Shown here: positions 1 through 64,000 of the stretch, one piece after another | Layout of the letters: the number at the start of each line of letters is the position of its first letter | How positions within the stretch are numbered: the first letter of the stretch is position 1 | DNA from: Allomesorhizobium camelthorni | GTDB lineage: Bacteria; Pseudomonadota; Alphaproteobacteria; Rhizobiales; Rhizobiaceae | DNA: 64,000 bases | Assembly: GCF_011045125.1 (NCBI RefSeq) | Contig: NZ_JAAKZF010000019.1 | Coordinates: 18,828 to 82,827 of the forward strand | Reading direction: 5' to 3' | Made by a program: the position numbers and the translations under genes | The notes under the pieces: model-generated | Told to the model about the DNA's origin: nothing | Seen by the model: the letters and a program-made list of their open reading frames with translations, nothing else | Database searches by the model: none

Positions 1-891
<891 letters not shown>

Positions 892-900
892 GAGCGGACC

Positions 901-3810
901 ATGAACGCCATGCCCGAGTTCAAAACGCTGATTGAAGAAATCGATTACGGCACGCCGGCTTCCCCGTCCGAGAAGCTGGTCACGCTGAACATCGACGGCC
1001 GCGATGTGACGGTTCCCGAGGGAACCTCGATCATGCGCGCCGCGATGGACGCGGGGGTCGAGATCCCGAAGCTCTGCGCGACCGACATGCTGGACTCGTT
1101 CGGCTCCTGCCGCGTCTGCCTGGTCGAGATCGAGGGCCGCGGCGGCCTGCCGGCTTCCTGCACCACGCCGGTGGCGGACGGAATCGTGGTGAAGACCCAG
1201 ACCGAGCGTCTGGACAAGGTCCGCCGCGGCGTCATGGAGCTTTATGTTTCCGACCACCCGAAAGCCTGGAATCCGGATGCCGGCCTCGCCGGCACCGAGT
1301 TCGACAAGGTGGCAGCGATGGTGGGCGTCACCGAGAACCGCTATGGCACGGATGGCCGTAACCATGTCGAGCCGGGCGTCGCGCCCGGCAATGGATCGCT
1401 CAACATCGATTACATCGCGCGGGACGAATCCAATCCCTATTTCACCTATGACGCCTCGCAATGCATCGTCTGCTCGCGCTGCGTGCGAGCTTGCGAGGAG
1501 GTGCAGGGCACCTTCGCGCTGACGGTCAGCGGCAGGGGTTTCGAGTCCCGCATTTCGGCGGGCATGTCGGAAAACTTCATCGATTCGGAATGCGTTTCCT
1601 GCGGCGCCTGCGTGCAGGCCTGCCCGACCGATGCGCTGCGCGAAAAGTCGGTGCTGGAGATGGGCCGCCCCGAGCATTCGGTGGTGACGACCTGCGCCTA
1701 TTGCGGCGTCGGCTGCTCTTTCAAGGCCGAAATGAAGGGCGAAGAGCTCGTCCGCATGGTGCCCTACAGGGAAGGCAAGGCCAATCGCGGCCATTCCTGC
1801 GTCAAGGGCCGCTTCGCCTACGGCTATTCGACCCACAAGGACCGCATTCTGAATCCGATGATCCGGGAAAAGATCACCGATCCATGGCGGGAAGTGTCGT
1901 GGGAAGAAGCGTTCGCCTATACCGCCAACGAATTCCGGCGCCTGCAGTATCAATATGGCCGCACGGCAGTCGGCGGCATCACCTCTTCGCGCTGCACGAA
2001 CGAAGAAACCTATCTCGTCCAGAAGCTGATCCGGCAGGGATTCCTCAACAACAACGTCGATACCTGCGCCCGCGTCTGCCACTCACCGACCGGCTACGGC
2101 CTCGGCCAGACCTACGGCACCTCAGCCGGCACGCAGGATTTCGACTCGGTCGAAGAGACCGATGTCGTCATGATTATCGGCGCTAACCCGACCGACGGCC
2201 ACCCGGTGTTCGCCTCGCGGCTGAAGAAGCGGCTGCGCAAGGGCGCCAAGCTGATCGTTCTCGACCCACGCCGCACCGATATCGTGCGCTCGGCCCATGT
2301 GGAGGCGCAGCATCATCTGCCGCTGAAGCCCGGCACCAATGTCGCGGTGATCACGTCGCTGGCGCATGTCATCGTGACCGAGGGCCTGTTCGATGAGAAA
2401 TTCATCCGCGAGCGCTGCGACTGGGCCGAGTTCCAGGATTGGGCGTCGTTCGTGGCGCTGCCCGAAAACAGCCCGGAAGTGGTCGGCCAGCTTGCAGGTG
2501 TCGACCCGGAGGAAATCCGCGGGGCGGCACGGCTTTATGCAACGGGCGGAAATGGTGCGATCTATTACGGCCTGGGTGTCACCGAGCACAGCCAGGGCTC
2601 GACCACGGTCATGGCCATCGCCAACCTTGCGATGGCGACCGGCAATATCGGCCGCAAAGGCGTCGGCGTGAACCCGCTACGCGGCCAGAATAACGTTCAA
2701 GGCGCCTGCGACATGGGCTCTTTCCCGCACGAGCTGCCGGGCTACCGCCACATTTCCGGCGACGCGACACGTGAGATTTATGAAACGCTGTGGGGCGTAA
2801 AGCTCGACAACGAGCCGGGCCTGCGTATCCCCAACATGCTGGACGCGGCCGTCGAAGGCACGTTCAAGGGCATCTACATCCAGGGCGAGGACATTTTGCA
2901 GTCCGACCCGGACACCAAGCATGTCGCGGCGGGCCTGGCGGCGATGGAATGCGTCGTGGTCCACGATCTCTTCCTCAACGAGACGGCGAACTATGCGCAT
3001 GTCTTCCTGCCTGGTTCGACCTTCCTCGAGAAGGACGGCACCTTCACCAACGCCGAGCGCCGCATCAACCGCGTGCGCAAGGTGATGGCCCCGAAGAACG
3101 GCCTTGGCGACTGGGAAGTGACACAGAAACTCGCGCAGGCAATGGGGCTGGCGTGGAACTACAGCCATCCTTCCGAGATAATGGACGAGATCGCGGCAAC
3201 TACGCCGAGCTTCGCCAAGGTGTCCTACGACTATCTCGACGAAGTCGGCTCCGTGCAGTGGCCGTGCAACGAGAAGGCGCCGCTCGGAACGCCGGTCATG
3301 CATATCGACGGCTTCGTGCGCGGCAAGGGCAAATTCATCCGCACGGAATATGTGGCGACAGACGAGAAGAGCGGACCGCGCTTCCCACTGCTGCTCACCA
3401 CCGGGCGCATCCTTTCGCACTACAATGTCGGGGCGCAGACGCGGCGCACCGACAATGTGGTCTGGCACCCGGAGGACCGGCTGGAAATCCACCCGCACGA
3501 CGCCGAAAACCGCGGCATACGCAACGAGGACTGGGTGCGCGTGCAGAGCCGCGCCGGCGAGACGACACTGCGCGCGCTGATCACCGACCGGGTGTCGCCG
3601 GGCGTGGTCTATACGACCTTCCACCACCCGACGACACAAGCCAACGTCATCACCACCGACTTTTCGGACTGGGCGACCAACTGCCCGGAATACAAGGTGA
3701 CGGCGGTGCAGGTAGCCCCATCCAACGGACCGTCGGACTGGCAGATCGAATATGACGAGCAGGCGCGCCAGAGCCGCCGCATCCGGCCTGCGCTGGAAGC
3801 CGCGGAGTAG
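901..3810 (+). CDS. fdsA: NAD-dependent formate dehydrogenase alpha (catalytic) subunit
   Basis: 969 residues. Molybdenum/tungsten bis-MGD subunit that oxidises formate to CO2. Domains in order: an N-terminal 2Fe-2S ferredoxin domain (Cys in KLCATDML, GSCRVCLVE and ASCTTP, about residues 58-90); a His/Cys segment (SDHPKAW); two 4Fe-4S motifs (CIVCSRCVRACEE and CVSCGACVQACP, about residues 190-250); then the molybdopterin oxidoreductase domain with its own 4Fe-4S motif CAYCGVGC. The metal ligand is Cys393 in ARVCHSPTG, so this is the cysteine, not selenocysteine, form. The C terminus is the MGD-binding beta-barrel domain. Length and domain order match soluble FdsA. GGAGCGGACC precedes the ATG. 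It is followed by an intergenic palindromic repeat and then fdhD. Confidence 0.96.
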   Translation: MNAMPEFKTLIEEIDYGTPASPSEKLVTLNIDGRDVTVPEGTSIMRAAMDAGVEIPKLCATDMLDSFGSCRVCLVEIEGRGGLPASCTTPVADGIVVKTQTERLDKVRRGVMELYVSDHPKAWNPDAGLAGTEFDKVAAMVGVTENRYGTDGRNHVEPGVAPGNGSLNIDYIARDESNPYFTYDASQCIVCSRCVRACEEVQGTFALTVSGRGFESRISAGMSENFIDSECVSCGACVQACPTDALREKSVLEMGRPEHSVVTTCAYCGVGCSFKAEMKGEELVRMVPYREGKANRGHSCVKGRFAYGYSTHKDRILNPMIREKITDPWREVSWEEAFAYTANEFRRLQYQYGRTAVGGITSSRCTNEETYLVQKLIRQGFLNNNVDTCARVCHSPTGYGLGQTYGTSAGTQDFDSVEETDVVMIIGANPTDGHPVFASRLKKRLRKGAKLIVLDPRRTDIVRSAHVEAQHHLPLKPGTNVAVITSLAHVIVTEGLFDEKFIRERCDWAEFQDWASFVALPENSPEVVGQLAGVDPEEIRGAARLYATGGNGAIYYGLGVTEHSQGSTTVMAIANLAMATGNIGRKGVGVNPLRGQNNVQGACDMGSFPHELPGYRHISGDATREIYETLWGVKLDNEPGLRIPNMLDAAVEGTFKGIYIQGEDILQSDPDTKHVAAGLAAMECVVVHDLFLNETANYAHVFLPGSTFLEKDGTFTNAERRINRVRKVMAPKNGLGDWEVTQKLAQAMGLAWNYSHPSEIMDEIAATTPSFAKVSYDYLDEVGSVQWPCNEKAPLGTPVMHIDGFVRGKGKFIRTEYVATDEKSGPRFPLLLTTGRILSHYNVGAQTRRTDNVVWHPEDRLEIHPHDAENRGIRNEDWVRVQSRAGETTLRALITDRVSPGVVYTTFHHPTTQANVITTDFSDWATNCPEYKVTAVQVAPSNGPSDWQIEYDEQARQSRRIRPALEAAE

Positions 3811-3826
3811 GGAAGTGTTTGTAATG

Positions 3827-3944
3827 CCCCCTCCACCACGCTTCGCGTGGTCCCCCTCCCCCGTAAACGGGGGAGGATCAGCGGCGACGCTGGTTCCTCC
3901 CCTGCGAAGCGGAGGAGGGGGACCGCCGAAGGCGGTCGAGGGGG
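3827..3944. repeat. Intergenic palindromic repeat, family A, copy 1
   Basis: About 118 bases between fdsA and fdhD built from nested inverted repeats: outer CCCCCTC / GAGGGGG, a hairpin CCACGCTTCGCGTGG, CCCCCGTAAACGGGGG, and ACCGCCGAAGGCGGT. Near-identical copies lie at 8989-9112 and 24013-24130. One frame through it is open into fdhD, which can mislead start calling. No coding function is supported. Confidence 0.9.
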
Positions 3945-3969
3945 CACGAAATCCAGCATACCGCCGCCC

Positions 3970-4794
3970 ATGACACGCCCTGCCCTCACGCAAATCTCCC
4001 GCCTCGCCCGCCGGGCGAACGGCATCAGCGCTGCCGCCCGCATGGTGCCGGAGGAGACGCCGATCGCGCTGTCCTATGCCGGCACCACGCATGCGGTGAT
4101 GATGGCCAGCCCGGCCGATTTCGAGGATTTCGCGCTCGGTTTTTCGCTGACCGAAGGCATCATCGCGTCGCCTGACGAGATCGAGCGAATAGAGGTCGAG
4201 GATCACGGCGCCGGCATCGATATTCAGATCAGGCTGAAGGACTCTGCCAATACGCGCTTCGAGGCGCGGCGGCGGCGACTTGCGGGGCCGGTCGGCTGCG
4301 GGCTGTGCGGCATCGAATCGATCGAGGAAGCGATGCGTTCAGTCGCCGAAGTCGGCTCGGCGCCGCTTTACCTTGCGGCCGCCGATGTCGTCCAATCGGT
4401 CCGGCTGCTGTCGAAAATGCAGCCGCTGCATGCCGAGACCGGCGCGGTGCATGCGGCCGGCTTCTACATTCCCGGCCAGGGCGTCATCGCGGCGCGCGAG
4501 GATGTCGGCCGGCACAATGCGCTGGACAAGCTTGCCGGAGCGCTGGCGCGCAAGGGCGTCGCCGGCTCATCGGGCGCGGTCGTCGTGACCAGCCGGGTTT
4601 CGGTCGAGATGGTGCAGAAGACGGCGGCGATCGGCGCGGCGTTCATCGTCGCGGTTTCGGCGCCGACGGCGCTGGCCATCCGAACGGCCGAGGAAGCCGG
4701 CATGACCTTGGTCGCGCTGGTGCGCGGCGACGACTTCGACATTTTTACCCACCCTCACCGCATCACGCCCGGAGCCGCCAAACATGTCGCATGA
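3970..4794 (+). CDS. fdhD: Formate dehydrogenase accessory sulfurtransferase FdhD
   Basis: 274 residues. FdhD receives sulfur from the IscS cysteine desulfurase and transfers it to the bis-MGD cofactor, making formate dehydrogenase active. The family's CxxC loop is visible as GCGLCG (Cys110 and Cys113), followed by the conserved RED-type segment AREDVGRHNALDKL. The frame stays open upstream into the palindromic repeat, but residues read there (basic, Gly/Pro-rich) are repeat-encoded; the ATG at 3970 gives the normal family length and N terminus (ALTQISRLARR). The 3' end overlaps the fdsD start by 11 bases, indicating translational coupling. Confidence 0.95.
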   Translation: MTRPALTQISRLARRANGISAAARMVPEETPIALSYAGTTHAVMMASPADFEDFALGFSLTEGIIASPDEIERIEVEDHGAGIDIQIRLKDSANTRFEARRRRLAGPVGCGLCGIESIEEAMRSVAEVGSAPLYLAAADVVQSVRLLSKMQPLHAETGAVHAAGFYIPGQGVIAAREDVGRHNALDKLAGALARKGVAGSSGAVVVTSRVSVEMVQKTAAIGAAFIVAVSAPTALAIRTAEEAGMTLVALVRGDDFDIFTHPHRITPGAAKHVA

Positions 4795-5077
4795 CGAGAA
4801 CCACAGCGCAGCCGTCAAGGCAAAGCTCGTGCGCATGGCCAACCAGATCGCGACTTTCTTCAAGTCGAAGCCGCATGAGGAAGGCGTGGCGGGCGTTGCC
4901 GAGCACATCAACAAATTCTGGGAACCGCGCATGCGCCGGCATCTGTTCGAGATCGTCGACGCCGGCGGCGAGGGGCTTTTACCGCTGGTGCTGGAGGCGT
5001 CGGCCAAGATCAGAAGGCCGAGCGAGCCCGTGACGCCCGCGCAGGCCGCTGAAGCCGATGCCGATGTGAGTGGCTGA
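4784..5077 (+). CDS. fdsD: Formate dehydrogenase delta subunit
   Basis: 97 residues, the small FdsD-type protein that closes fds operons and is needed for assembly or stability of the formate dehydrogenase complex. The sequence shows the family pattern: RMANQIATFF near the N terminus, HINKFWEPRMRRHLFEI in the middle, then a GLLPLVLEA segment. The tail is Ala/Glu-rich. It overlaps fdhD by 11 bases and is the last gene of the operon; the next gene is on the other strand and converges with it. Confidence 0.92.
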   Translation: MSHDENHSAAVKAKLVRMANQIATFFKSKPHEEGVAGVAEHINKFWEPRMRRHLFEIVDAGGEGLLPLVLEASAKIRRPSEPVTPAQAAEADADVSG

Positions 5078-5130
5078 AGGATAGGGCTAGCGTAGCACTC
5101 CCCCCACTGGTGAGGCGTAAGGGGTTCCGA

Positions 5131-5982
5131 TCAGCGCCCCGCCCGCTTCCAGTGGTCTTTGATATGCTGGAATCCTTCACGGTAGACCGCTTCGGGGCTT
5201 TCGGCGAAATCGCGCCAGACCTTCGTGGCGGCGGCCAGATCCTTCAGGCCGCGCCCGAAGGATTCGATGGTCAGCCAGCCGTCGTAACCGCTGCCGCGAA
5301 TCGCCGAAAAAGTCTTTCGCCACGGTATGTTACCGCGGCCGGGGACGCCGCGGTCGTTCTCGGAAATGTGGACGTGGACGATGTGGTTCGTATGCTTCGT
5401 GAACGCGCCAATCGGGTCGGCTTCCTCGATGTTGCAATGGAAGGTATCATACATCGCGCGGATGTTTTCATGAGCAATTTCATCGAGATGGGCGCAGAGA
5501 TCGTCCATCGTGTTGACCAAGTAGCATTCGAACCGGTTGAGCGCCTCGAGGCCGATAGTGACCCCCTTCTTGGCGGCGTGGTCGCCGATGGCGCGCTGCG
5601 AGGAGACGGAGCGCTTTTTCTCGGCAGTGGTCGGACCAGTGCCGGAGAAATGGCCTAGGGTCGAATGAAGCGGGCCTGAAAGCCTGTCGGCGCCGAGCGC
5701 GGAAGCGCAGTCGATCGCCCATTTCATGTAGTTTATGCCGGCCTTGCGGGCGGCGGCGTCGCCGATCAGGTTCATGGCCGGATCGCCCATGGCCGAAACG
5801 GCTGTGCGCTCCAGTCCTATGCGGTCGAGCATCTCGCCGAGGCGCTTGTAGTCATCGGGCGAGCCTTCGAAAATCGGTATCTCGACGCCGTCATAACCGG
5901 TCGTCTTGATGTCCTTCAGCAGTTTCTCGTGCTTGCCGGTGACGTTGGTCGTCCACAGGAACATGCAGAAGCCGATTTTCAT
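5131..5982 (-). CDS. Sugar isomerase/epimerase, ketose 3-epimerase (DTE/psicose epimerase) type
   Basis: 283 residues, xylose-isomerase-like TIM barrel. The four metal/catalytic residues of the D-tagatose/D-psicose 3-epimerase family are recognisable: Glu in GLEALNRFE, Asp in MYDTFHCNIEE, His in HVHISENDRGVPG and Glu in TIESFG. The stretch RGVPGRGNIPW is characteristic of that family, so a cytoplasmic Mn-dependent C3 epimerisation of a free ketose is likely; the exact sugar cannot be read. The ATG at 5982 has GAGGG upstream and gives the normal length; the frame is open for 46 more codons upstream but those residues look non-coding. It lies downstream of the aldehyde dehydrogenase on the same strand after a 271-base gap, so it may be a separate transcript. 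Confidence 0.85.
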   Translation of the reverse strand: MKIGFCMFLWTTNVTGKHEKLLKDIKTTGYDGVEIPIFEGSPDDYKRLGEMLDRIGLERTAVSAMGDPAMNLIGDAAARKAGINYMKWAIDCASALGADRLSGPLHSTLGHFSGTGPTTAEKKRSVSSQRAIGDHAAKKGVTIGLEALNRFECYLVNTMDDLCAHLDEIAHENIRAMYDTFHCNIEEADPIGAFTKHTNHIVHVHISENDRGVPGRGNIPWRKTFSAIRGSGYDGWLTIESFGRGLKDLAAATKVWRDFAESPEAVYREGFQHIKDHWKRAGR

Positions 5983-6168
5983 CAAGCCCTCGCCACGTGA
6001 TCTGGTCCGACCAGATACGCAAGTTTTCGACAACCGCGCAAGAGGCCAAACGGGACCCTTTACGCGCTTATGCGAAGGATCGGGGGATAAAAAGCTCCCG
6101 CAGCGCCATTCACGCACCAAAAATGGCGAGCTAGAACAATAGCTTGCCCGAAAAAGCCGGGGCGGAAC

Positions 6169-6194
6169 GGCCGGAATTTGTACACAAACCGGCC
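6169..6194. promoter_or_regulatory. Two-step dyad upstream of the epimerase gene
   Basis: GGCCGG at 6169-6174 pairs with CCGGCC at 6189-6194, and inside it TTTGT (6177-6181) pairs with ACAAA (6184-6188) across an AC loop, with an AA bulge on the left arm. It lies in the 271-base gap between the aldehyde dehydrogenase stop and the epimerase start. No T-run follows on either strand, so an operator is at least as likely as a terminator. Confidence 0.35.
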
Positions 6195-6253
6195 TGGCCT
6201 TGCGAACGGCGCGATCTCACATCGAAAAAGGCCCGCTTGGCCGTGCTATCGCG

Positions 6254-7681
6254 TCACCCATGCGCGATCATGACGTGGCGGACGGCGGTGTAGTCCTCCA
6301 GCGCGTAAAGCGACATGTCCTTGCCGTAGCCGGACTGCTTCAGACCGCCATGCGGCATCTCGTTGGTCAGCATGAAATGCGTGTTGATCCAAGTGCAGCC
6401 ATATTGCAGGCGGGCGGCCGTCGCCATGGCGCGCGACACGTCCTTCGTCCAGACGGAGGAGGCCAGGCCGTAGTCGCTGTCATTGGCCCAGTCGACCGCC
6501 TGGTCGACGTCGGAAAAGCGCGTCACCGAGACCACCGGCCCGAACACTTCGCGGCGAACGATCTCGTCCTCCTGCAACGCGCCGGCGACGACCGTCGGCT
6601 GATAGAAGAAGCCGCCGCCCTCGCCCGGCCGGCCGCCGGTGGTGATCTCGATGTGCTTCAGCTCGGACGCGCGCTCGACGAAGCTCGCGACGCGGTCGCG
6701 CTGGCGCTGCGAGATCAGCGGCCCGATCTCGTTTTCGGTGTCGTCGGGCTGGTTGAACTTTATCGTCGAGACGGCGGAGGAGAGGTCCGCGACCAACCTG
6801 TCGTAGATTTTCGCGCCGGCATAGATGCGGCAGGCGGCGGTGCAGTCCTGCCCGGCATTGTAGTAGCCGAAGGCGCGCAGGCCGTTGACCACTGCGTCGA
6901 TGTCGGCATCGTCGAAGACGATGACCGGCGCCTTGCCGCCGAGTTCGAGATGAGTGCGCTTGACCGATTTGGCGGCGGCCTGCAGCACCTTCTTGCCGGT
7001 GGCGACATCGCCGGTGATCGAGATCATGTTGATCTTCGGATGGTTGATGAGCGCATTGCCGACGCTTTCGCCGCGCCCGAGCACGACGTTGACCACGCCT
7101 TCGGGCAGGATCTCGGCGAGGATCCTGGCCAGCTTCAGCGCCGTCAGCGGCGTCTGCTCGGACGGCTTGAACACCACCGTATTGCCGCCGCCGATCGCCG
7201 GCGCGAGCTTCCAGGCCATCATCATCAGCGGGTAGTTCCACGGCGCGATGGAAGCCACGACACCGATGGGGTCGCGGCGGATCATCGAGGTGTGGCCGGT
7301 CAGATATTCGCCCGCCACGACGCCCGGCATGGAGCGCACCGCGCCGGCGAAGAAGCGCCAGCAATCGACGATGGCGGGTATCTCGTCATTGAGCACGGCA
7401 TTGATCGGCTTGCCGCAGTTCAGCGCCTCGAGCTGGGCGAACTCCTGCGCGTCGGCTTCTATCCGGTCGGCGATCTTGAGCAGGTAGCCTGAGCGCTGCG
7501 CCGGAGTGGTGCGCGACCAGATCGCGAACGCCTTTTCGGCCGCGGCCACCGCCGCCTCGATCTGGGCCTGCGACGCCTCGGGCAGGCCAAGCACGGTCTC
7601 GCCGGTCTTCGGGTTCAGGATCGGCTCTTCGGTCTCGGTGCCCTTTTCGAAGCGCGATCCTATCAGCATCTCGGTGTACAT
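6254..7681 (-). CDS. patD: Gamma-aminobutyraldehyde dehydrogenase (PatD/YdcW type)
   Basis: 475 residues. NAD-dependent aldehyde dehydrogenase that oxidises 4-aminobutanal to GABA in the putrescine transaminase pathway. The nucleophile is Cys280 in [11 protein letters not shown] and the general-base Glu is in LELGGKAPV; the nucleotide-binding SITG segment and the KPSEQTPL motif are present. Several long stretches follow E. coli YdcW closely from memory (for example [10 protein letters not shown] and INTHFML), which separates it from betaine aldehyde dehydrogenase. GGAAG precedes the ATG. It is the last gene of a minus-strand block with a polyamine ABC transporter, which fits import plus catabolism of putrescine. 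Confidence 0.9.
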
Positions 7682-8132
7682 TTTTTCTTCCTTTCAATCT
7701 TTCAGCGGTGCGGCCACTGGCCCGCACCTTTCTGGAGCGATTTTGATTGCTTGTTCGGTCGAGGCATGGATTCCCGACACTCTCCGCTTCGCTCCGCTCG
7801 CTCACGAGGCCGGGAATGACGGAGCTTGCTTTGCCCCTTTCCGCAAATCGCCCACCTTCGCGGCTGACGGAGGGGATCATCGCAGTGCGTCCTTCGAGGC
7901 TCCCCTTCGACAGGCTCAGGGTCGCACCTCAGGATGAGGGAGGTGGGTGCTGTCACCCTCATCCTGAAATGCGGCACAGGGTTTGCGGGATGGGAAGGGT
8001 TGGCGCATTCCTCCTTCATTCCGAAGTGCCGCACTCGCGCCTCAGGATGAGAGAAGTTGGCGCCGACCTTCTTCATCCTGAGGTGCGAGCGAAGCGAGCC
8101 TCGAAGGACGCACTGCTTCGATTTGTCGGTGT
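7682..8132. repeat. Gene-free 451-base spacer filled with palindromic repeats, family E
   Basis: No gene is supported. The core at 7882-8116 is bounded by perfect 20-base inverted arms (7882-7901 and 8097-8116, containing GTCCTTCGAGGC and its complement). Inside are degenerate copies of CCTCAGGATGAG / CTCATCCTGA units. A second element at about 7768-7822 has ATTCCCG and CGGGAAT arms around CGCTTCGCTCCGCTCGCTC. A short hairpin, GGTGCGG / CCGCACC (7707-7728), lies 25 bases before the aldehyde dehydrogenase start. The spacer separates the last permease gene from the dehydrogenase gene. Confidence 0.85.
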
Positions 8133-8948
8133 TCACTTCCCACCTCCCGCGATCTGGTCGCCGTCGCGGGTGAGGTAATAGGCGGCGAGGATAGGCAGCA
8201 GCGTCACCAGGACGACGACCATGGCGACGACATTGGTGACCGGGCGCTGGCGCGGCCGCACCAGTTCCTCGAGCATCCAGATCGGCAGCGTCTGCTGCTG
8301 GCCGGCGGTGAAGGTGGTGACGATGACCTCGTCGAAGGACAGCGCGAAGGCCAGCATGCCGCCGGCAAGCAGCGCGGTGCCGATGTTGGGCAGGATAACA
8401 TGGCGGAAGGTCTGGAAACCGTCGGCGCCGAGATCCATCGACGCCTCGATCAGCGAGCCGGACATGCGGCGGAAGCGCGCGACGGCGTTGTTGTAGACCA
8501 CGACCACGCAGAAAGTGGCGTGGCCGAGAATGATCGTCCAGAACGAGAACGGGATTTCGGCGAGGTTGAAGGCCGAGCGCAGCGCGATGCCGGTGATGAT
8601 GCCGGGCAGCGCGATCGGCAGGATGACGAGGAGCGAGATCGTTTCGCGGCCGAAGAATTTTGTCTGGCTGACGGCGGCGGCGCAGAGCGTGCCGAGCACC
8701 AACGCGATGGCCGTGGAGATGGCTGCGACCTGCACCGACAGCGTCAGCGCCTGCCAGACGTCCGGACGGTTCCATGCCACGGCGAACCATTGCGTGGTTA
8801 GACCGGGCGGCGGCCACTGATAGCTCTTTTCCTCGGTGGTGAAGGCATAGACGAAGATCAGAAGCAGCGGCAGATGCAGGAACAGGAGGCCGGCGGCGGC
8901 GGCGATCTTCAGGCCGAGAGGAGCGGATTGCTGGCGGTCAGAGCGCAT
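8133..8948 (-). CDS. Polyamine-type ABC transporter permease (PotC/PotI family)
   Basis: 271 residues, about six membrane helices. Inner-membrane subunit of a spermidine/putrescine-class importer. The first helix is [21 protein letters not shown] and the ATPase-docking EAA loop reads [21 protein letters not shown]. The family hallmark of the second permease, FTTEE near the first periplasmic loop and [11 protein letters not shown] in the last third, is present. The gene follows the first permease gene after a family A repeat. Substrate is inferred from the family and the neighbouring aminobutyraldehyde dehydrogenase. Confidence 0.9.
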
Positions 8949-8988
8949 GGGCGGCTCCTTGCGAGCGGACGCCTATGCGCAAGACTGG

Positions 8989-9112
8989 CCCCCTCCACCA
9001 CGCTTCGCGTGGTCCCCCTCCCCCGCTTCGCAGGGGAGGATCCGACTGCATCGCCGCCGCTGATCCTCCCCCGTTTACGGGGGAGGGGGACCGCCGAAGG
9101 CGGTGGAGGGGG
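8989..9112. repeat. Intergenic palindromic repeat, family A, copy 2
   Basis: Same architecture as the copy at 3827-3944 (CCACGCTTCGCGTGG hairpin, CCCCCGTTTACGGGGG, ACCGCCGAAGGCGGT) with the middle block in inverted order. It fills the junction between the two permease genes of the polyamine operon. Confidence 0.9.
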
Positions 9113-9121
9113 CGTGCGAAC

Positions 9122-10099
9122 TCACAGCGCATCGAACGCCCCCATGCGTTTTGCGCCCCACAGATAAAAACCCATCACCACGATCGGAACGACGGTGAAG
9201 GCGGCGGCGAGCGGGATGTTGCCGGCCGTGCCCTGGTGCGCGTAGACCGCCTGGCCGATGAACAGGCGCGACGTGCCGATGATCTGCGGGATGATGTAGT
9301 CGCCGAGCGTCAGCGAGAAGGTAAAGATCGAGCCGGCGACGATGCCCGGCAGCGCCAGCGGAAACAGCACGTTGCGAAAAGTCTGCGCTGGCGAGGCGCC
9401 GAGGTCGGAGGACGCCTCGATAAGGCTTCCCGGCACGCGTTCGAGCGCGGCCTGAACCGGCAGCACCATGAAGGGCAGCCAAACATAGACGAAGACGATG
9501 AAGGTGCCGGTTGCCGAAACCGAGAGCGAGTTGCCGCCGACTACAGGAATGGAAAGCCAGGCGTCGATCAGCCACATCAGGTGCAGTTTTTCGAACAGCC
9601 AGGTGAGGATGCCTTCCTTGGCGAGGATCAGCTTCCAGGCGTAGATTTTTACCAGATAGCTGGACCACAGCGGCAGCATGATGCCGAGATAGAACAGCGC
9701 CTTCCATTTGCCGCGCGCAAAGCGCGCCGCGTAGTAGGCGATCGGGAAGGCGATGATGGCCGACGCGATCGTGACGATGGCGGCCATGGTGACCGTGCGG
9801 ATGATGATGTCGAGATTGGCGGGCAGGAACAGCTCGCCATAGGTCTTCAGCGTGAGTTCGCGGTTGATCAGGCCGGAGAACTCGTCGATCGAGAAGAAGC
9901 TCTGCAAAAGCAGCGCAAACAGCGAGCCGAGATAAACGATGCCGAGCCACAGCACCGGCGGCGCCAGCATCAGGAAAAGCAGCAGTCTTGGCCTGCGCCA
10001 AAAGAGATCGGAGAGCGCACCGATTATGCCGCCCCGGCTCGGCAGGATGGCGGAGGTCGGCTTGCGATCAGAAATGGCAATCGCGGCGGCATTGCTCAT
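9122..10099 (-). CDS. Polyamine-type ABC transporter permease (PotB/PotH family)
   Basis: 325 residues with about six membrane helices and a longer N-terminal cytoplasmic part than usual. First permease subunit of the importer; first helix LLFLMLAPPVLWLGIVYLGS, EAA loop EASSDLGASPAQTFRNVLFPL, followed by LTLGDYIIPQIIG, the segment typical of PotB-type subunits. It lies between the DUF559 gene and the second permease gene, all on the minus strand, with palindromic repeats at both junctions. Confidence 0.9.
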   Translation of the reverse strand: MSNAAAIAISDRKPTSAILPSRGGIIGALSDLFWRRPRLLLFLMLAPPVLWLGIVYLGSLFALLLQSFFSIDEFSGLINRELTLKTYGELFLPANLDIIIRTVTMAAIVTIASAIIAFPIAYYAARFARGKWKALFYLGIMLPLWSSYLVKIYAWKLILAKEGILTWLFEKLHLMWLIDAWLSIPVVGGNSLSVSATGTFIVFVYVWLPFMVLPVQAALERVPGSLIEASSDLGASPAQTFRNVLFPLALPGIVAGSIFTFSLTLGDYIIPQIIGTSRLFIGQAVYAHQGTAGNIPLAAAFTVVPIVVMGFYLWGAKRMGAFDAL

Positions 10100-10136
10100 A
10101 TCGCCGCCTCCAACCTTCGGCGGTTTCGATTGGAAG

Positions 10137-10279
10137 TACCCCCACCCCTAACCCCTTCCCTCAAGGGGGAGGGGGATTCTGCGGCGGCGCTATCGGATCC
10201 CAGCCTTCGACGATTTCGGGCGAGACGGCAGTGGCCTAGTCCCCCTCCCCCTTGAGGGGAGGGGCTAGGGGTGGGGGTA
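10137..10279. repeat. Intergenic palindromic repeat, family B, copy 1
   Basis: A 143-base inverted repeat whose outer arms read TACCCCCACCCCTA and its complement. Inner arms CCCTCAAGGGGGAGGGGG face CCCCCTCCCCCTTGAGGGG. It lies between the DUF559 gene and the first polyamine permease gene. Related copies occur at 10714-10802, 10804-10946, 16865-16971 and 17040-17152. Confidence 0.9.
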
Positions 10280-10292
10280 TGAAGCCTGTCGG

Positions 10293-10667
10293 TCATCTTT
10301 CGCCATCCATCAGGCCCAAGGCGCGCAGTATCTCCTCAATGCAGCCGTCGAATGAGTCAGAGAGGTCGCCCGTCGTGAATCTCAGGACGCTATAGCCCTT
10401 TGTCGCCAGCCAAGCGTCGCGACGTGTATCTCGAACCATCCGGTCGGGCAGAAAATGGTGCTCACCATCGACTTCGATCACCAGCGCCTTGGAGTGGATC
10501 ACGAAGTCGACAACATAAGGTCCAATGGGCGTCTGTTTGCGCGCGTGCAATCCGTAGAGGCGGCGGAATTCCTTGAGCTCGGACCAGAGCTTCCGCTCGC
10601 CATCCGTCATGTTGCGGCGCAGCTTGCGGGCTCTGGAGATGGCGGCAGGGGTGACTGACGTTGGCAT
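10293..10667 (-). CDS. DUF559 domain protein (Vsr-like endonuclease fold)
   Basis: 124 residues. The sequence shows the DUF559 pattern: an N-terminal ARKLRRNMTDGERKLW helix, then GLHARKQTPIGPYVVDF and LVIEVDGEHH, where the Asp and Glu are the likely PD-(D/E)xK-type metal ligands, then RDAWLATKGYSVLRF. The fold is that of very-short-patch-repair endonucleases; the biological role of stand-alone DUF559 proteins is not established. It sits inside the polyamine transporter operon, between ATPase and permease, and is flanked on both sides by family B repeats, which suggests that gene and repeats arrived or moved together. It has no evident role in transport. Confidence 0.85.
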   Translation of the reverse strand: MPTSVTPAAISRARKLRRNMTDGERKLWSELKEFRRLYGLHARKQTPIGPYVVDFVIHSKALVIEVDGEHHFLPDRMVRDTRRDAWLATKGYSVLRFTTGDLSDSFDGCIEEILRALGLMDGER

Positions 10668-10986
10668 GGCAACTAGGCCTTTGCGGTCGAAACGAGATGA
10701 TTTCTGGCGAAAGTACCCCCACCCCTAACCCCTCCCCTCAAGGGGGAGGGGGATTCCGCGGCGGCGCTAGCCAACCCCAACCTTCGGCGATTTCGATTGG
10801 AAGTACCCCCACCCCTAGCCCCTCCCCTCAAGGGGGAGGGGGATTCTGCGGCGGCGCTATCGGACCCCAACCTTCGGCGGTTTCGGGCGAGACGGCGGCG
10901 ACCTTGTTCCCCTCCCCCTTGAGGGGAGGGGTTAGGGGTGGGGGTACTTTCCGCCCCGCTGTGCATGATGTGCATAGCCTCGGCGA
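10668..10986. repeat. Gene-free 319-base spacer with family B repeats, copies 2 and 3
   Basis: A truncated copy at about 10714-10802 is followed at once by a full 143-base copy at 10804-10946, both opening with TACCCCCACCCCTA. The stretch CCTTCGGCG-TTTCG occurs several times as the spacer between units, including next to copy 1. The spacer separates the ATPase gene from the DUF559 gene; nothing else is seen in it. Confidence 0.88.
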
Positions 10987-11997
10987 TCATTGCGGGCCTT
11001 CCATCAGATGCAGGTCGGACGGCAGCCAGTGCAGCGATACGGTGGCGCCGTCGTCCGGCAGCGGTTGGCCGGCGGGCGTGACGATTTGGAGGCGCAGCCC
11101 GTCGGCCTCGACGGTGACGCGGTTGGTGGCGCCGAGAAAGCTGCGCGACACAACGGAGCCGCAGACCCCCTGCCCGGCTTCGCCGTTGCCGATGCGGATC
11201 TTTTCCGGCCGAAGGCTTGCCCAACGCGGCTGGCAGCCATGCAGCTTGACGAAATCGGGCGGCAGCACGTTGGAGGAGCCGACGAAATCGGCGACGAAGC
11301 GGGAGCGCGGCCGCTCATAGATTTCCTGCGGCGTGCCGATCTGCCTGATGCGGCCCTCGTGGAAAACGGCGACGCGGTCGGCCATGGACAGCGCCTCGCC
11401 CTGGTCGTGGGTGACGAAGACGAAGGTAATGCCCAGCGTCTTCTGCAACGCCTTCAGCTCTTCCTGCATGTTTTCGCGCAGCTTCAGATCGAGCGCGCCG
11501 AGCGGTTCGTCGAGCAGCAGCACCTTGGGCTTGTTGACCAGCGCACGGGCGAGCGCGACGCGCTGGCGCTGGCCGCCCGAAAGCTGGCCCGGGCGGCGGG
11601 CGCCATAGCCGGGAAGCTGCACCAGCCGCAGCGCCTCCTCGGCGGCCGACGCCCGCTCGGCCTTGCCGACGCCGCGGACCATCAGCCCATAGGCGACATT
11701 GTCCAGCACGTTCAGATGCGGAAACAGCGCGTAGTCCTGGAACACGGTGTTGACGTTGCGGCGATAGGGCGGGACGCCCTCGGCGCGCTCGCCGAAGATC
11801 TCGATGCTTCCGGCGGTCGGCTGCTCGAAGCCGGCGATGAGGCGAAGGCAGGTGGTCTTGCCCGAGCCGGACGGCCCCAGCATGGCAAAGAACTCGCCGG
11901 GCCTGATGTCGAGGTCGACCGCATCGACGGCCTTCACTGTGCCGAAGTGGCGGGAGACTTGTCGGAAGGAGACGGCGGTGGTCATTGGTGATGCCAT
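10987..11997 (-). CDS. Polyamine-type ABC transporter ATP-binding protein (PotA family)
   Basis: 336 residues. Cytoplasmic ATPase of the importer. Walker A GPSGSGKTT, Q-loop TVFQDYALFPHL, signature LSGGQRQR, Walker B VLLLDEPLGALD and the H-loop VTHDQ are all intact; the C-terminal third is the TOBE-type regulatory domain. Two in-frame ATGs compete: 11997 (chosen) and 11985, which would start MTTAVSF and give 332 residues; neither has a strong ribosome binding site. The frame runs open further upstream into the repeat and the 3' part of the binding-protein gene, but that part is not coding. Confidence 0.92.
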   Translation of the reverse strand: MASPMTTAVSFRQVSRHFGTVKAVDAVDLDIRPGEFFAMLGPSGSGKTTCLRLIAGFEQPTAGSIEIFGERAEGVPPYRRNVNTVFQDYALFPHLNVLDNVAYGLMVRGVGKAERASAAEEALRLVQLPGYGARRPGQLSGGQRQRVALARALVNKPKVLLLDEPLGALDLKLRENMQEELKALQKTLGITFVFVTHDQGEALSMADRVAVFHEGRIRQIGTPQEIYERPRSRFVADFVGSSNVLPPDFVKLHGCQPRWASLRPEKIRIGNGEAGQGVCGSVVSRSFLGATNRVTVEADGLRLQIVTPAGQPLPDDGATVSLHWLPSDLHLMEGPQ

Positions 11998-12028
11998 CAG
12001 AGGGTGGATTCCGTTTCGATGCCGGCGC

Positions 12029-12169
12029 TGCCCTTCATCCGCCTGCCGGCACCTTCTCCCCGTATCCTTCGACAAGCTCAGGACGGGGAGAAGGGAGGCT
12101 GGCCGCAACGCTGGCGACCCCCTCTCCCCGTCACTATACGGGGAGAGGGTAAGGGTGAGGGGCGGCGCG
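12029..12169. repeat. Intergenic palindromic repeat, family C, copy 1
   Basis: Composite of CTTCTCCCCGT / ACGGGGAGAAG and CTCTCCCCGT / ACGGGGAGAG arms, with TCGACAAGCTCAGGA in the first loop and CACTATA in the second. It fills the junction between the binding-protein gene and the ATPase gene. A longer relative lies at 26995-27200. Confidence 0.85.
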
Positions 12170-12194
12170 ATGCTGTGTGGACAGGCTACCCTGC

Positions 12195-13352
12195 TCACCG
12201 CCCCCCGATGACGCCGATGTAGTCCGACACCCAGCGGTAGTAGGGCACGCACTGGTCGCTCTGGGTGGCGCATTTCGCGGTCGGCGTCGTCCAGAACTTG
12301 ACCTGCTCGAAATTGTCGAGGCCGTTGGTGGTGCAGCCTTCGGCCGTCTGCATGCCGCGCCCATCCGTGCAGGCGGCCGGAACCGACGGATTGGCGCCGA
12401 ACCAGACCGAGAGGTCGCTCTGCAGGTTGGACGACAGCGAATGCTCCATCCACATGTAGGAGCAGTTGGGATTGGCGGCGTCGACATGCATCATGGTGGT
12501 GTCGGCCCAGCCAGTGACCCCTTCCTCCGGGAACACCGAAGCAACCGGCTGCTTGTCTGCCTTGAGCAGATTGACCTGGAACGGCCACGAGCCGGAGGCG
12601 ACGACGCCTTCGTTCTTGAAGTCGTCGATCTGGATGAAGGCGTCATGCCAGTAGCGGCCGACGAGCGTGCGCTGGGTGCGCAGGAGGTCGAGGGCGGCCT
12701 TGTATTGTTCCTCGTTCAACTCGTAGGGGCTCTTGATGCCGAGCTCCGGCTTGTGCGTCATCAAATAGAGCGCCGCGTCGGCTACGTGGATCGGACCGTC
12801 ATAGGCCTGGACGCGGCCCTTGTTGGACTTGCCGTCGGGAAGGTTCGTCTCCTCGAACACCACGTTCCAGCTCTTGGGCGCTTCCTTGAAGACGTTGGTG
12901 TTGTACATCAGAACGTTCGGCCCCCACATGTAGGGCACGCCGTAATGGACGCCGTCGACCGTGTGCCAGGGCGCGTCCTTGAGGCGGTCGTCGATCGTTC
13001 CCCAGCTCTTGATCAGGTCGATGTTGATCGGCTGCACGCGCTTGCCGGCGATCAGCCGCAGCGAGGCGTCGCCCGAGGCGGTGACGAGGTCGAAGCCGCC
13101 CTCGTTCATCAGCGCGACCATTTCGTCGGAGGTGTTGGCGGTCTTGACGTTGACCTTGCAGCCCGTCGCCTCTTCAAACTTGGTCACCCAGTCGAAATTC
13201 TTGTCGGTCTCGCCGCGCTCGATATAGCCGGCCCAGGCGACGATGTTGACCTGGCCCTCGCCTTCGCCGATCTCCTTGACCTGGGCGATTGCCTGGCCGG
13301 AGAAGCTCAATGCGACAGTCAGCGCGGTGCAGGATTTCAGGAACGATTTCAT
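12195..13352 (-). CDS. Polyamine-type ABC transporter substrate-binding protein (PotD/PotF family)
   Basis: 385 residues, secreted to the periplasm by a Sec signal peptide (MKSFLKSCTALTVALSFSG, cleavage near QAIAQ). The mature start VNIVAWAGYIERG is the family's conserved first strand, and FEEATGCKV, DLVTASGDAS and YGVPYMWGPNVLMYN are typical of family 1 polyamine binders. The C-terminal part has six Cys residues, more than usual, which could form disulfides. GGGAGA precedes the ATG. It opens the transporter operon; a LysR-type palindrome lies about 110 bases upstream. Confidence 0.92.
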   Translation of the reverse strand: MKSFLKSCTALTVALSFSGQAIAQVKEIGEGEGQVNIVAWAGYIERGETDKNFDWVTKFEEATGCKVNVKTANTSDEMVALMNEGGFDLVTASGDASLRLIAGKRVQPINIDLIKSWGTIDDRLKDAPWHTVDGVHYGVPYMWGPNVLMYNTNVFKEAPKSWNVVFEETNLPDGKSNKGRVQAYDGPIHVADAALYLMTHKPELGIKSPYELNEEQYKAALDLLRTQRTLVGRYWHDAFIQIDDFKNEGVVASGSWPFQVNLLKADKQPVASVFPEEGVTGWADTTMMHVDAANPNCSYMWMEHSLSSNLQSDLSVWFGANPSVPAACTDGRGMQTAEGCTTNGLDNFEQVKFWTTPTAKCATQSDQCVPYYRWVSDYIGVIGGR

Positions 13353-13459
13353 GACGATTCTCCCATTGGCGGGGCCGCTCTCTGGAGGCGGCGTTATCCC
13401 GGCAAATGCAAGGTGACCCGAATATCGCGCATTCGCAAATTCATTTGTCAGAACGCCGA

Positions 13460-13476
13460 TATCGGTTTTTCCGATA
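13460..13476. promoter_or_regulatory. Candidate LysR-type operator upstream of the polyamine binding-protein gene
   Basis: Perfect dyad TATCGG-TTTTT-CCGATA, which contains the T-N11-A core of LysR-family binding boxes. It lies 108 bases upstream of the binding-protein ATG and just after the lysR gene, so the adjacent LysR protein is the obvious candidate to bind it. The ligand could be a polyamine or a breakdown product. Confidence 0.6.
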
Positions 13477-13491
13477 GGTATGGAAGGCTCA

Positions 13492-13570
13492 GGGGACAGT
13501 TTACTTTCTTTCCGCAAAGAGGCCGAAGCACCTCCAGCACAATGCGAGCGGAAAAAAGTAAACTGTCCCC
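13492..13570. repeat. REP/MITE-like inverted repeat between lysR and the binding-protein gene
   Basis: Left arm 13492-13515 and right arm 13548-13570 are complementary over 23 bases with one extra base on the left (GGGGACAGTTTACTTT and complement at the tips), around a 32-base loop. It starts 5 bases after the lysR stop. No T-run follows on the lysR strand, so a simple terminator is less likely than a REP-like element, although it may still block read-through. Confidence 0.75.
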
Positions 13571-13575
13571 GGGAG

Positions 13576-14487
13576 CTACGGTCGCTGGCGGACGGAGCGC
13601 TGGCCCTGCGCCATGCCGATGAAGTCGCGGGCCGATTGCGGCAGGCTGGAGCCGCGCCGCCAGACCATGCCGACCTGCACCACCGGCAGCGCGCCGGAGA
13701 TGTCGCGGGATTCGATGCGGTCGCCTTCCAGCGACCACGGCCGGTAGACGAGGTCCGGCAGGAGCGCCACGCCGGCGCCGGTGGCGACGAGGCTGCGCAC
13801 CGCCTCGACCGAGCGGGTGCGGAAGGCGACATGCGGGCGCGCGCCGAGCGCCACCAGAAGCTTGCCGGTGTTCTCCTCGATCTCGTCGACGGTCAGCATG
13901 ATCAGAGGCTCGGCGGCGATGTCGTTGACGCCGATGATGTCGGCGCCGGCGAGGTGGTGGCCGAGCGGCAGCCACAGCCGGTAGGGCGAGACTTCGAGGA
14001 TTTCGGCCTGCAGCGCCATGCGGTCGCGCAGGTTGGAGATGACCATGACGGCGACGTCGAGCTCGCCGCCGACCAGCAGATGCTCGAGATAGTCGCCATT
14101 GTCCTCGATGGCGGTGACCTCGACGCCGGGAAAGGCGCGGCGGTAGCGGGCGAGAAGGTCGGAAAGCACATAGCCGGCGACCAGCGAGGTGACGCCGAGA
14201 TGCAGCCGGCCGCTCGTCCGCTCCTGCTCATGCGAGAAGGTGCGGCGCGCATCCGAAACGTCGGCCAGGATCTTTGTGGCGTGGCGCAGGAACTGATGGC
14301 CCTTGTGGGTGATGTTGAGCCCGCGCGGATGGCGCTCGAAGAGTTCGACGCCGAGATCGCTTTCGAGCTCCTTGATCGCTTCGGTGACCGAGGACTGCGA
14401 GATCGACAGGTTCTGCGCGGCGCGCGAAACCGTGCCCTGCTCGGCCACGGCGACGAAGAACTGCAGCTGCCTGATGGTGAACGCCAT
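13576..14487 (-). CDS. LysR-family transcriptional regulator
   Basis: 303 residues. N-terminal winged helix-turn-helix (MAFTIRQLQFFVAVAEQGTV, then AAQNLSISQSSVTEAIKELE, with GVELFERHPRG in the wing), then the effector-binding domain with SGRLHLGVTSLVAGYVL as its first strand. The ATG at 14487 matches the family N terminus; the frame is open upstream without other coding signs. It lies upstream of, and on the same strand as, the polyamine transporter operon, and a good LysR box sits between them, so it probably controls that operon. It is divergent from the Rrf2 gene. Confidence 0.92.
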   Translation of the reverse strand: MAFTIRQLQFFVAVAEQGTVSRAAQNLSISQSSVTEAIKELESDLGVELFERHPRGLNITHKGHQFLRHATKILADVSDARRTFSHEQERTSGRLHLGVTSLVAGYVLSDLLARYRRAFPGVEVTAIEDNGDYLEHLLVGGELDVAVMVISNLRDRMALQAEILEVSPYRLWLPLGHHLAGADIIGVNDIAAEPLIMLTVDEIEENTGKLLVALGARPHVAFRTRSVEAVRSLVATGAGVALLPDLVYRPWSLEGDRIESRDISGALPVVQVGMVWRRGSSLPQSARDFIGMAQGQRSVRQRP

Positions 14488-14530
14488 GGCGCAAATAGAC
14501 ACGCTGGCGCGGGTGTTGGGAAGTGGCGGC

Positions 14531-14565
14531 TTGACGGCTGGAAGATTCGTAACTAATTTAGTTAC
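14531..14565 (+). promoter_or_regulatory. Promoter with embedded operator for the rrf2 gene, probable leaderless transcript
   Basis: TTGACG (14531-14536) and TAATTT (14554-14559) are separated by exactly 17 bases. The -10 box lies inside a perfect dyad, GTAACTAA-T-TTAGTTAC (14549-14565). The ATG of the Rrf2 gene begins at 14566, about 7 bases after the -10 box and at the predicted transcription start, with no Shine-Dalgarno sequence. A regulator bound to the dyad would cover the -10 box and start site, fitting autorepression by Rrf2. Confidence 0.7.
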
Positions 14566-15015
14566 ATGAAACGAAACAGCCGATTTTCCTCCGCCTTGCA
14601 CATGCTCGTCCACATGGCCGAAGCGGGCGGGCGGGCGCTGACCTCGGAGGAGCTCTCGTCCTTCATCCACACCAATCCGGTGGTCGTCAGGCGCAGCATA
14701 GCGGGCCTGCGCGAAGCGGGCGTCGTCGCCTCCTCGCGCGGGCATGGCGGCGGCTGGCAGCTCGGCCGCGCGCCGGAGCGGATTACGCTGGCCGAGATCA
14801 GCTCGGCCCTCGGCGAGACGCTGCTGCCGTTCAGCACCGAGCCGGAAAGCCCCGGCTGCCTGGTCGAGCAGGCGGTGATCGCGGCGCTGGAGGGTTTTCG
14901 CACTGAGGCCGAACGGCTGCTCGCCGAGAAGCTCGGCCGCATCACGCTTGCCGACCTGGCGGCCGATTTTCGCCGCCGCTATGACGAAATAGGAGTGACC
15001 AGCCATGCAGTATGA
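14566..15015 (+). CDS. Rrf2-family transcriptional regulator
   Basis: 149 residues. Winged helix-turn-helix of the Rrf2 family: RFSSALHMLVHMAEAGGRAL, then TSEELSSFIHTNPVVVRRS and the wing RGHGGGWQLGRAPERITLAEI. Only one Cys (CLVEQAV) sits in the region where IscR- and NsrR-type members hold three, so an Fe-S cluster is unlikely; redox sensing through a single thiol is possible. Its 3' end overlaps the flavoprotein gene by 11 bases, so the two are co-translated. The start codon abuts the operator palindrome. Confidence 0.93.
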   Translation: MKRNSRFSSALHMLVHMAEAGGRALTSEELSSFIHTNPVVVRRSIAGLREAGVVASSRGHGGGWQLGRAPERITLAEISSALGETLLPFSTEPESPGCLVEQAVIAALEGFRTEAERLLAEKLGRITLADLAADFRRRYDEIGVTSHAV

Positions 15016-15907
15016 TTTGATCGTGGTGGGCGGCAGCTTCGCCGGCCTCTCCGCCGCAACGCAGGTCGCAAGGGCGCGCCGGCGGGTGCTGGTGATCGAC
15101 GGCGGACAGCCGCGCAACCGCTTCGCGGCGCACTCGCACGGATTCCTGGGGCAGGACGGCCGCACGCCGGCGGACATTCTCGGCGATGCGAGGAAGCAGC
15201 TGCTCGCCTATCCGACAGCGATAATCGTCGATGCGTATGCGGCGAAGGCCGAGGCGGCGGGCGACGGTTTCGCCGTCGCACTGGAGGACGGCAAGACGTT
15301 CGAAGGGGCTCGGCTGCTGCTCGCGACCGGCGTCCGCGACACGCTGCCGGACATTCCCGGCCTGCAGGAGCAATGGGGCAAGACCGTGCTGCACTGCCCC
15401 TACTGCCATGGCTACGAGGCTGCGGGCGGGCCGCTCGGCGTGCTGGCTGTCGGCGCGATATCGATGCACCAGGCGCTGCTCATTCCCGATTGGGGCGACG
15501 TCACGCTGTTCACCAACGCCGCCTTCGAACCGGATGCGGAGCAGATGCGGGCGCTCGATGGACGAGGCGTTAAACTGGAGCCGGCGCGCATCGCTGCCTG
15601 CGAGGCCGTTGGCGCGGACGGACTGGTGGTGCGCCTCGAGGACGGGCGCGCGGTCCGGGTCAAGGCGCTGTTCACAGCGCCGCGCACCAGCATGGCGAGC
15701 CCGCTCGCCGAACAACTGGGCTGCGCCTTCGCGGAGGGCGGGCTTGGCCCGATCGTCAAAGTCGACGAGCTGCAGCAGACGAGCGTTCCGGGCGTCTATG
15801 CGGCGGGCGACGCCGCCCGCTCCATGACCAATATCGCGTTTGCGGTGGCGGACGGCGCGTTTGCCGGCGTGGCGGCACACCGGTCGCTGATTTGGGACAG
15901 CTTTTAG
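15005..15907 (+). CDS. Thioredoxin-reductase-like NAD(P)/FAD-dependent oxidoreductase
   Basis: 300 residues. FAD-binding site IVVGGSFAGLSAA at the N terminus and the C-terminal FAD motif GVYAAGDAA are clear. The redox-active pair is Cys131-Pro-Tyr-Cys134 in HCPYCHGYE, placed as in thioredoxin reductases. The central dinucleotide-binding segment reads GVLAVGAISMHQALLIPDWG, where classical enzymes have GGGDSA; the NADPH fingerprint is thus degenerate, as in other Rrf2-linked members I recall, and the electron donor is uncertain. It overlaps the Rrf2 gene and ends in a stop codon that overlaps the convergent DeoR stop. Confidence 0.88.
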   Translation: MQYDLIVVGGSFAGLSAATQVARARRRVLVIDGGQPRNRFAAHSHGFLGQDGRTPADILGDARKQLLAYPTAIIVDAYAAKAEAAGDGFAVALEDGKTFEGARLLLATGVRDTLPDIPGLQEQWGKTVLHCPYCHGYEAAGGPLGVLAVGAISMHQALLIPDWGDVTLFTNAAFEPDAEQMRALDGRGVKLEPARIAACEAVGADGLVVRLEDGRAVRVKALFTAPRTSMASPLAEQLGCAFAEGGLGPIVKVDELQQTSVPGVYAAGDAARSMTNIAFAVADGAFAGVAAHRSLIWDSF

Positions 15908-16686
15908 CCCGCCGCCGCTTGCTGGCCGCCGGCGATGGTGAGCCTGGCGCCGGCTTCGCCGATGGCGGCGGCGATGTCGCGCGGGGGCATTCGGTCGGTG
16001 ACCAGTTCGTGGAAGCCCGAGAATGAGCAGACCTTGACCAGCCCCTGGCGGCCGAACTTGCTGCGGTCGGTCGCCACCAGCGCGCGCATGCCACGCGAGA
16101 CCACCATGCGCGCGAACTCCGCCTCGTCCAGATCGTAGTCCATGATGCCGGTGGAGGCGTCGACGGCGGCCGCCGTGATGACCGCGTGGTTGACGCTGAA
16201 GCGGCTGACGAATTCGATGGCCGAGGCGCCGAAGGCGGCGCCGGAATCGCTGCGCAGCTCGCCGCCGGCCATATAGACCTTGTTGCCGTTGACGGTGGCC
16301 AGGGTGCGGGCGATGTCGGACGAGTTGGTGATCACGGTCAGCCGCCGGTGACCGAGCAGTTCGCGGGCGAGGAAACTGGTCGTAGTACCGGTGTCGAGCA
16401 TGACGGATTCGCCGTCGCGGATGGTGGCGGCAATATGTTTGGCGATGGCGCGCTTGGCGTCGGCGTTCTCGCGCATGCGGCGCTCGAACGGCGCTTCGCC
16501 GGCAAGCGATGGCAAGCCGATCGCGCCGTGCATCTTCAGCACCGAACCGTCACTGGTGAGCGGCTTGACGTCGCGGCGCACCGTCTCCAGCGAGACGTCG
16601 AGCCTTGCGGCGAGATCGGCAATGCTGATGGTGCCCTCCTCGCGCACGAGCCGCAGAATTTCGCCATGCCGTTTCGAATGGTTCAT
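15904..16686 (-). CDS. DeoR-family transcriptional regulator
   Basis: 260 residues. N-terminal helix-turn-helix (RHGEILRLVREEGTISIADL, then LDVSLETVRRDV and LKMHGAIGLP) and a C-terminal DeoR sensor domain of the ribose-5-phosphate-isomerase-like fold (MLDTGTTTSFLARELLG, TVITNSSDIA, GGELRSDSGAAFG). Such regulators usually sense phosphorylated sugars. ATG 16686 (MNHSKRHGE) is preferred over an in-frame TTG at 16719 because it matches the family N terminus. It is divergent from the phosphotransferase/FAD-oxidoreductase pair across a 517-base spacer, so it may control that pair. Confidence 0.9.
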   Translation of the reverse strand: MNHSKRHGEILRLVREEGTISIADLAARLDVSLETVRRDVKPLTSDGSVLKMHGAIGLPSLAGEAPFERRMRENADAKRAIAKHIAATIRDGESVMLDTGTTTSFLARELLGHRRLTVITNSSDIARTLATVNGNKVYMAGGELRSDSGAAFGASAIEFVSRFSVNHAVITAAAVDASTGIMDYDLDEAEFARMVVSRGMRALVATDRSKFGRQGLVKVCSFSGFHELVTDRMPPRDIAAAIGEAGARLTIAGGQQAAAG

Positions 16687-17203
16687 TACTTCGGGATCCT
16701 GCCGGAATATCGCAATCAATGACCGGTTCTAGGGAAGCCGGGCATTCAATGCAAACAAGGGCTGAACAAAGCGGTCAAAAAGACAGGAATAACCACAGCA
16801 TAACGTTGACAAGCGGCAACCGGGTGCAGAGATTGCCGCGCGTGACCGATCTTGCACACAGACTTACCCCGACCCCTAACCTTTCCCTACAAGGGCAGGG
16901 CTATTGCATGTGGGTGCAGTACGGCGCTGGCGACCCCTCCCCCTTGAGGGGAGGGATAGAGGGTGGGGGTAGAAACCACGCCGATCGCCTCCGAACTACC
17001 CTCATTTTTGCGTCAAATCGGATAAGAAAGCTGTCGTCATACCCCCACCCTCTATCCCTCCCCTCAAGGGGGAGGGGGTCGCCAGCGCCTCATTCCAATT
17101 ATATGCGATTGCCCTGCCCTCAAGGGGGAGGCAGACTTTGCGGCAGCGCTCTCCTGCGCCAATCTTCGACGGTTTTCGCGACGCGAGCCGGGCGGAGCTT
17201 CGC
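16687..17203. repeat. Gene-free 517-base divergent spacer with two family B repeats, copies 4 and 5
   Basis: Copy 4 (16865-16971) and copy 5 (17040-17152) both show TACCCCCACC-type ends and CCTCAAGGGGGAGG / CCTCCCCCTTGAGGG arms; copy 4 is diverged in its left arm. The part before 16860 is less GC-rich and must hold the promoters of the DeoR gene and possibly of the phosphotransferase gene; TTGACA-like sequence occurs at about 16806. No gene is supported. Confidence 0.8.
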
Positions 17204-18094
17204 GTGACAACCTCCGAAGACCGCATCCGTGCGCTGCCCCTGTGGAAAGGCGGCGTCGCGATCGAGCCGCTGCGCGGCGGCATCAGCAATGAGAGCTATC
17301 TGGTGACCGACGGCGTGGGCCGGCATGTCGTGCGTTTCGGCAGAGATTTTCCGTTCCACCACGTTTCGCGCGAGCGCGAGATCATGACCGCGCGCGCCGC
17401 CCACGCCGCCGGCTTCGCGCCCGAGGTGCAATATGCCGAGCCGGGCGTCATGGTGACCGCGTTTCTTGGCGCGAAGACCTATGGCGCGGAGGACGTGCGG
17501 GCAAACCGTGAGCGAATAGCGCTGCTGCTCAGGCGTTTCCACACCGAGATGCCGCGGCACATCTCGGGCGCGGGATTCATGTTCTGGGTCTTCCACGTCA
17601 TCCGCGACTATGCCCGAACGCTGGAGGCCGGCGGCAGCCGCATGGCGGCCGAACTCCCCGGCTATCTGGCGCTCGCCGAGGAACTGGAGCAGGCGCAGAC
17701 GGCGCTGCCGGTGATCTTCGGCCATAACGACCTGCTGCCCGCCAACATACTCGACGACGGCTCGCGGCTCTGGCTGATCGACTTCGAATATGCCGGCTTC
17801 TCCACCGCCATGTTCGACCTCGCCGGCGCGGCCTCGAACGCGGGCATGACGGAGCAGGAATCGCAAGAATTCCTGGCCGCCTATTTCGGCAGCAAGCCCT
17901 CGATCGAACTGCTGCGCTCCCATGCGGCGATGCAGTGCGCCTCGCTGCTGCGCGAGGCGATGTGGAGCATGGTCTCTGAACTGCACCTGACCGCGCCCGG
18001 CGTAGACTATGTCGCCTATACGCAAGACAACCTGACGCGCCTCACTGAGGCGCTCGAACGCTACCGCCTCGCATACGGAAAATCCCGAGCATGA
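17204..18094 (+). CDS. Choline-kinase/aminoglycoside-phosphotransferase family protein
   Basis: 296 residues from a GTG start with GGCGGAG upstream; earlier in-frame codons run into a palindromic repeat. The kinase-like fold is seen in RGGISNESYLV (nucleotide loop), the Brenner motif FGHNDLLPANIL with catalytic Asp and Asn, and the metal-binding LIDFEYAG. This pattern fits choline/ethanolamine-type or small-metabolite kinases. The stop overlaps the start of the next gene (ATGA), so it works with the dimethylglycine-dehydrogenase-like enzyme; a choline-related or N-methyl amine substrate is plausible but not proven. Confidence 0.85.
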   Translation: MTTSEDRIRALPLWKGGVAIEPLRGGISNESYLVTDGVGRHVVRFGRDFPFHHVSREREIMTARAAHAAGFAPEVQYAEPGVMVTAFLGAKTYGAEDVRANRERIALLLRRFHTEMPRHISGAGFMFWVFHVIRDYARTLEAGGSRMAAELPGYLALAEELEQAQTALPVIFGHNDLLPANILDDGSRLWLIDFEYAGFSTAMFDLAGAASNAGMTEQESQEFLAAYFGSKPSIELLRSHAAMQCASLLREAMWSMVSELHLTAPGVDYVAYTQDNLTRLTEALERYRLAYGKSRA

Positions 18095-20544
18095 CCCTGC
18101 CAAGCCACGCCCGGATCGTCGTCATCGGCGGCGGCATTGTCGGCTGCTCGACGGCCTATCATCTGGCGCGCGATCACAAGACCGACGTAGTGCTTCTGGA
18201 GCAGGGCAAGCTGACCTCGGGCTCGACATGGCATGCGGCGGGCCTAGTCGGGCAGTTGCGGTCGTCGGCCTCGATCACGCGGGTGCTGAAATATTCGGTC
18301 GAGCTCTACAAGGGGCTGGAAGCCGAAACCGGGCTCGCGACCGGCTGGAAGATGACGGGATGCCTGCGGCTCGCTGCCAACCAGGATCGCTGGACCGAAT
18401 ACAAGCGGCTGGCGACGACGGCCAAGAGCTTCGGCATGGACATGCAGCTTCTATCGCCGGCGGAGGTGAAGGCAATGTGGCCGCTGATGGAGGTCGGTGA
18501 CCTCGTCGGCGCAAGCTGGCTGCCGACCGACGGCCAGGCGAGCCCGTCCGACATCACGCAGTCGCTGGCCAAGGGCGCGCGCATGCACGGCGCGAGACTG
18601 TTCGAGGATGTCCGCGTCACCGGCTTCGAGATGAAGGACGGCCGCATCGTTAAGGTGAACACGGACCAGGGCGACATCGCTTGCGAAAAGGTGGTGAACT
18701 GCGCCGGCCAGTGGGCGCGGCAGGTGGGCGCGATGGCCGGCATCAACGTGCCGCTGCAACCGGTCAAGCACCAGTACATCATCACCGAGAAGATCGCCGG
18801 GCTGGCGGCCGATGCGCCGACGATCCGCGACCCGGACCGGCGTACCTATTTCAAGGAGGAGGTCGGAGGGCTGGTGATGGGCGGCTACGAGCCCAACCCG
18901 CAGGCATGGACGACCGGGCTGTCGGGCGGGGACGTTCCCGGCGACTGGCAGTTCCGGCTGTTCGACGACGACTGGGACCATTTCGAACAGCATATGACCC
19001 AGGCGATCGCCCGCATCCCGGCGTTGGAGACGGCCGGCGTCAAGCAGATGATCAACGGCCCGGAGAGCTTTACGCCTGACGGCAATTTCATCCTCGGCGT
19101 CGCGCCCGAATGCGAGAACATGTTCGTCGGCGCGGGCTTCAACGCCTTCGGCATCGCGTCGGGCGGCGGCGCCGGCTGGGTGCTGGCGCAGTGGACGATG
19201 GACGGCGAGGCGCCGCTCGATCTCTGGGTGGTCGACATCCGCCGTTTCTCCGGCCTGCATCGCGACCGCCAATGGGTCTCGGATCGCACACTGGAGGCCT
19301 ATGGCAAGCACTACACGATCGGCTTCCCACATGAGGAATATGAGAGCGGCCGGCCGCGCGTCGTTTCGCCGCTCTATGAAAGGCTGAGGGCGCGCCGCGC
19401 GGTGTTCGGCTCCAAGCTCGGCTGGGAGCGGCCGAACTGGTTCGCGCCCGAGGGGATCGAGGCGCGCGACATCTATTCGATGGGCCGCCAGAACTGGTTC
19501 GAGCCTGTCGGCGAGGAGCACCGGCATGTGCGCGAGGCGGTCGGCATCTTCGACCAGTCCTCCTTCGCCAAATACGAGATGACGGGAGCAGACGCGCTGA
19601 AGGCGCTGGATTGGATCTGCGCCAACGATGTGGCCAAGCCGGCGGGGCGGCTCACTTATACGCAGCTGCTGAACAGCCGCGCGGGCATCGAGGCGGACCT
19701 GACCGTGGCGCGGCTTGCCGACGACAAATTCTACATCGTCACCGGCACCGGTTTCCGCACACACGATCTCGCCTGGATCAGGGATCATATCCCGGCCGGG
19801 CTCGATGCGGCGCTTGCCGATGTGACCGAAGAATTCGGCACGCTATCGCTGATGGGACCACGCGCGCGGGACGTGCTGGCGGCGGTCACCGACGCGGACG
19901 TCTCCAACGCCGCCTTCCCGTTCGGCCATGTCCGCGAGATCGCCATCGCCGGTTATACCGTGCGGGCGCTGCGCGTGACCTATGTCGGCGAACTCGGCTG
20001 GGAACTGCATGTGCCGATCAGCGCCACGGGCGACGTTTTCGACACGCTGACGGCGGCGGGCAAGCCGCACGGCGTCCGCCCGGTCGGCTATCGCGCGCTG
20101 GAATCGCTGCGGCTGGAAAAGGGCTATCGCGCCTGGGGTTCCGACATCACGCCCAACGACACGCCCTTCGAGGCCGGGCTGGGCTGGGCTGTGAAACTGC
20201 GCAAGGATACGGACTTCATCGGCCGAAAGGCGCTCGAGGCGTTGCAGGGTGCAACGCCGAAAAAGCGCCTCGCCTGCTTCACTGTCGACGACCCCGAGAT
20301 CGTGCTTCTCGGGCGCGAGACGATCCTGCGGAACGGCGAAGCGGTCGGCTATCTGACCAGCGGCGGCTATGGCTACACGGTCGGCAAGAACATCGGCTAC
20401 GGCTATGTCCGCAACGCCGACGGCGTCAGCGGCGAGTATCTCGCGTCGGGCGAATATGAGCTGGTCGTGGCGATGGAGCGGACGAAAGCGGCGCTTCATA
20501 TCGAGCCGCTTTACGACCCGGCGGGAGCGAAGGTGCGGGCATAA
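18091..20544 (+). CDS. FAD-dependent oxidoreductase with GcvT domain (dimethylglycine/sarcosine dehydrogenase-like)
   Basis: 817 residues. N-terminal DAO-type FAD domain (residues about 8-380) with IVVIGGGIVGCSTAYHLA, LLEQGKLTSGSTWHAAG and a C-terminal FAD contact GFNAFGIASGGGAG; the His in STWHAAG is the usual flavin attachment site. It is followed by the FAO_M-type linker and a GcvT-like tetrahydrofolate-binding domain (about 430-815; FDQSSFAKYEMTG, GELGWELH, EKGYRAWGSDI). Such enzymes oxidatively demethylate N-methylated glycines and hand formaldehyde to folate. It overlaps the kinase gene by 4 bases. Exact amine substrate unknown. Confidence 0.9.
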   Translation: MTLPSHARIVVIGGGIVGCSTAYHLARDHKTDVVLLEQGKLTSGSTWHAAGLVGQLRSSASITRVLKYSVELYKGLEAETGLATGWKMTGCLRLAANQDRWTEYKRLATTAKSFGMDMQLLSPAEVKAMWPLMEVGDLVGASWLPTDGQASPSDITQSLAKGARMHGARLFEDVRVTGFEMKDGRIVKVNTDQGDIACEKVVNCAGQWARQVGAMAGINVPLQPVKHQYIITEKIAGLAADAPTIRDPDRRTYFKEEVGGLVMGGYEPNPQAWTTGLSGGDVPGDWQFRLFDDDWDHFEQHMTQAIARIPALETAGVKQMINGPESFTPDGNFILGVAPECENMFVGAGFNAFGIASGGGAGWVLAQWTMDGEAPLDLWVVDIRRFSGLHRDRQWVSDRTLEAYGKHYTIGFPHEEYESGRPRVVSPLYERLRARRAVFGSKLGWERPNWFAPEGIEARDIYSMGRQNWFEPVGEEHRHVREAVGIFDQSSFAKYEMTGADALKALDWICANDVAKPAGRLTYTQLLNSRAGIEADLTVARLADDKFYIVTGTGFRTHDLAWIRDHIPAGLDAALADVTEEFGTLSLMGPRARDVLAAVTDADVSNAAFPFGHVREIAIAGYTVRALRVTYVGELGWELHVPISATGDVFDTLTAAGKPHGVRPVGYRALESLRLEKGYRAWGSDITPNDTPFEAGLGWAVKLRKDTDFIGRKALEALQGATPKKRLACFTVDDPEIVLLGRETILRNGEAVGYLTSGGYGYTVGKNIGYGYVRNADGVSGEYLASGEYELVVAMERTKAALHIEPLYDPAGAKVRA

Positions 20545-20779
20545 GCAAAGCGCGCATTGCCGCCAGCACAGGCGTGTAGATTCGACGCGTGCCGAAAAAC
20601 CCTTTATGAACGGTAAATTACGGGCATAGCAACGCCACAATTGCGCGCGATGATATCGTCCGGCGTGCTTGCGGCGATGCTCGCCGGTCTATTTTTGAAT
20701 TTTTGCGTTGAGGGAAAGGGACCCAACCAGACACTTCAAGGTGCGTTCGCACTGGCCTGGTTCAGCGTGGAGTAGAAGA

Positions 20780-21757
20780 GTGACAAAGCCTGTCGGCCTC
20801 GCCGCGACAGATCAGGTGCGCGGCTCGAATTCAAATCGGGGGCGCCGCCCGGCGGCCGCCTTCGCCGGCGCAGTCGCGCTGCTTGCAGCGGGAGGCGCGG
20901 CCGCGACCTTCCTGATAGGCGGGGACCAGACCCGGGCCGCGGCGACCGACGCGCCGCAAATCGCCCTTGCCGCCGCAGTTCAGCAATTGCCGGTCAGGAC
21001 GGTGAAGACGATATCGATCAAGATCGATCCGACGCCGAACACCACGAAGACCGCGCCAAGACCTACAGCGCCCCAGCGGCCTGCCAGCGCCGCAGTCGAG
21101 GCCTCCGACGCCGAGGCGCTGCCGCCGGAAGATCCACGCTGGGCGCGTCAGAGCCCGAGGCCCCGGACAGGCGCGAACACGCTGGGCGACCTCGAAACGC
21201 CCGCCGGCGCAATCGTGGCACGAGCGCTTGCCGCACAGGAAGAGCCTTCCGATCCGATGGTGACGGCGGCGATCTTTCGCAACGAGGAACGGGCGCTCGA
21301 ACAAGCGCCTCCGGCCTCGCCCGAACTGGCGGTTCCCGCGCCGGAAATGCCGGCCGTGAAGAAAGCGCCGGCGCCCCAGCGGACGGTTCGCGTGAACGAC
21401 GGCGTCAATTTGCGGGCAAGGCCGGCGAGCGGATCGAAGGTGCTCCGGGTCATTCCGGCGAGAGCGTCCGTCGGCCTGGTTGACTGCAAGGCCTGGTGCG
21501 AGGTGGTCTACGACGGCACGCGCGGCTTCGTCTACAAGAGCTTCGTCGGTGGAAAGCGCGCCGCTTCGCGGAAAAAACCCGCCGAAGAGAAGGCGACTGC
21601 GAATGCCGCCGAGCAGGCGCTCCCGGGCGTGAGCATCGGGACGGCCACCGAAAAGGCTGCGCCTGCTGCAACCGCAGACGCCGCCACCACCGCCAAGACC
21701 GCGCCGAAAGCGCAGCCGAATCCCAGCCCCTGGCCCGACATTCACGAGGGCCGCTGA
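20780..21757 (+). CDS. Membrane-anchored SH3-domain protein
   Basis: 325 residues from a GTG with GGAG 8 bases upstream. Residues about 25-48 form one hydrophobic segment (AAAFAGAVALLAAGGAAATF), an uncleaved anchor or signal. Next comes a long Ala/Pro/Lys-rich linker of low complexity and a bacterial SH3 domain (about residues 205-265; VRVNDGVNLRARPASGSKVL, then WCEVVYDGTRGFVYKSFVGG), then an Ala-rich tail. This layout suits a periplasmic protein that contacts peptidoglycan. It converges with the amidohydrolase gene, with only 17 bases between the stops. The 235-base region upstream has no other gene. Confidence 0.8.
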   Translation: MTKPVGLAATDQVRGSNSNRGRRPAAAFAGAVALLAAGGAAATFLIGGDQTRAAATDAPQIALAAAVQQLPVRTVKTISIKIDPTPNTTKTAPRPTAPQRPASAAVEASDAEALPPEDPRWARQSPRPRTGANTLGDLETPAGAIVARALAAQEEPSDPMVTAAIFRNEERALEQAPPASPELAVPAPEMPAVKKAPAPQRTVRVNDGVNLRARPASGSKVLRVIPARASVGLVDCKAWCEVVYDGTRGFVYKSFVGGKRAASRKKPAEEKATANAAEQALPGVSIGTATEKAAPAATADAATTAKTAPKAQPNPSPWPDIHEGR

Positions 21758-21774
21758 GTTTCGGCGCTGGTGGT

Positions 21775-23061
21775 TTAGCCCGCCGGCTTATGGTGCCTGC
21801 GGTCGACCGTGGCCGGCCGGCCGGCGATCGATAGCCGCGTCGCCCTCTTCTCGCGCTCGGCGACGATTTTTCCCTTCGCGATCACGCAGAGCCGGTCGGC
21901 GCGCAGGCGCAGCGCCTCCACCCGGCTGCCGGCGTCGAGGACGACGAGGCTGGCGGTCTTGCCGACGGCAAGGCCGAGATGGTCTAGACCCATGATTTCG
22001 GCGTTCACCTTCGTCACCATGTCGAAGCAATGCGCCATGTCGGCCGGGCTGGTCATCTGCGCCACGTGAAGGCCCATGAAGGCGACGTCGAGCATGTCGA
22101 CCGCGCCGAGCGGATACCACGGGTCGAGCACGCAATCCTGGCCGAAGCCGACGCGGATGCCAGCTTTCAGCATCTCGGGCACGCGGGTCATGCCGCGGCG
22201 CTTGGGATAGGTGTCGTGGCGGCCCTGGATGACGATGTTGATGAGCGGGTTGGGGATCGCCGAGACTCCTGCCTCGGCGATCAGCGGCAAGAGCTTGGAG
22301 ACGTAATAATTGTCCATGGAGTGCATGGAGGTGAGGTGCGAGCCGGCGACGCGGCCGGAAAGCCCCAGCCGCTGCGTCTCGTAGGCGAGCTGCTCGATGT
22401 GGCGCGACAGCGGGTCGTCGGTCTCGTCGCAATGCATGTCGACCATCAGGCCGCGCTTCTCCGCGATCTCGCAGAGCTCGGTGACGGAGCGCGTGCCGTC
22501 GGCCATGGTGCGCTCGAAATGCGGAATGCCGCCGACGATGTCCACGCCCATGTCGAGGGCGCGGATGGTGTTTTCCCGCGCGGTAGGCGAACGGTAGAAA
22601 CCGTCCTGCGGGAAGGCGACGAGCTGCAGGTCGATATAGGGCGCAACTCGCTTCTTCACGTCGAGCAGCGCCTCGACCGCGAGCAGGCGGTCGTCGCAGG
22701 TGTCGACATGGCTGCGGATGGCGAGCAGCCCCATCGAGACCGCCCAGTCGCAATAGGCAAGCGCGCGGCCGCGCACGGCTTCGTGGGTGAGCAGCGGCTT
22801 CAGCTCGCCCCATAGCGCGATGCCTTCCAGAAGCGTGCCGGACGCGTTGATGCGCGGGATGCCGTAGGAGAGCGTGGCGTCCATGTGGAAATGCGGATCG
22901 ACGAAGGGCTGCGACACGAGATTGCCCGTTGCGTCGATGATTTTCCCGGCCTCGGCGTCGATGCGCGGCCCGATCGAAGCGATTTTTTCGCCGGAAATGC
23001 CGATGTCGGCGGTGCTTCCGTCGGGCAGCGTGCCGCCGCGGACGATTATGTCGAAACTCAT
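21775..23061 (-). CDS. Cytosine-deaminase-like metal-dependent amidohydrolase
   Basis: 428 residues, amidohydrolase superfamily. CodA-type metal and catalytic motifs in order: HFHMD, RSHVDTCD, HCDETDD, GSHLTSMHSM and GQDCVLDPWYPLG. The residue that follows the catalytic Asp in the last motif is Cys, where E. coli cytosine deaminase as I recall has Asp (314) that touches the base, so the substrate may not be cytosine itself. It overlaps the upstream permease gene by 4 bases (ATGA), so it is part of the nucleoside/base uptake operon and probably deaminates the imported compound in the cytoplasm. Confidence 0.88.
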   Translation of the reverse strand: MSFDIIVRGGTLPDGSTADIGISGEKIASIGPRIDAEAGKIIDATGNLVSQPFVDPHFHMDATLSYGIPRINASGTLLEGIALWGELKPLLTHEAVRGRALAYCDWAVSMGLLAIRSHVDTCDDRLLAVEALLDVKKRVAPYIDLQLVAFPQDGFYRSPTARENTIRALDMGVDIVGGIPHFERTMADGTRSVTELCEIAEKRGLMVDMHCDETDDPLSRHIEQLAYETQRLGLSGRVAGSHLTSMHSMDNYYVSKLLPLIAEAGVSAIPNPLINIVIQGRHDTYPKRRGMTRVPEMLKAGIRVGFGQDCVLDPWYPLGAVDMLDVAFMGLHVAQMTSPADMAHCFDMVTKVNAEIMGLDHLGLAVGKTASLVVLDAGSRVEALRLRADRLCVIAKGKIVAEREKRATRLSIAGRPATVDRRHHKPAG

Positions 23062-24002
23062 CTTTCGCCTTTCTGGTAGGGAATCATCAGCGCCTTGGGA
23101 TAGGTCGCGCGGCGCGCCACCAGCACCAAAGCGAGGATAGAGAGAACATAGGGCATCATCAGGAAGACCTGATAGGGCACGACGCCGCCGGAAAGCTGCT
23201 GCAGGCGCACCTGATAGGCGTCGAAGGCGGCAAACAATATGGCGCCGAGCAGCGCCTTGCCCGGCCGCCAGGAGCCGAACACGACCAGCGCGATGCAGAT
23301 CCAGCCGCGGCCGTTGATCATCTGGAAAAAGAAGGAGTTGAAGGCGGACATGGTGAGGAACGCGCCGCCGACCGCCATCAGCGCGCTGCCGACCATGACC
23401 GCGCCCATGCGGATGCCGGTGACGCTGATGCCTTGCGCCTCGACGGCCGCCGGGTTCTCGCCGGCGGCGCGGATGGCGAGCCCGAGCGGCGTTCGGTAGA
23501 GCACCCAGGCGACGATGGCGACGGTGGCGAAGGCGAGGTAGGTGAGCGGCGTCTGGTTGAACAGCGCCGGGCCGATGATAGGGATGGACGACAGGCCGGG
23601 GATGGCCAGCGCCTCGAAGGGCGCGATCTTGGGCGGCGAGGTGACCTCGGGCAGCGCCAGCCGGTAGATGAAATAGGTGAGGCTGGAGGCAAGCAGGGTG
23701 ACGCCGATGCCGACCACATGCTGCGACAGGCCGAGCGGCACGGTGAGCGTCGCGTGCAGGAGGCCGAACATCGCGCCGGCAAGGGCCGCGACCAGAACGC
23801 CGGTCCAGAGGTCGCCGCCGGCATAGACGGTGAACCAGCCGGCGAAGGCGCCGGCGGTCATGATGCCTTCGATGCCGAGATTGAGCACGCCGGCCCGCTC
23901 GCAGATCAGCTCGCCCATGGTGGCGAAGATCAGCGGCGAGGCGATGCGGATCGCGGCGACCCAGAACGAGGCGGTGAAGAGGATTTCGAGCGCCTGTTCC
24001 AT
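23058..24002 (-). CDS. Nucleoside-type ABC transporter permease (second permease)
   Basis: 314 residues, branched-chain/ribose-type permease family with about eight to ten membrane helices. ATPSLIFATMGE-like start (ASPLIFATMGELICERAGV) and the conserved NLGIEGIM motif, AAGENPAAVEAQGI and LVVFGSWRP mark the YufQ-type subunit of BMP-dependent nucleoside importers. Start ATG 24002; the purine-rich stretch that could serve as ribosome binding site belongs to the end of the family A repeat. It is coupled to the amidohydrolase by a 4-base overlap. Confidence 0.9.
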   Translation of the reverse strand: MEQALEILFTASFWVAAIRIASPLIFATMGELICERAGVLNLGIEGIMTAGAFAGWFTVYAGGDLWTGVLVAALAGAMFGLLHATLTVPLGLSQHVVGIGVTLLASSLTYFIYRLALPEVTSPPKIAPFEALAIPGLSSIPIIGPALFNQTPLTYLAFATVAIVAWVLYRTPLGLAIRAAGENPAAVEAQGISVTGIRMGAVMVGSALMAVGGAFLTMSAFNSFFFQMINGRGWICIALVVFGSWRPGKALLGAILFAAFDAYQVRLQQLSGGVVPYQVFLMMPYVLSILALVLVARRATYPKALMIPYQKGER

Positions 24003-24012
24003 CAGATGCGAG

Positions 24013-24130
24013 CCCCCTCCACCATGCTTCGCATGGTCCCCCTCCCCCGTAAACGGGGGAGGATCAGCGGCGACGCCGGTTCCTCCCCTGCGAAGCGGGG
24101 GAGGGGGACCGCCGAAGGCGGTGGAGGGGG
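24013..24130. repeat. Intergenic palindromic repeat, family A, copy 3
   Basis: Almost identical to the copy at 3827-3944, with compensating changes in the first hairpin (CCATGCTTCGCATGG), which keeps pairing. It fills the junction between the two permease genes, and its GGAGGGGG end lies about 10 bases upstream of the second permease ATG on the minus strand. Confidence 0.9.
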
Positions 24131-24151
24131 CATGTGACCCAAAACCATATC

Positions 24152-25201
24152 CTACCTCCACCTCATCCGATACCGCGACATGAGGATCGCCGTGACCATC
24201 GTCAGCAGCGCGGTGGCGACCATCACGTCGGCGATGTAGCTTGGAACCCCTGCGGTGCGGCTCATGGCGTCGGCGCCGACGAAAATGCCGGCGACGAAGA
24301 TCGCCGAGGCGACGACGCCAAGCGGATTGAGCATTGCGAGCATCGCCACCACGATGCCGGAATAGCCGTAGCCCGGCGACAGGTCGAGGGTCAGGTTGCC
24401 CTTCAGCCCCGACACTTCGGAAAAGCCGGCGAGCGCGGCGAGACCGCCGGACAGCAGCGCGGTCTTCATCAGCACGCGGTTGACTGGGATGCCGGCGAAG
24501 CTCGCGGCTTCCGCATTGTGGCCGACGGCGCGCATCTCGTAGCCGAGCACGGTCTTCTTCATGATCACCCAGACGATCGCGGCGGCGCAAAGCGCGATGA
24601 CGAAGCCGTAATGCAGGCGCTTGCCCTGGATGATGCGAGGGAGCTGCGCCTCGGCGACGACTCTTTGCGATTGCGGCCAGCCGAGACCCATCGGGTCCTT
24701 CAGCGGACCCTCGAGCAGCATCGAGACGAAGAGCAGCACGATGAAGTTGAGGAGCAGCGTGGTGACCACCTCGTCGACGCCGAAGCGCGTCTTCAGCACC
24801 GCCGGGCCGAGCAGCAGGAGCGCGCCGGCCGCCATCGCGGCCAGCATGATCACCGGAATGAGCAGGAAGGAAGGCAGCGGCAGCGCGCCTGTGCCGAGCA
24901 CGATGGTGACCACGCCGCCAATATAGAGCTGCGCCTCGGCGCCGATGTTCCAGAGCTTTGCGCGGAAGGCGACGGCGACGGCAAGGCCGGTGAAGATCAG
25001 CGGTGTGGCGCGGGTCAGCGTTTCCAGAGCTGCGAATTGCGTGCCGGCCGCGCCGCGCGCGACGAGGTAGAAGACGGAAAACGGCGACGCGCCGGCTGCC
25101 AGGACGAGAAGCGAGGTGATGACGAGTGTCGCGGCTATGGCCGCGACGGGGAAGAGCAGCGTCACGCCGAGCGGCGGTGTTGGTTTGGGCTCAAGCCGCA
25201 T
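24152..25201 (-). CDS. Nucleoside-type ABC transporter permease (first permease)
   Basis: 349 residues, about nine membrane helices, YufP-type. Visible are KLWNIGAEAQLYIGGV (the family's NIGAEGQ motif), GVDEVVTTLLLNFI, the AVGHNAEAASFAGI loop and GYGYSGIVVAMLAMLNPLGV. The ATG at 25201 has GAGG upstream and gives the family length; the frame is open upstream into a family D repeat. It lies between the ATPase and the second permease on the minus strand. Confidence 0.91.
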   Translation of the reverse strand: MRLEPKPTPPLGVTLLFPVAAIAATLVITSLLVLAAGASPFSVFYLVARGAAGTQFAALETLTRATPLIFTGLAVAVAFRAKLWNIGAEAQLYIGGVVTIVLGTGALPLPSFLLIPVIMLAAMAAGALLLLGPAVLKTRFGVDEVVTTLLLNFIVLLFVSMLLEGPLKDPMGLGWPQSQRVVAEAQLPRIIQGKRLHYGFVIALCAAAIVWVIMKKTVLGYEMRAVGHNAEAASFAGIPVNRVLMKTALLSGGLAALAGFSEVSGLKGNLTLDLSPGYGYSGIVVAMLAMLNPLGVVASAIFVAGIFVGADAMSRTAGVPSYIADVMVATALLTMVTAILMSRYRMRWR

Positions 25202-25248
25202 GAATGCCTCGCAAGGCATTTGCGGCTCGACACGCTGGCGGGACAGCG

Positions 25249-25402
25249 CCCCCCTCTGTCCTGCCGGACATCTCCCCCACAAGGGGGGAGATCAGCAGCT
25301 GCTGCGCCGCCCTTCCGCCTGCAACGTCGCAAGTTGGCGAAAGCGATGCGGCCGGCCAATCTCCCCCCTTGTGGGGGAGATGTCCGGCAGGACAGAGGGG
25401 GG
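25249..25402. repeat. Intergenic palindromic repeat, family D (35-base perfect arms)
   Basis: Left arm 25249-25283 and right arm 25368-25402 are perfectly complementary over 35 bases (CCCCCCTCTGTCCTGCC at the outer end, CCCCCACAAG at the inner end), around an 84-base loop that holds further short dyads. It fills the junction between the ATPase gene and the first permease gene. Confidence 0.92.
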
Positions 25403-25432
25403 CAACGTAGGAGGCGACCGTTCGTCGAATAA

Positions 25433-26989
25433 TCACGCCCCAGCCTCCGCATGCCCGGCCATCAATTCGCCAAGCTCGCGCACGGTGCGTTCGCCGCGCG
25501 CCGAGGGCGTCGAGAGCCGGCCCTTCGACATCACCAGGATGCGGTCCGACAGAGCCAGGATTTCCTCCAGATCTTCCGAGATCAGGAGGATTGCCGCGCC
25601 GCGCGCCCGCGCCTCCAGCAGCTTCTTGTGAACATAGGAGACCGCGCCGACATCGAGCCCGCGCGTCGGCTGGTTGGCGAGGATGACGGACGGCTCGGGA
25701 TCGAGCGCGCGGCCGAGGATCAGCTTCTGCATGTTGCCGCCGGAGAGCAGCCTGATGCGCGCCTCCGGCGACGGGCACTTTACGTCGTAGTCGGCGATGA
25801 TCTCCTCGGCGAAGCCGCGGGCGGCGCGCCAATCCAGAAAGCCCAGCCGGCTGAAGCGGGCGCTGCGGTAGCGTTCGGAAATCACGTTCTCGGTGACGCT
25901 CATATCGCCGATCGTGCCCACCGCGTGGCGGTCTTCCGGGATGCGGGCGATGCCGCTGGCGAGCGCCCGGCGCGGCGACCACTCCTTCACCGTCGCACTA
26001 CCGATGGCGATGTCGCCCCCGAGCGGCTGCATGGTTCCGGCGATCAGGGCGGCAAGTGCTGCCTGGCCGTTGCCGGATACGCCGGCAAGGCCGGTGATCT
26101 CGCCGCCGCGAAGCGTCAGCGATACCTCGTCCAGCGCGGCGCCGCCGCCACCGGCACGCGTCGAGACGTTGGCCAGTTCCAGCAAAGGCGGACCTGCCTT
26201 GGCCGGAGCGACGGTGGCCGGCGCGATCTCCTGCCCGACCATCAGCGCGGCCAATTCGGAGCGGCTGGTCTCGGCGGTGCGCCTTTCACCAACCAGATGG
26301 CCGGCGCGCAGCACCAGCACCCGATCGCTGGCGGCCATAACCTCGTGCAGCTTGTGGGAGATGAAGATGATCGACAGGCCCTGCGCGACCAGCAGCTTCA
26401 GTGTGCGAAACAGCGCCTCGGTTTCGGCCGGAGTGAGCACCGCGGTCGGCTCGTCGAGGATCAGGATGCGCGCATCGCGGTAGAGCGCTTTCAGGATCTC
26501 GACGCGCTGCCGCTCGCCGACGGAGAGCGCGGCGACGACCGCGCCAGGATCGATGGCGAGGCCGAAATCGCCCGACAGCTTGCGGATTCGCCGGGCTGCC
26601 GCACCTCGGTCGAGCCGCGCTCGCCACATGGCTTGCGTGCCGAGCGCGATGTTTTCCAGCACCGTCATGTTCTCGGCGAGGGTAAAATGCTGGTGCACCA
26701 TGCCGATGCCGGCGTCGAGCGCTGCGCGCGGGTCGCCCGGCGGAAGCGCCTTGCCGAACGCCTCGACAGAGCCCTCGTCGGCGACGTAGTGGCCGAAGAG
26801 GATGTTCATCAGCGTGGTCTTGCCGGCGCCGTTCTCGCCGAGTAGCGCGACCACCTCGCCGCGCTTCAGGTCGAACGAGATCGCGTCATTGGCGACGAGC
26901 GGACCGAACCGCTTGGTGATGCCGGTGAGGCGCAGGACGATGCCGTCCTCCGCTCCGTCATATCGGCCATTCTGGTTTTTCTCTTCCAC
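25433..26989 (-). CDS. Nucleoside/sugar-type ABC transporter ATPase with two nucleotide-binding domains
   Basis: 518 residues from a GTG at 26989 (GAGGGG about 11 bases upstream); the frame runs on into a repeat. Two ABC domains in tandem, as in YufO/RbsA-type proteins. Domain 1 has Walker A GENGAGKTT, Q-loop MVHQHF, signature LSVGERQR and Walker B ILILDEPTAVL. Domain 2 has the degenerate Walker A GVSGNGQAA, signature LSGGNMQK and a Walker B with Asn-Gln in place of Asp-Glu (VILANQPTRGLD), the usual asymmetry of this family, so one site is probably non-hydrolytic. It energises the BMP-dependent importer. Confidence 0.92.
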   Translation of the reverse strand: MEEKNQNGRYDGAEDGIVLRLTGITKRFGPLVANDAISFDLKRGEVVALLGENGAGKTTLMNILFGHYVADEGSVEAFGKALPPGDPRAALDAGIGMVHQHFTLAENMTVLENIALGTQAMWRARLDRGAAARRIRKLSGDFGLAIDPGAVVAALSVGERQRVEILKALYRDARILILDEPTAVLTPAETEALFRTLKLLVAQGLSIIFISHKLHEVMAASDRVLVLRAGHLVGERRTAETSRSELAALMVGQEIAPATVAPAKAGPPLLELANVSTRAGGGGAALDEVSLTLRGGEITGLAGVSGNGQAALAALIAGTMQPLGGDIAIGSATVKEWSPRRALASGIARIPEDRHAVGTIGDMSVTENVISERYRSARFSRLGFLDWRAARGFAEEIIADYDVKCPSPEARIRLLSGGNMQKLILGRALDPEPSVILANQPTRGLDVGAVSYVHKKLLEARARGAAILLISEDLEEILALSDRILVMSKGRLSTPSARGERTVRELGELMAGHAEAGA

Positions 26990-26994
26990 GTCGG

Positions 26995-27200
26995 CGCTGC
27001 CCCTCACCCTTACCCTCTCCCCGTGAAGAACGGGGAGAGGGAGTCGGCTACGTTGCGGCCAGCCTCTTCTCCCCGTCTCTATACGGGGAGAAGATGCCGG
27101 CAGGCAGATGAGGGGCAGCGCGAACATTGCAAGGCTGGTGCTGCCCCTCATCCGGCCCTTCGGGCCACCTTCTCCCCGTATAGAGACGGGGAGAAGGGAG
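26995..27200. repeat. Intergenic palindromic repeat, family C, composite copy 2
   Basis: About 206 bases with three inverted units: CTCTCCCCGT / ACGGGGAGAG, CTTCTCCCCGT / ACGGGGAGAAG around a CTCTAT loop, and a second CTTCTCCCCGT / ACGGGGAGAAG pair around ATAGAG, plus GCTGCCCCTCA segments at the unit borders. It fills the junction between the binding-protein gene and the ATPase gene and is the last such repeat in the window. Confidence 0.88.
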
Positions 27201-27208
27201 AGCTTGTG

Positions 27209-28237
27209 CTAGCTCGATTTCGGCTCGGCGTCGTTGATCTCGACGGTGAAGCTTCCGTCCTTGATCGCCTTTTCCTTCTCGGCGACCTTGGCCATGATTT
27301 CGGCCGGCACCTTGCCTTCGAAGGTTCCGAGCGGGGCCAGCGAGCAGCCGCCATTCTTCATGAAAGAATAGACGCCGTAATCCTCGGCCTTGAAGGTCCC
27401 GGCCTTCACCTCGGCGATCGCCTTGTCGAGCGTCGGCTCGAAATGCCAGAGCGCCGAAGCAACAACCGTTTCGGGGTAATCGGCCTGGGTGTCGATGACG
27501 TTGCCGACAGCGAGGATGCCCCTCTCCTTGGCCGCGTCCGAGACGCCGAAGCGCTCGGCGTAGAGCAGGTCGGCGCCGCCGTCGATCTGGGCGAAGGCGG
27601 TTTCCTTGGCCTTGGGCGGGTCGAACCACGAGCCGATGAAGGCGACCTGGAATTTCGTGTCGGGCGCGGTCTCATTCACGCCGGCCATGAAGGCGTTCAT
27701 CAGCCGGTTCACCTCGGGGATGGGATAGCCGCCGACCATGCCGATGTTCTTCGACTTGGTCATGGCGCCGGCGATGATGCCGGAGAGGTAGGATGCGTCC
27801 TGGATGTAGTTGTCGAAGACGGAGAAATTCGGCACGGCTTCGTCCGGCTTGAAGCTGGACCCCATCAGGAAGGCGACGTCCGGATAATCTCTCGCGACGG
27901 CGCGGGCCGCGTCCTCGACGCCGAACACCTCGCCGACGATGAGCTTGTGGCCGGCCTCGGCATATTCGCGCATCACGCGCTCATAATCGTTGTTGGAGGT
28001 GTTTTCGGAATAGACATATTCAATGTCGCCCCGATCCTTGGCGGCGTTGGCCGCCTTGTGGATGCGGCTGACCCATTGCTGCTCGACCGGAACGGTGTAG
28101 ATGGCCGCGACCTTCAGCGCCTCCTGGGCGAAGGCGCGCGTCGGCAGACCCGCCATCGCGGCAAGGGCCGCGCCGGCGCCGGCCGACTTCAACACCGCGC
28201 GACGCGAAAAGGCCGAAAAGACTTTGTTTCTAGGCAT
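27209..28237 (-). CDS. BMP-family ABC transporter substrate-binding protein (nucleoside type)
   Basis: 342 residues. Twin-arginine signal peptide: SRRAVLKSAGAGAALAAMAG with cleavage near TRAFAQ; there is no lipobox Cys, so it is a soluble periplasmic protein. The basic-membrane-protein fold is shown by VAAIYTVPVEQQWVSRIH, the acidic and aromatic ligand-loop residues in SSFKPDEAVPNFSVFDNYIQ, GYPIPEVNRLMNAF and ENTSNNDYERVMREYA. BMP proteins of this kind bind purine or pyrimidine nucleosides. GAGGTGG precedes the ATG. First gene of the importer-deaminase operon; divergent from the small basic protein gene across 276 gene-free bases in which I saw no clear motif. Confidence 0.92.
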   Translation of the reverse strand: MPRNKVFSAFSRRAVLKSAGAGAALAAMAGLPTRAFAQEALKVAAIYTVPVEQQWVSRIHKAANAAKDRGDIEYVYSENTSNNDYERVMREYAEAGHKLIVGEVFGVEDAARAVARDYPDVAFLMGSSFKPDEAVPNFSVFDNYIQDASYLSGIIAGAMTKSKNIGMVGGYPIPEVNRLMNAFMAGVNETAPDTKFQVAFIGSWFDPPKAKETAFAQIDGGADLLYAERFGVSDAAKERGILAVGNVIDTQADYPETVVASALWHFEPTLDKAIAEVKAGTFKAEDYGVYSFMKNGGCSLAPLGTFEGKVPAEIMAKVAEKEKAIKDGSFTVEINDAEPKSS

Positions 28238-28513
28238 TGTTCACCACCTCTGGTTGGATTGACTTCCGTCCCGTTTTTTATCGTTTGGTCAACGGTATGC
28301 GAATTCAGGGAGCCCCGCAATCGGCGGCGCGGAGCATTCCACCACCGCCTGCGCAAAGCGCCTCAGGTTGCGCAGCCAAGCGCAACGCGGTAGGCAGGGC
28401 TTACGAAAGCCGCGCCCGCGGATCGGGCTGAAGTGGCCGGATGCGACACAGGCGGCGGCCGGCACATTGCCGAAAGCGACATCCAGGCAACCGCGCATCG
28501 AAAGGATCGACTG

Positions 28514-28669
28514 ATGGCAAAGAAGCCCAATTACGGCCAGGAGCGCAGGGATCGCGACCGGATCAAGGCGGCCAAAAAGGCCGAAAAGCAGAATGCCAAG
28601 GCCGAAAAGACCGGGCGGACCACCAAGGACAACGAATCAACCGAGGTGAAGGAGTCGGAGGCAAAATAG
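28514..28669 (+). CDS. Small basic hypothetical protein (51 residues)
   Basis: 51 residues, very rich in Lys, Arg, Glu and Ala, with no Cys or Trp and one Tyr. The middle (RIKAAKKAEKQNAKAEKTGR) is a highly charged helix. AAGGA lies 6 bases before the ATG. Similar short KKPNYGQERRDRDR-type proteins are common in Hyphomicrobiales as far as I recall, but no function is known. It is followed after 63 bases by another small charged protein gene on the same strand. Confidence 0.65.
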   Translation: MAKKPNYGQERRDRDRIKAAKKAEKQNAKAEKTGRTTKDNESTEVKESEAK

Positions 28670-28732
28670 CGCCAATCGCGCCGAGCGCATCGCTTCGGCA
28701 TTCGACGGAAACGAACCGGCAGGGATAGCGAC

Positions 28733-28930
28733 ATGAAGCCAATCGCGGGCGAACAGAAGAGCGCCAGGACGGATTCGGCGGCGCGCCAGATCATGAACAC
28801 CGAGTTGGCGGCGCGCCAGAAGAAGACCGCGCGCCTCAGGGAGCTTCGGCTCGAAAAGGAAAGGGCCGAGCGCCTCGAACAGGCCGACAAGCCGGCAGCG
28901 CCGAAGCGAGCGCGCAAGAAGGCCTCCTAA
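28733..28930 (+). CDS. Small charged helical hypothetical protein (65 residues)
   Basis: 65 residues, almost entirely a charged alpha helix (QKKTARLRELRLEKERAERL) with a basic Pro/Ala tail ending KRARKKAS, which suggests nucleic-acid or ribosome contact. AGGGA precedes the ATG by about 8 bases. It converges with the DUF982 gene, with 9 bases between the stops. Function unknown; codon use fits the neighbours, so it is probably a real gene. Confidence 0.6.
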   Translation: MKPIAGEQKSARTDSAARQIMNTELAARQKKTARLRELRLEKERAERLEQADKPAAPKRARKKAS

Positions 28931-28939
28931 AGCTACAGG

Positions 28940-29197
28940 TCAGGTCGCCTTTTCGCTGACCAGCACATCGGCCTCGCGCGCCGCCGCGATAAAGGCGCGC
29001 CGGGCGGTCATGGCCGGCTTGTCGCCGGCAATGGCGTCGTGACAGGCCTGCAGCGCCGCGCGATGCTTGGGACTTTTCTTCCCCGGCCATTTGTTGAGCA
29101 GGTAATCGGAAGCCTCGCGGGCGGTCCGCAGCACCAGATTTTCGCTGGCATCGCCGGATTTGACGGTGAGCGGCACTTCAAAGCGTTCTTGTTTCAT
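28940..29197 (-). CDS. DUF982 domain protein
   Basis: 85 residues from ATG 29197 (MKQERFEVPLTVKSG). The DUF982 pattern is clear: an N-terminal strand, then TAREASDYLLNKWPGKKSPKH, AALQACHDAIAGD and a C-terminal helix ARRAFIAAAREADVLV. DUF982 proteins are small, frequent and multi-copy in rhizobia, with no established function. The frame continues 25 codons upstream of this ATG, but the part from 29197 has the family length. Confidence 0.8.
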   Translation of the reverse strand: MKQERFEVPLTVKSGDASENLVLRTAREASDYLLNKWPGKKSPKHRAALQACHDAIAGDKPAMTARRAFIAAAREADVLVSEKAT

Positions 29198-29601
29198 CGC
29201 CGCTCTTACGCCATCGCCGCCGACAAAGCGAGCCAACAAGTCGCCGTCCGGCCTCAGGAGCCCGGTTTGCAAAAATTGATCCGGCGGAGCGAAAAATCCT
29301 CGCGGCTATCCCATTGCGTTTCCCGGACAATCCGCCTTCGGCTGCGCTTTCCGATGCACATGCGCCTGCGATTGCCGGTTGATTCCGGGCGAGGCCATCT
29401 CTACCTGACCGGCTCTTGTTGATTGCGTTTCATCGATTGTTTGTCATGCCCGGTGAATTTCGTCCTCCGCGAGCCTTTCAAAGCCACAGCCGGCCACAAG
29501 GCCGGCCCGCGGTAGTGGACCAGACGGACACATACGGTATAGTGGACCGTACCGGGCTTTTTGAAGAGACGGCCGCAGGGCCAAATTGAGGACGATTTGG
29601 T
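29198..29601. promoter_or_regulatory. Gene-free 404-base spacer with likely promoter of the polysaccharide region
   Basis: No gene is supported. Near its right end are a perfect hairpin GCCGGCC-ACAA-GGCCGGC (29489-29506), then TAGTGGACC twice (29513-29521 and 29540-29548, 27 bases apart) and a dyad CGGTA-N10-TACCG (29535-29554). TATAGT at 29538-29543 could be a -10 box; the hexamer 17 bases upstream (GTGGAC) is a poor -35, so an activator bound to the repeats would be expected. GAGGA at about 29589 is the ribosome binding site of the first glycosyltransferase gene. Confidence 0.45.
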
Positions 29602-30816
29602 ATGATGCGGCGCTTAGAAGACGCTCGGATCCTGATGTACAGCCACGACACGTTCGGGCTAGGGCATTTGCGGCGCTGCCGCACCATCGCTCATTCGCTG
29701 GTCGAGGATTATCGCGGGCTGAACGTGCTGATCATTTCCGGCGCGACCATCGCGGGCGCATTCGACTATCGGGCGCGCGTCGACTTTGTGAAGATCCCCA
29801 GCGTCATCAAGCTGCGCAATGGCGAATACACCTCGCTTGCCCAGCACATGGATCTGCACGAGACGCTGAAAATGCGCCAGTCGATCATCCGCCACACCGC
29901 CGAGACCTTCCAGCCGGACATCTTCATCGTCGACAAGGAGCCGATGGGCCTGCGCGGCGAGGTAGAGGAGACGCTGTCCTATCTGAAGACGCGCGGCACC
30001 ACGCTGGTGCTCGGCCTGCGCGAGGTGATGGACGCGCCGCATCTGCTCGAAGCGGAGTGGAAGCAAAGCGACACGATGCGCAAGATCGACCGCTTCTACG
30101 ACATGGTCTGGGTCTACGGCCCGCCGGATTTCTACGATCCGCTGACCGGGCTGGAAGTGCCGCCCGGCGTGCGGGCCAAGATGAACTTCGTCGGCTTCCT
30201 GCAGAGAAGCCTTTCGCATGACGAGATGCCGGACCATCGGCCGGAAGGCGATTACATCCTGGTGACCACGGGTGGCGGCGGCGACGGGGCCGACCTCATC
30301 CACGACGTCATCGACGCCTACCGCGGTGACCCCAGCCTGCAGCACAAGGCGCTGGTCGTGCTCGGCCCATACATGCCGGCCCGCAAGCGGCGCAAGCTGA
30401 TCAACAAGGGCGCCAAGGTGCCGCATATCAAGATCATCGAATTCGACAATCGCATGGAAGAGCTGATCGCTGGCGCCAAGGCGGTGGTGGCGATGGGCGG
30501 TTACAACACCTATTGCGAGATCCTTTCCTTCGACAAGCCGGCGCTGATCGTGCCGCGCGTCAAGCCGCGCGAGGAGCAGTTGATCCGCGCCCGCCGCGCC
30601 GCCGAACTCGGACTGATCGAGATGCTGCTGCCGGAAGAGGCCGAAGATTCAAAGCGCTTCGCCGAGGCGCTGAAGGCCCTGCCCGACCGGCCGGCGCCTT
30701 CCAGAAGCAGTCCCGACCTCAGGCTCGGCGGCCTCGTCAACATCTCCGAAATCATCGGCGACTGGCTCGACGAGCGCTCGCGCCCGCATTTCACGGTCGT
30801 CGAAGGCGCGAGCTGA
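29602..30816 (+). CDS. GT-B glycosyltransferase, family-28-like (COG4671 type), copy 1
   Basis: 404 residues, cytoplasmic. N-terminal Rossmann half begins ILMYSHDTFGLGHLRRC, the GxGHxxR-type acceptor loop of MurG-like enzymes. The C-terminal nucleotide-sugar half has VTTGGGGDGADLIHDVIDAY, EELIAGAKAVVAMGGYNTYCE and LIVPRVKPREEQLIRA, the donor-binding pattern of family 28. It belongs with predicted glycosyltransferases near polysaccharide loci; donor sugar unknown. First gene of a plus-strand operon, 3 bases before the next glycosyltransferase gene. A paralogue follows two genes later. Confidence 0.85.
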   Translation: MMRRLEDARILMYSHDTFGLGHLRRCRTIAHSLVEDYRGLNVLIISGATIAGAFDYRARVDFVKIPSVIKLRNGEYTSLAQHMDLHETLKMRQSIIRHTAETFQPDIFIVDKEPMGLRGEVEETLSYLKTRGTTLVLGLREVMDAPHLLEAEWKQSDTMRKIDRFYDMVWVYGPPDFYDPLTGLEVPPGVRAKMNFVGFLQRSLSHDEMPDHRPEGDYILVTTGGGGDGADLIHDVIDAYRGDPSLQHKALVVLGPYMPARKRRKLINKGAKVPHIKIIEFDNRMEELIAGAKAVVAMGGYNTYCEILSFDKPALIVPRVKPREEQLIRARRAAELGLIEMLLPEEAEDSKRFAEALKALPDRPAPSRSSPDLRLGGLVNISEIIGDWLDERSRPHFTVVEGAS

Positions 30817-30819
30817 CAT

Positions 30820-32067
30820 TTGTCCGAACGCCGCAAGATCGCCGTGGTGCTGAAAGGCTATCCGCGCCTGTCGGAGACCTTCATCGCGCAGGAACTGCTG
30901 GGACTGGAGCGCGCCGGGCTGGAACTGGCGTTGGTCGCGCTGAGGCGGCCGACCGACGCCAAGCGCCACCCGGTGCATGACGAGATCAGGGCACCGGTCC
31001 ACTACCTTCCCGAATATCTGCATGAGGAGCCGTGGCGGGTGTTGCGCTCGCTGCTCGCCTGCCTGCCCAGACCGGGCTTTTTGCGCGCGGCGCGGGCGTT
31101 CGTCCGGGATTTGCGGCGCGACCGCACGCGCAACCGTTTCCGCCGCTTCGGCCAGGCGCTGGTGCTGGCGGCGGAATGGCCGGGCGAGGCCGAATGGCTG
31201 CATGCGCATTTCATTCACACGCCTGCTTCGGTGACGGCTTATGCCAGCCTGCTCAAGGGCGTGCCGTGGACCTGCTCGGCGCATGCCAAGGACATCTGGA
31301 CATCGCCCGACTGGGAACTCGCCGGCAAGCTCGCTTCGGCGCGCTGGGTGGTGACCTGCACGCGGACCGGCTTCGAGCATCTCAAGGCTCTGGCGGGCGG
31401 CAACGGCCGGGTGCATCTCAGCTATCACGGTCTCGACCTCGCCCGGTTCGGGCCTTTCAACGGCGCGCGGCCGGCCCGCGACGGCTCCGATCCCGCTGAT
31501 CCCGTGCTGCTGGTCAGCGTCGGGAGGACCGTGGAAAAGAAGGGCTACGACACGCTGCTTCGGGCGCTGGCGCTGCTGCCGGCCGATCTTTCGTGGCGCT
31601 TCGAGCATATTGGCGGCGGCGAGCAACTGGACCGGCTCAAGGCGCTTGCCGACGAACTCGGCATCGCCGAACGTGTCACGTGGAAGGGCGCGCTGGCGCA
31701 GGAGGAGGTGCTGGCGCATTATCGCCGCGCCGACATTTTCGCGCTGGCCTGCCGTATCGCCACCGACGGCGACCGGGACGGCCTGCCCAACGTGCTGGTC
31801 GAGGCGGCGAGCCAGAAGCTCGCCTGCGTTTCGACCGACGTTTCGGGGGTGCCGGAACTCCTGACCGACGGGGAAAACGGGCTGGTCGTGCCGCCGGACG
31901 ATCCCGGCGCGCTTGCCGGGGCGCTGGAGCGGGCGATCCGCGAGCCGGCGCTGAGGAAACGGCTCGGCGAAGTCGCAGAAAAACGCGTGCGGGAACATTT
32001 CGACCATATGTCGAGCATCCGGCAGCTCAAGGCGCTGTTCGAGGAGGAGTGGCGCAAACAACCATGA
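30820..32067 (+). CDS. Glycosyltransferase family 4
   Basis: 415 residues from a TTG start 3 bases after the previous stop. GT-B fold; N-terminal half KIAVVLKGYPRLSETFIAQE with the donor-side segment WLHAHFIHTPASVTAYA, C-terminal half with VGRTVEKKGYDTLLRALALL, GGGEQLDRLKALADELGI and the family E(x7)E region DGLPNVLVEAASQ. This pattern is that of colanic-acid/exopolysaccharide WcaL/AmsK-like transferases. It overlaps the next gene by 4 bases (ATGA). Acts on an undecaprenyl-linked or similar acceptor by family; donor unknown. Confidence 0.9.
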   Translation: MSERRKIAVVLKGYPRLSETFIAQELLGLERAGLELALVALRRPTDAKRHPVHDEIRAPVHYLPEYLHEEPWRVLRSLLACLPRPGFLRAARAFVRDLRRDRTRNRFRRFGQALVLAAEWPGEAEWLHAHFIHTPASVTAYASLLKGVPWTCSAHAKDIWTSPDWELAGKLASARWVVTCTRTGFEHLKALAGGNGRVHLSYHGLDLARFGPFNGARPARDGSDPADPVLLVSVGRTVEKKGYDTLLRALALLPADLSWRFEHIGGGEQLDRLKALADELGIAERVTWKGALAQEEVLAHYRRADIFALACRIATDGDRDGLPNVLVEAASQKLACVSTDVSGVPELLTDGENGLVVPPDDPGALAGALERAIREPALRKRLGEVAEKRVREHFDHMSSIRQLKALFEEEWRKQP

Positions 32068-33197
32068 CGCAGCCCCGCATCCTGTTCTACGTCCAGCATC
32101 TGCTCGGCATCGGCCATTTGGCGCGGGCGAGCCGCGTGGCGTCGGCACTCGCCGAAAATGGCTTCGCCGTGACCGTGGTGACGGGCGGAACACCCGTGGC
32201 GGGGTTCCCCGGCCTGGGGGTGACCCATGTCGCGCTGCCTGCGGTGACCTCCGGCGACCAGGGATTTTCCGGCCTGGCGGATCTCGACGGCAATCCCGTC
32301 GACGACGCCTTCAAGGCACGACGGCGCGACATGCTTTTGTCGCTGTTTGCCGAAACGCGGCCCGACATCGTGATTATCGAGGCGTTCCCGTTCGGCCGCC
32401 GGCAGATGCGCTTCGAGCTCCTGCCGTTGCTGGACGCGATTGCCTCGGCCAAGCCGAGACCGCGCCTAGTGACGTCGGTGCGCGACATCCTGCAGGAGCG
32501 GGTCAAGCCGGGGCGGAACGAGGAAAGCGCCGAACTCGTCGACCGGTATTTCGACCTGGTAATGGTGCATGGCGACCCCGGTTTCGCCAGGCTGGACGAG
32601 ACCTTTCCGCTCGCCGCCGGCTTTTCGGAGAAGATCGCCTATACCGGCCTCGTCGCCGGACCCGAGCCCGAGCCCGCGGCGGAAAATTTCGACGTGCTGA
32701 TCTCGGCCGGCGGGGGCGCGGCGGGCGGCGAACTCGCCCGGACGGCGGTCGAGGCCGCGAAACTGCTGCCGGGGTCGGGCAGATGGGGCCTGATCACCGG
32801 ACCGAACCTCCCGCAACCGGAGTTCGACGCGATCGTCGCGGCCGCGCCGGAGAGTCTCGATATATTCAGATTCCGCAAGGATTTCGCCAGCCTGCTCGGC
32901 GGCGCGCGGCTTTCCGTCTCGCAGGCGGGCTACAATACGGTGTGCGACATACTGCGCGCCGGCTGCCGCTCGCTGCTCGTGCCGTTCGCGGCCGGCGGCG
33001 AGACCGAGCAGGAGGTGCGCGCTGAGCGGCTGGAGCGGCTCGGCCTCGCGTCTACCGTCAGCGAGAGCGGCCTGACGCCGGAACTGCTTGCCCGTGCGAT
33101 CGAAGCTGCGCTGGCCCGGCCGCGTCCGCCGCGCCATGCGCTCGATCTGGATGGGGCCCACAAATCTGCGCAGGTGTTGCGCAGGTTGCTTAGCTAA
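32064..33197 (+). CDS. GT-B glycosyltransferase, family-28-like, copy 2
   Basis: 377 residues. Starts ILFYVQHLLGIGHLARASRV, the same GIGH acceptor loop as copy 1, and has the donor half ISAGGGAAGGELARTAVEAA, LLGGARLSVSQAGYNTVCDI and LLVPFAAGGETEQEVRAERL. The two copies thus share architecture but differ in most positions, so they are probably specialised to different steps. ATG overlaps the family 4 gene; the frame continues upstream but only as a shadow. Its stop overlaps the convergent methyltransferase stop. Confidence 0.85.
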   Translation: MTQPRILFYVQHLLGIGHLARASRVASALAENGFAVTVVTGGTPVAGFPGLGVTHVALPAVTSGDQGFSGLADLDGNPVDDAFKARRRDMLLSLFAETRPDIVIIEAFPFGRRQMRFELLPLLDAIASAKPRPRLVTSVRDILQERVKPGRNEESAELVDRYFDLVMVHGDPGFARLDETFPLAAGFSEKIAYTGLVAGPEPEPAAENFDVLISAGGGAAGGELARTAVEAAKLLPGSGRWGLITGPNLPQPEFDAIVAAAPESLDIFRFRKDFASLLGGARLSVSQAGYNTVCDILRAGCRSLLVPFAAGGETEQEVRAERLERLGLASTVSESGLTPELLARAIEAALARPRPPRHALDLDGAHKSAQVLRRLLS

Positions 33198-33889
33198 ACC
33201 GTGCCGATCAGCATGAACCTGGTGTATTTCTTCATCGGCAGCGCGCCGGCGAAGGCGATCTCGCTGAGGCCGGCCAGCTGCTCGAAGGCTTCCAGCGAGG
33301 GCACGCAGGCGATGTGCGTCGGTTCGCTGAAATAATCGTTGGACTGGAGCAGGACGCGCGTGCCGGGCGGCAACAGCGCGAGCCAGGCGCGCAGATCGGC
33401 GATGTGCTCACAACTGGTGTTGACGACGAGGTCGGGCCGGCTCCCGGCATAGTCGAGCGTGTACATGTCGCCGGTCGAGGCGCGGAAGCGATCCTTCCAG
33501 CGCTCGTTCAGCGTCTTGGCCACCTCGGCCACGCCCGGATCGATGTCGATGCTTTCGATGGCGCCGATGTCGAAGCGGGGATCGTCGAACAGCATCGCCG
33601 CCAGAACGCCGTACCAGCCGCCGACGATCCAGATGCTGCCGAATCGGGCGCCGCAGCTTTCGAAAAGTTTGTCGCGCGCCCACAATTTGCAGGCGACCTG
33701 CTTGTGGTTGAAGGCGTTGCCGACATCGGCCTGAGGGTGCCTGGCGATGACCTTCGCGAGGCCGCCGACCAGCGAACAGCCGCAGTATGCGGCGATTCCG
33801 CGGGTCAGGTCGAAGGCTGTCTCGCGCCAGTCGGCGCCGGGATCGGTCTGGGTGGCGTCCATGATGCACGTGTTGTAAGCTTCAGCCAT
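33194..33889 (-). CDS. Class I SAM-dependent methyltransferase-like protein
   Basis: 231 residues from ATG 33889; an alternative ATG at 33862 gives 222. The Rossmann-type SAM site is suggested by SIWIVGGWYGVLAAML (motif I), ESIDIDPGVAEVA (acidic loop, adenosine contact) and DLVVNTSCEHIADLRAWL (motif IV region). Substrate unknown. It is the only minus-strand gene in this part, head-to-head with another methyltransferase-like gene with 29 bases between starts, and tail-to-tail with glycosyltransferase copy 2. Its N terminus (DWRETAFDLTRGIAAYCGCS) resembles nothing I recognise. Confidence 0.7.
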   Translation of the reverse strand: MAEAYNTCIMDATQTDPGADWRETAFDLTRGIAAYCGCSLVGGLAKVIARHPQADVGNAFNHKQVACKLWARDKLFESCGARFGSIWIVGGWYGVLAAMLFDDPRFDIGAIESIDIDPGVAEVAKTLNERWKDRFRASTGDMYTLDYAGSRPDLVVNTSCEHIADLRAWLALLPPGTRVLLQSNDYFSEPTHIACVPSLEAFEQLAGLSEIAFAGALPMKKYTRFMLIGTV

Positions 33890-33918
33890 CCGGGGTGCAA
33901 CCAACGCAATCTGACCAT

Positions 33919-34512
33919 ATGAACCCGAAACCGTTCGAAGCCGTTCCGCCATCCGACGGCGCCGGACAGAACCTGCCGCATCTGTCCGGTCCTGCCGCCG
34001 CCATACGCCAGGTGCTGGCGGCGCATTTCGTGCGCGGCTGTCCGCATGTGCTCGAAATCGGCGGGCACAGGCGGCCGATCACCGGCTATCTTACCCATGC
34101 GCCGCTGTCGGTCACCTCGATCGACCCGAAGACCGCCGAATACGAGGCCGAAGAACTCAACGGCCGCCCTTGCCGCGTGCGCCACATCGCCCGCAAGTTT
34201 CAGGATGTCGAACTCGACTATGCGCCGCGCAGCTACGGCCTTGTGCTGCTCGGCTACTCGCTGAAGCCTTTCGGCAAGCGCGAGCCGCTCGGCAAACTCA
34301 TGTTCTCGCTGGTCGACAACGCCGGCGTGGTGGTTATCGATTACACGCCCGAGTTCGAGCGCGCGGCTTCGCAGGTTCCGTCGATCCTTTCGCGCCCGAC
34401 GCTCACCAACTATTGCAGCTTCGAACTCAAGCTCGAAGATCCGGAGATCGCCGCCACGCCCTATGCCAGGCGGCGCTTTCACGTGCTTCATCCCTCCGGT
34501 TCAGCGGCCTGA
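33919..34512 (+). CDS. SAM-dependent methyltransferase-like hypothetical protein
   Basis: 197 residues. A shortened Rossmann core is visible: HVLEIGGHRRPITGYL (motif I with a basic replacement in the glycine loop), VTSIDPKTAEY (acidic loop) and YGLVLLGYSLKPFG. The C-terminal part lacks clear family marks. It starts 29 bases from the divergent methyltransferase gene and ends 8 bases before the ABC-like gene, so it probably heads that transcript. A modifying role on the sugar chain is an inference from position only. Confidence 0.6.
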   Translation: MNPKPFEAVPPSDGAGQNLPHLSGPAAAIRQVLAAHFVRGCPHVLEIGGHRRPITGYLTHAPLSVTSIDPKTAEYEAEELNGRPCRVRHIARKFQDVELDYAPRSYGLVLLGYSLKPFGKREPLGKLMFSLVDNAGVVVIDYTPEFERAASQVPSILSRPTLTNYCSFELKLEDPEIAATPYARRRFHVLHPSGSAA

Positions 34513-34520
34513 ACTCGCCC

Positions 34521-37235
34521 ATGGAACAAAGCCTGGCCCGCTATATCTGGACGCACACCTGGAAGCAGCAGCTCTGGATATTGGCGGTCGTCGCGATGTC
34601 GATGATCCCGTTCTACATGTCGTTCAACCTGCCAAAGTTGATCGTCAACGGGCCAATACAGGGCCAAGGCTTTGAAACTCCCGGAACCACGCAGCCATTC
34701 CTGCGGGTTGCCTTCGATCTTCCGGTGCTCGGCGAAACCGTATTCTTTTCCGGAATATCGCTCGACCGCGAACAGACGCTTTTCGCTCTCAGCATGGTGT
34801 TCCTGCTCCTGGTGATCGTGAACGGCCTGTTCAAGCTCTACATCAACACCTACAAGGGCCGCCTCGGCGAAAGGATGCTGCGGCGCATCCGCTTCGAACT
34901 CGTCGATCTCGTGCTCAGATTTCCGCCTCACCAGTTCAAGCGGGTGAAATCGGCCGAAATCGCGACCATGGTGAAGGACGAGGTCGAGCCGCTCGGCGGC
35001 TTCATCGGCGACGCCTTCGTGCAACCGGCCCTGCTCGGCGGGCAGGCGCTGACGGCGATGCTGTTCATCATGCTCCAGAACTTCTGGCTCGGGCTGGTCG
35101 CGCTGGTGATCGTCGCGATCCAGCTCGGCATCATCCCCAGGATGCGACGCAGGCTGATCGAACTCGGCCGCCAGCGGCAGCTTACCGCCCGACAGCTTTC
35201 CGGCCGGGTCGGCGAGATCGTCGACGGCATCGGCGCCATCCACAACCACGACACGTCGAACTACGAGCGCGCCGACATCGCCGCGCGGCTCGGCCGCATC
35301 TTCAAGATCCGCTACGACCTCTACCAGTGGAAATTCCTGGTCAAGTTCATCAACAACTTCCTGGCGCAGGTCACGCCGTTCCTGTTCTACCTGATCGGCG
35401 GCTATCTGGCGCTGCAGGGCCGCCTCGATGTCGGGCAGCTCGTGGCGGTAATCGGCGCCTATAAGGATCTGCCCGGCCCGATGAAGGACCTGATCGACTG
35501 GGACCAGGCGCGCCAGGACGTACAAGTTAAATACGCTCAGGTGGTCGAGCAGTTCAGCATCGACCATATCGTGGATTCCCGCATCCAGGCCGTGTCGCCG
35601 GAAAGCGTCCCGGCGCTGGATGCGCCGATCGCCGCCGTCAATCTGTCGCTGGTCGACGACAGCGGCGCAAGGCTGCTCGAGCACGTCTCGGTGCAGATCA
35701 AGCCGGGCGAGAAGGTGGCCGTGGTCGGAACCGCCGCAGGCGGCGCGGAGGTTTTCGCGGAAGCGGTCGCGCGGCTGATCTGGCCCGAAAGCGGCAGGAT
35801 CGCCATCGGCGGCAAAGATCTTCTCGAACTGCCGGAATCGGTGGTGGGGCGGCGCATGGCCTACGCCTCGTCCGACGCGTTTCTTGCGCAGGGAACGCTG
35901 AGCGACAATCTGCTTTACGGCCTCAAGCACGCGCCGCTGACGCCAACGGTCTATGACGGCGAACGGGCGACGCAGCGCAACTGGGAGGTGGGCGAAGCGC
36001 TCAAGGCCGGCAACCCCGATTTCGACCTGAACAGCGACTGGGTCGACTACGCCGCGGCAGGCTCCACAGGCCCGGACGACATCTTGCTGGTGATACGGCC
36101 GGTGCTCGAGGCGGTGGCGCTGTCGCGCGACATACTCGACCTCGGATTGCGCGCATCGGTCGAACCGTCGCGCCATCCCGAGATCGTCGACCGCATCGTG
36201 GAATTGCGTCAGGCGCTGCGAGAGCGCGTCGCGGCCGAAGGGGTGAGCGGACTGGTCGTGCCGTTCGAGCCGGGAGCATACAACCCGCAGGCCACGGTCG
36301 GCGAAAACCTGCTTTTCGGCACCGCGACGGGACCGGAGCTTGCCGACAAGGCGCTGGCTTCCAATCCGTACTTCCTGTCGGTGCTGAAGTCTGCCGGGCT
36401 CGACGAAGTTCTCTACAATATGGGCCTGGAGATCGCCGGCAACGCCATCGAGCTGTTCAGCGACCTGCCGCCAGACCACCCGTTCTTCCAGCAGCTCGCC
36501 TTCATGACCGCCGACGAGATCCCCGGCTACACGGTGCTGCTGCAGAAGCTCAAGGGGCGCAGCTATGCCACGGTTTCCGAGCAGGACCGCGCCCAGATCA
36601 TCATGCTGAGCTTCGCTTATATCGAACCCAGGCATCGCTTCGGCCTGCTGACCGACGATCTGATGGCGAGGATCGTCGAGGCGCGCGGCCGCTTCCATGA
36701 AGGCCTGCCGAAGGAATTGGCCGGCGCTATCCAGCGCTACGATCCGATGCGCTTCAGCACTGCGGCGAGCCTGATGGACAATGTCCTGTTCGGGCGCATC
36801 GGCCACAATCAACCGGACGGGCCGGAGCGCATCCGCGCGATCGTTCGCGAAATCCTCGACGAACTCGGCCTCTACGACGAGGTGCTGGGCATCGGCCTCG
36901 AATTCAATGTCGGTGTGGGCGGCAGGCGGCTGACCGGAGCGCAGCGGCAGAAGCTGGACCTGGCGCGTGCGCTGCTCAAGCGCGCCGATTTCCTGATCCT
37001 CAACCGGCCGCTGTCGGCGCTGGACCAGCGGGCGCAGGACCAGATCGTACGCAACGTACTCGAGGAAGCGAAGCGCGACGGCCGTGATCCGGCTATCATC
37101 TGGGTGTTAGAAAATCCGGCCATGGCGCAACTGTTCGACCGCGTAATCGTTTTCCATGGCGGAGAACTGGTGGAAGATGGAACGCACGAGACACTCGCGG
37201 CCGGAAACGGTATCTTCAAGGGATTGCTGTCATGA
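34521..37235 (+). CDS. Degenerate ABC-exporter-like membrane protein with enlarged, motif-less nucleotide-binding domain
   Basis: 904 residues. Residues 1-345 are a type I exporter membrane domain (about six helices, WILAVVAMSMIPFYMSF to FLFYLIGGYLALQ). The rest is one ABC domain of about 560 residues, more than twice the usual size. Every ATP motif is lost: Walker A reads GTAAGGAE (403-410; Lys to Ala409), the Q-loop Gln is Ser (YASSDAFL), the signature is LTGAQ (804-808), Walker B is LILNRP (Asp to Asn828, Glu to Arg829) and the H-loop His is absent (WVLENPA). The insertion repeats the post-Q-loop segment three times: LSDNLLYG, VGENLLFG and LMDNVLFG. Hydrolysis is unlikely; a scaffold, channel or sensor role is inferred. 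A cyclic-nucleotide-binding gene follows after 39 bases. Confidence 0.85.
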   Translation: MEQSLARYIWTHTWKQQLWILAVVAMSMIPFYMSFNLPKLIVNGPIQGQGFETPGTTQPFLRVAFDLPVLGETVFFSGISLDREQTLFALSMVFLLLVIVNGLFKLYINTYKGRLGERMLRRIRFELVDLVLRFPPHQFKRVKSAEIATMVKDEVEPLGGFIGDAFVQPALLGGQALTAMLFIMLQNFWLGLVALVIVAIQLGIIPRMRRRLIELGRQRQLTARQLSGRVGEIVDGIGAIHNHDTSNYERADIAARLGRIFKIRYDLYQWKFLVKFINNFLAQVTPFLFYLIGGYLALQGRLDVGQLVAVIGAYKDLPGPMKDLIDWDQARQDVQVKYAQVVEQFSIDHIVDSRIQAVSPESVPALDAPIAAVNLSLVDDSGARLLEHVSVQIKPGEKVAVVGTAAGGAEVFAEAVARLIWPESGRIAIGGKDLLELPESVVGRRMAYASSDAFLAQGTLSDNLLYGLKHAPLTPTVYDGERATQRNWEVGEALKAGNPDFDLNSDWVDYAAAGSTGPDDILLVIRPVLEAVALSRDILDLGLRASVEPSRHPEIVDRIVELRQALRERVAAEGVSGLVVPFEPGAYNPQATVGENLLFGTATGPELADKALASNPYFLSVLKSAGLDEVLYNMGLEIAGNAIELFSDLPPDHPFFQQLAFMTADEIPGYTVLLQKLKGRSYATVSEQDRAQIIMLSFAYIEPRHRFGLLTDDLMARIVEARGRFHEGLPKELAGAIQRYDPMRFSTAASLMDNVLFGRIGHNQPDGPERIRAIVREILDELGLYDEVLGIGLEFNVGVGGRRLTGAQRQKLDLARALLKRADFLILNRPLSALDQRAQDQIVRNVLEEAKRDGRDPAIIWVLENPAMAQLFDRVIVFHGGELVEDGTHETLAAGNGIFKGLLS

Positions 37236-37274
37236 TAGTCTTGGACAGCTTTGATTGGGGCAAGGGTTACGGTC

Positions 37275-37739
37275 ATGCTTCTCAACGATGAAGTCGGAAT
37301 GCTGCGGCGGGTGCCGCTGTTCTCGAATGTGGAGCCGGCCAAGCTCAAGCTCCTGGCCTTCACCTCCGACCGCGTGAGCTACGGCGCCGGGCAAATCCTG
37401 TTCCGCCAGGGCGACGAGGGCGACGCGGCCTATGTCGTCCTGTCCGGCAAGGCCGACATCATCGTCGACTCGCCGAGCGGGCAGATAAAGGTCGCCGAGG
37501 TCGAGCCCAACGAGATCGTCGGCGAAATCGCGATCTTGTGCGACGTATCGCGAACCGCCACCGTGCAGGCGTCGATGCCGCTCGAAGCGCTGCGCATCCG
37601 AAAGGATCATTTCCTGCGGCTGCTCAGGGAATTTCCTGAAATGACGATCGAGATCATCCGCGTGCTCGCCGACCGGCTCGGGCACACGACGGCGGAACTT
37701 TCCGACGCGCGCAGCCAGGCGCGCCAGGCCAAGCACTAG
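37275..37739 (+). CDS. Stand-alone cyclic-nucleotide-binding domain protein
   Basis: 154 residues, a single Crp-type cNMP-binding domain without helix-turn-helix or membrane segment. The beta-barrel (VSYGAGQILFRQGDEGDAAY, VVLSGKADIIV) is followed by an intact phosphate-binding cassette, GEIAILCDVSRTATV, with the Glu and Arg that hold ribose and phosphate, so it should bind cAMP or cGMP. AAGGG precedes the ATG. It lies 39 bases after the degenerate ABC gene, so its likely partner is that membrane protein. Not a transcription factor. Confidence 0.9.
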   Translation: MLLNDEVGMLRRVPLFSNVEPAKLKLLAFTSDRVSYGAGQILFRQGDEGDAAYVVLSGKADIIVDSPSGQIKVAEVEPNEIVGEIAILCDVSRTATVQASMPLEALRIRKDHFLRLLREFPEMTIEIIRVLADRLGHTTAELSDARSQARQAKH

Positions 37740-37869
37740 GCGCACTCGTTTCGCCCGGCCGCGGACGCAGCGTAAATTGAACGAAAGGCGGTGAGTTGCC
37801 TGTCTCGCTATATTGCGCCAGTCTGGCTAGGATAGCTCCCCGACGGGAGCCGACGGGCGAAGATATAGA

Positions 37870-38784
37870 ATGAACGATGACTTGTTCCAGGTTCGATTCT
37901 GGGGAGTTCGCGGCAGCGTCCCCGTTTCGGGCGCCCAGTATCAGCGCTACGGCGGCAACACCATATGCGTGGAGATGCGCTGCGGGCCGCATACGCTGCT
38001 CTTCGATGCAGGCTCGGGAGCCCGCCCGGCCGGCGAGGCGCTGATGGCGGCGGGCGTCGACCAGTTCGACGTGTTCTTCACCCATTGCCATTACGATCAC
38101 ATCATCGGGCTGCCGTTCTTCTTTCCGCTTTACAATCCGCGTATCGACCTCACGGCATGGTCGGGTCACCTCGCCGGCCGCATGACCACTCAGGAAATGC
38201 TCGGCGAATTCATGCGCCCGCCCTGGTTTCCGGTCGCCATGGAAGTTTGCAGGGCGTGTGTCGGGACGCGGGATTTCGTCGCCGGAGACATCCTGAAACC
38301 GCAGGAAGGCATAACGATCAGGACCGGCAGCCTGACCCATCCGGGCGGCTGCGTCGGCTACCGCGTCGAATGGGGCGGCCGCGCGGTGTGCTTGATCAGC
38401 GACACCGAACATGAGCCCGGCAAGCTCGATCCGGTCGTGCTGGGGCTCATCGAAGACGCCGATCTGGTGCTCTACGACTGCACCTACACCGAGGAAGAAA
38501 TGCTGCGCAAGCGCGGCTACGGCCACTCGACATGGCAGCAGGGCGTCAAGCTTTGCGAGGCTGCCGGCGCGCGCCGGCTGGCGATTTTCCATCACGATCC
38601 TTCGCGCACCGACGACCAACTCGCCGCGATGGAGAAAGAGGCGATGGCGGCCTTTCCCGGCGCTTTCGCCGCCATGGACGGGCAGACGCTCGAATTTCCG
38701 CGATTGAAGCTGCCCAAGCCGTCGCCGCTCAGGCAAGCAGCTCGCCAACCGGCCGCCAGCGGCAAGCGCCGCTCGCTGCCGTAA
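37870..38784 (+). CDS. Metallo-beta-lactamase-fold hydrolase
   Basis: 304 residues. Metal-binding motif HCHYDH (His72, His74, Asp76, His77), with the further ligands His in GSLTHPGG, Asp in LISDTEHEPG and His in AIFHHDPSR: a complete two-metal site. The N terminus FWGVRGSVPVSG and the GNTICVEM segment match the PhnP/phosphodiesterase-like branch (COG1235-type), so hydrolysis of a phosphodiester such as a cyclic nucleotide is possible but unproven. The C-terminal 20 residues are Pro/Arg/Lys-rich, and its last 56 bases overlap the deacetylase gene on the opposite strand. Confidence 0.88.
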   Translation: MNDDLFQVRFWGVRGSVPVSGAQYQRYGGNTICVEMRCGPHTLLFDAGSGARPAGEALMAAGVDQFDVFFTHCHYDHIIGLPFFFPLYNPRIDLTAWSGHLAGRMTTQEMLGEFMRPPWFPVAMEVCRACVGTRDFVAGDILKPQEGITIRTGSLTHPGGCVGYRVEWGGRAVCLISDTEHEPGKLDPVVLGLIEDADLVLYDCTYTEEEMLRKRGYGHSTWQQGVKLCEAAGARRLAIFHHDPSRTDDQLAAMEKEAMAAFPGAFAAMDGQTLEFPRLKLPKPSPLRQAARQPAASGKRRSLP

Positions 38785-39475
38785 CCTCGAACAGGCGCTC
38801 GAGGAACGACCAGGCGACCTCGTCATGCACGAGGTGATGGCTTAGCAGGCCGACGGGACCGCCCTCGCCCCGGAATGCGAGTTCGAGCTGCGCCACGATT
38901 TCAGAAATGAGCGCCGCATGGTCGCGGCCGCCGCGATTGCCGCGCCAATCCATGATGTCGACGGTGCTGTTGAGCATGCGTATGGGGGCCGGCCCGGGCG
39001 CGCCGAACACCGACAGCGCCGAAAAGCCTATGCCGGCAAGGTGCGGCAGCAGGTCTGCATCAATCCTGTTCCATGGCGGCACCAGCATGGGTGCGAAACG
39101 CCCGGCATGCAGGCGCTGCAGGCGCGCGCGCCCTTGCGAAAGTTCCGCCAGAACGATGTCGCGGGGGCGATGGTGTCCGAGTTCCTGCTTCTTTTCGCCC
39201 TGAGGGGCGTGGTTCTCGTGCGACCAGCCGTGGACCGCCACCGTGACATGGTTTTCGCGCGCCAGCCGCTCGGCCAATGGCGCTCCGGTCCAAGCCGGAA
39301 TGACCGCAAGCGCGACCGGCGCCTGGTAGGTAGCGGTCATCGCGAGCAGCCGGTCGAGCGCGGCGGTAGGCTCGATCGCGTCGTCGTCGCGCAGCCAGAA
39401 ATCGGCGGTCCGGCCGGCCTGAAGCCAGCGCGCCAGTTCTCTCGTCAGAGGCTGCCAGATTTCGCTGGGCGTCAT
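38729..39475 (-). CDS. Polysaccharide-deacetylase-like protein
   Basis: 248 residues. NodB-like barrel features: FWLRDDDAIEPT (the catalytic/metal Asp pair), VAVHGWSHENH (metal His motif HxxxH) and VPPWNRIDADLLPHL. There is no signal peptide or membrane segment, so it would act in the cytoplasm, for instance on a lipid-linked or nucleotide-linked sugar. It overlaps the upstream glycosyltransferase gene by 4 bases (ATGA) and is thus its co-translated partner. Its 3' end overlaps the metallo-hydrolase gene tail-to-tail by 56 bases. Confidence 0.8.
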   Translation of the reverse strand: MTPSEIWQPLTRELARWLQAGRTADFWLRDDDAIEPTAALDRLLAMTATYQAPVALAVIPAWTGAPLAERLARENHVTVAVHGWSHENHAPQGEKKQELGHHRPRDIVLAELSQGRARLQRLHAGRFAPMLVPPWNRIDADLLPHLAGIGFSALSVFGAPGPAPIRMLNSTVDIMDWRGNRGGRDHAALISEIVAQLELAFRGEGGPVGLLSHHLVHDEVAWSFLERLFEVTAASGACRWRPVGELLA

Positions 39476-40557
39476 GTTCGGGCCTCTGGCAGTATCGCAG
39501 CCAGGCGCCTGGCCGCCGCTTCGAGCGAGCGCTCGTCAAGGACGAACCGCCGCGCGGCCGCGCCTAGTTTCTGTCTCTCGGCCTCATTCGTCAGCAGCCG
39601 CTCGATAGCCTCCGCGTATGCGGCGACATCTCCCGGCGGCGTCAGCAGGCCGGTCGTTCCGTGCCGGACGACCTCGGGAACGCCCGCAATCGCCTGCGCC
39701 ACCACCGGCAGCCCCGCGGCCTGCGCCTCCAGATAAGCAAGACCGTAGGCTTCGCCGCAGCCCGGCCAGACATAGACGCCCGCGCCGCGCAAAAGTGACG
39801 GCACTTCGGCCGGCGGCCTTTCGCCCAGCCAGTCGATGCGCTCCGGGGGTATCCGCGAGAATTCCGCCTGCACTTTGGCGCGGCAAACGCCGTCGCCGAT
39901 GACCGACAAGCGCCAGGACAAATGTGCAAGCCGCTCCAGCGCGTGGGCGAGCATCCGGTAGCTCTCCATCTTGTCGCCTGGACGCATCATGCCAACCGCG
40001 ACCAGAAGGGACGGATCGGCGGCGGGCGGCGGCGCGGCAAAGGCCGAAACGTCGATAAAGGGCGGCAGCAGTTCGAAGCGGGCCCGCGGCGCGATTTCGG
40101 CCAGTCCGTCGCGGTCTCTGGCGGTGAAGCAGACGTTCAGCGCCGCGTGTCTTACAATGTCCGCCAGCCGCGCCTGGTTTTCAGCCCATATCCCGATGTT
40201 GCGGCGGGTCGAATAAGAGGCCTCCGCGGTGACGTAGGGAATATGGAAGCGGGAGGAGAGCGTGGGCCCGAGAAGATCGGGGGCCTTGTAGTAGGGGTGG
40301 TAGCAGAACCAGAGGTCGGGTTTTTTCCCGGTTTCCCACAAGGCCGACAGGCGGGCGATTTCGCGCTCGGCTTCGGCCAGGGCCGCGGCATGCGACTCGG
40401 CCGTCGGGTTCGCGGAAAAACTGCGAAACTCCGAGGCCAGTTCGACCGTATATCCGGCAAGCTCCAGCGCCGCCTTCAGCATCCGCGCCATCTGGCGGTC
40501 GCCCGACGGCACGGGATGATCCGGCGATTTGAGCGGCGCGTAGTAGGCAATTCGCAT
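39472..40557 (-). CDS. Glycosyltransferase family 4
   Basis: 361 residues from ATG 40557 with AGGTGG upstream. GT-B fold: N-terminal RIAYYAPLKSPDHPVPSGDR with the glycine-poor acceptor loop, then SLLVAVGMMRPGDKMESYR, the donor-side WLGERPPAEVPSLLRGAGV and VYVWPGCGEAYGLAYLEAQA, which holds the E(x7)E-type motif, and GVPEVVRHGTTGLLTPPGDV. Cytoplasmic. It forms a two-gene minus-strand operon with the deacetylase-like gene and is divergent from the DUF3095 gene across 94 bases that must hold both promoters. Confidence 0.9.
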   Translation of the reverse strand: MRIAYYAPLKSPDHPVPSGDRQMARMLKAALELAGYTVELASEFRSFSANPTAESHAAALAEAEREIARLSALWETGKKPDLWFCYHPYYKAPDLLGPTLSSRFHIPYVTAEASYSTRRNIGIWAENQARLADIVRHAALNVCFTARDRDGLAEIAPRARFELLPPFIDVSAFAAPPPAADPSLLVAVGMMRPGDKMESYRMLAHALERLAHLSWRLSVIGDGVCRAKVQAEFSRIPPERIDWLGERPPAEVPSLLRGAGVYVWPGCGEAYGLAYLEAQAAGLPVVAQAIAGVPEVVRHGTTGLLTPPGDVAAYAEAIERLLTNEAERQKLGAAARRFVLDERSLEAAARRLAAILPEART

Positions 40558-40651
40558 CGCGCCACCTATCTGGGGAATCGGGCGCAAGTCAATTTCGGGG
40601 TCACCTCGGATTGATCGCCAGCCAACCGGGAGATGTGCTATTTCACCGACC

Positions 40652-41812
40652 ATGGAAAACAAGCTCCTCGATCAACCGTTTCTCGACACGCTGCCGCAGT
40701 TTGCGCAGTTCGAGGGCGTGGCCGACGCCGACAATTACCGCCCGCTGCCCGACGACTGGTCGCTGGCTACAGCCGATATAGTCGACTCGACCAAGGCGAT
40801 CGCAACAGGAGGCTACAAATCGGTCAACATGGCCGGCGCCAGCGTGATTTCGGCGCTGCTCAACGCGCTCGACCGCCGCGACCTGCCCTTCGTCTTCGGC
40901 GGCGACGGGGCGCTGGTCGCCTTCCCCGCCACGGCCACCGCGACCGTCCGCGAGGCGCTGTCGGCCGTCCAGGCATGGGTGGCGGACGAGCTGGAGCTGA
41001 CGATGCGCGCCGCGATCGTGCCGGTGGCCGATATCCGCGCCCGGGGACTGGACGTCCGGGTGGCGCGGTTCCAGGCCAGCGGCGAGGTTTCCTACGCCAT
41101 GTTCACCGGAGGCGGCGCAAGCTGGGCGGAAGCCGAGATGAAGGCCGGCCGCTTCACGGTCGAGCCTGCCCCGGCGGGCACGCGGCCGGATCTGGCCGGG
41201 CTGTCATGCCGCTGGAACCCGATCGAGGCGCGGCATGGCGAGATCGTCTCGATCATCGCGGTCCCGGGCCCGGCCGGCAGCGGCAAGGCGTTCCAGCAAT
41301 TGGTGGCCGATATCGTGGCGCTGGTGGGCGAGGAGGAGCGAGGCGGCCATCCCGTGCCGCCGGAGGGACCCGGTTTCAGCTTCCCGCCCAAGGGGCTCGA
41401 AGCCGAGGCGCGCGCGCTTGCGCCCAAAGGAAAACGGTTCTGGCCTAAACTGATGATTCTGGGGCAGACCGCGCTCATCGGCATACTTTCGAAGCTCCGC
41501 CTGTCGCTTGGGCGGTTCGATCCGCTTCAGTATCGGAGCGACGTCGTCCGCAATTCCGATTTCCGGAAATTCGACGACGGCCTGAAAATGACGGTCGACC
41601 TCGACCGGGAGCGGCTGCGGCGGATCGAGGAGCGGCTCGAGCGGGCCGAACGCGAAGGGATTTGCAGCTACGGGCTGCACCGGCAGGATTCGGCGCTGAT
41701 GACCTGCATCGTCGCCACGCCACTGCAGCGCGACCACATCCATTTCGTGGACGGAGCGGCGGGCGGATACGCCATGGCCGCCAACACCCTGAAGGCGAAA
41801 GCGGCAGCCTGA
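40652..41812 (+). CDS. DUF3095 protein, nucleotidyl-cyclase-like fold
   Basis: 386 residues, no signal or clear membrane helix except a weak hydrophobic stretch (LMILGQTALIGIL, about 270). The N-terminal half resembles a class III cyclase core: ATADIVDSTKAIA places an Asp and Thr as in the first metal-binding strand, and FVFGGDGALVAFP gives the second Asp hairpin. The C-terminal half (from about residue 215) is the DUF3095-specific part, with LHRQDSALMTCIV near the end. Function of the family is not established. It is divergent from the glycosyltransferase gene and 79 bases before the FkbM gene, close to a second cyclase. Confidence 0.8.
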   Translation: MENKLLDQPFLDTLPQFAQFEGVADADNYRPLPDDWSLATADIVDSTKAIATGGYKSVNMAGASVISALLNALDRRDLPFVFGGDGALVAFPATATATVREALSAVQAWVADELELTMRAAIVPVADIRARGLDVRVARFQASGEVSYAMFTGGGASWAEAEMKAGRFTVEPAPAGTRPDLAGLSCRWNPIEARHGEIVSIIAVPGPAGSGKAFQQLVADIVALVGEEERGGHPVPPEGPGFSFPPKGLEAEARALAPKGKRFWPKLMILGQTALIGILSKLRLSLGRFDPLQYRSDVVRNSDFRKFDDGLKMTVDLDRERLRRIEERLERAEREGICSYGLHRQDSALMTCIVATPLQRDHIHFVDGAAGGYAMAANTLKAKAAA

Positions 41813-41891
41813 AACCCGCCCGTGGCACTGTTACCCGTCGCTGGCGCCACCTATATGACCATCCAAGATTGCAATCCCGAGCTGAAATTTC

Positions 41892-42710
41892 ATGAGCCGG
41901 ACATTCGAACGCGCGGAGCCGATAAAAACTGTCGATGTCCGCTATGCCGGCCGCACCGTCGCCCTTCCGGACATGTGCGAATACGCGAAATTCTACCGCA
42001 AGCTTTCCGGAAATTGCTGGGAAGCGAACACTTTCACTACTCTTGCGCGCAACCTCGACAGCGACACCGTGCTCATCGACATTGGCGCGTGGATCGGCGT
42101 GACGCCGATGTGGTCGGCGCAGGTTGCCCGCAAGGTGGTGGCGGTCGACCCCGATCCGAAATGCGCCGCGATCCTGAACGCGCTGGCGCCGGCAGCCGGC
42201 AATGTGACCGTGATAGAAGGCGCGCTCGCCGACTGCCGCAAGGTGGCGATCCATGCCGTCGACGGCTTCGGCAGTTCCGAAACCAGCATCCTCGACATCG
42301 GCAATGGCGCCGAGGCGTCGGCCCGCGGCTTCGGCATAGACGACATCATGCGTCATGCGGGAGGCGCGCCGGCCTTCGTCAAGATCGACATCGAAGGCTA
42401 CGAATACGAGATCGCAGGCGAACTGGCCAAGCTGAGGCATTACCCGTTGCGCGGGCTGCAGATCGCGGTCCATCCGCAATTGTACGAGAAGAGCCTGAGA
42501 GGCGGCTGGCTGTGGCGGCGGCTGCGCACCGCATGGGCGACATGGCGGCTGGGGAGGCAGCTGGGCCGCTTCATCCCTGGCCCCAGCCTCCACAAGTTCG
42601 ACAGTCTGGCGGCGTATATCCTGGGGGGAATCCTGTTTTGCGGCAAACCAAAGGGGGCGGATTTCGTGTTCGAACGCAATCCCGCTCCAACCTTCGAGGA
42701 CAAGCTATGA
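41892..42710 (+). CDS. FkbM-family methyltransferase
   Basis: 272 residues. SAM-binding core TVLIDIGAWIGVTPMWSA (motif I), VVAVDPDPKCAAIL (acidic loop), and the FkbM signature PAFVKIDIEGYEYEI with its conserved Asp-x-Glu-Gly. This family O-methylates sugars and other hydroxyls in glycan and polyketide pathways, so methylation of the polysaccharide or its precursor is likely. The stop overlaps the start of the cyclase gene (ATGA), an unusual coupling of a modification enzyme to a signalling enzyme. Start ATG 41892 has only a weak ribosome binding site. Confidence 0.9.
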   Translation: MSRTFERAEPIKTVDVRYAGRTVALPDMCEYAKFYRKLSGNCWEANTFTTLARNLDSDTVLIDIGAWIGVTPMWSAQVARKVVAVDPDPKCAAILNALAPAAGNVTVIEGALADCRKVAIHAVDGFGSSETSILDIGNGAEASARGFGIDDIMRHAGGAPAFVKIDIEGYEYEIAGELAKLRHYPLRGLQIAVHPQLYEKSLRGGWLWRRLRTAWATWRLGRQLGRFIPGPSLHKFDSLAAYILGGILFCGKPKGADFVFERNPAPTFEDKL

Positions 42711-44047
42711 GCATCACAAACGCAGACGTTTCCACCATCCTGATGGACAAGGTCGCCGACTGGCTGAGCCATTCGTCGCTCGTCGGCGACGATCTCGAAA
42801 CAATGGTGCGCGGCTTCTGCGAAAGGCTGGCCGCCGCGGGTCTTCCGCTGGCCCGCGTACATCTCAGCTTTTCGATGCTGCACCCGCTCTACGACGCGCT
42901 CGGCTTCACCTGGGAGCGCGGCACCGGCATGCATGTCGAAGGCTTCCGCAAGAAGCCCGGCGAGACTGCCGAGCGTTTCCTGCGCAGCCCCTATTACCAC
43001 CTGCTCAGCAACAATCTCGATCATCTCAGGCGGCGCATCGATCCGGAAGGACCGTCTGAGTTCCCGATCTTCGACGACCTCAAGCTGCTCGGCGTCACCG
43101 ACTATCTCGCCTTCAAGCATTGGTTCGACGGCGACAACAACCAGGGCATGCTCGGCTCATGGTCGACCGACAATCCCGGCGGCTTCAGCGAAAACATGAT
43201 CGCGGCGCTGCTGCGCGTGCAAAACCATCTGGCGGTGGCGGCCAAGATGGCGGTCCTCAGCAAGCTCGCCGACAATATGCTGACCACCTATCTCGGCGGC
43301 GACGCCGGCAAGCGCGTGTTGAACGGCCAGATCAAGCGCGGCGAGGGAGACACGATCCGCGCGGCGCTGGTGATGGCCGACATGCGCGGCTCGACCATGC
43401 TCGCGGAGCGCGAAGGCCGCGAGGTCTATATCGAGACGCTGAACCGCTTTTTCGACGCCATCGCGGCGCCCTTCAACCGCAGGGGTGGCCAGATCATGAG
43501 CTTTCTGGGCGACGGCTTCCTGGCCGTCTATCCCTGTGACCGTCACCGGGAGCCTTCGGAAATCGCCTGCCGGGCCGCACTTGCCGCAGCGTTCAAGGCG
43601 AGCGCCCGCATGGCCGACCTCAACGAGGAGAGGAAGCAGAAAGGGCTGGCCGAGATCGGCTACGGCATCGGACTGCATGTCGGCAATGTGATGTTCGGCA
43701 ATGTCGGCCTAACCGACCGCCTGACGTTCTCGGCCTTCGGCTCAGCCGTCAACGAGGTGCAGCGCCTGCAGGTGCTGACCAAGAAATATCCGCACCGCCT
43801 CATCGCCAGCAAGGATTTCGCAACCTATACCGGTGGAGGATGGGTGACGCTCGGCAAGGAGAAACTGGCCGGGGTGAGGCAGAAGCTGACGATCCTGCAC
43901 CCGGACGTCACCGACATCGAGATGACCGACGAGGACGGGTTCGAGGTGACTTACGACGGCATGTCGGACGCCGAGCAGTTGATGCTCTTGATTCGTGGTG
44001 GCGGACAATCCATGATTGAAGTGAACGGGGGAAAGAAGCTGCAATGA
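42707..44047 (+). CDS. Class III adenylate/guanylate-cyclase domain protein
   Basis: 446 residues, soluble. Residues about 1-200 form an N-terminal domain without recognised family (contains LGVTDYLAFKHWFDGDNNQG). The catalytic domain (about 220-410) shows MADMRGSTML with the first metal Asp, FLGDGFLAVYP with the second, and AVNEVQRL with the catalytic Asn and Arg. The purine-selecting Lys before the GD hairpin is replaced (IMSFLGDG), so base choice is uncertain. GAGGA precedes the ATG. It overlaps FkbM upstream and the polysaccharide lyase gene downstream, both by 4 bases. Its product is the natural ligand for the nearby cyclic-nucleotide-binding protein. Confidence 0.88.
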   Translation: MSITNADVSTILMDKVADWLSHSSLVGDDLETMVRGFCERLAAAGLPLARVHLSFSMLHPLYDALGFTWERGTGMHVEGFRKKPGETAERFLRSPYYHLLSNNLDHLRRRIDPEGPSEFPIFDDLKLLGVTDYLAFKHWFDGDNNQGMLGSWSTDNPGGFSENMIAALLRVQNHLAVAAKMAVLSKLADNMLTTYLGGDAGKRVLNGQIKRGEGDTIRAALVMADMRGSTMLAEREGREVYIETLNRFFDAIAAPFNRRGGQIMSFLGDGFLAVYPCDRHREPSEIACRAALAAAFKASARMADLNEERKQKGLAEIGYGIGLHVGNVMFGNVGLTDRLTFSAFGSAVNEVQRLQVLTKKYPHRLIASKDFATYTGGGWVTLGKEKLAGVRQKLTILHPDVTDIEMTDEDGFEVTYDGMSDAEQLMLLIRGGGQSMIEVNGGKKLQ

Positions 44048-45003
44048 ACACGACGATCCGCTCCGTCGGCCTGGCGGCCGCCTTTTGCATGTGCTGCCAG
44101 ACCGGCGCCTTGGCGAATTCGGACGTTCTCATCGACAGTTTCGACGGTTCCGATTTTTCCGAATCGGGCGGCCTTTATTACAAGGAAAATTTCGAACAAA
44201 GCGCGGGCCGCGTCGAATTCCAGAAAGCCGTGACCCGCAACGGCGGCGGGGCACTGAAACTCAGCATCAAGCCGCTCTGCGGGGCCACCGCAAGGAGTTG
44301 CAGCGAGCGTGCCGAGATCTGGGAAAAGCCCGAGCTGCGCGTGCCCTACGACCAGGGCGTCTGGTATGGCTTTGCCGTGAAATTCGCCGACCCGGTGCCG
44401 AATGACGACCATCGCTACCTGATCGCGCAGTGGAAGCGGGAGATCGAACCGGGCGCCGAAGGCGATTTCAGCCCCTTCTTCGCCTTGCGGCTGCGGCAGG
44501 GGAAGCTCCACGCCACGGTCGAAACCAACTATGTGGCTCCCACCAACAAGACCGGAGACGGCGTCGGGCCGAACTGCACGACCGGCGGCACGCCGGTCTG
44601 GCTCCGCCCCGAAACCAACCAGATGCGTGCGCTGGTGGCTACCGACGCCGCCTGGGGGCCCGGCGACGGCCCGCTGTTCAACACCTGTACGAACGCGATA
44701 AAGGTCATCGACCACGGCAACAAGCTGCCGGCTCCGGGTTCCGGCTGGATCGATTTCGCCGTCTACACCAAGCCCGGCCCGGACGGGACGGGCCACATTG
44801 AACTCTATGCCAACGGCAAGCCGGTCGTCACCGTCAAGGGGCACATCGGCCATGCCGACAGGGGCCTGGGCAAGAACCAGTACTTCAAATTCGGCCCCTA
44901 TCGCGCGGCGCATACAACCGAATGGACCGTCTATTATGACGATTTCCGCCGCTCGCCGCGCTGCGCCGACGTGCTGGCCGGGGCGCCCTGTCCGATGCAA
45001 TGA
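44044..45003 (+). CDS. Secreted polysaccharide lyase (heparin-lyase-I-like family)
   Basis: 319 residues with a Sec signal peptide (MNTTIRSVGLAAAFCMCCQT, cleavage near GALAN). The beta-jelly-roll pattern of the Polysacc_lyase (PF14099) family is visible: SCSERAEIWEKPELRVPYDQ, GVWYGFAVKF, LIAQWKREIEPG and NQYFKFGPYRAAH. Such enzymes cleave uronic-acid-containing polymers by beta-elimination in the periplasm or outside the cell. Seven or more Cys in the mature part suggest disulfides. It overlaps the cyclase gene by 4 bases and precedes an oligomer importer operon. Confidence 0.85.
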   Translation: MNTTIRSVGLAAAFCMCCQTGALANSDVLIDSFDGSDFSESGGLYYKENFEQSAGRVEFQKAVTRNGGGALKLSIKPLCGATARSCSERAEIWEKPELRVPYDQGVWYGFAVKFADPVPNDDHRYLIAQWKREIEPGAEGDFSPFFALRLRQGKLHATVETNYVAPTNKTGDGVGPNCTTGGTPVWLRPETNQMRALVATDAAWGPGDGPLFNTCTNAIKVIDHGNKLPAPGSGWIDFAVYTKPGPDGTGHIELYANGKPVVTVKGHIGHADRGLGKNQYFKFGPYRAAHTTEWTVYYDDFRRSPRCADVLAGAPCPMQ

Positions 45004-45098
45004 CGCTCTCGGGCCGGCACGAGCGGGCGGAACGTTCTACCGCAAGTTTCTGTTTTATTGATCGCTAACACTAGGCAGCCCAATAGCTGTGCGATAAT

Positions 45099-45120
45099 CT
45101 CCGCTCGTCGAGCAGCGGAG
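45099..45120. promoter_or_regulatory. Hairpin and possible promoter before the family-5 ABC transporter operon
   Basis: CTCCGCT (45099-45105) pairs with AGCGGAG (45114-45120) around an 8-base loop, right after GATAAT (45093-45098), a possible -10 box without a good -35. The 149-base spacer after the polysaccharide lyase gene otherwise shows nothing, so the importer may have its own promoter here. Confidence 0.4.
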
Positions 45121-45152
45121 ACGGGGAAGTTCAGCGCTCGGACAGGGGAACC

Positions 45153-47051
45153 GTGCGGGCGATGAATTCAGGCGCTGACCTTTTAAGGATCGAAGACCTC
45201 GGCATATCCTTTGCGATCGTCGGTGGCCCTGTCCATGCGGTCAAGCGGGCCAATCTGCGCATCCTGCCGGGCAAGGTGACGGCGCTGGTCGGCGAATCCG
45301 GCTCCGGCAAATCGGTCATCAGCCAGGCGGTGATGGGGATTTTGCCGCAATCGGCGCGCGTGCGCGGCCGCATCCTGTTCAACGATCCGGAAAATTCCAA
45401 CGGCCCGGTCGACATCCTGCAGATGCCGCGCGACGGGCAGGAAATCAGGGCGGTGCGCGGGAGCCGCATCGGCAAGATATTCCAGGAGCCTATGACCTCG
45501 CTGTCGCCGCTGCACACGATCGGCGACCAGGTCGGCGAGGTGCTGAAGATCCATACCGAAATGTCCGGGGCGGAGATAAAAGACCGCACCAAAGAGATGC
45601 TCGGCCTGGTCGGTTTTCCCGATCCGCGCCGCGCCTACGACATGTACCCGTTCGAGCTGTCCGGCGGTCTGAGGCAACGCGCGATGATCGCGATGGCGCT
45701 GATCTGCCGGCCGGCGTTGCTGATCGCCGACGAACCGACGACGGCTTTGGACGTGACGATACAGGCGCAAATCCTGCAATTGCTGCGCGAGTTGCAGAGC
45801 AAGCTCAACATGGCGATGCTTTTGATCACGCACGATCTCGGCGTTGTGGCCAATGTCGCCGACGAGGTGGTGGTCATCTACCACGGCGAGATCATGGAGG
45901 CGGGCCCGGTCGAGGCTATCTTCCGCCGGCCCGGCCACCCCTATCTGAAGGGGCTGATGGCGGCCGTTCCGCATTTCGACATGAAAGCTGGTGAGCGTCT
46001 GAAGGCGTTGCGCGAGGTGCCGGTCAACGTCGAGAACCTGCTAGGCAAGCAGAAGCCGGCGAAAGCCGCTTCCGACACGCTGTTGTCGGTCTCCGGCCTG
46101 AGCAAATCCTTCACGACGCGAAAATCCGGCTGGTTCGGCAAGCACGCGCAGATCGCCGTGCGCGCTGTCGACGACGTCAGCTTCGACATAAAGCGGGGCG
46201 AATGCCTCGGCCTGGTCGGCGAGAGCGGCTGCGGCAAGACCACCGTCAGCAAGATATTGATGCGCGCAGTGACTCCCGAAGCCGGCTCGGTCATCTACAA
46301 CAGCGACCAGGGGCCTATCGACATCCTCGCCGCCCAAGGCGAAGCGCTGCGCACGCTTCGAACAAAAATCCAGATGGTCTTTCAGGATCCGGTCTCGTCA
46401 CTGTCGCCGCGCCTGACCGTGCAGAACATCCTCAGCGAGCCCTTGGAAATCCACGGCCGCGGCGATGCGCGCTCCCGGCTCGAGACCGTTCGCTCGCTGC
46501 TGCAGGCGATCGGGCTCGACCAGCGCTCGATCAACCGCTACCCGCACTCGTTTTCGGGCGGCCAGCGCCAGCGCATAGGAATTGCGCGCGCTCTGGCGCT
46601 TGGGCCCGACCTGCTGATCTGCGACGAGCCTGTTTCGGCACTGGACGTTTCCGTGCAAGCGCAGATACTAAACCTTCTGAAGGATCTGCAGAAGGAGCTC
46701 GGCCTGACCTATTTGTTCATCTCGCACAATCTCGCCGTGGTGGATTATATGGCCGACCGTATCGCCGTGATGTGCGGCGGCCGGATCGTGGAACTCGCGC
46801 CGCGCGAGACGCTGATGAAGCGGCCGGTCCATCCTTATACGCGCTCGCTGCTCGCTGCCGTACCGTTTCCCGATCTCGACCGGCCGCTCGACTTCGAGAC
46901 GCTGCAGGCCAGCGGCGCATCCGACACCAGCGCCTGGGCTCCACAATTCCGAGAGGACGGCGACGAGGACGCGCTGTCGCCCACCGATCTCGGCGGCGGC
47001 CATCTGGTTCTGGCGCGGCGAAGCGCCGACATGCGGGAGTTGCGGCAGTGA
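45153..47051 (+). CDS. Oligopeptide/oligosaccharide-type ABC transporter ATPase, two fused domains (DppD-DppF type)
   Basis: 632 residues; two complete ATPase domains in one chain. Domain 1: Walker A GESGSGKS, signature LSGGLRQR, Walker B LLIADEPTTALD, H-loop ITHDLG. Domain 2 (from about residue 310): GESGCGKT, FSGGQRQR, LLICDEPVSALD, ISHNLA. Both sites look active. Each domain ends with the oligopeptide-type RPxHPY(L/T) motif. GTG 45153 has AGGGGA at 4 bases; ATG 45162 is an alternative. First gene of a four-gene importer operon in the unusual order ATPase, binding protein, permease, permease. Confidence 0.93.
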   Translation: MRAMNSGADLLRIEDLGISFAIVGGPVHAVKRANLRILPGKVTALVGESGSGKSVISQAVMGILPQSARVRGRILFNDPENSNGPVDILQMPRDGQEIRAVRGSRIGKIFQEPMTSLSPLHTIGDQVGEVLKIHTEMSGAEIKDRTKEMLGLVGFPDPRRAYDMYPFELSGGLRQRAMIAMALICRPALLIADEPTTALDVTIQAQILQLLRELQSKLNMAMLLITHDLGVVANVADEVVVIYHGEIMEAGPVEAIFRRPGHPYLKGLMAAVPHFDMKAGERLKALREVPVNVENLLGKQKPAKAASDTLLSVSGLSKSFTTRKSGWFGKHAQIAVRAVDDVSFDIKRGECLGLVGESGCGKTTVSKILMRAVTPEAGSVIYNSDQGPIDILAAQGEALRTLRTKIQMVFQDPVSSLSPRLTVQNILSEPLEIHGRGDARSRLETVRSLLQAIGLDQRSINRYPHSFSGGQRQRIGIARALALGPDLLICDEPVSALDVSVQAQILNLLKDLQKELGLTYLFISHNLAVVDYMADRIAVMCGGRIVELAPRETLMKRPVHPYTRSLLAAVPFPDLDRPLDFETLQASGASDTSAWAPQFREDGDEDALSPTDLGGGHLVLARRSADMRELRQ

Positions 47052-48943
47052 TCACCCGGCGCACCGCCCTCGGCGTCATCGGCTCGGCCCTGCTGCCCGG
47101 AACGCTGCGAGCCGCCGACCGCGAACCGGAATTCTTCAAGTCGCAGTTGGACGAAGGCAAGCTGCCGCCGGTCGCCGAGCGGATGCCGCGGATGCCGCGC
47201 ATCGTCAAAGTCGCGTCGATGGGCCGCCAACCCGGCCAGCATGGCGGGACGGTGCGGACGCTGATCGGCAGCCAGAAAGACATCAGGCTGATGACCATCT
47301 ACGGCTATGCCCGGCTGGTCGGCTATGATGAGACACTTACCCTGCAGCCGGATATTCTGGAAAGCTTCACCAGCGAAGAGGACCGCGTCTTCACCTTCCG
47401 CCTGCGCGAAGGCCACAAATGGTCAGACGGCAGCCCGCTGACGCCGGAAGACTTCCGCTATTGCTGGGAGGACGTTATCAATGATGAAGATTTGGGTGGT
47501 GTCGACACCGCTCTCGTGGTCGACGGCAAAGGACCGACATTCGAGATCGTCGACCCGCTGACCGTCCGCTACACCTGGCATGCGCCCAATCCGGACTTCC
47601 TGCCGAAGCTCGCCGCACCGCAGGCGCTGAGCCTCGCCGTGCCGGCGGCCTACCTCAGGCAATTCCACAAAAAGCACCAGGACAAGGCCAAGCTCGAAGA
47701 GCTGATGAAGCAGCACAAGGCCAAGAAGTGGACCTCGCTGCACATCCGCATGGCCCGGCAGTATCGCCCGGAAAATCCCGATCTGCCGACGCTCGACCCG
47801 TGGCGCAACACCGTCAAGCCGCCTGCCGAACAGTTTGTTTTCGAGCGCAATCCGTTCTTCCACCGCGTCGACGAGAACGGGCTGCAACTCCCTTATATCG
47901 ACCGGTTCGTGCTGAATGTGAGTTCGTCGTCGATCATCCCGGCCAAGGCCGGCGCGGGCGAGAGCGATCTTCAGGCGATCAACCTCGATTTCACCGACTA
48001 CGCCTTCCTGAAAGACGCCGAGAAGCGCTATCCGGTGAAAGTCAGTCTCTGGAAGAAGACGTTAGGATCGCGAATCGCGCTGCTGCCCAACCAGAATGCA
48101 GGCGACGTGGTCTGGCGGCCGCTGCTGCGCGACGTCAGGGTGCGGCGGGCGCTGTCGCTGGCTATCGACCGGCGCGAAATCAACATGGCCGTGTTTTACG
48201 GGTTGGCGAAACCAAGCGCCGACACGGTGCTGCCCGAAAGCCCGCTCTTCCGCCCTGAATATGCGCAGGCGTGGATCGAGCACGACCCGGCGCAGGCGAA
48301 TGCCCTGCTCGACGAGGCCGGGCTCAATGTGCGTGACGATGACGGCATCCGCATCCTGCCCGACGGCCGCCCGGCGCAGATCATCATTGAGAGCGCGGGC
48401 GAAAGCACACTGGAAACCGACGTGCTGGAACTGGTCGCAGACCACTGGCGCAATGTCGGCCTCGCCCTCTTCATCCGAACCTCGCAGCGCGACGTGTTCC
48501 GCAGCCGGGCGCTTGCCGGCGAGATCATGATGTCGATCTGGTCGGGCATCGACAATGGCGTGCCGACAGCGGACATGAACCCCGGGCAACTGGCCCCGAC
48601 GGCCGACGACCAGCTGCAATGGCCGGTCTGGGGATCCCACTATCTGTCGCATGGCGAGATCGGCGAGGCGCCCGACGTGCCGGAAGCTGCCGAACTGGTC
48701 AGACTGCTCAAGGAATGGCGCCATACGGTGACAACGCCGGAACGGGCCGCGATCTGGCACAAGATGCTGTCCATCTACACGCAGCAGGTGTTCTCGATCG
48801 GCATCGTCAACGCCACGCAGCAGCCTATCCTGGCCACGACCCGCCTGCGAAATCTTCCCAAGGAGGCGCTCTACGGCTTCGATCCGACCTGCTATTTCGG
48901 AGTCTACATGCCCGATACGTTCTGGCTCGGCGAGGAAACCTGA
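47048..48943 (+). CDS. Family 5 extracellular solute-binding protein
   Basis: 631 residues from a GTG that overlaps the ATPase stop (GTGA). Signal peptide with twin Arg (MITRRTALGVIGSALLPGTL, cleavage near RAAD). SBP_bac_5 features: FTFRLREGHKWSDGSPLTPE, DPLTVRYTW, VRRALSLAIDRREIN and a C-terminal half with DADMNPGQ-like loops. The protein is about 100 residues longer than typical dipeptide binders, as in members that bind oligosaccharides or long peptides. With the lyase gene next door, import of polysaccharide fragments is plausible; peptides cannot be excluded. Confidence 0.9.
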   Translation: MITRRTALGVIGSALLPGTLRAADREPEFFKSQLDEGKLPPVAERMPRMPRIVKVASMGRQPGQHGGTVRTLIGSQKDIRLMTIYGYARLVGYDETLTLQPDILESFTSEEDRVFTFRLREGHKWSDGSPLTPEDFRYCWEDVINDEDLGGVDTALVVDGKGPTFEIVDPLTVRYTWHAPNPDFLPKLAAPQALSLAVPAAYLRQFHKKHQDKAKLEELMKQHKAKKWTSLHIRMARQYRPENPDLPTLDPWRNTVKPPAEQFVFERNPFFHRVDENGLQLPYIDRFVLNVSSSSIIPAKAGAGESDLQAINLDFTDYAFLKDAEKRYPVKVSLWKKTLGSRIALLPNQNAGDVVWRPLLRDVRVRRALSLAIDRREINMAVFYGLAKPSADTVLPESPLFRPEYAQAWIEHDPAQANALLDEAGLNVRDDDGIRILPDGRPAQIIIESAGESTLETDVLELVADHWRNVGLALFIRTSQRDVFRSRALAGEIMMSIWSGIDNGVPTADMNPGQLAPTADDQLQWPVWGSHYLSHGEIGEAPDVPEAAELVRLLKEWRHTVTTPERAAIWHKMLSIYTQQVFSIGIVNATQQPILATTRLRNLPKEALYGFDPTCYFGVYMPDTFWLGEET

Positions 48944-48945
48944 AC

Positions 48946-49944
48946 GTGCTGCGATACATCATCTGGCGCATCGCCGTAATGATACCGACGCTGCTTCTGA
49001 TATCGGCGTTGATCTTCATCATCATCGAATTGCCGCCGGGCGACTATTTCGAAAGCTATGCCGCCGAATTGCGCGCCATGGGCGAAGGCGTCGACATGGA
49101 CAAGCTGGAGGCGCTGCGGGCGGAGTATGATTTCGACAAGCCGCCGGTGGTCCGCTACTTCCACTGGCTCGCGGGCATGCTGCAGGGCGATTTCGGCTAT
49201 TCGTTCGAATATCAGCTGCCGGTCAGCGACGTTGTCGGCGACCGGCTGTGGCTGACCGTCCTGGTCTCGTTCGTGACGATCGTCTTCACCTGGGTGATAG
49301 CCTTCCCGATCGGCATGTATTCGGCGACCCATCAGTATAGCTGGGGCGATTACGGCCTGACTTTCCTCGGCCTGATTGGCATAGCGATTCCCAATTTCAT
49401 GCTGGCGCTGATCCTGATGTATTTCGCCAATATCTGGTTCGGCACCTCGATCGGGCATCTGATGGACCAGCAATATCTCGGTGAGCCGATGAGCTGGGCC
49501 AAGGCCAAATCCATCCTCGAACATATCTGGATCCCGGTCATCATCATCGGCACCGCGGGCACGGCCGGAATGATCCGGCGGTTGCGCGCCAACCTGCTCG
49601 ACGAGCTTCAGAAGCAGTATGTGATGACGGCGCGCGCCAAGGGCCTGCATCCGTTCAAGACGCTGGTCAAATATCCGATGCGCATGGCGCTGAACTTCTT
49701 CATGTCGGACATCGGCTCGATCCTGCCGGCCATTATTTCCGGCGCCGAGATCACCGCGATCGTGCTTTCGCTCGAGACGACCGGCCCGATGCTGATCAAG
49801 GCGCTGCAGAGCCAGGACATGTATCTCGCCGGATCGTTCCTGATGTTCCTGGCATTCCTCACCGTCATCGGCGTCCTGATCTCCGATCTGGCGCTGGCGC
49901 TTCTCGATCCGCGCATCAGGCTACAGGGCGGCAGCACCAAATGA
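48946..49944 (+). CDS. DppB/OppB-type ABC transporter permease
   Basis: 332 residues from GTG 48946, 2 bases after the previous stop. Six membrane helices (first IAVMIPTLLLISALIFIIIE) with the family's LPPGDYF segment after helix 1 and the EAA-type docking loop YVMTARAKGLHPFKTLVKY. The periplasmic loop between helices 4 and 5 (WFGTSIGHLMDQQYLGEPMS) is longer than in simple dipeptide permeases. It overlaps the next permease gene by 4 bases. Confidence 0.92.
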   Translation: MLRYIIWRIAVMIPTLLLISALIFIIIELPPGDYFESYAAELRAMGEGVDMDKLEALRAEYDFDKPPVVRYFHWLAGMLQGDFGYSFEYQLPVSDVVGDRLWLTVLVSFVTIVFTWVIAFPIGMYSATHQYSWGDYGLTFLGLIGIAIPNFMLALILMYFANIWFGTSIGHLMDQQYLGEPMSWAKAKSILEHIWIPVIIIGTAGTAGMIRRLRANLLDELQKQYVMTARAKGLHPFKTLVKYPMRMALNFFMSDIGSILPAIISGAEITAIVLSLETTGPMLIKALQSQDMYLAGSFLMFLAFLTVIGVLISDLALALLDPRIRLQGGSTK

Positions 49945-51116
49945 ACGCACCGCTTCCCCCGCCCGGCGCTCCGCTCGAGCACTACGTCTCTACCGCGCCT
50001 TTCGACCCCCAGTCGGTGGAGGTGATGACCGAGGAGCAGATGCGCGTCTATCAGGCGTCGCAAATGCGGCTGATGTGGTGGAAGTTCAAGCGGCACCGGC
50101 TGGCGCTGGCGTCCGGCATCTTCCTGGCCACGCTCTACGTCATGATCGTGTTCTGCGAATTCCTCGCGCCCTACAATCTGCACACGCGCAATGTCGACTT
50201 CATCCACGCGCCGCCGCAGCCTATCCACATGTTCCATGAGGGGCAGTTCGTCGGGCCGTTCGTCTACGGCCGGCAGATGAACCTGAACATGGATACGCTA
50301 AAGCGGGAATATACCGACGACCGAACCGACGTTCAGCCGCTGCGTTTCTTCTGCCGTGGCGACGGCTACGAATTCTGGGGCCTATTCGAGGGCGACCTCC
50401 ATATCGTCTGCCCCGCAGAGGGCGGCCAGATGTTCCTGCTCGGCACCGACAGGCTCGGGCGCGACGTGCTGTCGCGCATCATCTACGGCGCCCGCATCTC
50501 GCTGACGATCGGGCTTATCGGCATCACTTTCAGCTTCGTGCTCGGCATCGTGATCGGCGGGCTCGCCGGCTATCATGGCGGTGTGCTCGACCTCGTCGTG
50601 CAGCGCATCATCGAGGTGCTGCAATCGATCCCGAGCATCCCGCTATGGATGGCGCTGGCGGCGATCATGCCGGTGACGTGGAGTCCGATCCTGATCTATT
50701 TCGGCATCACCGTCATACTCGGCCTGTTCGACTGGACCGGCCTCGCCCGGGCGGTGCGCTCCAAGCTCTTGTCACTGCGCGAGGAGGATTATGTGCTGGC
50801 GGCGCAGTTGATGGGCGCCAAAAGCAGCCGCATCATCGGACGACACCTCATTCCCGGCTTCATGTCGCACCTCATCGCGACGGCCACGATCTCCATACCG
50901 GGCATGATCCTCGGTGAAACCGCGCTCAGCTTCCTCGGCCTGGGGCTCCGGCCGCCGATCACCAGTTGGGGCATCCTGCTGACGGAAGCGCGCAGCGTCA
51001 GCGTGATCGCCTTCTATCCATGGCTGCTCTACCCGATGATCCCGGTGATCCTGGTGATCCTCGCCTTCAACTTCCTGGGCGACGGCCTGCGCGACGCGGC
51101 CGATCCGTATCGGTAG
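49941..51116 (+). CDS. DppC/OppC-type ABC transporter permease with large periplasmic insertion
   Basis: 391 residues, about 90-100 more than ordinary DppC. After helix 1 (LALASGIFLATLYVMIVFCEF) there is a soluble insertion (about residues 75-165) that includes FHEGQFVGPFVYGRQMN, two Cys (FFCRGDGYEF and HIVCPAEGG) able to form a disulfide, and then the standard GTDRLGRDVLSRIIYG motif. The EAA loop is EEDYVLAAQLMGAKSSRI. The extra domain may contact the long binding protein. Last gene of the importer operon, converging with ugd with 5 bases between stops. Confidence 0.92.
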   Translation: MNAPLPPPGAPLEHYVSTAPFDPQSVEVMTEEQMRVYQASQMRLMWWKFKRHRLALASGIFLATLYVMIVFCEFLAPYNLHTRNVDFIHAPPQPIHMFHEGQFVGPFVYGRQMNLNMDTLKREYTDDRTDVQPLRFFCRGDGYEFWGLFEGDLHIVCPAEGGQMFLLGTDRLGRDVLSRIIYGARISLTIGLIGITFSFVLGIVIGGLAGYHGGVLDLVVQRIIEVLQSIPSIPLWMALAAIMPVTWSPILIYFGITVILGLFDWTGLARAVRSKLLSLREEDYVLAAQLMGAKSSRIIGRHLIPGFMSHLIATATISIPGMILGETALSFLGLGLRPPITSWGILLTEARSVSVIAFYPWLLYPMIPVILVILAFNFLGDGLRDAADPYR

Positions 51117-51121
51117 GACGT

Positions 51122-52501
51122 TTACGCCACTTCGCGGCGCGCCTCCGGCTCCGCCATCGCGCCGTTGCGGCGCACGGAATCGCCGCGGCCGACCGCGTAG
51201 TAGAGCAGGCCGTGGCGGCGAACGTCTTCCGGTTCATAGAGATTGCGCCCGTCGACGATGACCGGGCTTTTGAGATTGGCTTTCAGCCAGGCGAAATCGA
51301 CCACCCGGAACTGCTTCCATTCGGTGCAGATCACAAGCGCATCGGCGCCGGCGGCGGCCTCAAGATGGCCCGAGGCGAGGGACAGGTCGAGACGCTCGCC
51401 ATAGTGCCGCCGCGCCTCCGTCACCGCTTCCGGATCGAAAGCGCGGACGCTGGCGCCGGCCTCCCACAGCGCTTCCATCAGCGTCCGACTCGGCGCGTCG
51501 CGCATGTCGTCGGTGTTGGGTTTGAACGCCAATCCCCACAGAGCGATGGTGCGGTCCTTGAGATCGCCGTCGAAAGCCTGCTCCAGCTTGCGGAAGAGCA
51601 CGCCCTTCTGCGCATTGTTGACGCGCTCCACCGCCTCCATGAGTTCCGCCCTGAACCCCGCTTCTTCCGCCGTGTGCGCCAGAGCGCGCACATCCTTGGG
51701 GAAGCATGAACCGCCATAGCCGCAGCCTGGATAGATGAACTGATAGCCGATGCGCGGATCGGAGCCGATGCCCTGGCGCACCTCCTCGATGTCGGCGCCC
51801 AGCCGTTCGGCGATGTTGGCCATCTCGTTCATGAAGCTGATCTTGGTCGCCAGCATGGCGTTGGCCGCGTATTTGGTCAGCTCCGCGGAGCGGACATCCA
51901 TGCTGATCAGCTTGTCGTGGTTGCGGTTGTAAGGCGCGTAGCACTCCTGCAGTTTCTTGCGGACCGCTTCCTTCTCCGAACCGATGATGATGCGGGCAGG
52001 CTTGGTGAAGTCTTCGATGGCGCTGCCTTCCTTGAGGAATTCGGGGTTGGAGCAGACATCGAACGCATGCGTCGCGCCGCGCCTTGCTATCGCGGCAGCG
52101 ATCACCGCCTCGACCCGGTCCGCGGTTCCGACCGGCACGGTCGATTTCCCGACCACGATCTTGTAGCCGTCGATATGCTCGCCGATCGTTTCGGCCACCG
52201 TTAGAACGTGGCTCAAATCAGCCGAGCCATTGTGCTGGGGCGGCGTGCCGACTGCGATGAAGATCAGGTCGGCGAAGCGCACGCCGGCCGGCGCGTCGGT
52301 CGAGAATTTCAGCCGCCCCGCCTCGGCGTTGCGCACGACCATCTCGCGAAGGCCGGGCTCGAAGATCGGCACCCTGCCCTCTTTCAGCATCGCGATCCGC
52401 CCCGCATCGACATCGATACAGAGCACCTCATGGCCGACATCGGCGAAGCAGGCTCCCGTAACCAGGCCGACATAGCCTGTCCCGAAGATGCTAAGTTTCA
52501 T
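51122..52501 (-). CDS. ugd: UDP-glucose 6-dehydrogenase
   Basis: 459 residues. Cytoplasmic NAD-dependent four-electron oxidation of UDP-glucose to UDP-glucuronate. N-terminal Rossmann site [16 protein letters not shown], the VGTPP and [11 protein letters not shown] segments, [11 protein letters not shown], and the nucleophile Cys266 in [10 protein letters not shown] are all present; the C-terminal UDP-binding domain has [16 protein letters not shown] and VDGRNLY. The final 15 residues are charged and family-specific. UDP-glucuronate is the usual donor for acidic exopolysaccharides, so the gene fits the neighbouring polysaccharide region, although it is transcribed alone. Confidence 0.95.
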
Positions 52502-52631
52502 ACGGGTATCCCTCGAATGGTTCGATGCAGCGGGGGCAGCAAGACTTCAATACAGGCTGCCGAGCGCAATGTTAACCCGCCCGTTCCACTGCCAGGCGCC
52601 GTGGAAGGCCATCAGCTCGACGAATTTTCAG

Positions 52632-52662
52632 CCCGGAAACGGCCGACTGGCCTTGTTCCGGG
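52632..52662. terminator. Nested hairpin downstream of the DHDPS-family gene
   Basis: CCCGGAA (52632-52638) pairs with TTCCGGG (52656-52662), and GGCC (52641-52644) pairs with GGCC (52649-52652) inside it. It lies 44 bases past the DHDPS-family stop on the minus strand and upstream of ugd. Only a short A/T-mixed stretch follows, so intrinsic termination is possible but weakly supported. Confidence 0.4.
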
Positions 52663-52705
52663 GGTTTCGGCGTCGAACTGCCGGGCGCGCTCCAGCGAAG
52701 ATGAA

Positions 52706-53614
52706 TCAGGCTGCGGCCGACGAAATCAATCCAGTCGAACGGAGGCTTTCGCGCAACGCCTCGACCTGGCTGGACGAAAGGCTGTTGAGCGGCGGCATGA
52801 CGCGGTTCCAGCCGGAATCGCCGGTGAGCAGCCCCAGCGCAGCCTTGACCGAGGCAACCAGCGGAAATCTGGCGATCGCGGCGCGGATTTCGACGGCGGC
52901 CGCGAGCCCCTGCGATTTCGCAATCCCCTCGCCGCTCCAGCAAAGCTGGGCAAACCGGCCGGTGACATTGGCGGTGGCCGAAATGCACCCGGCGAAGCCG
53001 AGTTCGGCGGCGCGGCCGAGTGAGGCTTCCGCGCTCGGGAATACGTCGAAGCCCGGCAAGCGCCTGACAAGATCGGCTGAATAGTCGAGATCGCCGGAAC
53101 TGTCCTTCAGTCCTACCAAAGTGCCGGGCAGCATGTCGCGCAACCGGGCCACCACATCGGCAGAATAGGGTACGCCGGAATTGGCCGGGAAATGATAGAG
53201 GTAGAGGTTCAGCCCGTCGGCGCCGACGCGGCGAACGAGCGTCTCGACATAGGCGACGAGGCCATCCTCGTCGATGCCCTTGTAGTAGAAGGGCGGCAGG
53301 AGCAGCGCCCCGGCAAAACCGAGCTTCCTGGCCTCTGCCGTCAGGCACACGGCATCGTCCAGCGCCGCAGCGCCGGTGCCGACCATGAAGCGGTCGAGCG
53401 GCAGCCCGCCATTGGCCACCGCTCGCATCGCCTCGATCCTCTGCCCGGCCGAGAACGATGTCGCCTCGCCCGTCGTGCCGAGGAGATTGATGCCGTCGCA
53501 GCCGCCTTCGCCGAGCAGCCAGCCGCAATGGCTAACGAGACGATCGAGATCTATCGACAGATCGGCGGCGAGCGGTGTCGCCGCCGCGGCGATCACGCCC
53601 TTAAGCTTGGTCAT
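52706..53614 (-). CDS. Dihydrodipicolinate synthase/N-acetylneuraminate lyase family protein
   Basis: 302 residues, TIM barrel class I aldolase/dehydratase. The Schiff-base Lys170 is in LVGLKDSSGD, the catalytic Tyr in LYLYHFPANSG, and the carboxylate-binding GTTGE motif in LLGTTGEATS. The position in a sugar-acid locus, not with lysine genes, argues for an aldolase or dehydratase acting on a 2-keto acid or sugar acid rather than DapA. Good start ATG 53614. It is separated by 138 bases from the kinase gene upstream; that gap holds a small GTGGT-GTAAA-ACCAC hairpin at 53659-53673. Confidence 0.85.
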   Translation of the reverse strand: MTKLKGVIAAAATPLAADLSIDLDRLVSHCGWLLGEGGCDGINLLGTTGEATSFSAGQRIEAMRAVANGGLPLDRFMVGTGAAALDDAVCLTAEARKLGFAGALLLPPFYYKGIDEDGLVAYVETLVRRVGADGLNLYLYHFPANSGVPYSADVVARLRDMLPGTLVGLKDSSGDLDYSADLVRRLPGFDVFPSAEASLGRAAELGFAGCISATANVTGRFAQLCWSGEGIAKSQGLAAAVEIRAAIARFPLVASVKAALGLLTGDSGWNRVMPPLNSLSSSQVEALRESLRSTGLISSAAA

Positions 53615-53752
53615 GCGGCACTCCTGGGATTTATGGCAGCGTTTAAGCGGTTTTCACCGTGGTGTAAAACCACCGCGGCGTTGGGGCATGCTCGCGCGGC
53701 CTGGCTGCGGCTTCAGCGCCGTCCGACAGCGTCCAGGCAGCGGCGTTCTGGT

Positions 53753-55048
53753 TCAAGCGAGACCGCCAGCCCGGAAGAACGTGGCGAAGCGATTGAAAAT
53801 GTCGGGTTGCCCGACCTGGCCGCCTTTGAGGAGCAGGACCATCCCATCGCGAGCCGCCAAGGACGAATGGCTTGCGCATAGGGCCACGCCGGGATCCAGC
53901 CGGTGGAGGAAGGCAAGGCTCTCGAAACCGAGCCGATGGACGACGACGCTCGATGTGTCGCCGCCGGCGACGCCGAGCGCGCGGACCGGATGGCGGTCGA
54001 AGACGGCGGCGGCGAGCGTGGCGAGACGGTCGGCCAGTTCGCCGCCGGTCAGGCGGTAGTCCTCGTCGGGGAGGAGATGGAGAAGCACGTTGCTGCCCTG
54101 CGCCAGCCGGGATACCGCCTGTGCGGCCAGATCCTGTACGCCGGCGCTAGCAAGGTCGGCGCGGCGGATCGGAATGCGATGGAAAAGCCGCGCGGCGTCG
54201 ACCTGGGCGGCTGTCACCGCCGAGCGGCTGCCCGCGAGCACGAGGCACGGGCCGCCGGTTGAAATCGTCGAAGCGGACGAGGGCTGCGAAGCATCAGTTG
54301 TCGGATGAGCGGAACCTGCGATGAAAGCCTCGGCGACACTGCTTGCGCCGACGACGAGCAATGGACGACCGCTGACCTCGAGGCTCTGCAAGGCTTTGCC
54401 GATCCGGTTGACATCGGACTGCGCTGCGGCGTCGAAGAGTATGCGCGGGCGTGGGGCTGCCAGATGCGCCGACAGGCGCGCGGTAAGCCCGTCGCCAAGG
54501 ACAGGCCAGGCTTCGAGCGCCAATCCGTCCAGCCCCTGGGCGGCGAGATGGACGCGCAGGTCCGCCTCGGCCATCGGCGTCACGGGATGGCGGCTCATCA
54601 CCGGGTGGCGGTCGATGCGGTGGACTCCGCCGTCCGGCCCGCGTGCGAACAGATTGCCGAAGAGGCAATACCGGCCGAGGCTGGGCTGGCCGCCGACGAT
54701 GACCGTGAGCGCCGGGTCGAGATGGCGTTCGAGCGCGAGGACGGCTGCGCCGATGCTGCCGACGGTCGGCGACGAATCGAACGTGGAACAGATCTTGTAA
54801 TGGATGATGCGCGGCGATAGCGCCGCAACGGTCTCTGCCAGCGCGTCGATCCGGTCCGTGATCTGTTGGGGCGGCAGGGCGCGCAGGTCGGTGGCGAGGC
54901 CTACCGCACCGAGCCGCTCGGCAGAGACGGCAACGGGATTTGGCGGATGCAGGAAGAGGCGGACGCGGTGTCCGGCCTCGGCCAACGTCGCCAGCGTGTC
55001 GGACGCGCCGGTGAAGTCGTCTCCGATGAAGAGGTAGTCGATCGCCAT
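53753..55048 (-). CDS. Four-carbon acid sugar kinase (DUF1537/OtnK family)
   Basis: 431 residues from ATG 55048; the frame is open 11 codons further. N-terminal substrate domain begins YLFIGDDFTGASDTLATLAE, the family's DD(F/L)TGA motif, with KICSTFDSSPTVGSIGAA typical of the substrate side. C-terminal nucleotide domain has GVAGGDTSSVVVHRLG and HSSLAARDGMVLLLKGGQVG, the glycine-rich ATP loop. Characterised members phosphorylate four-carbon or branched acid sugars such as erythronate, denatonate-type acids or 3-oxo-isoapionate. It starts 1 base after the RuBisCO-like stop, so the two enzymes act in sequence. Confidence 0.9.
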   Translation of the reverse strand: MAIDYLFIGDDFTGASDTLATLAEAGHRVRLFLHPPNPVAVSAERLGAVGLATDLRALPPQQITDRIDALAETVAALSPRIIHYKICSTFDSSPTVGSIGAAVLALERHLDPALTVIVGGQPSLGRYCLFGNLFARGPDGGVHRIDRHPVMSRHPVTPMAEADLRVHLAAQGLDGLALEAWPVLGDGLTARLSAHLAAPRPRILFDAAAQSDVNRIGKALQSLEVSGRPLLVVGASSVAEAFIAGSAHPTTDASQPSSASTISTGGPCLVLAGSRSAVTAAQVDAARLFHRIPIRRADLASAGVQDLAAQAVSRLAQGSNVLLHLLPDEDYRLTGGELADRLATLAAAVFDRHPVRALGVAGGDTSSVVVHRLGFESLAFLHRLDPGVALCASHSSLAARDGMVLLLKGGQVGQPDIFNRFATFFRAGGLA

Positions 55049-55049
55049 G

Positions 55050-56324
55050 TCAGCGACCGAAGAAGGAGAGCGCGGCGGCAAGCTCCGGCCGTGTCGCGGC
55101 CGCGGCTGCGAGATCGCGGTCCTCGGCGACCGCTTCCCAGGCCTGTCTCAGGCTCGCGACGCCGGCTGCCGGCCCATCCGGATGGGCCAGGATGCCGCCG
55201 CCAGCGAGGAACATGAAATCGGCCGAGCCGGCCGCCTCGCATGTGCGCGGCAATGTGCCGGACCACTGGCCGGAGGAGAAGACCGGCAGCACCGCATCCA
55301 AAGCATCGGGCGCATCCGCCGCGAGCGGCTTCAGGCAGCGCCTGGCCGCCGCCTCCACCTCTTCGGCGGCGTCGGAGAATTTTCCGCCGATGCCGTGCAC
55401 ATGCATGTGGTCGATGCCGGCCAGCCGGTAGAGCGCCTGATAAGCGTCGAAGCCGATGCCGAGCGCCGGATGCCGGCCAAAGGCGCCATATCCGTTGCGA
55501 TGGCCGTGAAGCGCAAGCGGCGTTGCGCGGCGCAGCGTCTGGACGCCGGACAGACCGCACCAGTTGAGGCTCACCATCACGCAAGATCCCTCTTCCCGCT
55601 CCACCAGTTCGGCGTGGCGGCGCATCGCGTCGGTCTCGTCGGTGACGTTGAAGGCCACCATCACGTCGCGGCCGGTGCGGTCGCGATAGGCTCGTATCTT
55701 GGCCATGACCGCCGGCACGCGCAGGTGAAGCGGCGCGTGATCCGGGTCGGCGCAGATCTCGTCGTCTTTGATGAAATCGACGCCGGCCTCGCAAAGAAGC
55801 GCGACAAGGTCGGCGATCTGATCCGCCGACATGCCGACATTCGGCTTGATGATCGTGCCGAAGAAGGGACGGCCGTGGACGTTCAGCCGCTCGCGCGTGC
55901 CTGCGACACCGAGCGCGGGCAGTTCGAAGCGCATGCGGTAGTCCTGCGGGATATCGACATTGAGCAGCTTCAGACCCGTGACCTCGCCGAGGTCGTAGAG
56001 GTTGCCGGCTACCGTCGCGGCGAGAGTCGGAAGGTTCGCGCCGATGTTGGCGGCCGGAAAGGCCACGCGGACGCGCGCCCTGCGCCACGGTCCCGTCGCG
56101 CGCTGGCGTTCCAACCAGGCGCTGGAAAGGCTCGGCGCGTTTGCCGGCTCCAGTTCCTCGACCGAGAGCACTTCCGCCGCCGCGCGCCGGCGCAGTTCGT
56201 CGGTTTCGCCGGCGACGCGCACGAAGGTGCCGCTGCTCTGTTCTCCCGCCATGATCGCCGCTACCGCCGCGGGTTCAAGCGGCGTCTCGATCAGGTAGGT
56301 GGCTTCGATCGTTGCGGGCTTCAT
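55050..56324 (-). CDS. RuBisCO-like protein (form IV type)
   Basis: 424 residues, N-terminal domain plus TIM barrel. Catalytic landmarks: GTIIKPNVG (Lys160 kept; Asn162 where true RuBisCO has Lys), FIKDDEICA (carbamylated Lys186, metal ligands Asp188 and Glu189 kept), HMHVHGIGGKFSD (loop 6 Lys kept), VFSSGQWSG and AGGGILAHPDG (phosphate loops). The core chemistry of enolising a phosphorylated keto sugar is thus plausible, but CO2 fixation is not. The DUF1537 kinase directly downstream matches the published pairing of OiaK and OiaX in D-apionate breakdown, which is the best-known precedent. Confidence 0.92.
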   Translation of the reverse strand: MKPATIEATYLIETPLEPAAVAAIMAGEQSSGTFVRVAGETDELRRRAAAEVLSVEELEPANAPSLSSAWLERQRATGPWRRARVRVAFPAANIGANLPTLAATVAGNLYDLGEVTGLKLLNVDIPQDYRMRFELPALGVAGTRERLNVHGRPFFGTIIKPNVGMSADQIADLVALLCEAGVDFIKDDEICADPDHAPLHLRVPAVMAKIRAYRDRTGRDVMVAFNVTDETDAMRRHAELVEREEGSCVMVSLNWCGLSGVQTLRRATPLALHGHRNGYGAFGRHPALGIGFDAYQALYRLAGIDHMHVHGIGGKFSDAAEEVEAAARRCLKPLAADAPDALDAVLPVFSSGQWSGTLPRTCEAAGSADFMFLAGGGILAHPDGPAAGVASLRQAWEAVAEDRDLAAAAATRPELAAALSFFGR

Positions 56325-56331
56325 CTTTGCC

Positions 56332-56871
56332 TCAGATCGCCGAAAGGTCGGGGAAAGGCCGTACAGGGTCCTTCCCGTTCCAATCCTGCGCCGCCTCTCG
56401 GATCATGTCGAACATGCGCCCTTTCGGCCCCAGCACCTCCGAGAGTTCGATCACCGTGCCGGGGTGCGCTTCCCGGTCGAAATAGCAGAAGCGGCCGTTC
56501 GCGCCGACCTTGCCGCTCATCTTGCGGCGAAAACCCCGAGCTTCCATGCGCGCCAGATCAGCGTCATAGGTTTGCGTCCAGTAGGCGACGTGCTGCAGGC
56601 CGCGATGGCCGGCGCGCATGAAATCGCGATACATCGACGGCGCGTCGTTGCGCGTCTGGATCAGCTCGACCTGGAGCGGACCGCTGTTGGCCAGCGCGAC
56701 CGAATTGTGGACCTCGTAGGACTTGTCCTCGTAGCGATAATCCTCGATGGGCACTTTCGGATTGTAGAACCAGGGGCCGACGCCCATCACCTCGTGCCAG
56801 TGGGCCATGGCGGCCTCGATGTCGTCGACCACGTAGCCGAGCTGACGGATCGGGCCTAGAAACCTGCTCAT
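56332..56871 (-). CDS. VOC-superfamily (glyoxalase/dioxygenase-fold) protein
   Basis: 179 residues, one vicinal-oxygen-chelate unit pair: QLGYVVDDIEAAMAHWHEVM (first beta-alpha unit with GPWFYNP), LQVELIQTRNDAPSMYRDF, HRGLQHVAYWTQTYDADLAR (second unit, metal His) and GTVIELSEVL (metal Glu). Most like methylmalonyl-CoA-epimerase/lactoylglutathione-lyase-type members by eye. Reaction unknown; in this operon it could epimerise or isomerise a keto-acid sugar before or after the RuBisCO-like step. AGGA precedes the ATG and its stop is 7 bases before the RuBisCO-like gene. Confidence 0.85.
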   Translation of the reverse strand: MSRFLGPIRQLGYVVDDIEAAMAHWHEVMGVGPWFYNPKVPIEDYRYEDKSYEVHNSVALANSGPLQVELIQTRNDAPSMYRDFMRAGHRGLQHVAYWTQTYDADLARMEARGFRRKMSGKVGANGRFCYFDREAHPGTVIELSEVLGPKGRMFDMIREAAQDWNGKDPVRPFPDLSAI

Positions 56872-56879
56872 GTGAAATC

Positions 56880-58157
56880 CTATTGCGTGATGAGTTTGGG
56901 CAGCCAGGTCGACACCGCGGGAACGGCGGAAACGACCAGCAGCGAGAGGATCAGCGGGATGAAGAAAGGCAGCACGCCGCGAATGACGGAATGCACCGGC
57001 ATCTTTGCGACGATCGATACCATGTAGAGGCTCATGCCGACCGGCGGCGTCAGCAGGCCGATCATCAGGTTGAGCACGAAGACGATGCCGAGCTGCAGCG
57101 GATCGACTCCCGCTGCATGCAAAGCGGGCGCGACGATCGGGGCGATGATCAGGATGGCGGCGATCGATTCCAGGAACATGCCGACGATCAGCAGAAGGAT
57201 GTTAACCAGCAGGAGCAGGACGAAGGGATTGTCGGAGAGGCCGAGCAGAAATGCGCCAGCCCTTGCAGGCACCTGGTCGAGCGTCAGCACCCAGGCGAAT
57301 ACGGCGGCCGTCGACACGATGAAGAGGATGCCTGAAGTCGCCTCGACCGTCTCGCGCAGGCTCTCCCAGACCGCCCGCCATGTCAGCGTGCGGTAGATTC
57401 CGAAGCCGATCGCCAGCGCGTAGGCGACCGTGACGCCCGCGACCTCCGTCGGGCCGAAATAGCCGCTCAACAGTCCGCCGATCAGGAGCACCGGCGCAAG
57501 CAGCGCGGGGAAGGAGATCACCGCCTTCTTCGCCACGGCGCGCAGCGACGGGCTTACCGTGTCGCGCGGCAGGTCGTAAAGCCGCGCCATGACCGCGACC
57601 TGCGCCATCAGAAAAAAGGTGATGATCAGCGCCGGCACGATGCCGGCGACGAGAAGCTGGACGGCCGAGACGTTGGTGACGCTGGCATAGATGATGATCG
57701 GGATGGAAGGTGGAAAGATCGGGCCGATGGTGGCGGCGGCGATCGTGATGCCGGCCGCGAAGCTCTTGCGGTAGCCCTGCCCGGTCATCTGGTCGATCTG
57801 GATCTTGCCGAGCGCGCCTATGTCGGCAAGAGCCGCGCCCGACACGCCGGAGAAGATCAGGCTGACCAGGATCGACACCTGCGCCACCGCGCCGCGGATG
57901 CGGCCGACCACGAGCCGGACGAGATCGAAAATGTGCGTCGTCACGCCGATCGCGTTGAGCAGGCTCGCGGCGAGGATGAAGAGCGGCACGGCCAGCAGCG
58001 GCGTGGAATCGAGCGCATTGACCGCCCGCTGCGCCAGCACGTGAATGGGAAGGTCGAAGGCGATGATGGCGACGCCGGACGCGAGGCCGAGCGCTACGGC
58101 GATCGGCGCGCCGGCAATCAGCGCCGCCAGGAAAACAAGGACGAGAACCAGGCTCAT
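56880..58157 (-). CDS. dctM: TRAP transporter large permease (DctM family)
   Basis: 425 residues with about 12 membrane helices. Ion-coupled permease of a tripartite TRAP importer. Family marks: LVLVLVFLAALIAGAPIAVA, LLAVPLFILAASLL, SLIFSGVSGAALADIGALG, GYRKSFAAGITIAAATIGPI FPPS region, and GLLTPPVGMSLYM near the end. It overlaps the small permease gene by 4 bases (ATGA). Followed after 8 bases by the VOC gene, so transport and catabolism share a transcript. Confidence 0.94.
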   Translation of the reverse strand: MSLVLVLVFLAALIAGAPIAVALGLASGVAIIAFDLPIHVLAQRAVNALDSTPLLAVPLFILAASLLNAIGVTTHIFDLVRLVVGRIRGAVAQVSILVSLIFSGVSGAALADIGALGKIQIDQMTGQGYRKSFAAGITIAAATIGPIFPPSIPIIIYASVTNVSAVQLLVAGIVPALIITFFLMAQVAVMARLYDLPRDTVSPSLRAVAKKAVISFPALLAPVLLIGGLLSGYFGPTEVAGVTVAYALAIGFGIYRTLTWRAVWESLRETVEATSGILFIVSTAAVFAWVLTLDQVPARAGAFLLGLSDNPFVLLLLVNILLLIVGMFLESIAAILIIAPIVAPALHAAGVDPLQLGIVFVLNLMIGLLTPPVGMSLYMVSIVAKMPVHSVIRGVLPFFIPLILSLLVVSAVPAVSTWLPKLITQ

Positions 58158-58675
58158 AGCACGGAAATTTCCGGACGCGACGGCTCTCCGCCACGCAGGA
58201 GCGTGGCCAGACGGAGCAGCGTCGCGAGCGCCAGCAGGGCGAAACCGATGACCGCGGGGGCGTAAACGAACCAGTTGGATATGCCCATGGCGGGCGTCGC
58301 AAACTTGCCGGCCCGAGGGAGAAACGCCTGCAGCCCGTAGAGCGCCAGGACGCAGAAAGCCAACACTATGACCTCCGCCGCGAACAGGAATACACGCCTT
58401 GCACGTGGCGGCAGGAGCATCGGCACCATGTCGACCGCGACGTGCTGGCCGCGCAAAGCCAGCAGCGGCACGCACAGGAAGACGAGTGCAATGCCGCTGA
58501 TGCGGGCCAGTTCGTCAGCCCACGGCATGCCGAGGTCGAAGACGTTGCGGCCGACCACTTGCGCCACGATGAGAACGCTCATCAGCGCAAGGAACAGGAT
58601 GGCGACCGTGCGACAGGCGAGCGCGACCTTTTCCAATGCCCTGCTGCCCGCGCCGGGGGCCGCGATCCTGCTCAT
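58154..58675 (-). CDS. dctQ: TRAP transporter small permease (DctQ family)
   Basis: 173 residues, four membrane helices (AILFLALMSVLIVAQVVGR, then GIALVFLCVPLLALRGQHVA, FLFAAEVIVLAFCVLALYG and VYAPAVIGFALLALATLLR). The WADELARISGI motif after helix 1 is characteristic of DctQ. ATG 58675 preferred over GTG 58690 because it has the purine-rich GGGGCGGG upstream and a normal N terminus. Coupled to dctM. Confidence 0.92.
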   Translation of the reverse strand: MSRIAAPGAGSRALEKVALACRTVAILFLALMSVLIVAQVVGRNVFDLGMPWADELARISGIALVFLCVPLLALRGQHVAVDMVPMLLPPRARRVFLFAAEVIVLAFCVLALYGLQAFLPRAGKFATPAMGISNWFVYAPAVIGFALLALATLLRLATLLRGGEPSRPEISVL

Positions 58676-58702
58676 ATCAGCCCGCCCCACCCTCGTGCTC
58701 GA

Positions 58703-59716
58703 TCAGGCGATCGCCTTGATCTTCTCGTAGAGCCCGCCGTACTTCTCGCCGAAGCGCTCTTCGACCAGCTTGCTCACAGACGCCTGGAATGCCGCGACGT
58801 CCAAGCCATCCTCCGGGCCGATCACGGTCATACCCTTGTCGCGCAGGGCCTGCGTGTCCTTTTCCTCATTCTCCTGGATGGCCTTTGTAGCGCGATCGCG
58901 GATCTCGAGCGAGGCGGCGGCGACAGCTTCCTTCTGCGCATCCGACAATCCCTGCCAGGCGTCTTCGTTCATCACGACGACTTCGGCATTAGACATGTGC
59001 CCGGTCAGCATAAGGTGCGACTGCACCTCATAAAGCTTGACGTTCAGGACCACGTTGACCGGGTTCTCCTGCCCGGCGACGACGCCGGTGGCCAGCGCGG
59101 TCGGCACTTCCGACCAGTCGACCGGCACGGCCGCTGCGCCCATGCCCTCGACGGCGGTGGTGTAGATCGGGAACGGCACGGCACGGATCTTCTCGCCTGC
59201 GAGGTCGGATGGCTTGTAGATCGCCTTGTTGGCGGTGAGGTTCCGGCGGCCGAAATAATGCGCGTAGATGACCCGCACATTGGCCGCTTCAATCAGGCCG
59301 GTGTTCAGCTCCTGCATTACCGGCGAGTTGATGTCCATGACCTTCATGAGGTGATCGACGTCGCGGTAGAGGTAGGGTGTGTCGAGCGCCGCGAACGGTT
59401 CGTAGAGCGAACCGATGCCGCCGGCGGTATTGTGCGAAAAGGCGATCGTGCCGAGCGATACGGCTTCCGCCAGTTCCTGGAGCTTGCCAAGCTGCGAGGC
59501 TGGGAAGACCTGGACGGCCAGGTCGCCGCCCGAATGCTTGCCGACCGCCTCGGCGAACCAATAGGCCTGCGCGCCGGCGACGCTCGCTGGTTCGTTGTTG
59601 TGGCCATAACGCAGCGTGACCGACTGCGCCCGCGCGAGGCGTGGCATCATTATGGCGGCGCCAGCGCCAAGTCCCAGCGCCAGCGCGCCGCGGCGGGTAA
59701 TCCCGATTGAATTCAT
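58703..59716 (-). CDS. dctP: TRAP transporter substrate-binding protein (DctP family)
   Basis: 337 residues, periplasmic, with a twin-arginine signal peptide (ITRRGALALGLGAGAAIMMP, cleavage near RARAQ). DctP fold marks: LRYGHNNEPASVAGAQAYWF, VQVFPASQLGKLQELAEAVS and the carboxylate-binding region around YFGRRNLTANKAIYKPSDLA, which carries the conserved Arg, then ENPVNVV. GGGAGGA lies 6 bases before the ATG. The ligand is expected to be a sugar acid given the locus. First gene of the operon; divergent from the LacI-type gene. Confidence 0.93.
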   Translation of the reverse strand: MNSIGITRRGALALGLGAGAAIMMPRLARAQSVTLRYGHNNEPASVAGAQAYWFAEAVGKHSGGDLAVQVFPASQLGKLQELAEAVSLGTIAFSHNTAGGIGSLYEPFAALDTPYLYRDVDHLMKVMDINSPVMQELNTGLIEAANVRVIYAHYFGRRNLTANKAIYKPSDLAGEKIRAVPFPIYTTAVEGMGAAAVPVDWSEVPTALATGVVAGQENPVNVVLNVKLYEVQSHLMLTGHMSNAEVVVMNEDAWQGLSDAQKEAVAAASLEIRDRATKAIQENEEKDTQALRDKGMTVIGPEDGLDVAAFQASVSKLVEERFGEKYGGLYEKIKAIA

Positions 59717-59728
59717 CACATCCTCCCA

Positions 59729-59853
59729 TGACGTGTTTTGACGTAACCAAGGGCAGCGATACGCTCTTATTCTCCTCTGTCGCTGCGCCTCTTGACACAA
59801 GGCTAGGAAGTGCAATGCTTCAGGTCAAATGTTTACTTTTGAGGTATTTTGAA
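59729..59853. promoter_or_regulatory. Divergent regulatory region between dctP and the LacI-type gene
   Basis: The 137-base spacer holds TGACGT twice with a 10-base period (59729-59734, 59739-59744), TTGACA (59792-59797) as a possible -35 box without a clear -10, and TCAAA-N8-TTTGA (about 59824-59841). These are candidate operator and promoter parts for control of both directions by the LacI-type protein; none is a convincing LacI palindrome on its own. Confidence 0.4.
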
Positions 59854-60948
59854 GTGTTATCCGATTCCGGTGCGCCGTCCATGGCGGATGTGGCCAAGGC
59901 GGCGGGCGTTTCGCTCGCCACGGTCGACCGGGTGCTCAACCGGCGCAAGGGGGTGAAGACGCGCACGGTGGAGCGGGTGCTGAAGGCGGCGCTGGATCTG
60001 GGCTATATGAGCGAGGGCGAGTACGAGCGGCTGTCAAAGCCTCGGCCGCCGAACATTACCGTCCTGCTGCCCATGGGGACGAATCCGTACCTCAGACTGC
60101 TCGGCGAGAAGGTGCGGGCCGTGGCCGACACGCGCTCGCGCGATGCCGCGCCCTTGCGCTGCTTCTTCATCGAGAGCTTCGACGCTGCGGCGCTGGCCGC
60201 GGCGATCCGTCACCATGCCCGGTGGGCGGACGGCATAGCGTTCATGGCGATCGACCATCCACTGGTGCGCGAGGCGGCGGAGGAGGTCAGCGCTGGCGGC
60301 ACGCGCCTCGTCACGATCGTGTCCGACCTGCCGCATCCGAGCCGGGAAGCCTATATCGGCCTCGACAACCAGGCGGCGGGGCGCACTGCAGCCCACCTGC
60401 TCGGCCGGTTCTGCCGCCCGAACCAGGGCAGCGTCGCCTTGGTGGCGGGCAGCCGCAACTACAGAGCCCACGCCGAACGCGAAATGGGCTTTCTCGGCCT
60501 GATCGAGGAGGCCCACCCAGATCTCAAGGTGATCGGGATGCGCGAGGGGCACGACGACCGCAACGAGAACTACCGCCATACGCTTTCGCTGATTGCGCAG
60601 AACGCGGATCTGGTCGGCATCTACAATGTCGGCGGCTCCTCGGACGGGATCGCACGCGCCCTGCGCGAGAGGAACAAAGCGGGCCAGATCGTCTTTATCG
60701 GCCACGGGCTGACGCACGACACCCGGCGCCTGCTGATCGAGGGCACAATGGATGCGGTGATCAATTCGGACCCGGACATGATCATCAGCGAGGCGCTGGC
60801 GCAATTTTCCCTCACACCAGAGGAACTGTCGGGACAGCGCGCCGGACATCGGCCGTTCAAAATGGACCTCATCCTGCGCGAGAACCTTCCGCCAACGCAA
60901 ATAGCTCCGACCATCCACGCACGACGAAATCAAGATCAAAGTCTCTGA
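59854..60948 (+). CDS. LacI-family transcriptional regulator
   Basis: 364 residues from GTG 59854, which has GAGG 9 bases upstream; ATG 59881 (MADVAKAAG) is an alternative and would remove nine residues. The LacI helix-turn-helix is MADVAKAAGVSLATVDRVLN, with hinge KTRTVERVLKAALDLGYM. The sensor is a periplasmic-binding-protein fold (ITVLLPMGTNPYLRLLGEKV, GLDNQAAGRTAAHLLGRF). This branch, with ATVDRVLN and an AsnPro-type domain, resembles regulators of sugar-acid and inositol-type catabolism. It is divergent from the TRAP operon and converges with tctA, and it probably controls both transporters. Confidence 0.9.
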   Translation: MLSDSGAPSMADVAKAAGVSLATVDRVLNRRKGVKTRTVERVLKAALDLGYMSEGEYERLSKPRPPNITVLLPMGTNPYLRLLGEKVRAVADTRSRDAAPLRCFFIESFDAAALAAAIRHHARWADGIAFMAIDHPLVREAAEEVSAGGTRLVTIVSDLPHPSREAYIGLDNQAAGRTAAHLLGRFCRPNQGSVALVAGSRNYRAHAEREMGFLGLIEEAHPDLKVIGMREGHDDRNENYRHTLSLIAQNADLVGIYNVGGSSDGIARALRERNKAGQIVFIGHGLTHDTRRLLIEGTMDAVINSDPDMIISEALAQFSLTPEELSGQRAGHRPFKMDLILRENLPPTQIAPTIHARRNQDQSL

Positions 60949-60993
60949 AGTGGAGCAGGTACGACTTGCACCCCGACCAGGACGAATAATCTA

Positions 60994-62481
60994 TCAGGTG
61001 GCCACGACGCGCCGTTGCCGCACCAGCGAAATGACTCCGTAGGCCAGCAACGCAACCGCCGCGAAAAGCAGACCCGCGGAGATGGGGCGGCTGACGAAAT
61101 CGGTCAGATCGCCGTTGGAATACATTATGGCGCGGCGCATATTGGTCTCGAAGATCGGCCCGAGGACGAAGCCCAGCACCATCGGGCCCAGTGGAAAGCC
61201 GTAGCGCTCCGTCCCGTATCCCAGCACCCCGAAGCCGAGCATGAGCCAGACCTCGAACAGGCGGTTGCCCGACGCGTAGGTTCCGACGATCATCAGCACG
61301 ACCAACACCGGCAGAAGGAAGCGGCGCGGCACGAGCAGCACGCGAGGAAAGAGCTTGATCGTGGCGAGCTGGATCACCAGCAGCAGGATAGTGGCGAGGA
61401 AGAAGGCGGCATAGATCATGCCGATAAGGTCCGGCTCGTTGCGAAACAGGAGCGGCCCCGGCTGCAGGCCATGGATGGTGAAGCCGCCGATGAGGATAGC
61501 CGTCACGCCATCGCCCGGGATGCCGAGCGTGATCAGAGGCAGGAGCGCTCCGCCGACACTGGCGTTGTTGGCGGTCTCGGATGCGTAGATGCCCTCCACC
61601 GCGCCCTTGCCGAAGCGTTCCGGCGTCTTGGAGGCCTGGCGGGCGGCGCCATAGGCGACGAGATTGGAGGCCGATCCGCCGATGCCGGGCAGGATGCCTA
61701 TGGCGATGCCGATCAGGCCCGAACGCAGCATGTTCCAACCATTGCCGACGAATTCGGCCAGACGCACGCCGCTGCCGCGAATGTCGAAATTCGGCTTGAT
61801 GCGCAGCGACGGCTCGACCGTCTGGCGGATCATCTCCGAAATGGCAAAGAGCCCGACCATGAAAGGCACGATGCCGATGCCGCCCATGAGATCGATGGAG
61901 CCGAAGGTGAAGCGCTGCGCACCTCCGATCGGCGCGAAGCCCACGGTGGCGATGGCGAGACCCAGTATCGCGGAGAGCAGCCCCTTGACCACGTTGGCGT
62001 GAGCCAGAACCACGACGAGCATCAAGGCGGCGATGGTAAGCGCGGTGAATTCATGGGCGCCGAAGCGGATGGCCAGGCGCGTCAGCGCCGGCGCGAAGGC
62101 GACCAGCACGACAAGGCTCATCAGTCCGCCGACGGCGCTGGCGATCATTCCTGTGGCCAGCGCCTTGGTGGCCTCACCGCTGCGGGCGAGCGGATAGGCG
62201 TCGAAGGTGGTTGCGATCGAAGACGGCGTGCCGGGGATGCGCAGCAGCGTCGCCGACACGAGGCCGCCGGTGATGCCGCCGATATAGGTCGCGACCAGCA
62301 TGGCGATGGCCATGTCTGGCTGCATGGCGAAGGTGACGGGCAGCAGCAACGCCACCGCCATCGTGGCGCTGAGCCCCGGCAACGCACCGAAGAAGAGGCC
62401 CACCAGAAGCCCGCCAAGCATTATCGCCAGCGTGTCGAGCGAGAGGAGCTGGCCCAAATTGACGAAGAAGAGCTCGAGCAT
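60994..62481 (-). CDS. tctA: Tripartite tricarboxylate transporter permease TctA
   Basis: 495 residues with about 12 membrane helices. Family signature segments: GALPGLSATMAVALLLPVTF (the conserved GxLPGLxxx motif), IGGITGGLVSATLLRIPGTP, GIAIGILPGIGGSASNLVAY (the internal repeat of the motif) and SETANNASVGGALLPLITLG. It moves organic or sugar acids with a proton or sodium gradient. Three bases separate it from tctB. The substrate is not readable; the locus suggests a sugar acid. Confidence 0.94.
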   Translation of the reverse strand: MLELFFVNLGQLLSLDTLAIMLGGLLVGLFFGALPGLSATMAVALLLPVTFAMQPDMAIAMLVATYIGGITGGLVSATLLRIPGTPSSIATTFDAYPLARSGEATKALATGMIASAVGGLMSLVVLVAFAPALTRLAIRFGAHEFTALTIAALMLVVVLAHANVVKGLLSAILGLAIATVGFAPIGGAQRFTFGSIDLMGGIGIVPFMVGLFAISEMIRQTVEPSLRIKPNFDIRGSGVRLAEFVGNGWNMLRSGLIGIAIGILPGIGGSASNLVAYGAARQASKTPERFGKGAVEGIYASETANNASVGGALLPLITLGIPGDGVTAILIGGFTIHGLQPGPLLFRNEPDLIGMIYAAFFLATILLLVIQLATIKLFPRVLLVPRRFLLPVLVVLMIVGTYASGNRLFEVWLMLGFGVLGYGTERYGFPLGPMVLGFVLGPIFETNMRRAIMYSNGDLTDFVSRPISAGLLFAAVALLAYGVISLVRQRRVVAT

Positions 62482-62484
62482 GAA

Positions 62485-62976
62485 CTAACCCAGAAAAACG
62501 CCAGGGAGGGGAACGCCGACCAGGACGCGCAAGCCCGTGCCGATCACGAAAGTGACGACTGCCGCGGCGATGATGGCGACGATCGCACTCCGGGCCGTGC
62601 GAGGGCCGAACAGGAAGATGGCGATGGACAGGAAGACAAAGGTGGAGAGGCTGAAGCCCGCCTTCTCGAAGAGCGCCACATAGGCGCAGAGATTGACAAG
62701 GTGGATGATGCTGAAAAGCGCCGGTTCGGCAGGGACTAGCGTTGCGGTGTCGGCGTTCTCGCCGGCTCCCGCCTTCACCGCTGGCGTTGGCGGGGCGACA
62801 CGCCGGATCGCCAGGACGCCACCCAGCAACACGAAGAGGATGCCGAGCGCGGCAGGCAGCACGGCAGGACCGGGATCGCCCTGCCCCAGACTTGGGGCGG
62901 CAAGCCGATACATCAGCCATATCATGGCGAGCCCGAGCAGAACGAAGCCCGCGCCCAGTATCCTGTCTGCCTTCAT
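62485..62976 (-). CDS. tctB: Tripartite tricarboxylate transporter small subunit TctB
   Basis: 163 residues, four predicted helices (ILGAGFVLLGLAMIWLMYRL, AALGILFVLLGGVLAIRRV, then two after a linker that holds AGENADTATLVP). TctB proteins are poorly conserved and identified mainly by topology and context, both of which fit here. ATG 62976 is preferred over a GTG one codon upstream. Lies between the tctC remnant and tctA. Confidence 0.9.
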   Translation of the reverse strand: MKADRILGAGFVLLGLAMIWLMYRLAAPSLGQGDPGPAVLPAALGILFVLLGGVLAIRRVAPPTPAVKAGAGENADTATLVPAEPALFSIIHLVNLCAYVALFEKAGFSLSTFVFLSIAIFLFGPRTARSAIVAIIAAAVVTFVIGTGLRVLVGVPLPGVFLG

Positions 62977-63037
62977 CACAGGTTCCTCCCCGTGTGGACG
63001 GGGCGCCCCACAGGCCGCCCCGAGAATTGCGCGGCTT

Positions 63038-63981
63038 CTATTCGCCGCCCATCAGCGATTTGACGAATTCGAGCTCCTTTGCCAGGAACCCGGCGGTTTC
63101 GGCCGGACCGCGCACCGCTGGAACCTGCGCGCCCTTTTCCAGCGCAGCCGAGAATTCCGGGTCCGCCTTCATGGCCGCCAGCACCTTCTCGAAAGCCGAA
63201 ACCACCGCCTCGTCCATGGCGGGCGGGCCATAGACGGTGAAGACGAGCGGAAATGAGATGTCGACGCCCTGCGACTTGGCCGTTGGAAAATCGGGGGCGA
63301 AAGGATCGGTGCGCTCGTTGATCACCGCCAGCACCTTGATCTGCCCATCCTCGACATATTGCTTGGCGTTCGCCACGCTCATGGAGATGACGTCCACCTG
63401 CTTGCCCAGAAGCGCGATATGCGATCGGATTCGCCGCCAGCGTCGACCACGCGCATGGCGCCATCGGAAAGCGCGTTGATGGCGTCGCCCTTGACCTGCG
63501 TGGTGCCGCCGAATTGCGAACCGATCGTCACACTGTCCGGGTTCTTGCGCGCATGGTCTGCGAGTTCGGGCAGCGTCGAATAAGGTGCGTCGGCGCGCAC
63601 GGCGTAGACGTCGTTATATTCGGCGACAGTGGCAAGCGGTGTGAGGTCCGTATAGGCGAAGGGCGACTGGCCCGAGAGGTTGGTGGTGTGGACCGCCGCA
63701 TGCCAGATGTAGAGCACACTCCCGTCGGCGGGCGATGTGGCCACTGTCTGCGCCGCCACGACACCTCCGCCCGCGGGCTGGTTGACGATGGCGACGCTGG
63801 AGCCGGAATGCTTCTGGAAGTAGTCTCCGAAGATGCGCGCGTCGACATCGGTCGAGCCGCCCGGTGCGGCGGGCACCATGATCCGTACGGAATCTGCGGG
63901 ATAGTCGACCTGCGCGAAGGCCATGCCGGTCGATAAAAGGCCGGCAATGGCAAAAGCAGCCGCGGTAAGCATATGTTTCAT
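63038..63981 (-). pseudogene. tctC: Tripartite tricarboxylate transporter binding protein TctC, frameshifted
   Basis: Two overlapping frames together give one complete TctC-type binding protein. The 5' part (63981 to about 63415) has a Sec signal peptide (AAAFAIAGLLSTGMAFAQ), IMVPAAPGGSTDVDARIFG and GSQFGGTTQVKGDAINALSD, then reads GGESDRI and goes off into an unrelated tail ending at 63379. The 3' part resumes in another frame with LLGKQVDVISMSVANAKQYV and continues to a normal end (SLMGGE). Restoring one base near 63410-63418 would join the two as DRI-S-A-LLGKQVDV. It is either a recent inactivating deletion or a sequencing error. Confidence 0.85.
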
Positions 63982-64000
63982 GATCTAGCATTACAGTTGC

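What the first reader, a model, noticed from the sequence alone, without database searches (positions are those of the whole stretch)
34521..44047. Possible cyclic-nucleotide circuit wired into a polysaccharide locus
Seen: within 9.5 kb lie a stand-alone cNMP-binding protein with an intact phosphate cassette, a class III cyclase, a DUF3095 protein with cyclase-like Asp motifs, a two-metal metallo-hydrolase of a branch that includes phosphodiesterases, and the dead ABC protein, interleaved with glycosyltransferases, an FkbM methyltransferase, a deacetylase-like protein and a lyase. Known: cAMP/c-di-GMP control of exopolysaccharide exists, but through transcription factors or PilZ proteins. Inference: a self-contained maker, reader and possibly eraser of a cyclic nucleotide gates export or processing of the polymer.
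Basis: inference. Interest (0 to 1): 0.85.

Follow-up and report, generated by a model that had tools for sequence, protein, structure and literature searches.

The report
cAMP-gated, ATPase-dead ABC glycan exporter
A rhizobium-like bacterium carries a gene for an ABC-type membrane protein that has lost its ATP-splitting residues, beside genes for a cyclic-nucleotide-binding protein, a class III cyclase-type enzyme and glycosyltransferases, a grouping that recurs, with or without the cyclase, across many Alphaproteobacteria; the set is predicted to let a cyclic nucleotide, likely cAMP, switch the movement of a surface sugar.

Summary
The 904-aa ABC protein (34521-37235) and the cyclic-nucleotide-binding protein CBP (37275-37739) are a near-constant pair: CBP directly follows, or is fused to, the ABC protein in 57 of 57 loci of the window's order and 71 of 78 loci from named genomes (sets overlap by at least seven contigs). 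At least three of five glycan genes lie nearby in 32 of 48 and 57 of 63 loci.

CBP keeps the phosphate-binding Glu and Arg, and Thr-Thr where CRP has its cAMP-reading Thr-Ser. Only 1 of 138 ABC proteins keeps all five scored ATPase residues; its helical subdomain is repeated three times.

Class III cyclases sit beside the pair in 32 of 48 and 29 of 63 loci and do not form one clade (p-AU 9e-8). DUF3095 has a predicted two-domain class III cyclase fold.

Many loci lack the linked cyclase, the MBL hydrolase or both, so 'self-contained' fits only part of the family. Ligand, hydrolase activity and transport are untested. Best reading: a cAMP-type signal likely gates an ATPase-dead ABC glycan translocator.

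The parts
29602..30816 (+). GT28a, GT28-type glycosyltransferase (Glyco_tran_28_C)
   Evidence: Pfam; within 7.5 kb of ABC in 37 of 48 and 58 of 63 loci
30820..32067 (+). GT4a, GT4-type glycosyltransferase
   Evidence: Pfam (118.7 bits); 37 of 48 and 61 of 63 loci
32061..33197 (+). GT28b, second GT28-type glycosyltransferase
   Evidence: Pfam; 32 of 48 and 51 of 63 loci
33194..33952 (-). MT1, 252-aa protein without Pfam match (methyltransferase-like by eye); not core
   Evidence: matched in 2 of 140 regions
33895..34512 (+). MT2, 205-aa protein without Pfam match; not core
   Evidence: no match listed in 140 regions
34521..37235 (+). Pseudo-ATPase ABC protein, 904 aa: type IV exporter membrane domain, degenerate NBD with long insertion
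   Evidence: Pfam; motif tables; AF2 model (mean pLDDT 84.4); Foldseek
35727..35750 (+). Walker A remnant (GTAAGGAE; Lys and Ser/Thr lost)
35838..36260 (+). Helical-subdomain unit copy 1 (residues 440-580; first NLLYG motif)
   Evidence: hhalign against copy 3, 95.4%
36261..36725 (+). Helical-subdomain unit copy 2 (residues 581-735; ENLLFG)
   Evidence: hhalign against copy 3, 97.5%; against copy 1, 89.5% over 25 columns
36726..37070 (+). Helical-subdomain unit copy 3 (residues 736-850; DNVLFG, then signature and Walker B remnants)
37275..37739 (+). CBP, stand-alone cNMP-binding protein (154 aa from the likely ATG; ORF opens at 37251)
   Evidence: Pfam; cassette and Thr-Thr; follows or fused to ABC in 57 of 57 and 71 of 78 loci
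37870..38784 (+). MBL-fold metallo-hydrolase, HxHxDH intact; putative phosphodiesterase
   Evidence: Pfam; motifs in the window and 40 relatives; PDB relatives RNase Z and ELAC1
38729..39475 (-). PDA, polysaccharide-deacetylase-like protein
   Evidence: Pfam 21.9 bits, cut-off 23.1; 30 of 48 and 49 of 63 loci
39472..40662 (-). GT4b, GT4-type glycosyltransferase; its ORF start overlaps DUF3095, so the true start is probably downstream
   Evidence: Pfam; 31 of 48 and 60 of 63 loci
40652..41812 (+). DUF3095, predicted two-domain class III cyclase fold; linked only in near relatives
41892..42710 (+). FkbM-family methyltransferase, overlaps the cyclase start by 4 nt
42707..44047 (+). Class III nucleotidyl cyclase (446 aa; PF00211 match at residues 220-356)
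   Evidence: Pfam; residues; tree
44044..45003 (+). Polysaccharide lyase PF14099, overlaps the cyclase stop by 4 nt
   Evidence: Pfam (126.4 bits)
45153..47051 (+). Opp/Dpp-type importer ATPase, first gene of an importer operon reaching 51116
   Evidence: Pfam; OppB- and OppC-type genes in 38 of 111 loci, the binding protein in 42 of 111

Best explanation
An ABC-type membrane protein whose ATPase residues are lost is encoded directly beside a cyclic-nucleotide-binding protein and within a glycosyltransferase cluster, and a cyclic nucleotide, likely cAMP, is predicted to switch it so that a lipid-linked or nascent glycan is moved across the inner membrane. Shown by sequence: the pairing, the fusions, the loss of ATPase residues, the conserved cNMP-contact residues, cyclases of several lineages at the site, and the linkage to glycosyltransferases. 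Inferred: CBP docks on the pseudo-NBD, where the fused forms carry it at or near the C-terminus. Cyclic-nucleotide binding would then do the opening and closing that ATP does in ordinary exporters, or would license a partner motor. The neighbouring cyclase would raise, and the MBL hydrolase would lower, the signal. Where no cyclase is linked, the general cAMP pool would serve.
For: (1) Pairing: CBP within 600 nt downstream on the same strand, or fused, in 57 of 57 and 71 of 78 loci; about 0.0006 expected per locus. (2) Fusions: L043 and L053 are ABC+CBP; L146 and L162 are ABC+CBP+GGDEF-like, the GGDEF part over the Pfam cut-off in L162 only. (3) Reader residues: cassette Glu in 124 and Arg in 128 of 130 relatives; CRP Thr127 column Thr in 110 of 130; Ser128 column Thr or Ser in 98 of 130; window E, R, T, T. 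(4) Negative correlate: L028 and L031, which lost the Arg, show neither MBL nor cyclase in the fetched stretch. (5) Writer: class III cyclase within 7.5 kb in 32 of 48 and 29 of 63 loci, about 0.1 expected; the slot cyclases tested do not form one clade against 19 own-genome paralogues (p-AU 9.4e-8). (6) Pseudo-ATPase: Walker A Lys and Ser/Thr, Walker B Asp, catalytic Glu and switch His all kept in 1 of 138. (7) Exporter fold: Foldseek hits P-glycoprotein, TmrAB, MsbA, PCAT1. (8) Glycan genes: at least 3 of 5 in 32 of 48 and 57 of 63 loci. (9) In the window the cyclase overlaps a methyltransferase and a polysaccharide lyase gene by 4 nt each.
Against: Nothing shows transport, ligand or physical contact. 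The CNBD of the ABC exporter HetC binds ppGpp and was not significantly protected by cAMP (PMC10986499, abstract and passages), so the domain name does not settle the ligand. The window's own cyclase lacks the purine Lys, so its product is uncertain. Many loci lack a linked cyclase or MBL. L061 and L067 have ABC-CBP-MBL-cyclase without glycan genes in the fetched stretch. On the ABC tree neither MBL with cyclase (5 pairs, on average 2 the same way and 0 opposite, median p 0.5) nor cyclase with glycan genes (9 pairs, on average 1.0 the same and 0.3 opposite, median p 1) covaries beyond ancestry. A pseudo-ATPase leaves the energy source of export open. 35 of 80 named-locus ABC proteins keep the Walker A Lys, so some may still bind ATP. 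The six label changes on the cyclase tree need not all be arrivals; some may be departures.
Confidence: 0.5

Rival explanations
1. The ABC-like protein is not a transporter but a membrane-anchored receptor: its pseudo-NBD and CBP form a cyclic-nucleotide-sensitive scaffold that recruits or regulates the glycosyltransferases.
For: ATPase residues are lost by different substitutions in different members while many invariant columns stand in residues 17-345 of the membrane part; helical units multiply, as in a docking platform.
Against: The membrane part is an exporter domain (Pfam, Foldseek); no flippase or polymerase was named among the 33 window ORFs scanned, so a translocator would otherwise be missing there.
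Confidence: 0.22
2. CBP senses another ligand (ppGpp as in HetC, or a pyrimidine cNMP as in PycTIR), and the cyclase next door serves something else.
For: HetC precedent; Asn, the uracil-reading residue of PycTIR (PMC11224242 passages), stands in the CRP Ser128 column in 18 of 73 named loci; the window cyclase lacks the purine Lys.
Against: Window CBP and most relatives keep Glu, Arg and Thr-Thr of the cAMP pocket; cyclases stand at this place far above the expected rate and come from more than one lineage.
Confidence: 0.16
3. The genes share a cell-envelope neighbourhood by ancestry only; signalling and glycan parts are not functionally coupled.
For: Independent-pairs tests find no covariation beyond ancestry; some loci carry only one half.
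Against: Cyclases of several lineages at the same place, ABC+CBP fusions in loci of different families (independence not tested) and recurrence across the order, other Alphaproteobacteria and some Gammaproteobacteria argue for selection on linkage.
Confidence: 0.08
4. A Pycsar-like anti-phage system.
For: PADLOC hits the cyclase with PycC models (best 62.8 bits) and CBP with Pycsar effector CNBDs (best 54.1 bits).
Against: No TIR or other effector domain on CBP; the UTP- and CTP-reading PycC residues named in PMC11224242 (passages) are not matched by eye in the window cyclase; the same block recurs with glycan genes in many families.
Confidence: 0.03

Closest known systems
HetC (cyanobacterial peptidase-containing ABC exporter with N-terminal CNBD)
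   Same: ABC exporter with a CNBD-fold domain that is needed in vivo (PMC10986499, abstract and passages)
   Different: HetC has a peptidase domain and an essential ATPase residue; its CNBD binds ppGpp. Here no peptidase match, ATPase residues lost, and CBP is usually a separate protein with an intact cNMP pocket
TIGR03896 CNBD proteins and NHLM-type ABC exporters (TIGR03796)
   Same: CNBD protein associated with an ABC exporter operon (that association is recalled); CBP and ABC score 45.0 and 150.2 bits
   Different: Far below the curated cut-offs (161 and 853 bits)
MFS transporters fused to CNBDs
   Same: A CNBD attached to a transporter as a regulatory domain (PMC10710835, one passage)
   Different: Different transporter fold; no linked cyclase or glycan genes are mentioned in the passage
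Pycsar (PycC + PycTIR/PycTM)
   Same: Class III-type cyclase with a CNBD receptor in one locus
   Different: Receptor here is an ABC partner without effector domain; base-reading residues differ
Mammalian two-domain adenylyl cyclases (tmAC, sAC) and 6yii
   Different: About 10% identity; best Foldseek E only 5.7e-4; no related PDB sequence at E up to 1; activity unknown
RNase Z / ELAC1 and the NF041851 cyclic-nucleotide phosphodiesterase model
   Same: MBL fold with HxHxDH and C-terminal metal motifs
   Different: 35 bits against the NF041851 cut-off of 400; activity unknown
Cyclic-nucleotide-gated channel SthK
   Same: Membrane protein gated by a CNBD (recalled); CBP matches its CNBD at 45.0 bits
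   Different: Here the membrane part is an ABC exporter fold, not a channel

Membership tests
cNMP-binding domain proteins (PF00027) | Pfam match over cut-off | tested here: met
   78.5 bits, cut-off 27.5
cNMP-binding domain proteins (PF00027) | Phosphate-binding cassette Glu and Arg | tested here: met
   Window E and R in the E. coli CRP columns; 124 and 128 of 130 relatives
cAMP-reading CRP-type CNBD | Thr127/Ser128-equivalent Thr or Ser | tested here: met
   Window T,T; role of Ser128 from PMC11224242 passages, role of Thr127 recalled
cAMP-reading CRP-type CNBD | Measured cAMP binding | not testable with these tools
   Needs purified protein
Active ABC exporter ATPase | Exporter membrane domain | tested here: met
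   ABC_membrane 70.3 bits, cut-off 28; Foldseek TmrAB, MsbA
Active ABC exporter ATPase | Walker A Lys, Walker B Asp and Glu, switch His | tested here: not met
   Window has A, N, R, E at these columns
Class III nucleotidyl cyclase | PF00211 match and two metal-binding Asp | tested here: met
   30.8 bits, cut-off 21.9; ADMRGST and LGDG; roles recalled
Canonical class III adenylyl cyclase | Purine-binding Lys | tested here: not met
   Ser in the window and its four nearest slot relatives; Lys in most other aligned cyclases
Cyclic-nucleotide phosphodiesterase NF041851 | Score over curated cut-off | tested here: not met
   35 of 400 bits
MBL-fold hydrolase | HxHxDH metal motif | tested here: met
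   HCHYDH; intact in window and 40 relatives
Pycsar | CNBD receptor carrying an effector domain | tested here: not met
   CBP carries only PF00027
HetC-type PCAT | Peptidase domain | tested here: not met
   Only ABC_membrane and ABC_tran found
Class III cyclase fold (for DUF3095) | Two cyclase homology domains, Asp pair in the first | tested here: met
Polysaccharide deacetylase PF01522 | Score over curated cut-off | tested here: not met
   21.9 of 23.1 bits

The most novel reading that the evidence does not exclude
A new class of membrane machine: an ABC exporter that has given up ATP hydrolysis, multiplied its helical coupling subdomain threefold, and is opened by cyclic-nucleotide binding to a docked or fused CNBD, with its own locally encoded and repeatedly replaced cyclase and eraser, to gate glycan export without any transcription factor or PilZ protein.
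Probability: 0.33. Interest if true: 0.88.

Novelty: new variant of a known kind. Interest (0 to 1): 0.72.

Why it matters
If true, cAMP-type signals control bacterial glycan transport directly at the membrane machine, not only through transcription factors. It would give a function to a pseudo-ATPase ABC family found in 73 of 199 genomes of the window's order (partial matches included) and in named Alphaproteobacteria and some Gammaproteobacteria. It would also place DUF3095, a term that no paper of the held library contains, in the two-domain class III cyclase fold. Cyclases of different lineages at one fixed receptor locus are a natural experiment on how signalling pairs are rewired.

Tried and rejected
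Chance adjacency: rejected by counts. Pycsar defence: considered because of PADLOC hits, rejected for lack of an effector domain and of the reported base-reading residues. HetC-type peptide exporter: rejected, no peptidase match. DUF3095, FkbM and lyase as core parts: rejected, rare beside the ABC gene in relatives. The window's UDP-sugar dehydrogenase (51122-52501) as the same gene as the dehydrogenase-like neighbour (by eye) in L013, L015, L018: not supported, matches over 150 bits only in L021 and L023. Covariation of MBL, cyclase and glycan genes on the ABC tree: inconclusive. No related PDB sequence for DUF3095. Literature: in searches no listed title pointed to this locus; listings were capped (15 of 40 papers, 10 of 148), and only open-licence PMC papers are held.

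Limits of the counts. L015, L018 and L044 were left out (no ABC ORF of at least 2400 nt); 137 loci were scored, 111 with 4 kb on both sides. Gene labels are best hits of home-made profiles over fixed scores: GT4 and importer-ATPase labels can include other members of those large families, and the cyclase profile was built from slot cyclases. Of the seven named misses, L156 has its CBP in an ORF that my ORF caller extended over the ABC gene. Slot-cyclase tree: the window plus 21 of 68 slot domains, and 19 of the 20 paralogues fetched out of 40 matches; three paralogues are long branches. The second AU test named its group after a tree was seen, so its p (0.0008) is only indicative. The regex count (118 of 130) missed the GGDEF-bearing fusions because only their last 200 residues were scanned; the column counts replace it.

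Full report
What is there. The window lies in a 7.30 Mb assembly whose nearest named relatives by the ABC protein are Pseudaminobacter, Mesorhizobium and Phyllobacterium. Between 29.6 and 45 kb stand two GT28-type and two GT4-type glycosyltransferases, a deacetylase-like gene, the ABC protein, a single-domain cNMP-binding protein (CBP), an MBL hydrolase, DUF3095, an FkbM methyltransferase, a class III cyclase and a polysaccharide lyase. The cyclase gene overlaps the methyltransferase stop and the lyase start by 4 nt each, so signalling and glycan genes look co-transcribed here.

Linkage in relatives. In 199 genomes of the order, the ABC protein matches in 73 (partial and weak matches included), the MBL protein in 64, DUF3095 in 57 and the cyclase, a large family, in 82. 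By hand count, 58 of the 64 MBL genomes also have an ABC match, against 15 of the other 135. I fetched 60 regions from 56 of these genomes and 80 named loci (among them Roseibium, Stappia, Pseudovibrio, Azospirillum, Inquilinus, Marinobacterium). CBP directly follows or is fused to the ABC protein in 57 of 57 and 71 of 78 loci; of the seven misses four have no CBP hit, two (L171, L172) have it elsewhere, and one (L156) is an ORF-calling artefact. By record title the other six are Gammaproteobacteria or unplaced. At least three of the five glycan genes lie within 9 kb in 32 of 48 and 57 of 63 loci; MBL within 7.5 kb in 33 of 48 and 23 of 63; a class III cyclase in 32 of 48 and 29 of 63; DUF3095 in 6 of 48 and 0 of 63 (all). 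Importer genes like the window's OppB and OppC lie in 38 of 111 loci. The two sets share at least seven contigs and their members are related, so these are counts, not independent events.

The ABC protein. Its membrane part is an exporter domain, and the model (mean pLDDT 84.4, two stretches under 50) finds ABC exporters such as P-glycoprotein, TmrAB, MsbA and PCAT1. Of 138 aligned family members only one (L147) keeps Walker A Lys and Ser/Thr, Walker B Asp, catalytic Glu and switch His together; Lys is kept in 1 of 58 rows of the order set (window included) and 35 of 80 named loci. Different members lost different residues, so ATP hydrolysis probably decayed more than once. The NBD insertion contains further copies of the unit that begins at the post-Q-loop xNLLFG motif: profile comparison gives 97.5% for copies 2 and 3, 95.4% for 1 and 3, and 89.5% over only 25 columns for 1 and 2 (each a search of one profile). 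The three motifs are recognisable in nearly all rows of the 77-sequence table.

Aligned to E. coli CRP taken from the K-12 record, CBP of the window has Glu and Arg at the ribose and phosphate positions and Thr-Thr at Thr127/Ser128. Of 130 relatives, 124 keep Glu, 128 Arg, 110 Thr at 127 and 98 Ser or Thr at 128. The roles of Ser128 in adenine reading and of Asn in uracil reading are from passages of PMC11224242; those of Glu72, Arg82 and Thr127 are recalled. The two members that lost the Arg, L028 and L031, sit in loci that show no MBL or cyclase; both genomes hold a second ABC-CBP-MBL-cyclase locus (L061, L067). Fusions tie reader to ABC protein: L043 and L053 (ABC-CNBD), L146 and L162 (ABC-CNBD-GGDEF-like; over the Pfam cut-off in L162 only).

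The putative eraser. The MBL protein keeps the metal motifs in the window and 40 relatives (by eye) and resembles RNase Z and ELAC1. Its score to the cyclic-nucleotide phosphodiesterase model NF041851 is far below the cut-off (35 of 400 bits). Phosphodiesterase activity is a guess from fold and neighbourhood. MBL and cyclase go together in raw counts (24 of 33 with MBL against 8 of 15 without; 20 of 23 against 9 of 40), but an independent-pairs test cannot separate this from ancestry, nor does it find the cyclase to covary with the glycan genes. On the ABC tree MBL needs 5 changes of state and the cyclase 13.

Mechanism. Most likely a cAMP-type ligand binds CBP, CBP acts on the pseudo-NBD, and the membrane domain moves a glycan intermediate made by the neighbouring glycosyltransferases; no Wzx or Wzy type gene was named among the 33 window ORFs scanned. 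The caution is HetC: its CNBD is required in vivo but binds ppGpp and was not protected by cAMP (PMC10986499, abstract and passages). CNBDs fused to MFS transporters are mentioned in one passage of PMC10710835. No listed title in nine capped searches of the open-licence library pointed to this locus or to DUF3095.

Verdict.

Noticed in passing
named loci, CBP C-helix: 18 of 73 CBPs from named loci have Asn in the CRP Ser128 column, the residue PycTIR uses to read uracil; part of the family may read another cyclic nucleotide.
   Followed up: no
L146:10001-13507 and L162:2074-5616: ABC protein, CNBD and a GGDEF-like domain in one polypeptide; GGDEF over the Pfam cut-off in L162 only.
   Followed up: partly
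L021:4222-5892: The slot cyclase here carries a 2Fe-2S (Fer2) domain, suggesting a redox-controlled writer.
   Followed up: no
window 45153-51116: An Opp/Dpp-type importer operon next to the glycan genes recurs: OppB- and OppC-type genes in 38 and the binding protein in 42 of 111 loci; it may recycle fragments of the product.
   Followed up: partly
window 52706-56324: A RuBisCO-large-family protein beside an SBD_N/NBD_C protein and a DHDPS-family enzyme, with DctM and TctA transporter genes nearby: looks like an acid-sugar degradation cluster.
   Followed up: no
L143:5591-6178 and L150:13633-14175: A histidine-phosphatase gene (cluster in 22 named loci; between GT28b and GT4b in L143) and a Methyltransf_17 gene (cluster in 24 named loci) recur beside the block.
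   Followed up: no
G000 genome: 40 class III cyclase matches at E up to 0.001 in one 7.3 Mb genome, a large set whose wiring is open.
   Followed up: no
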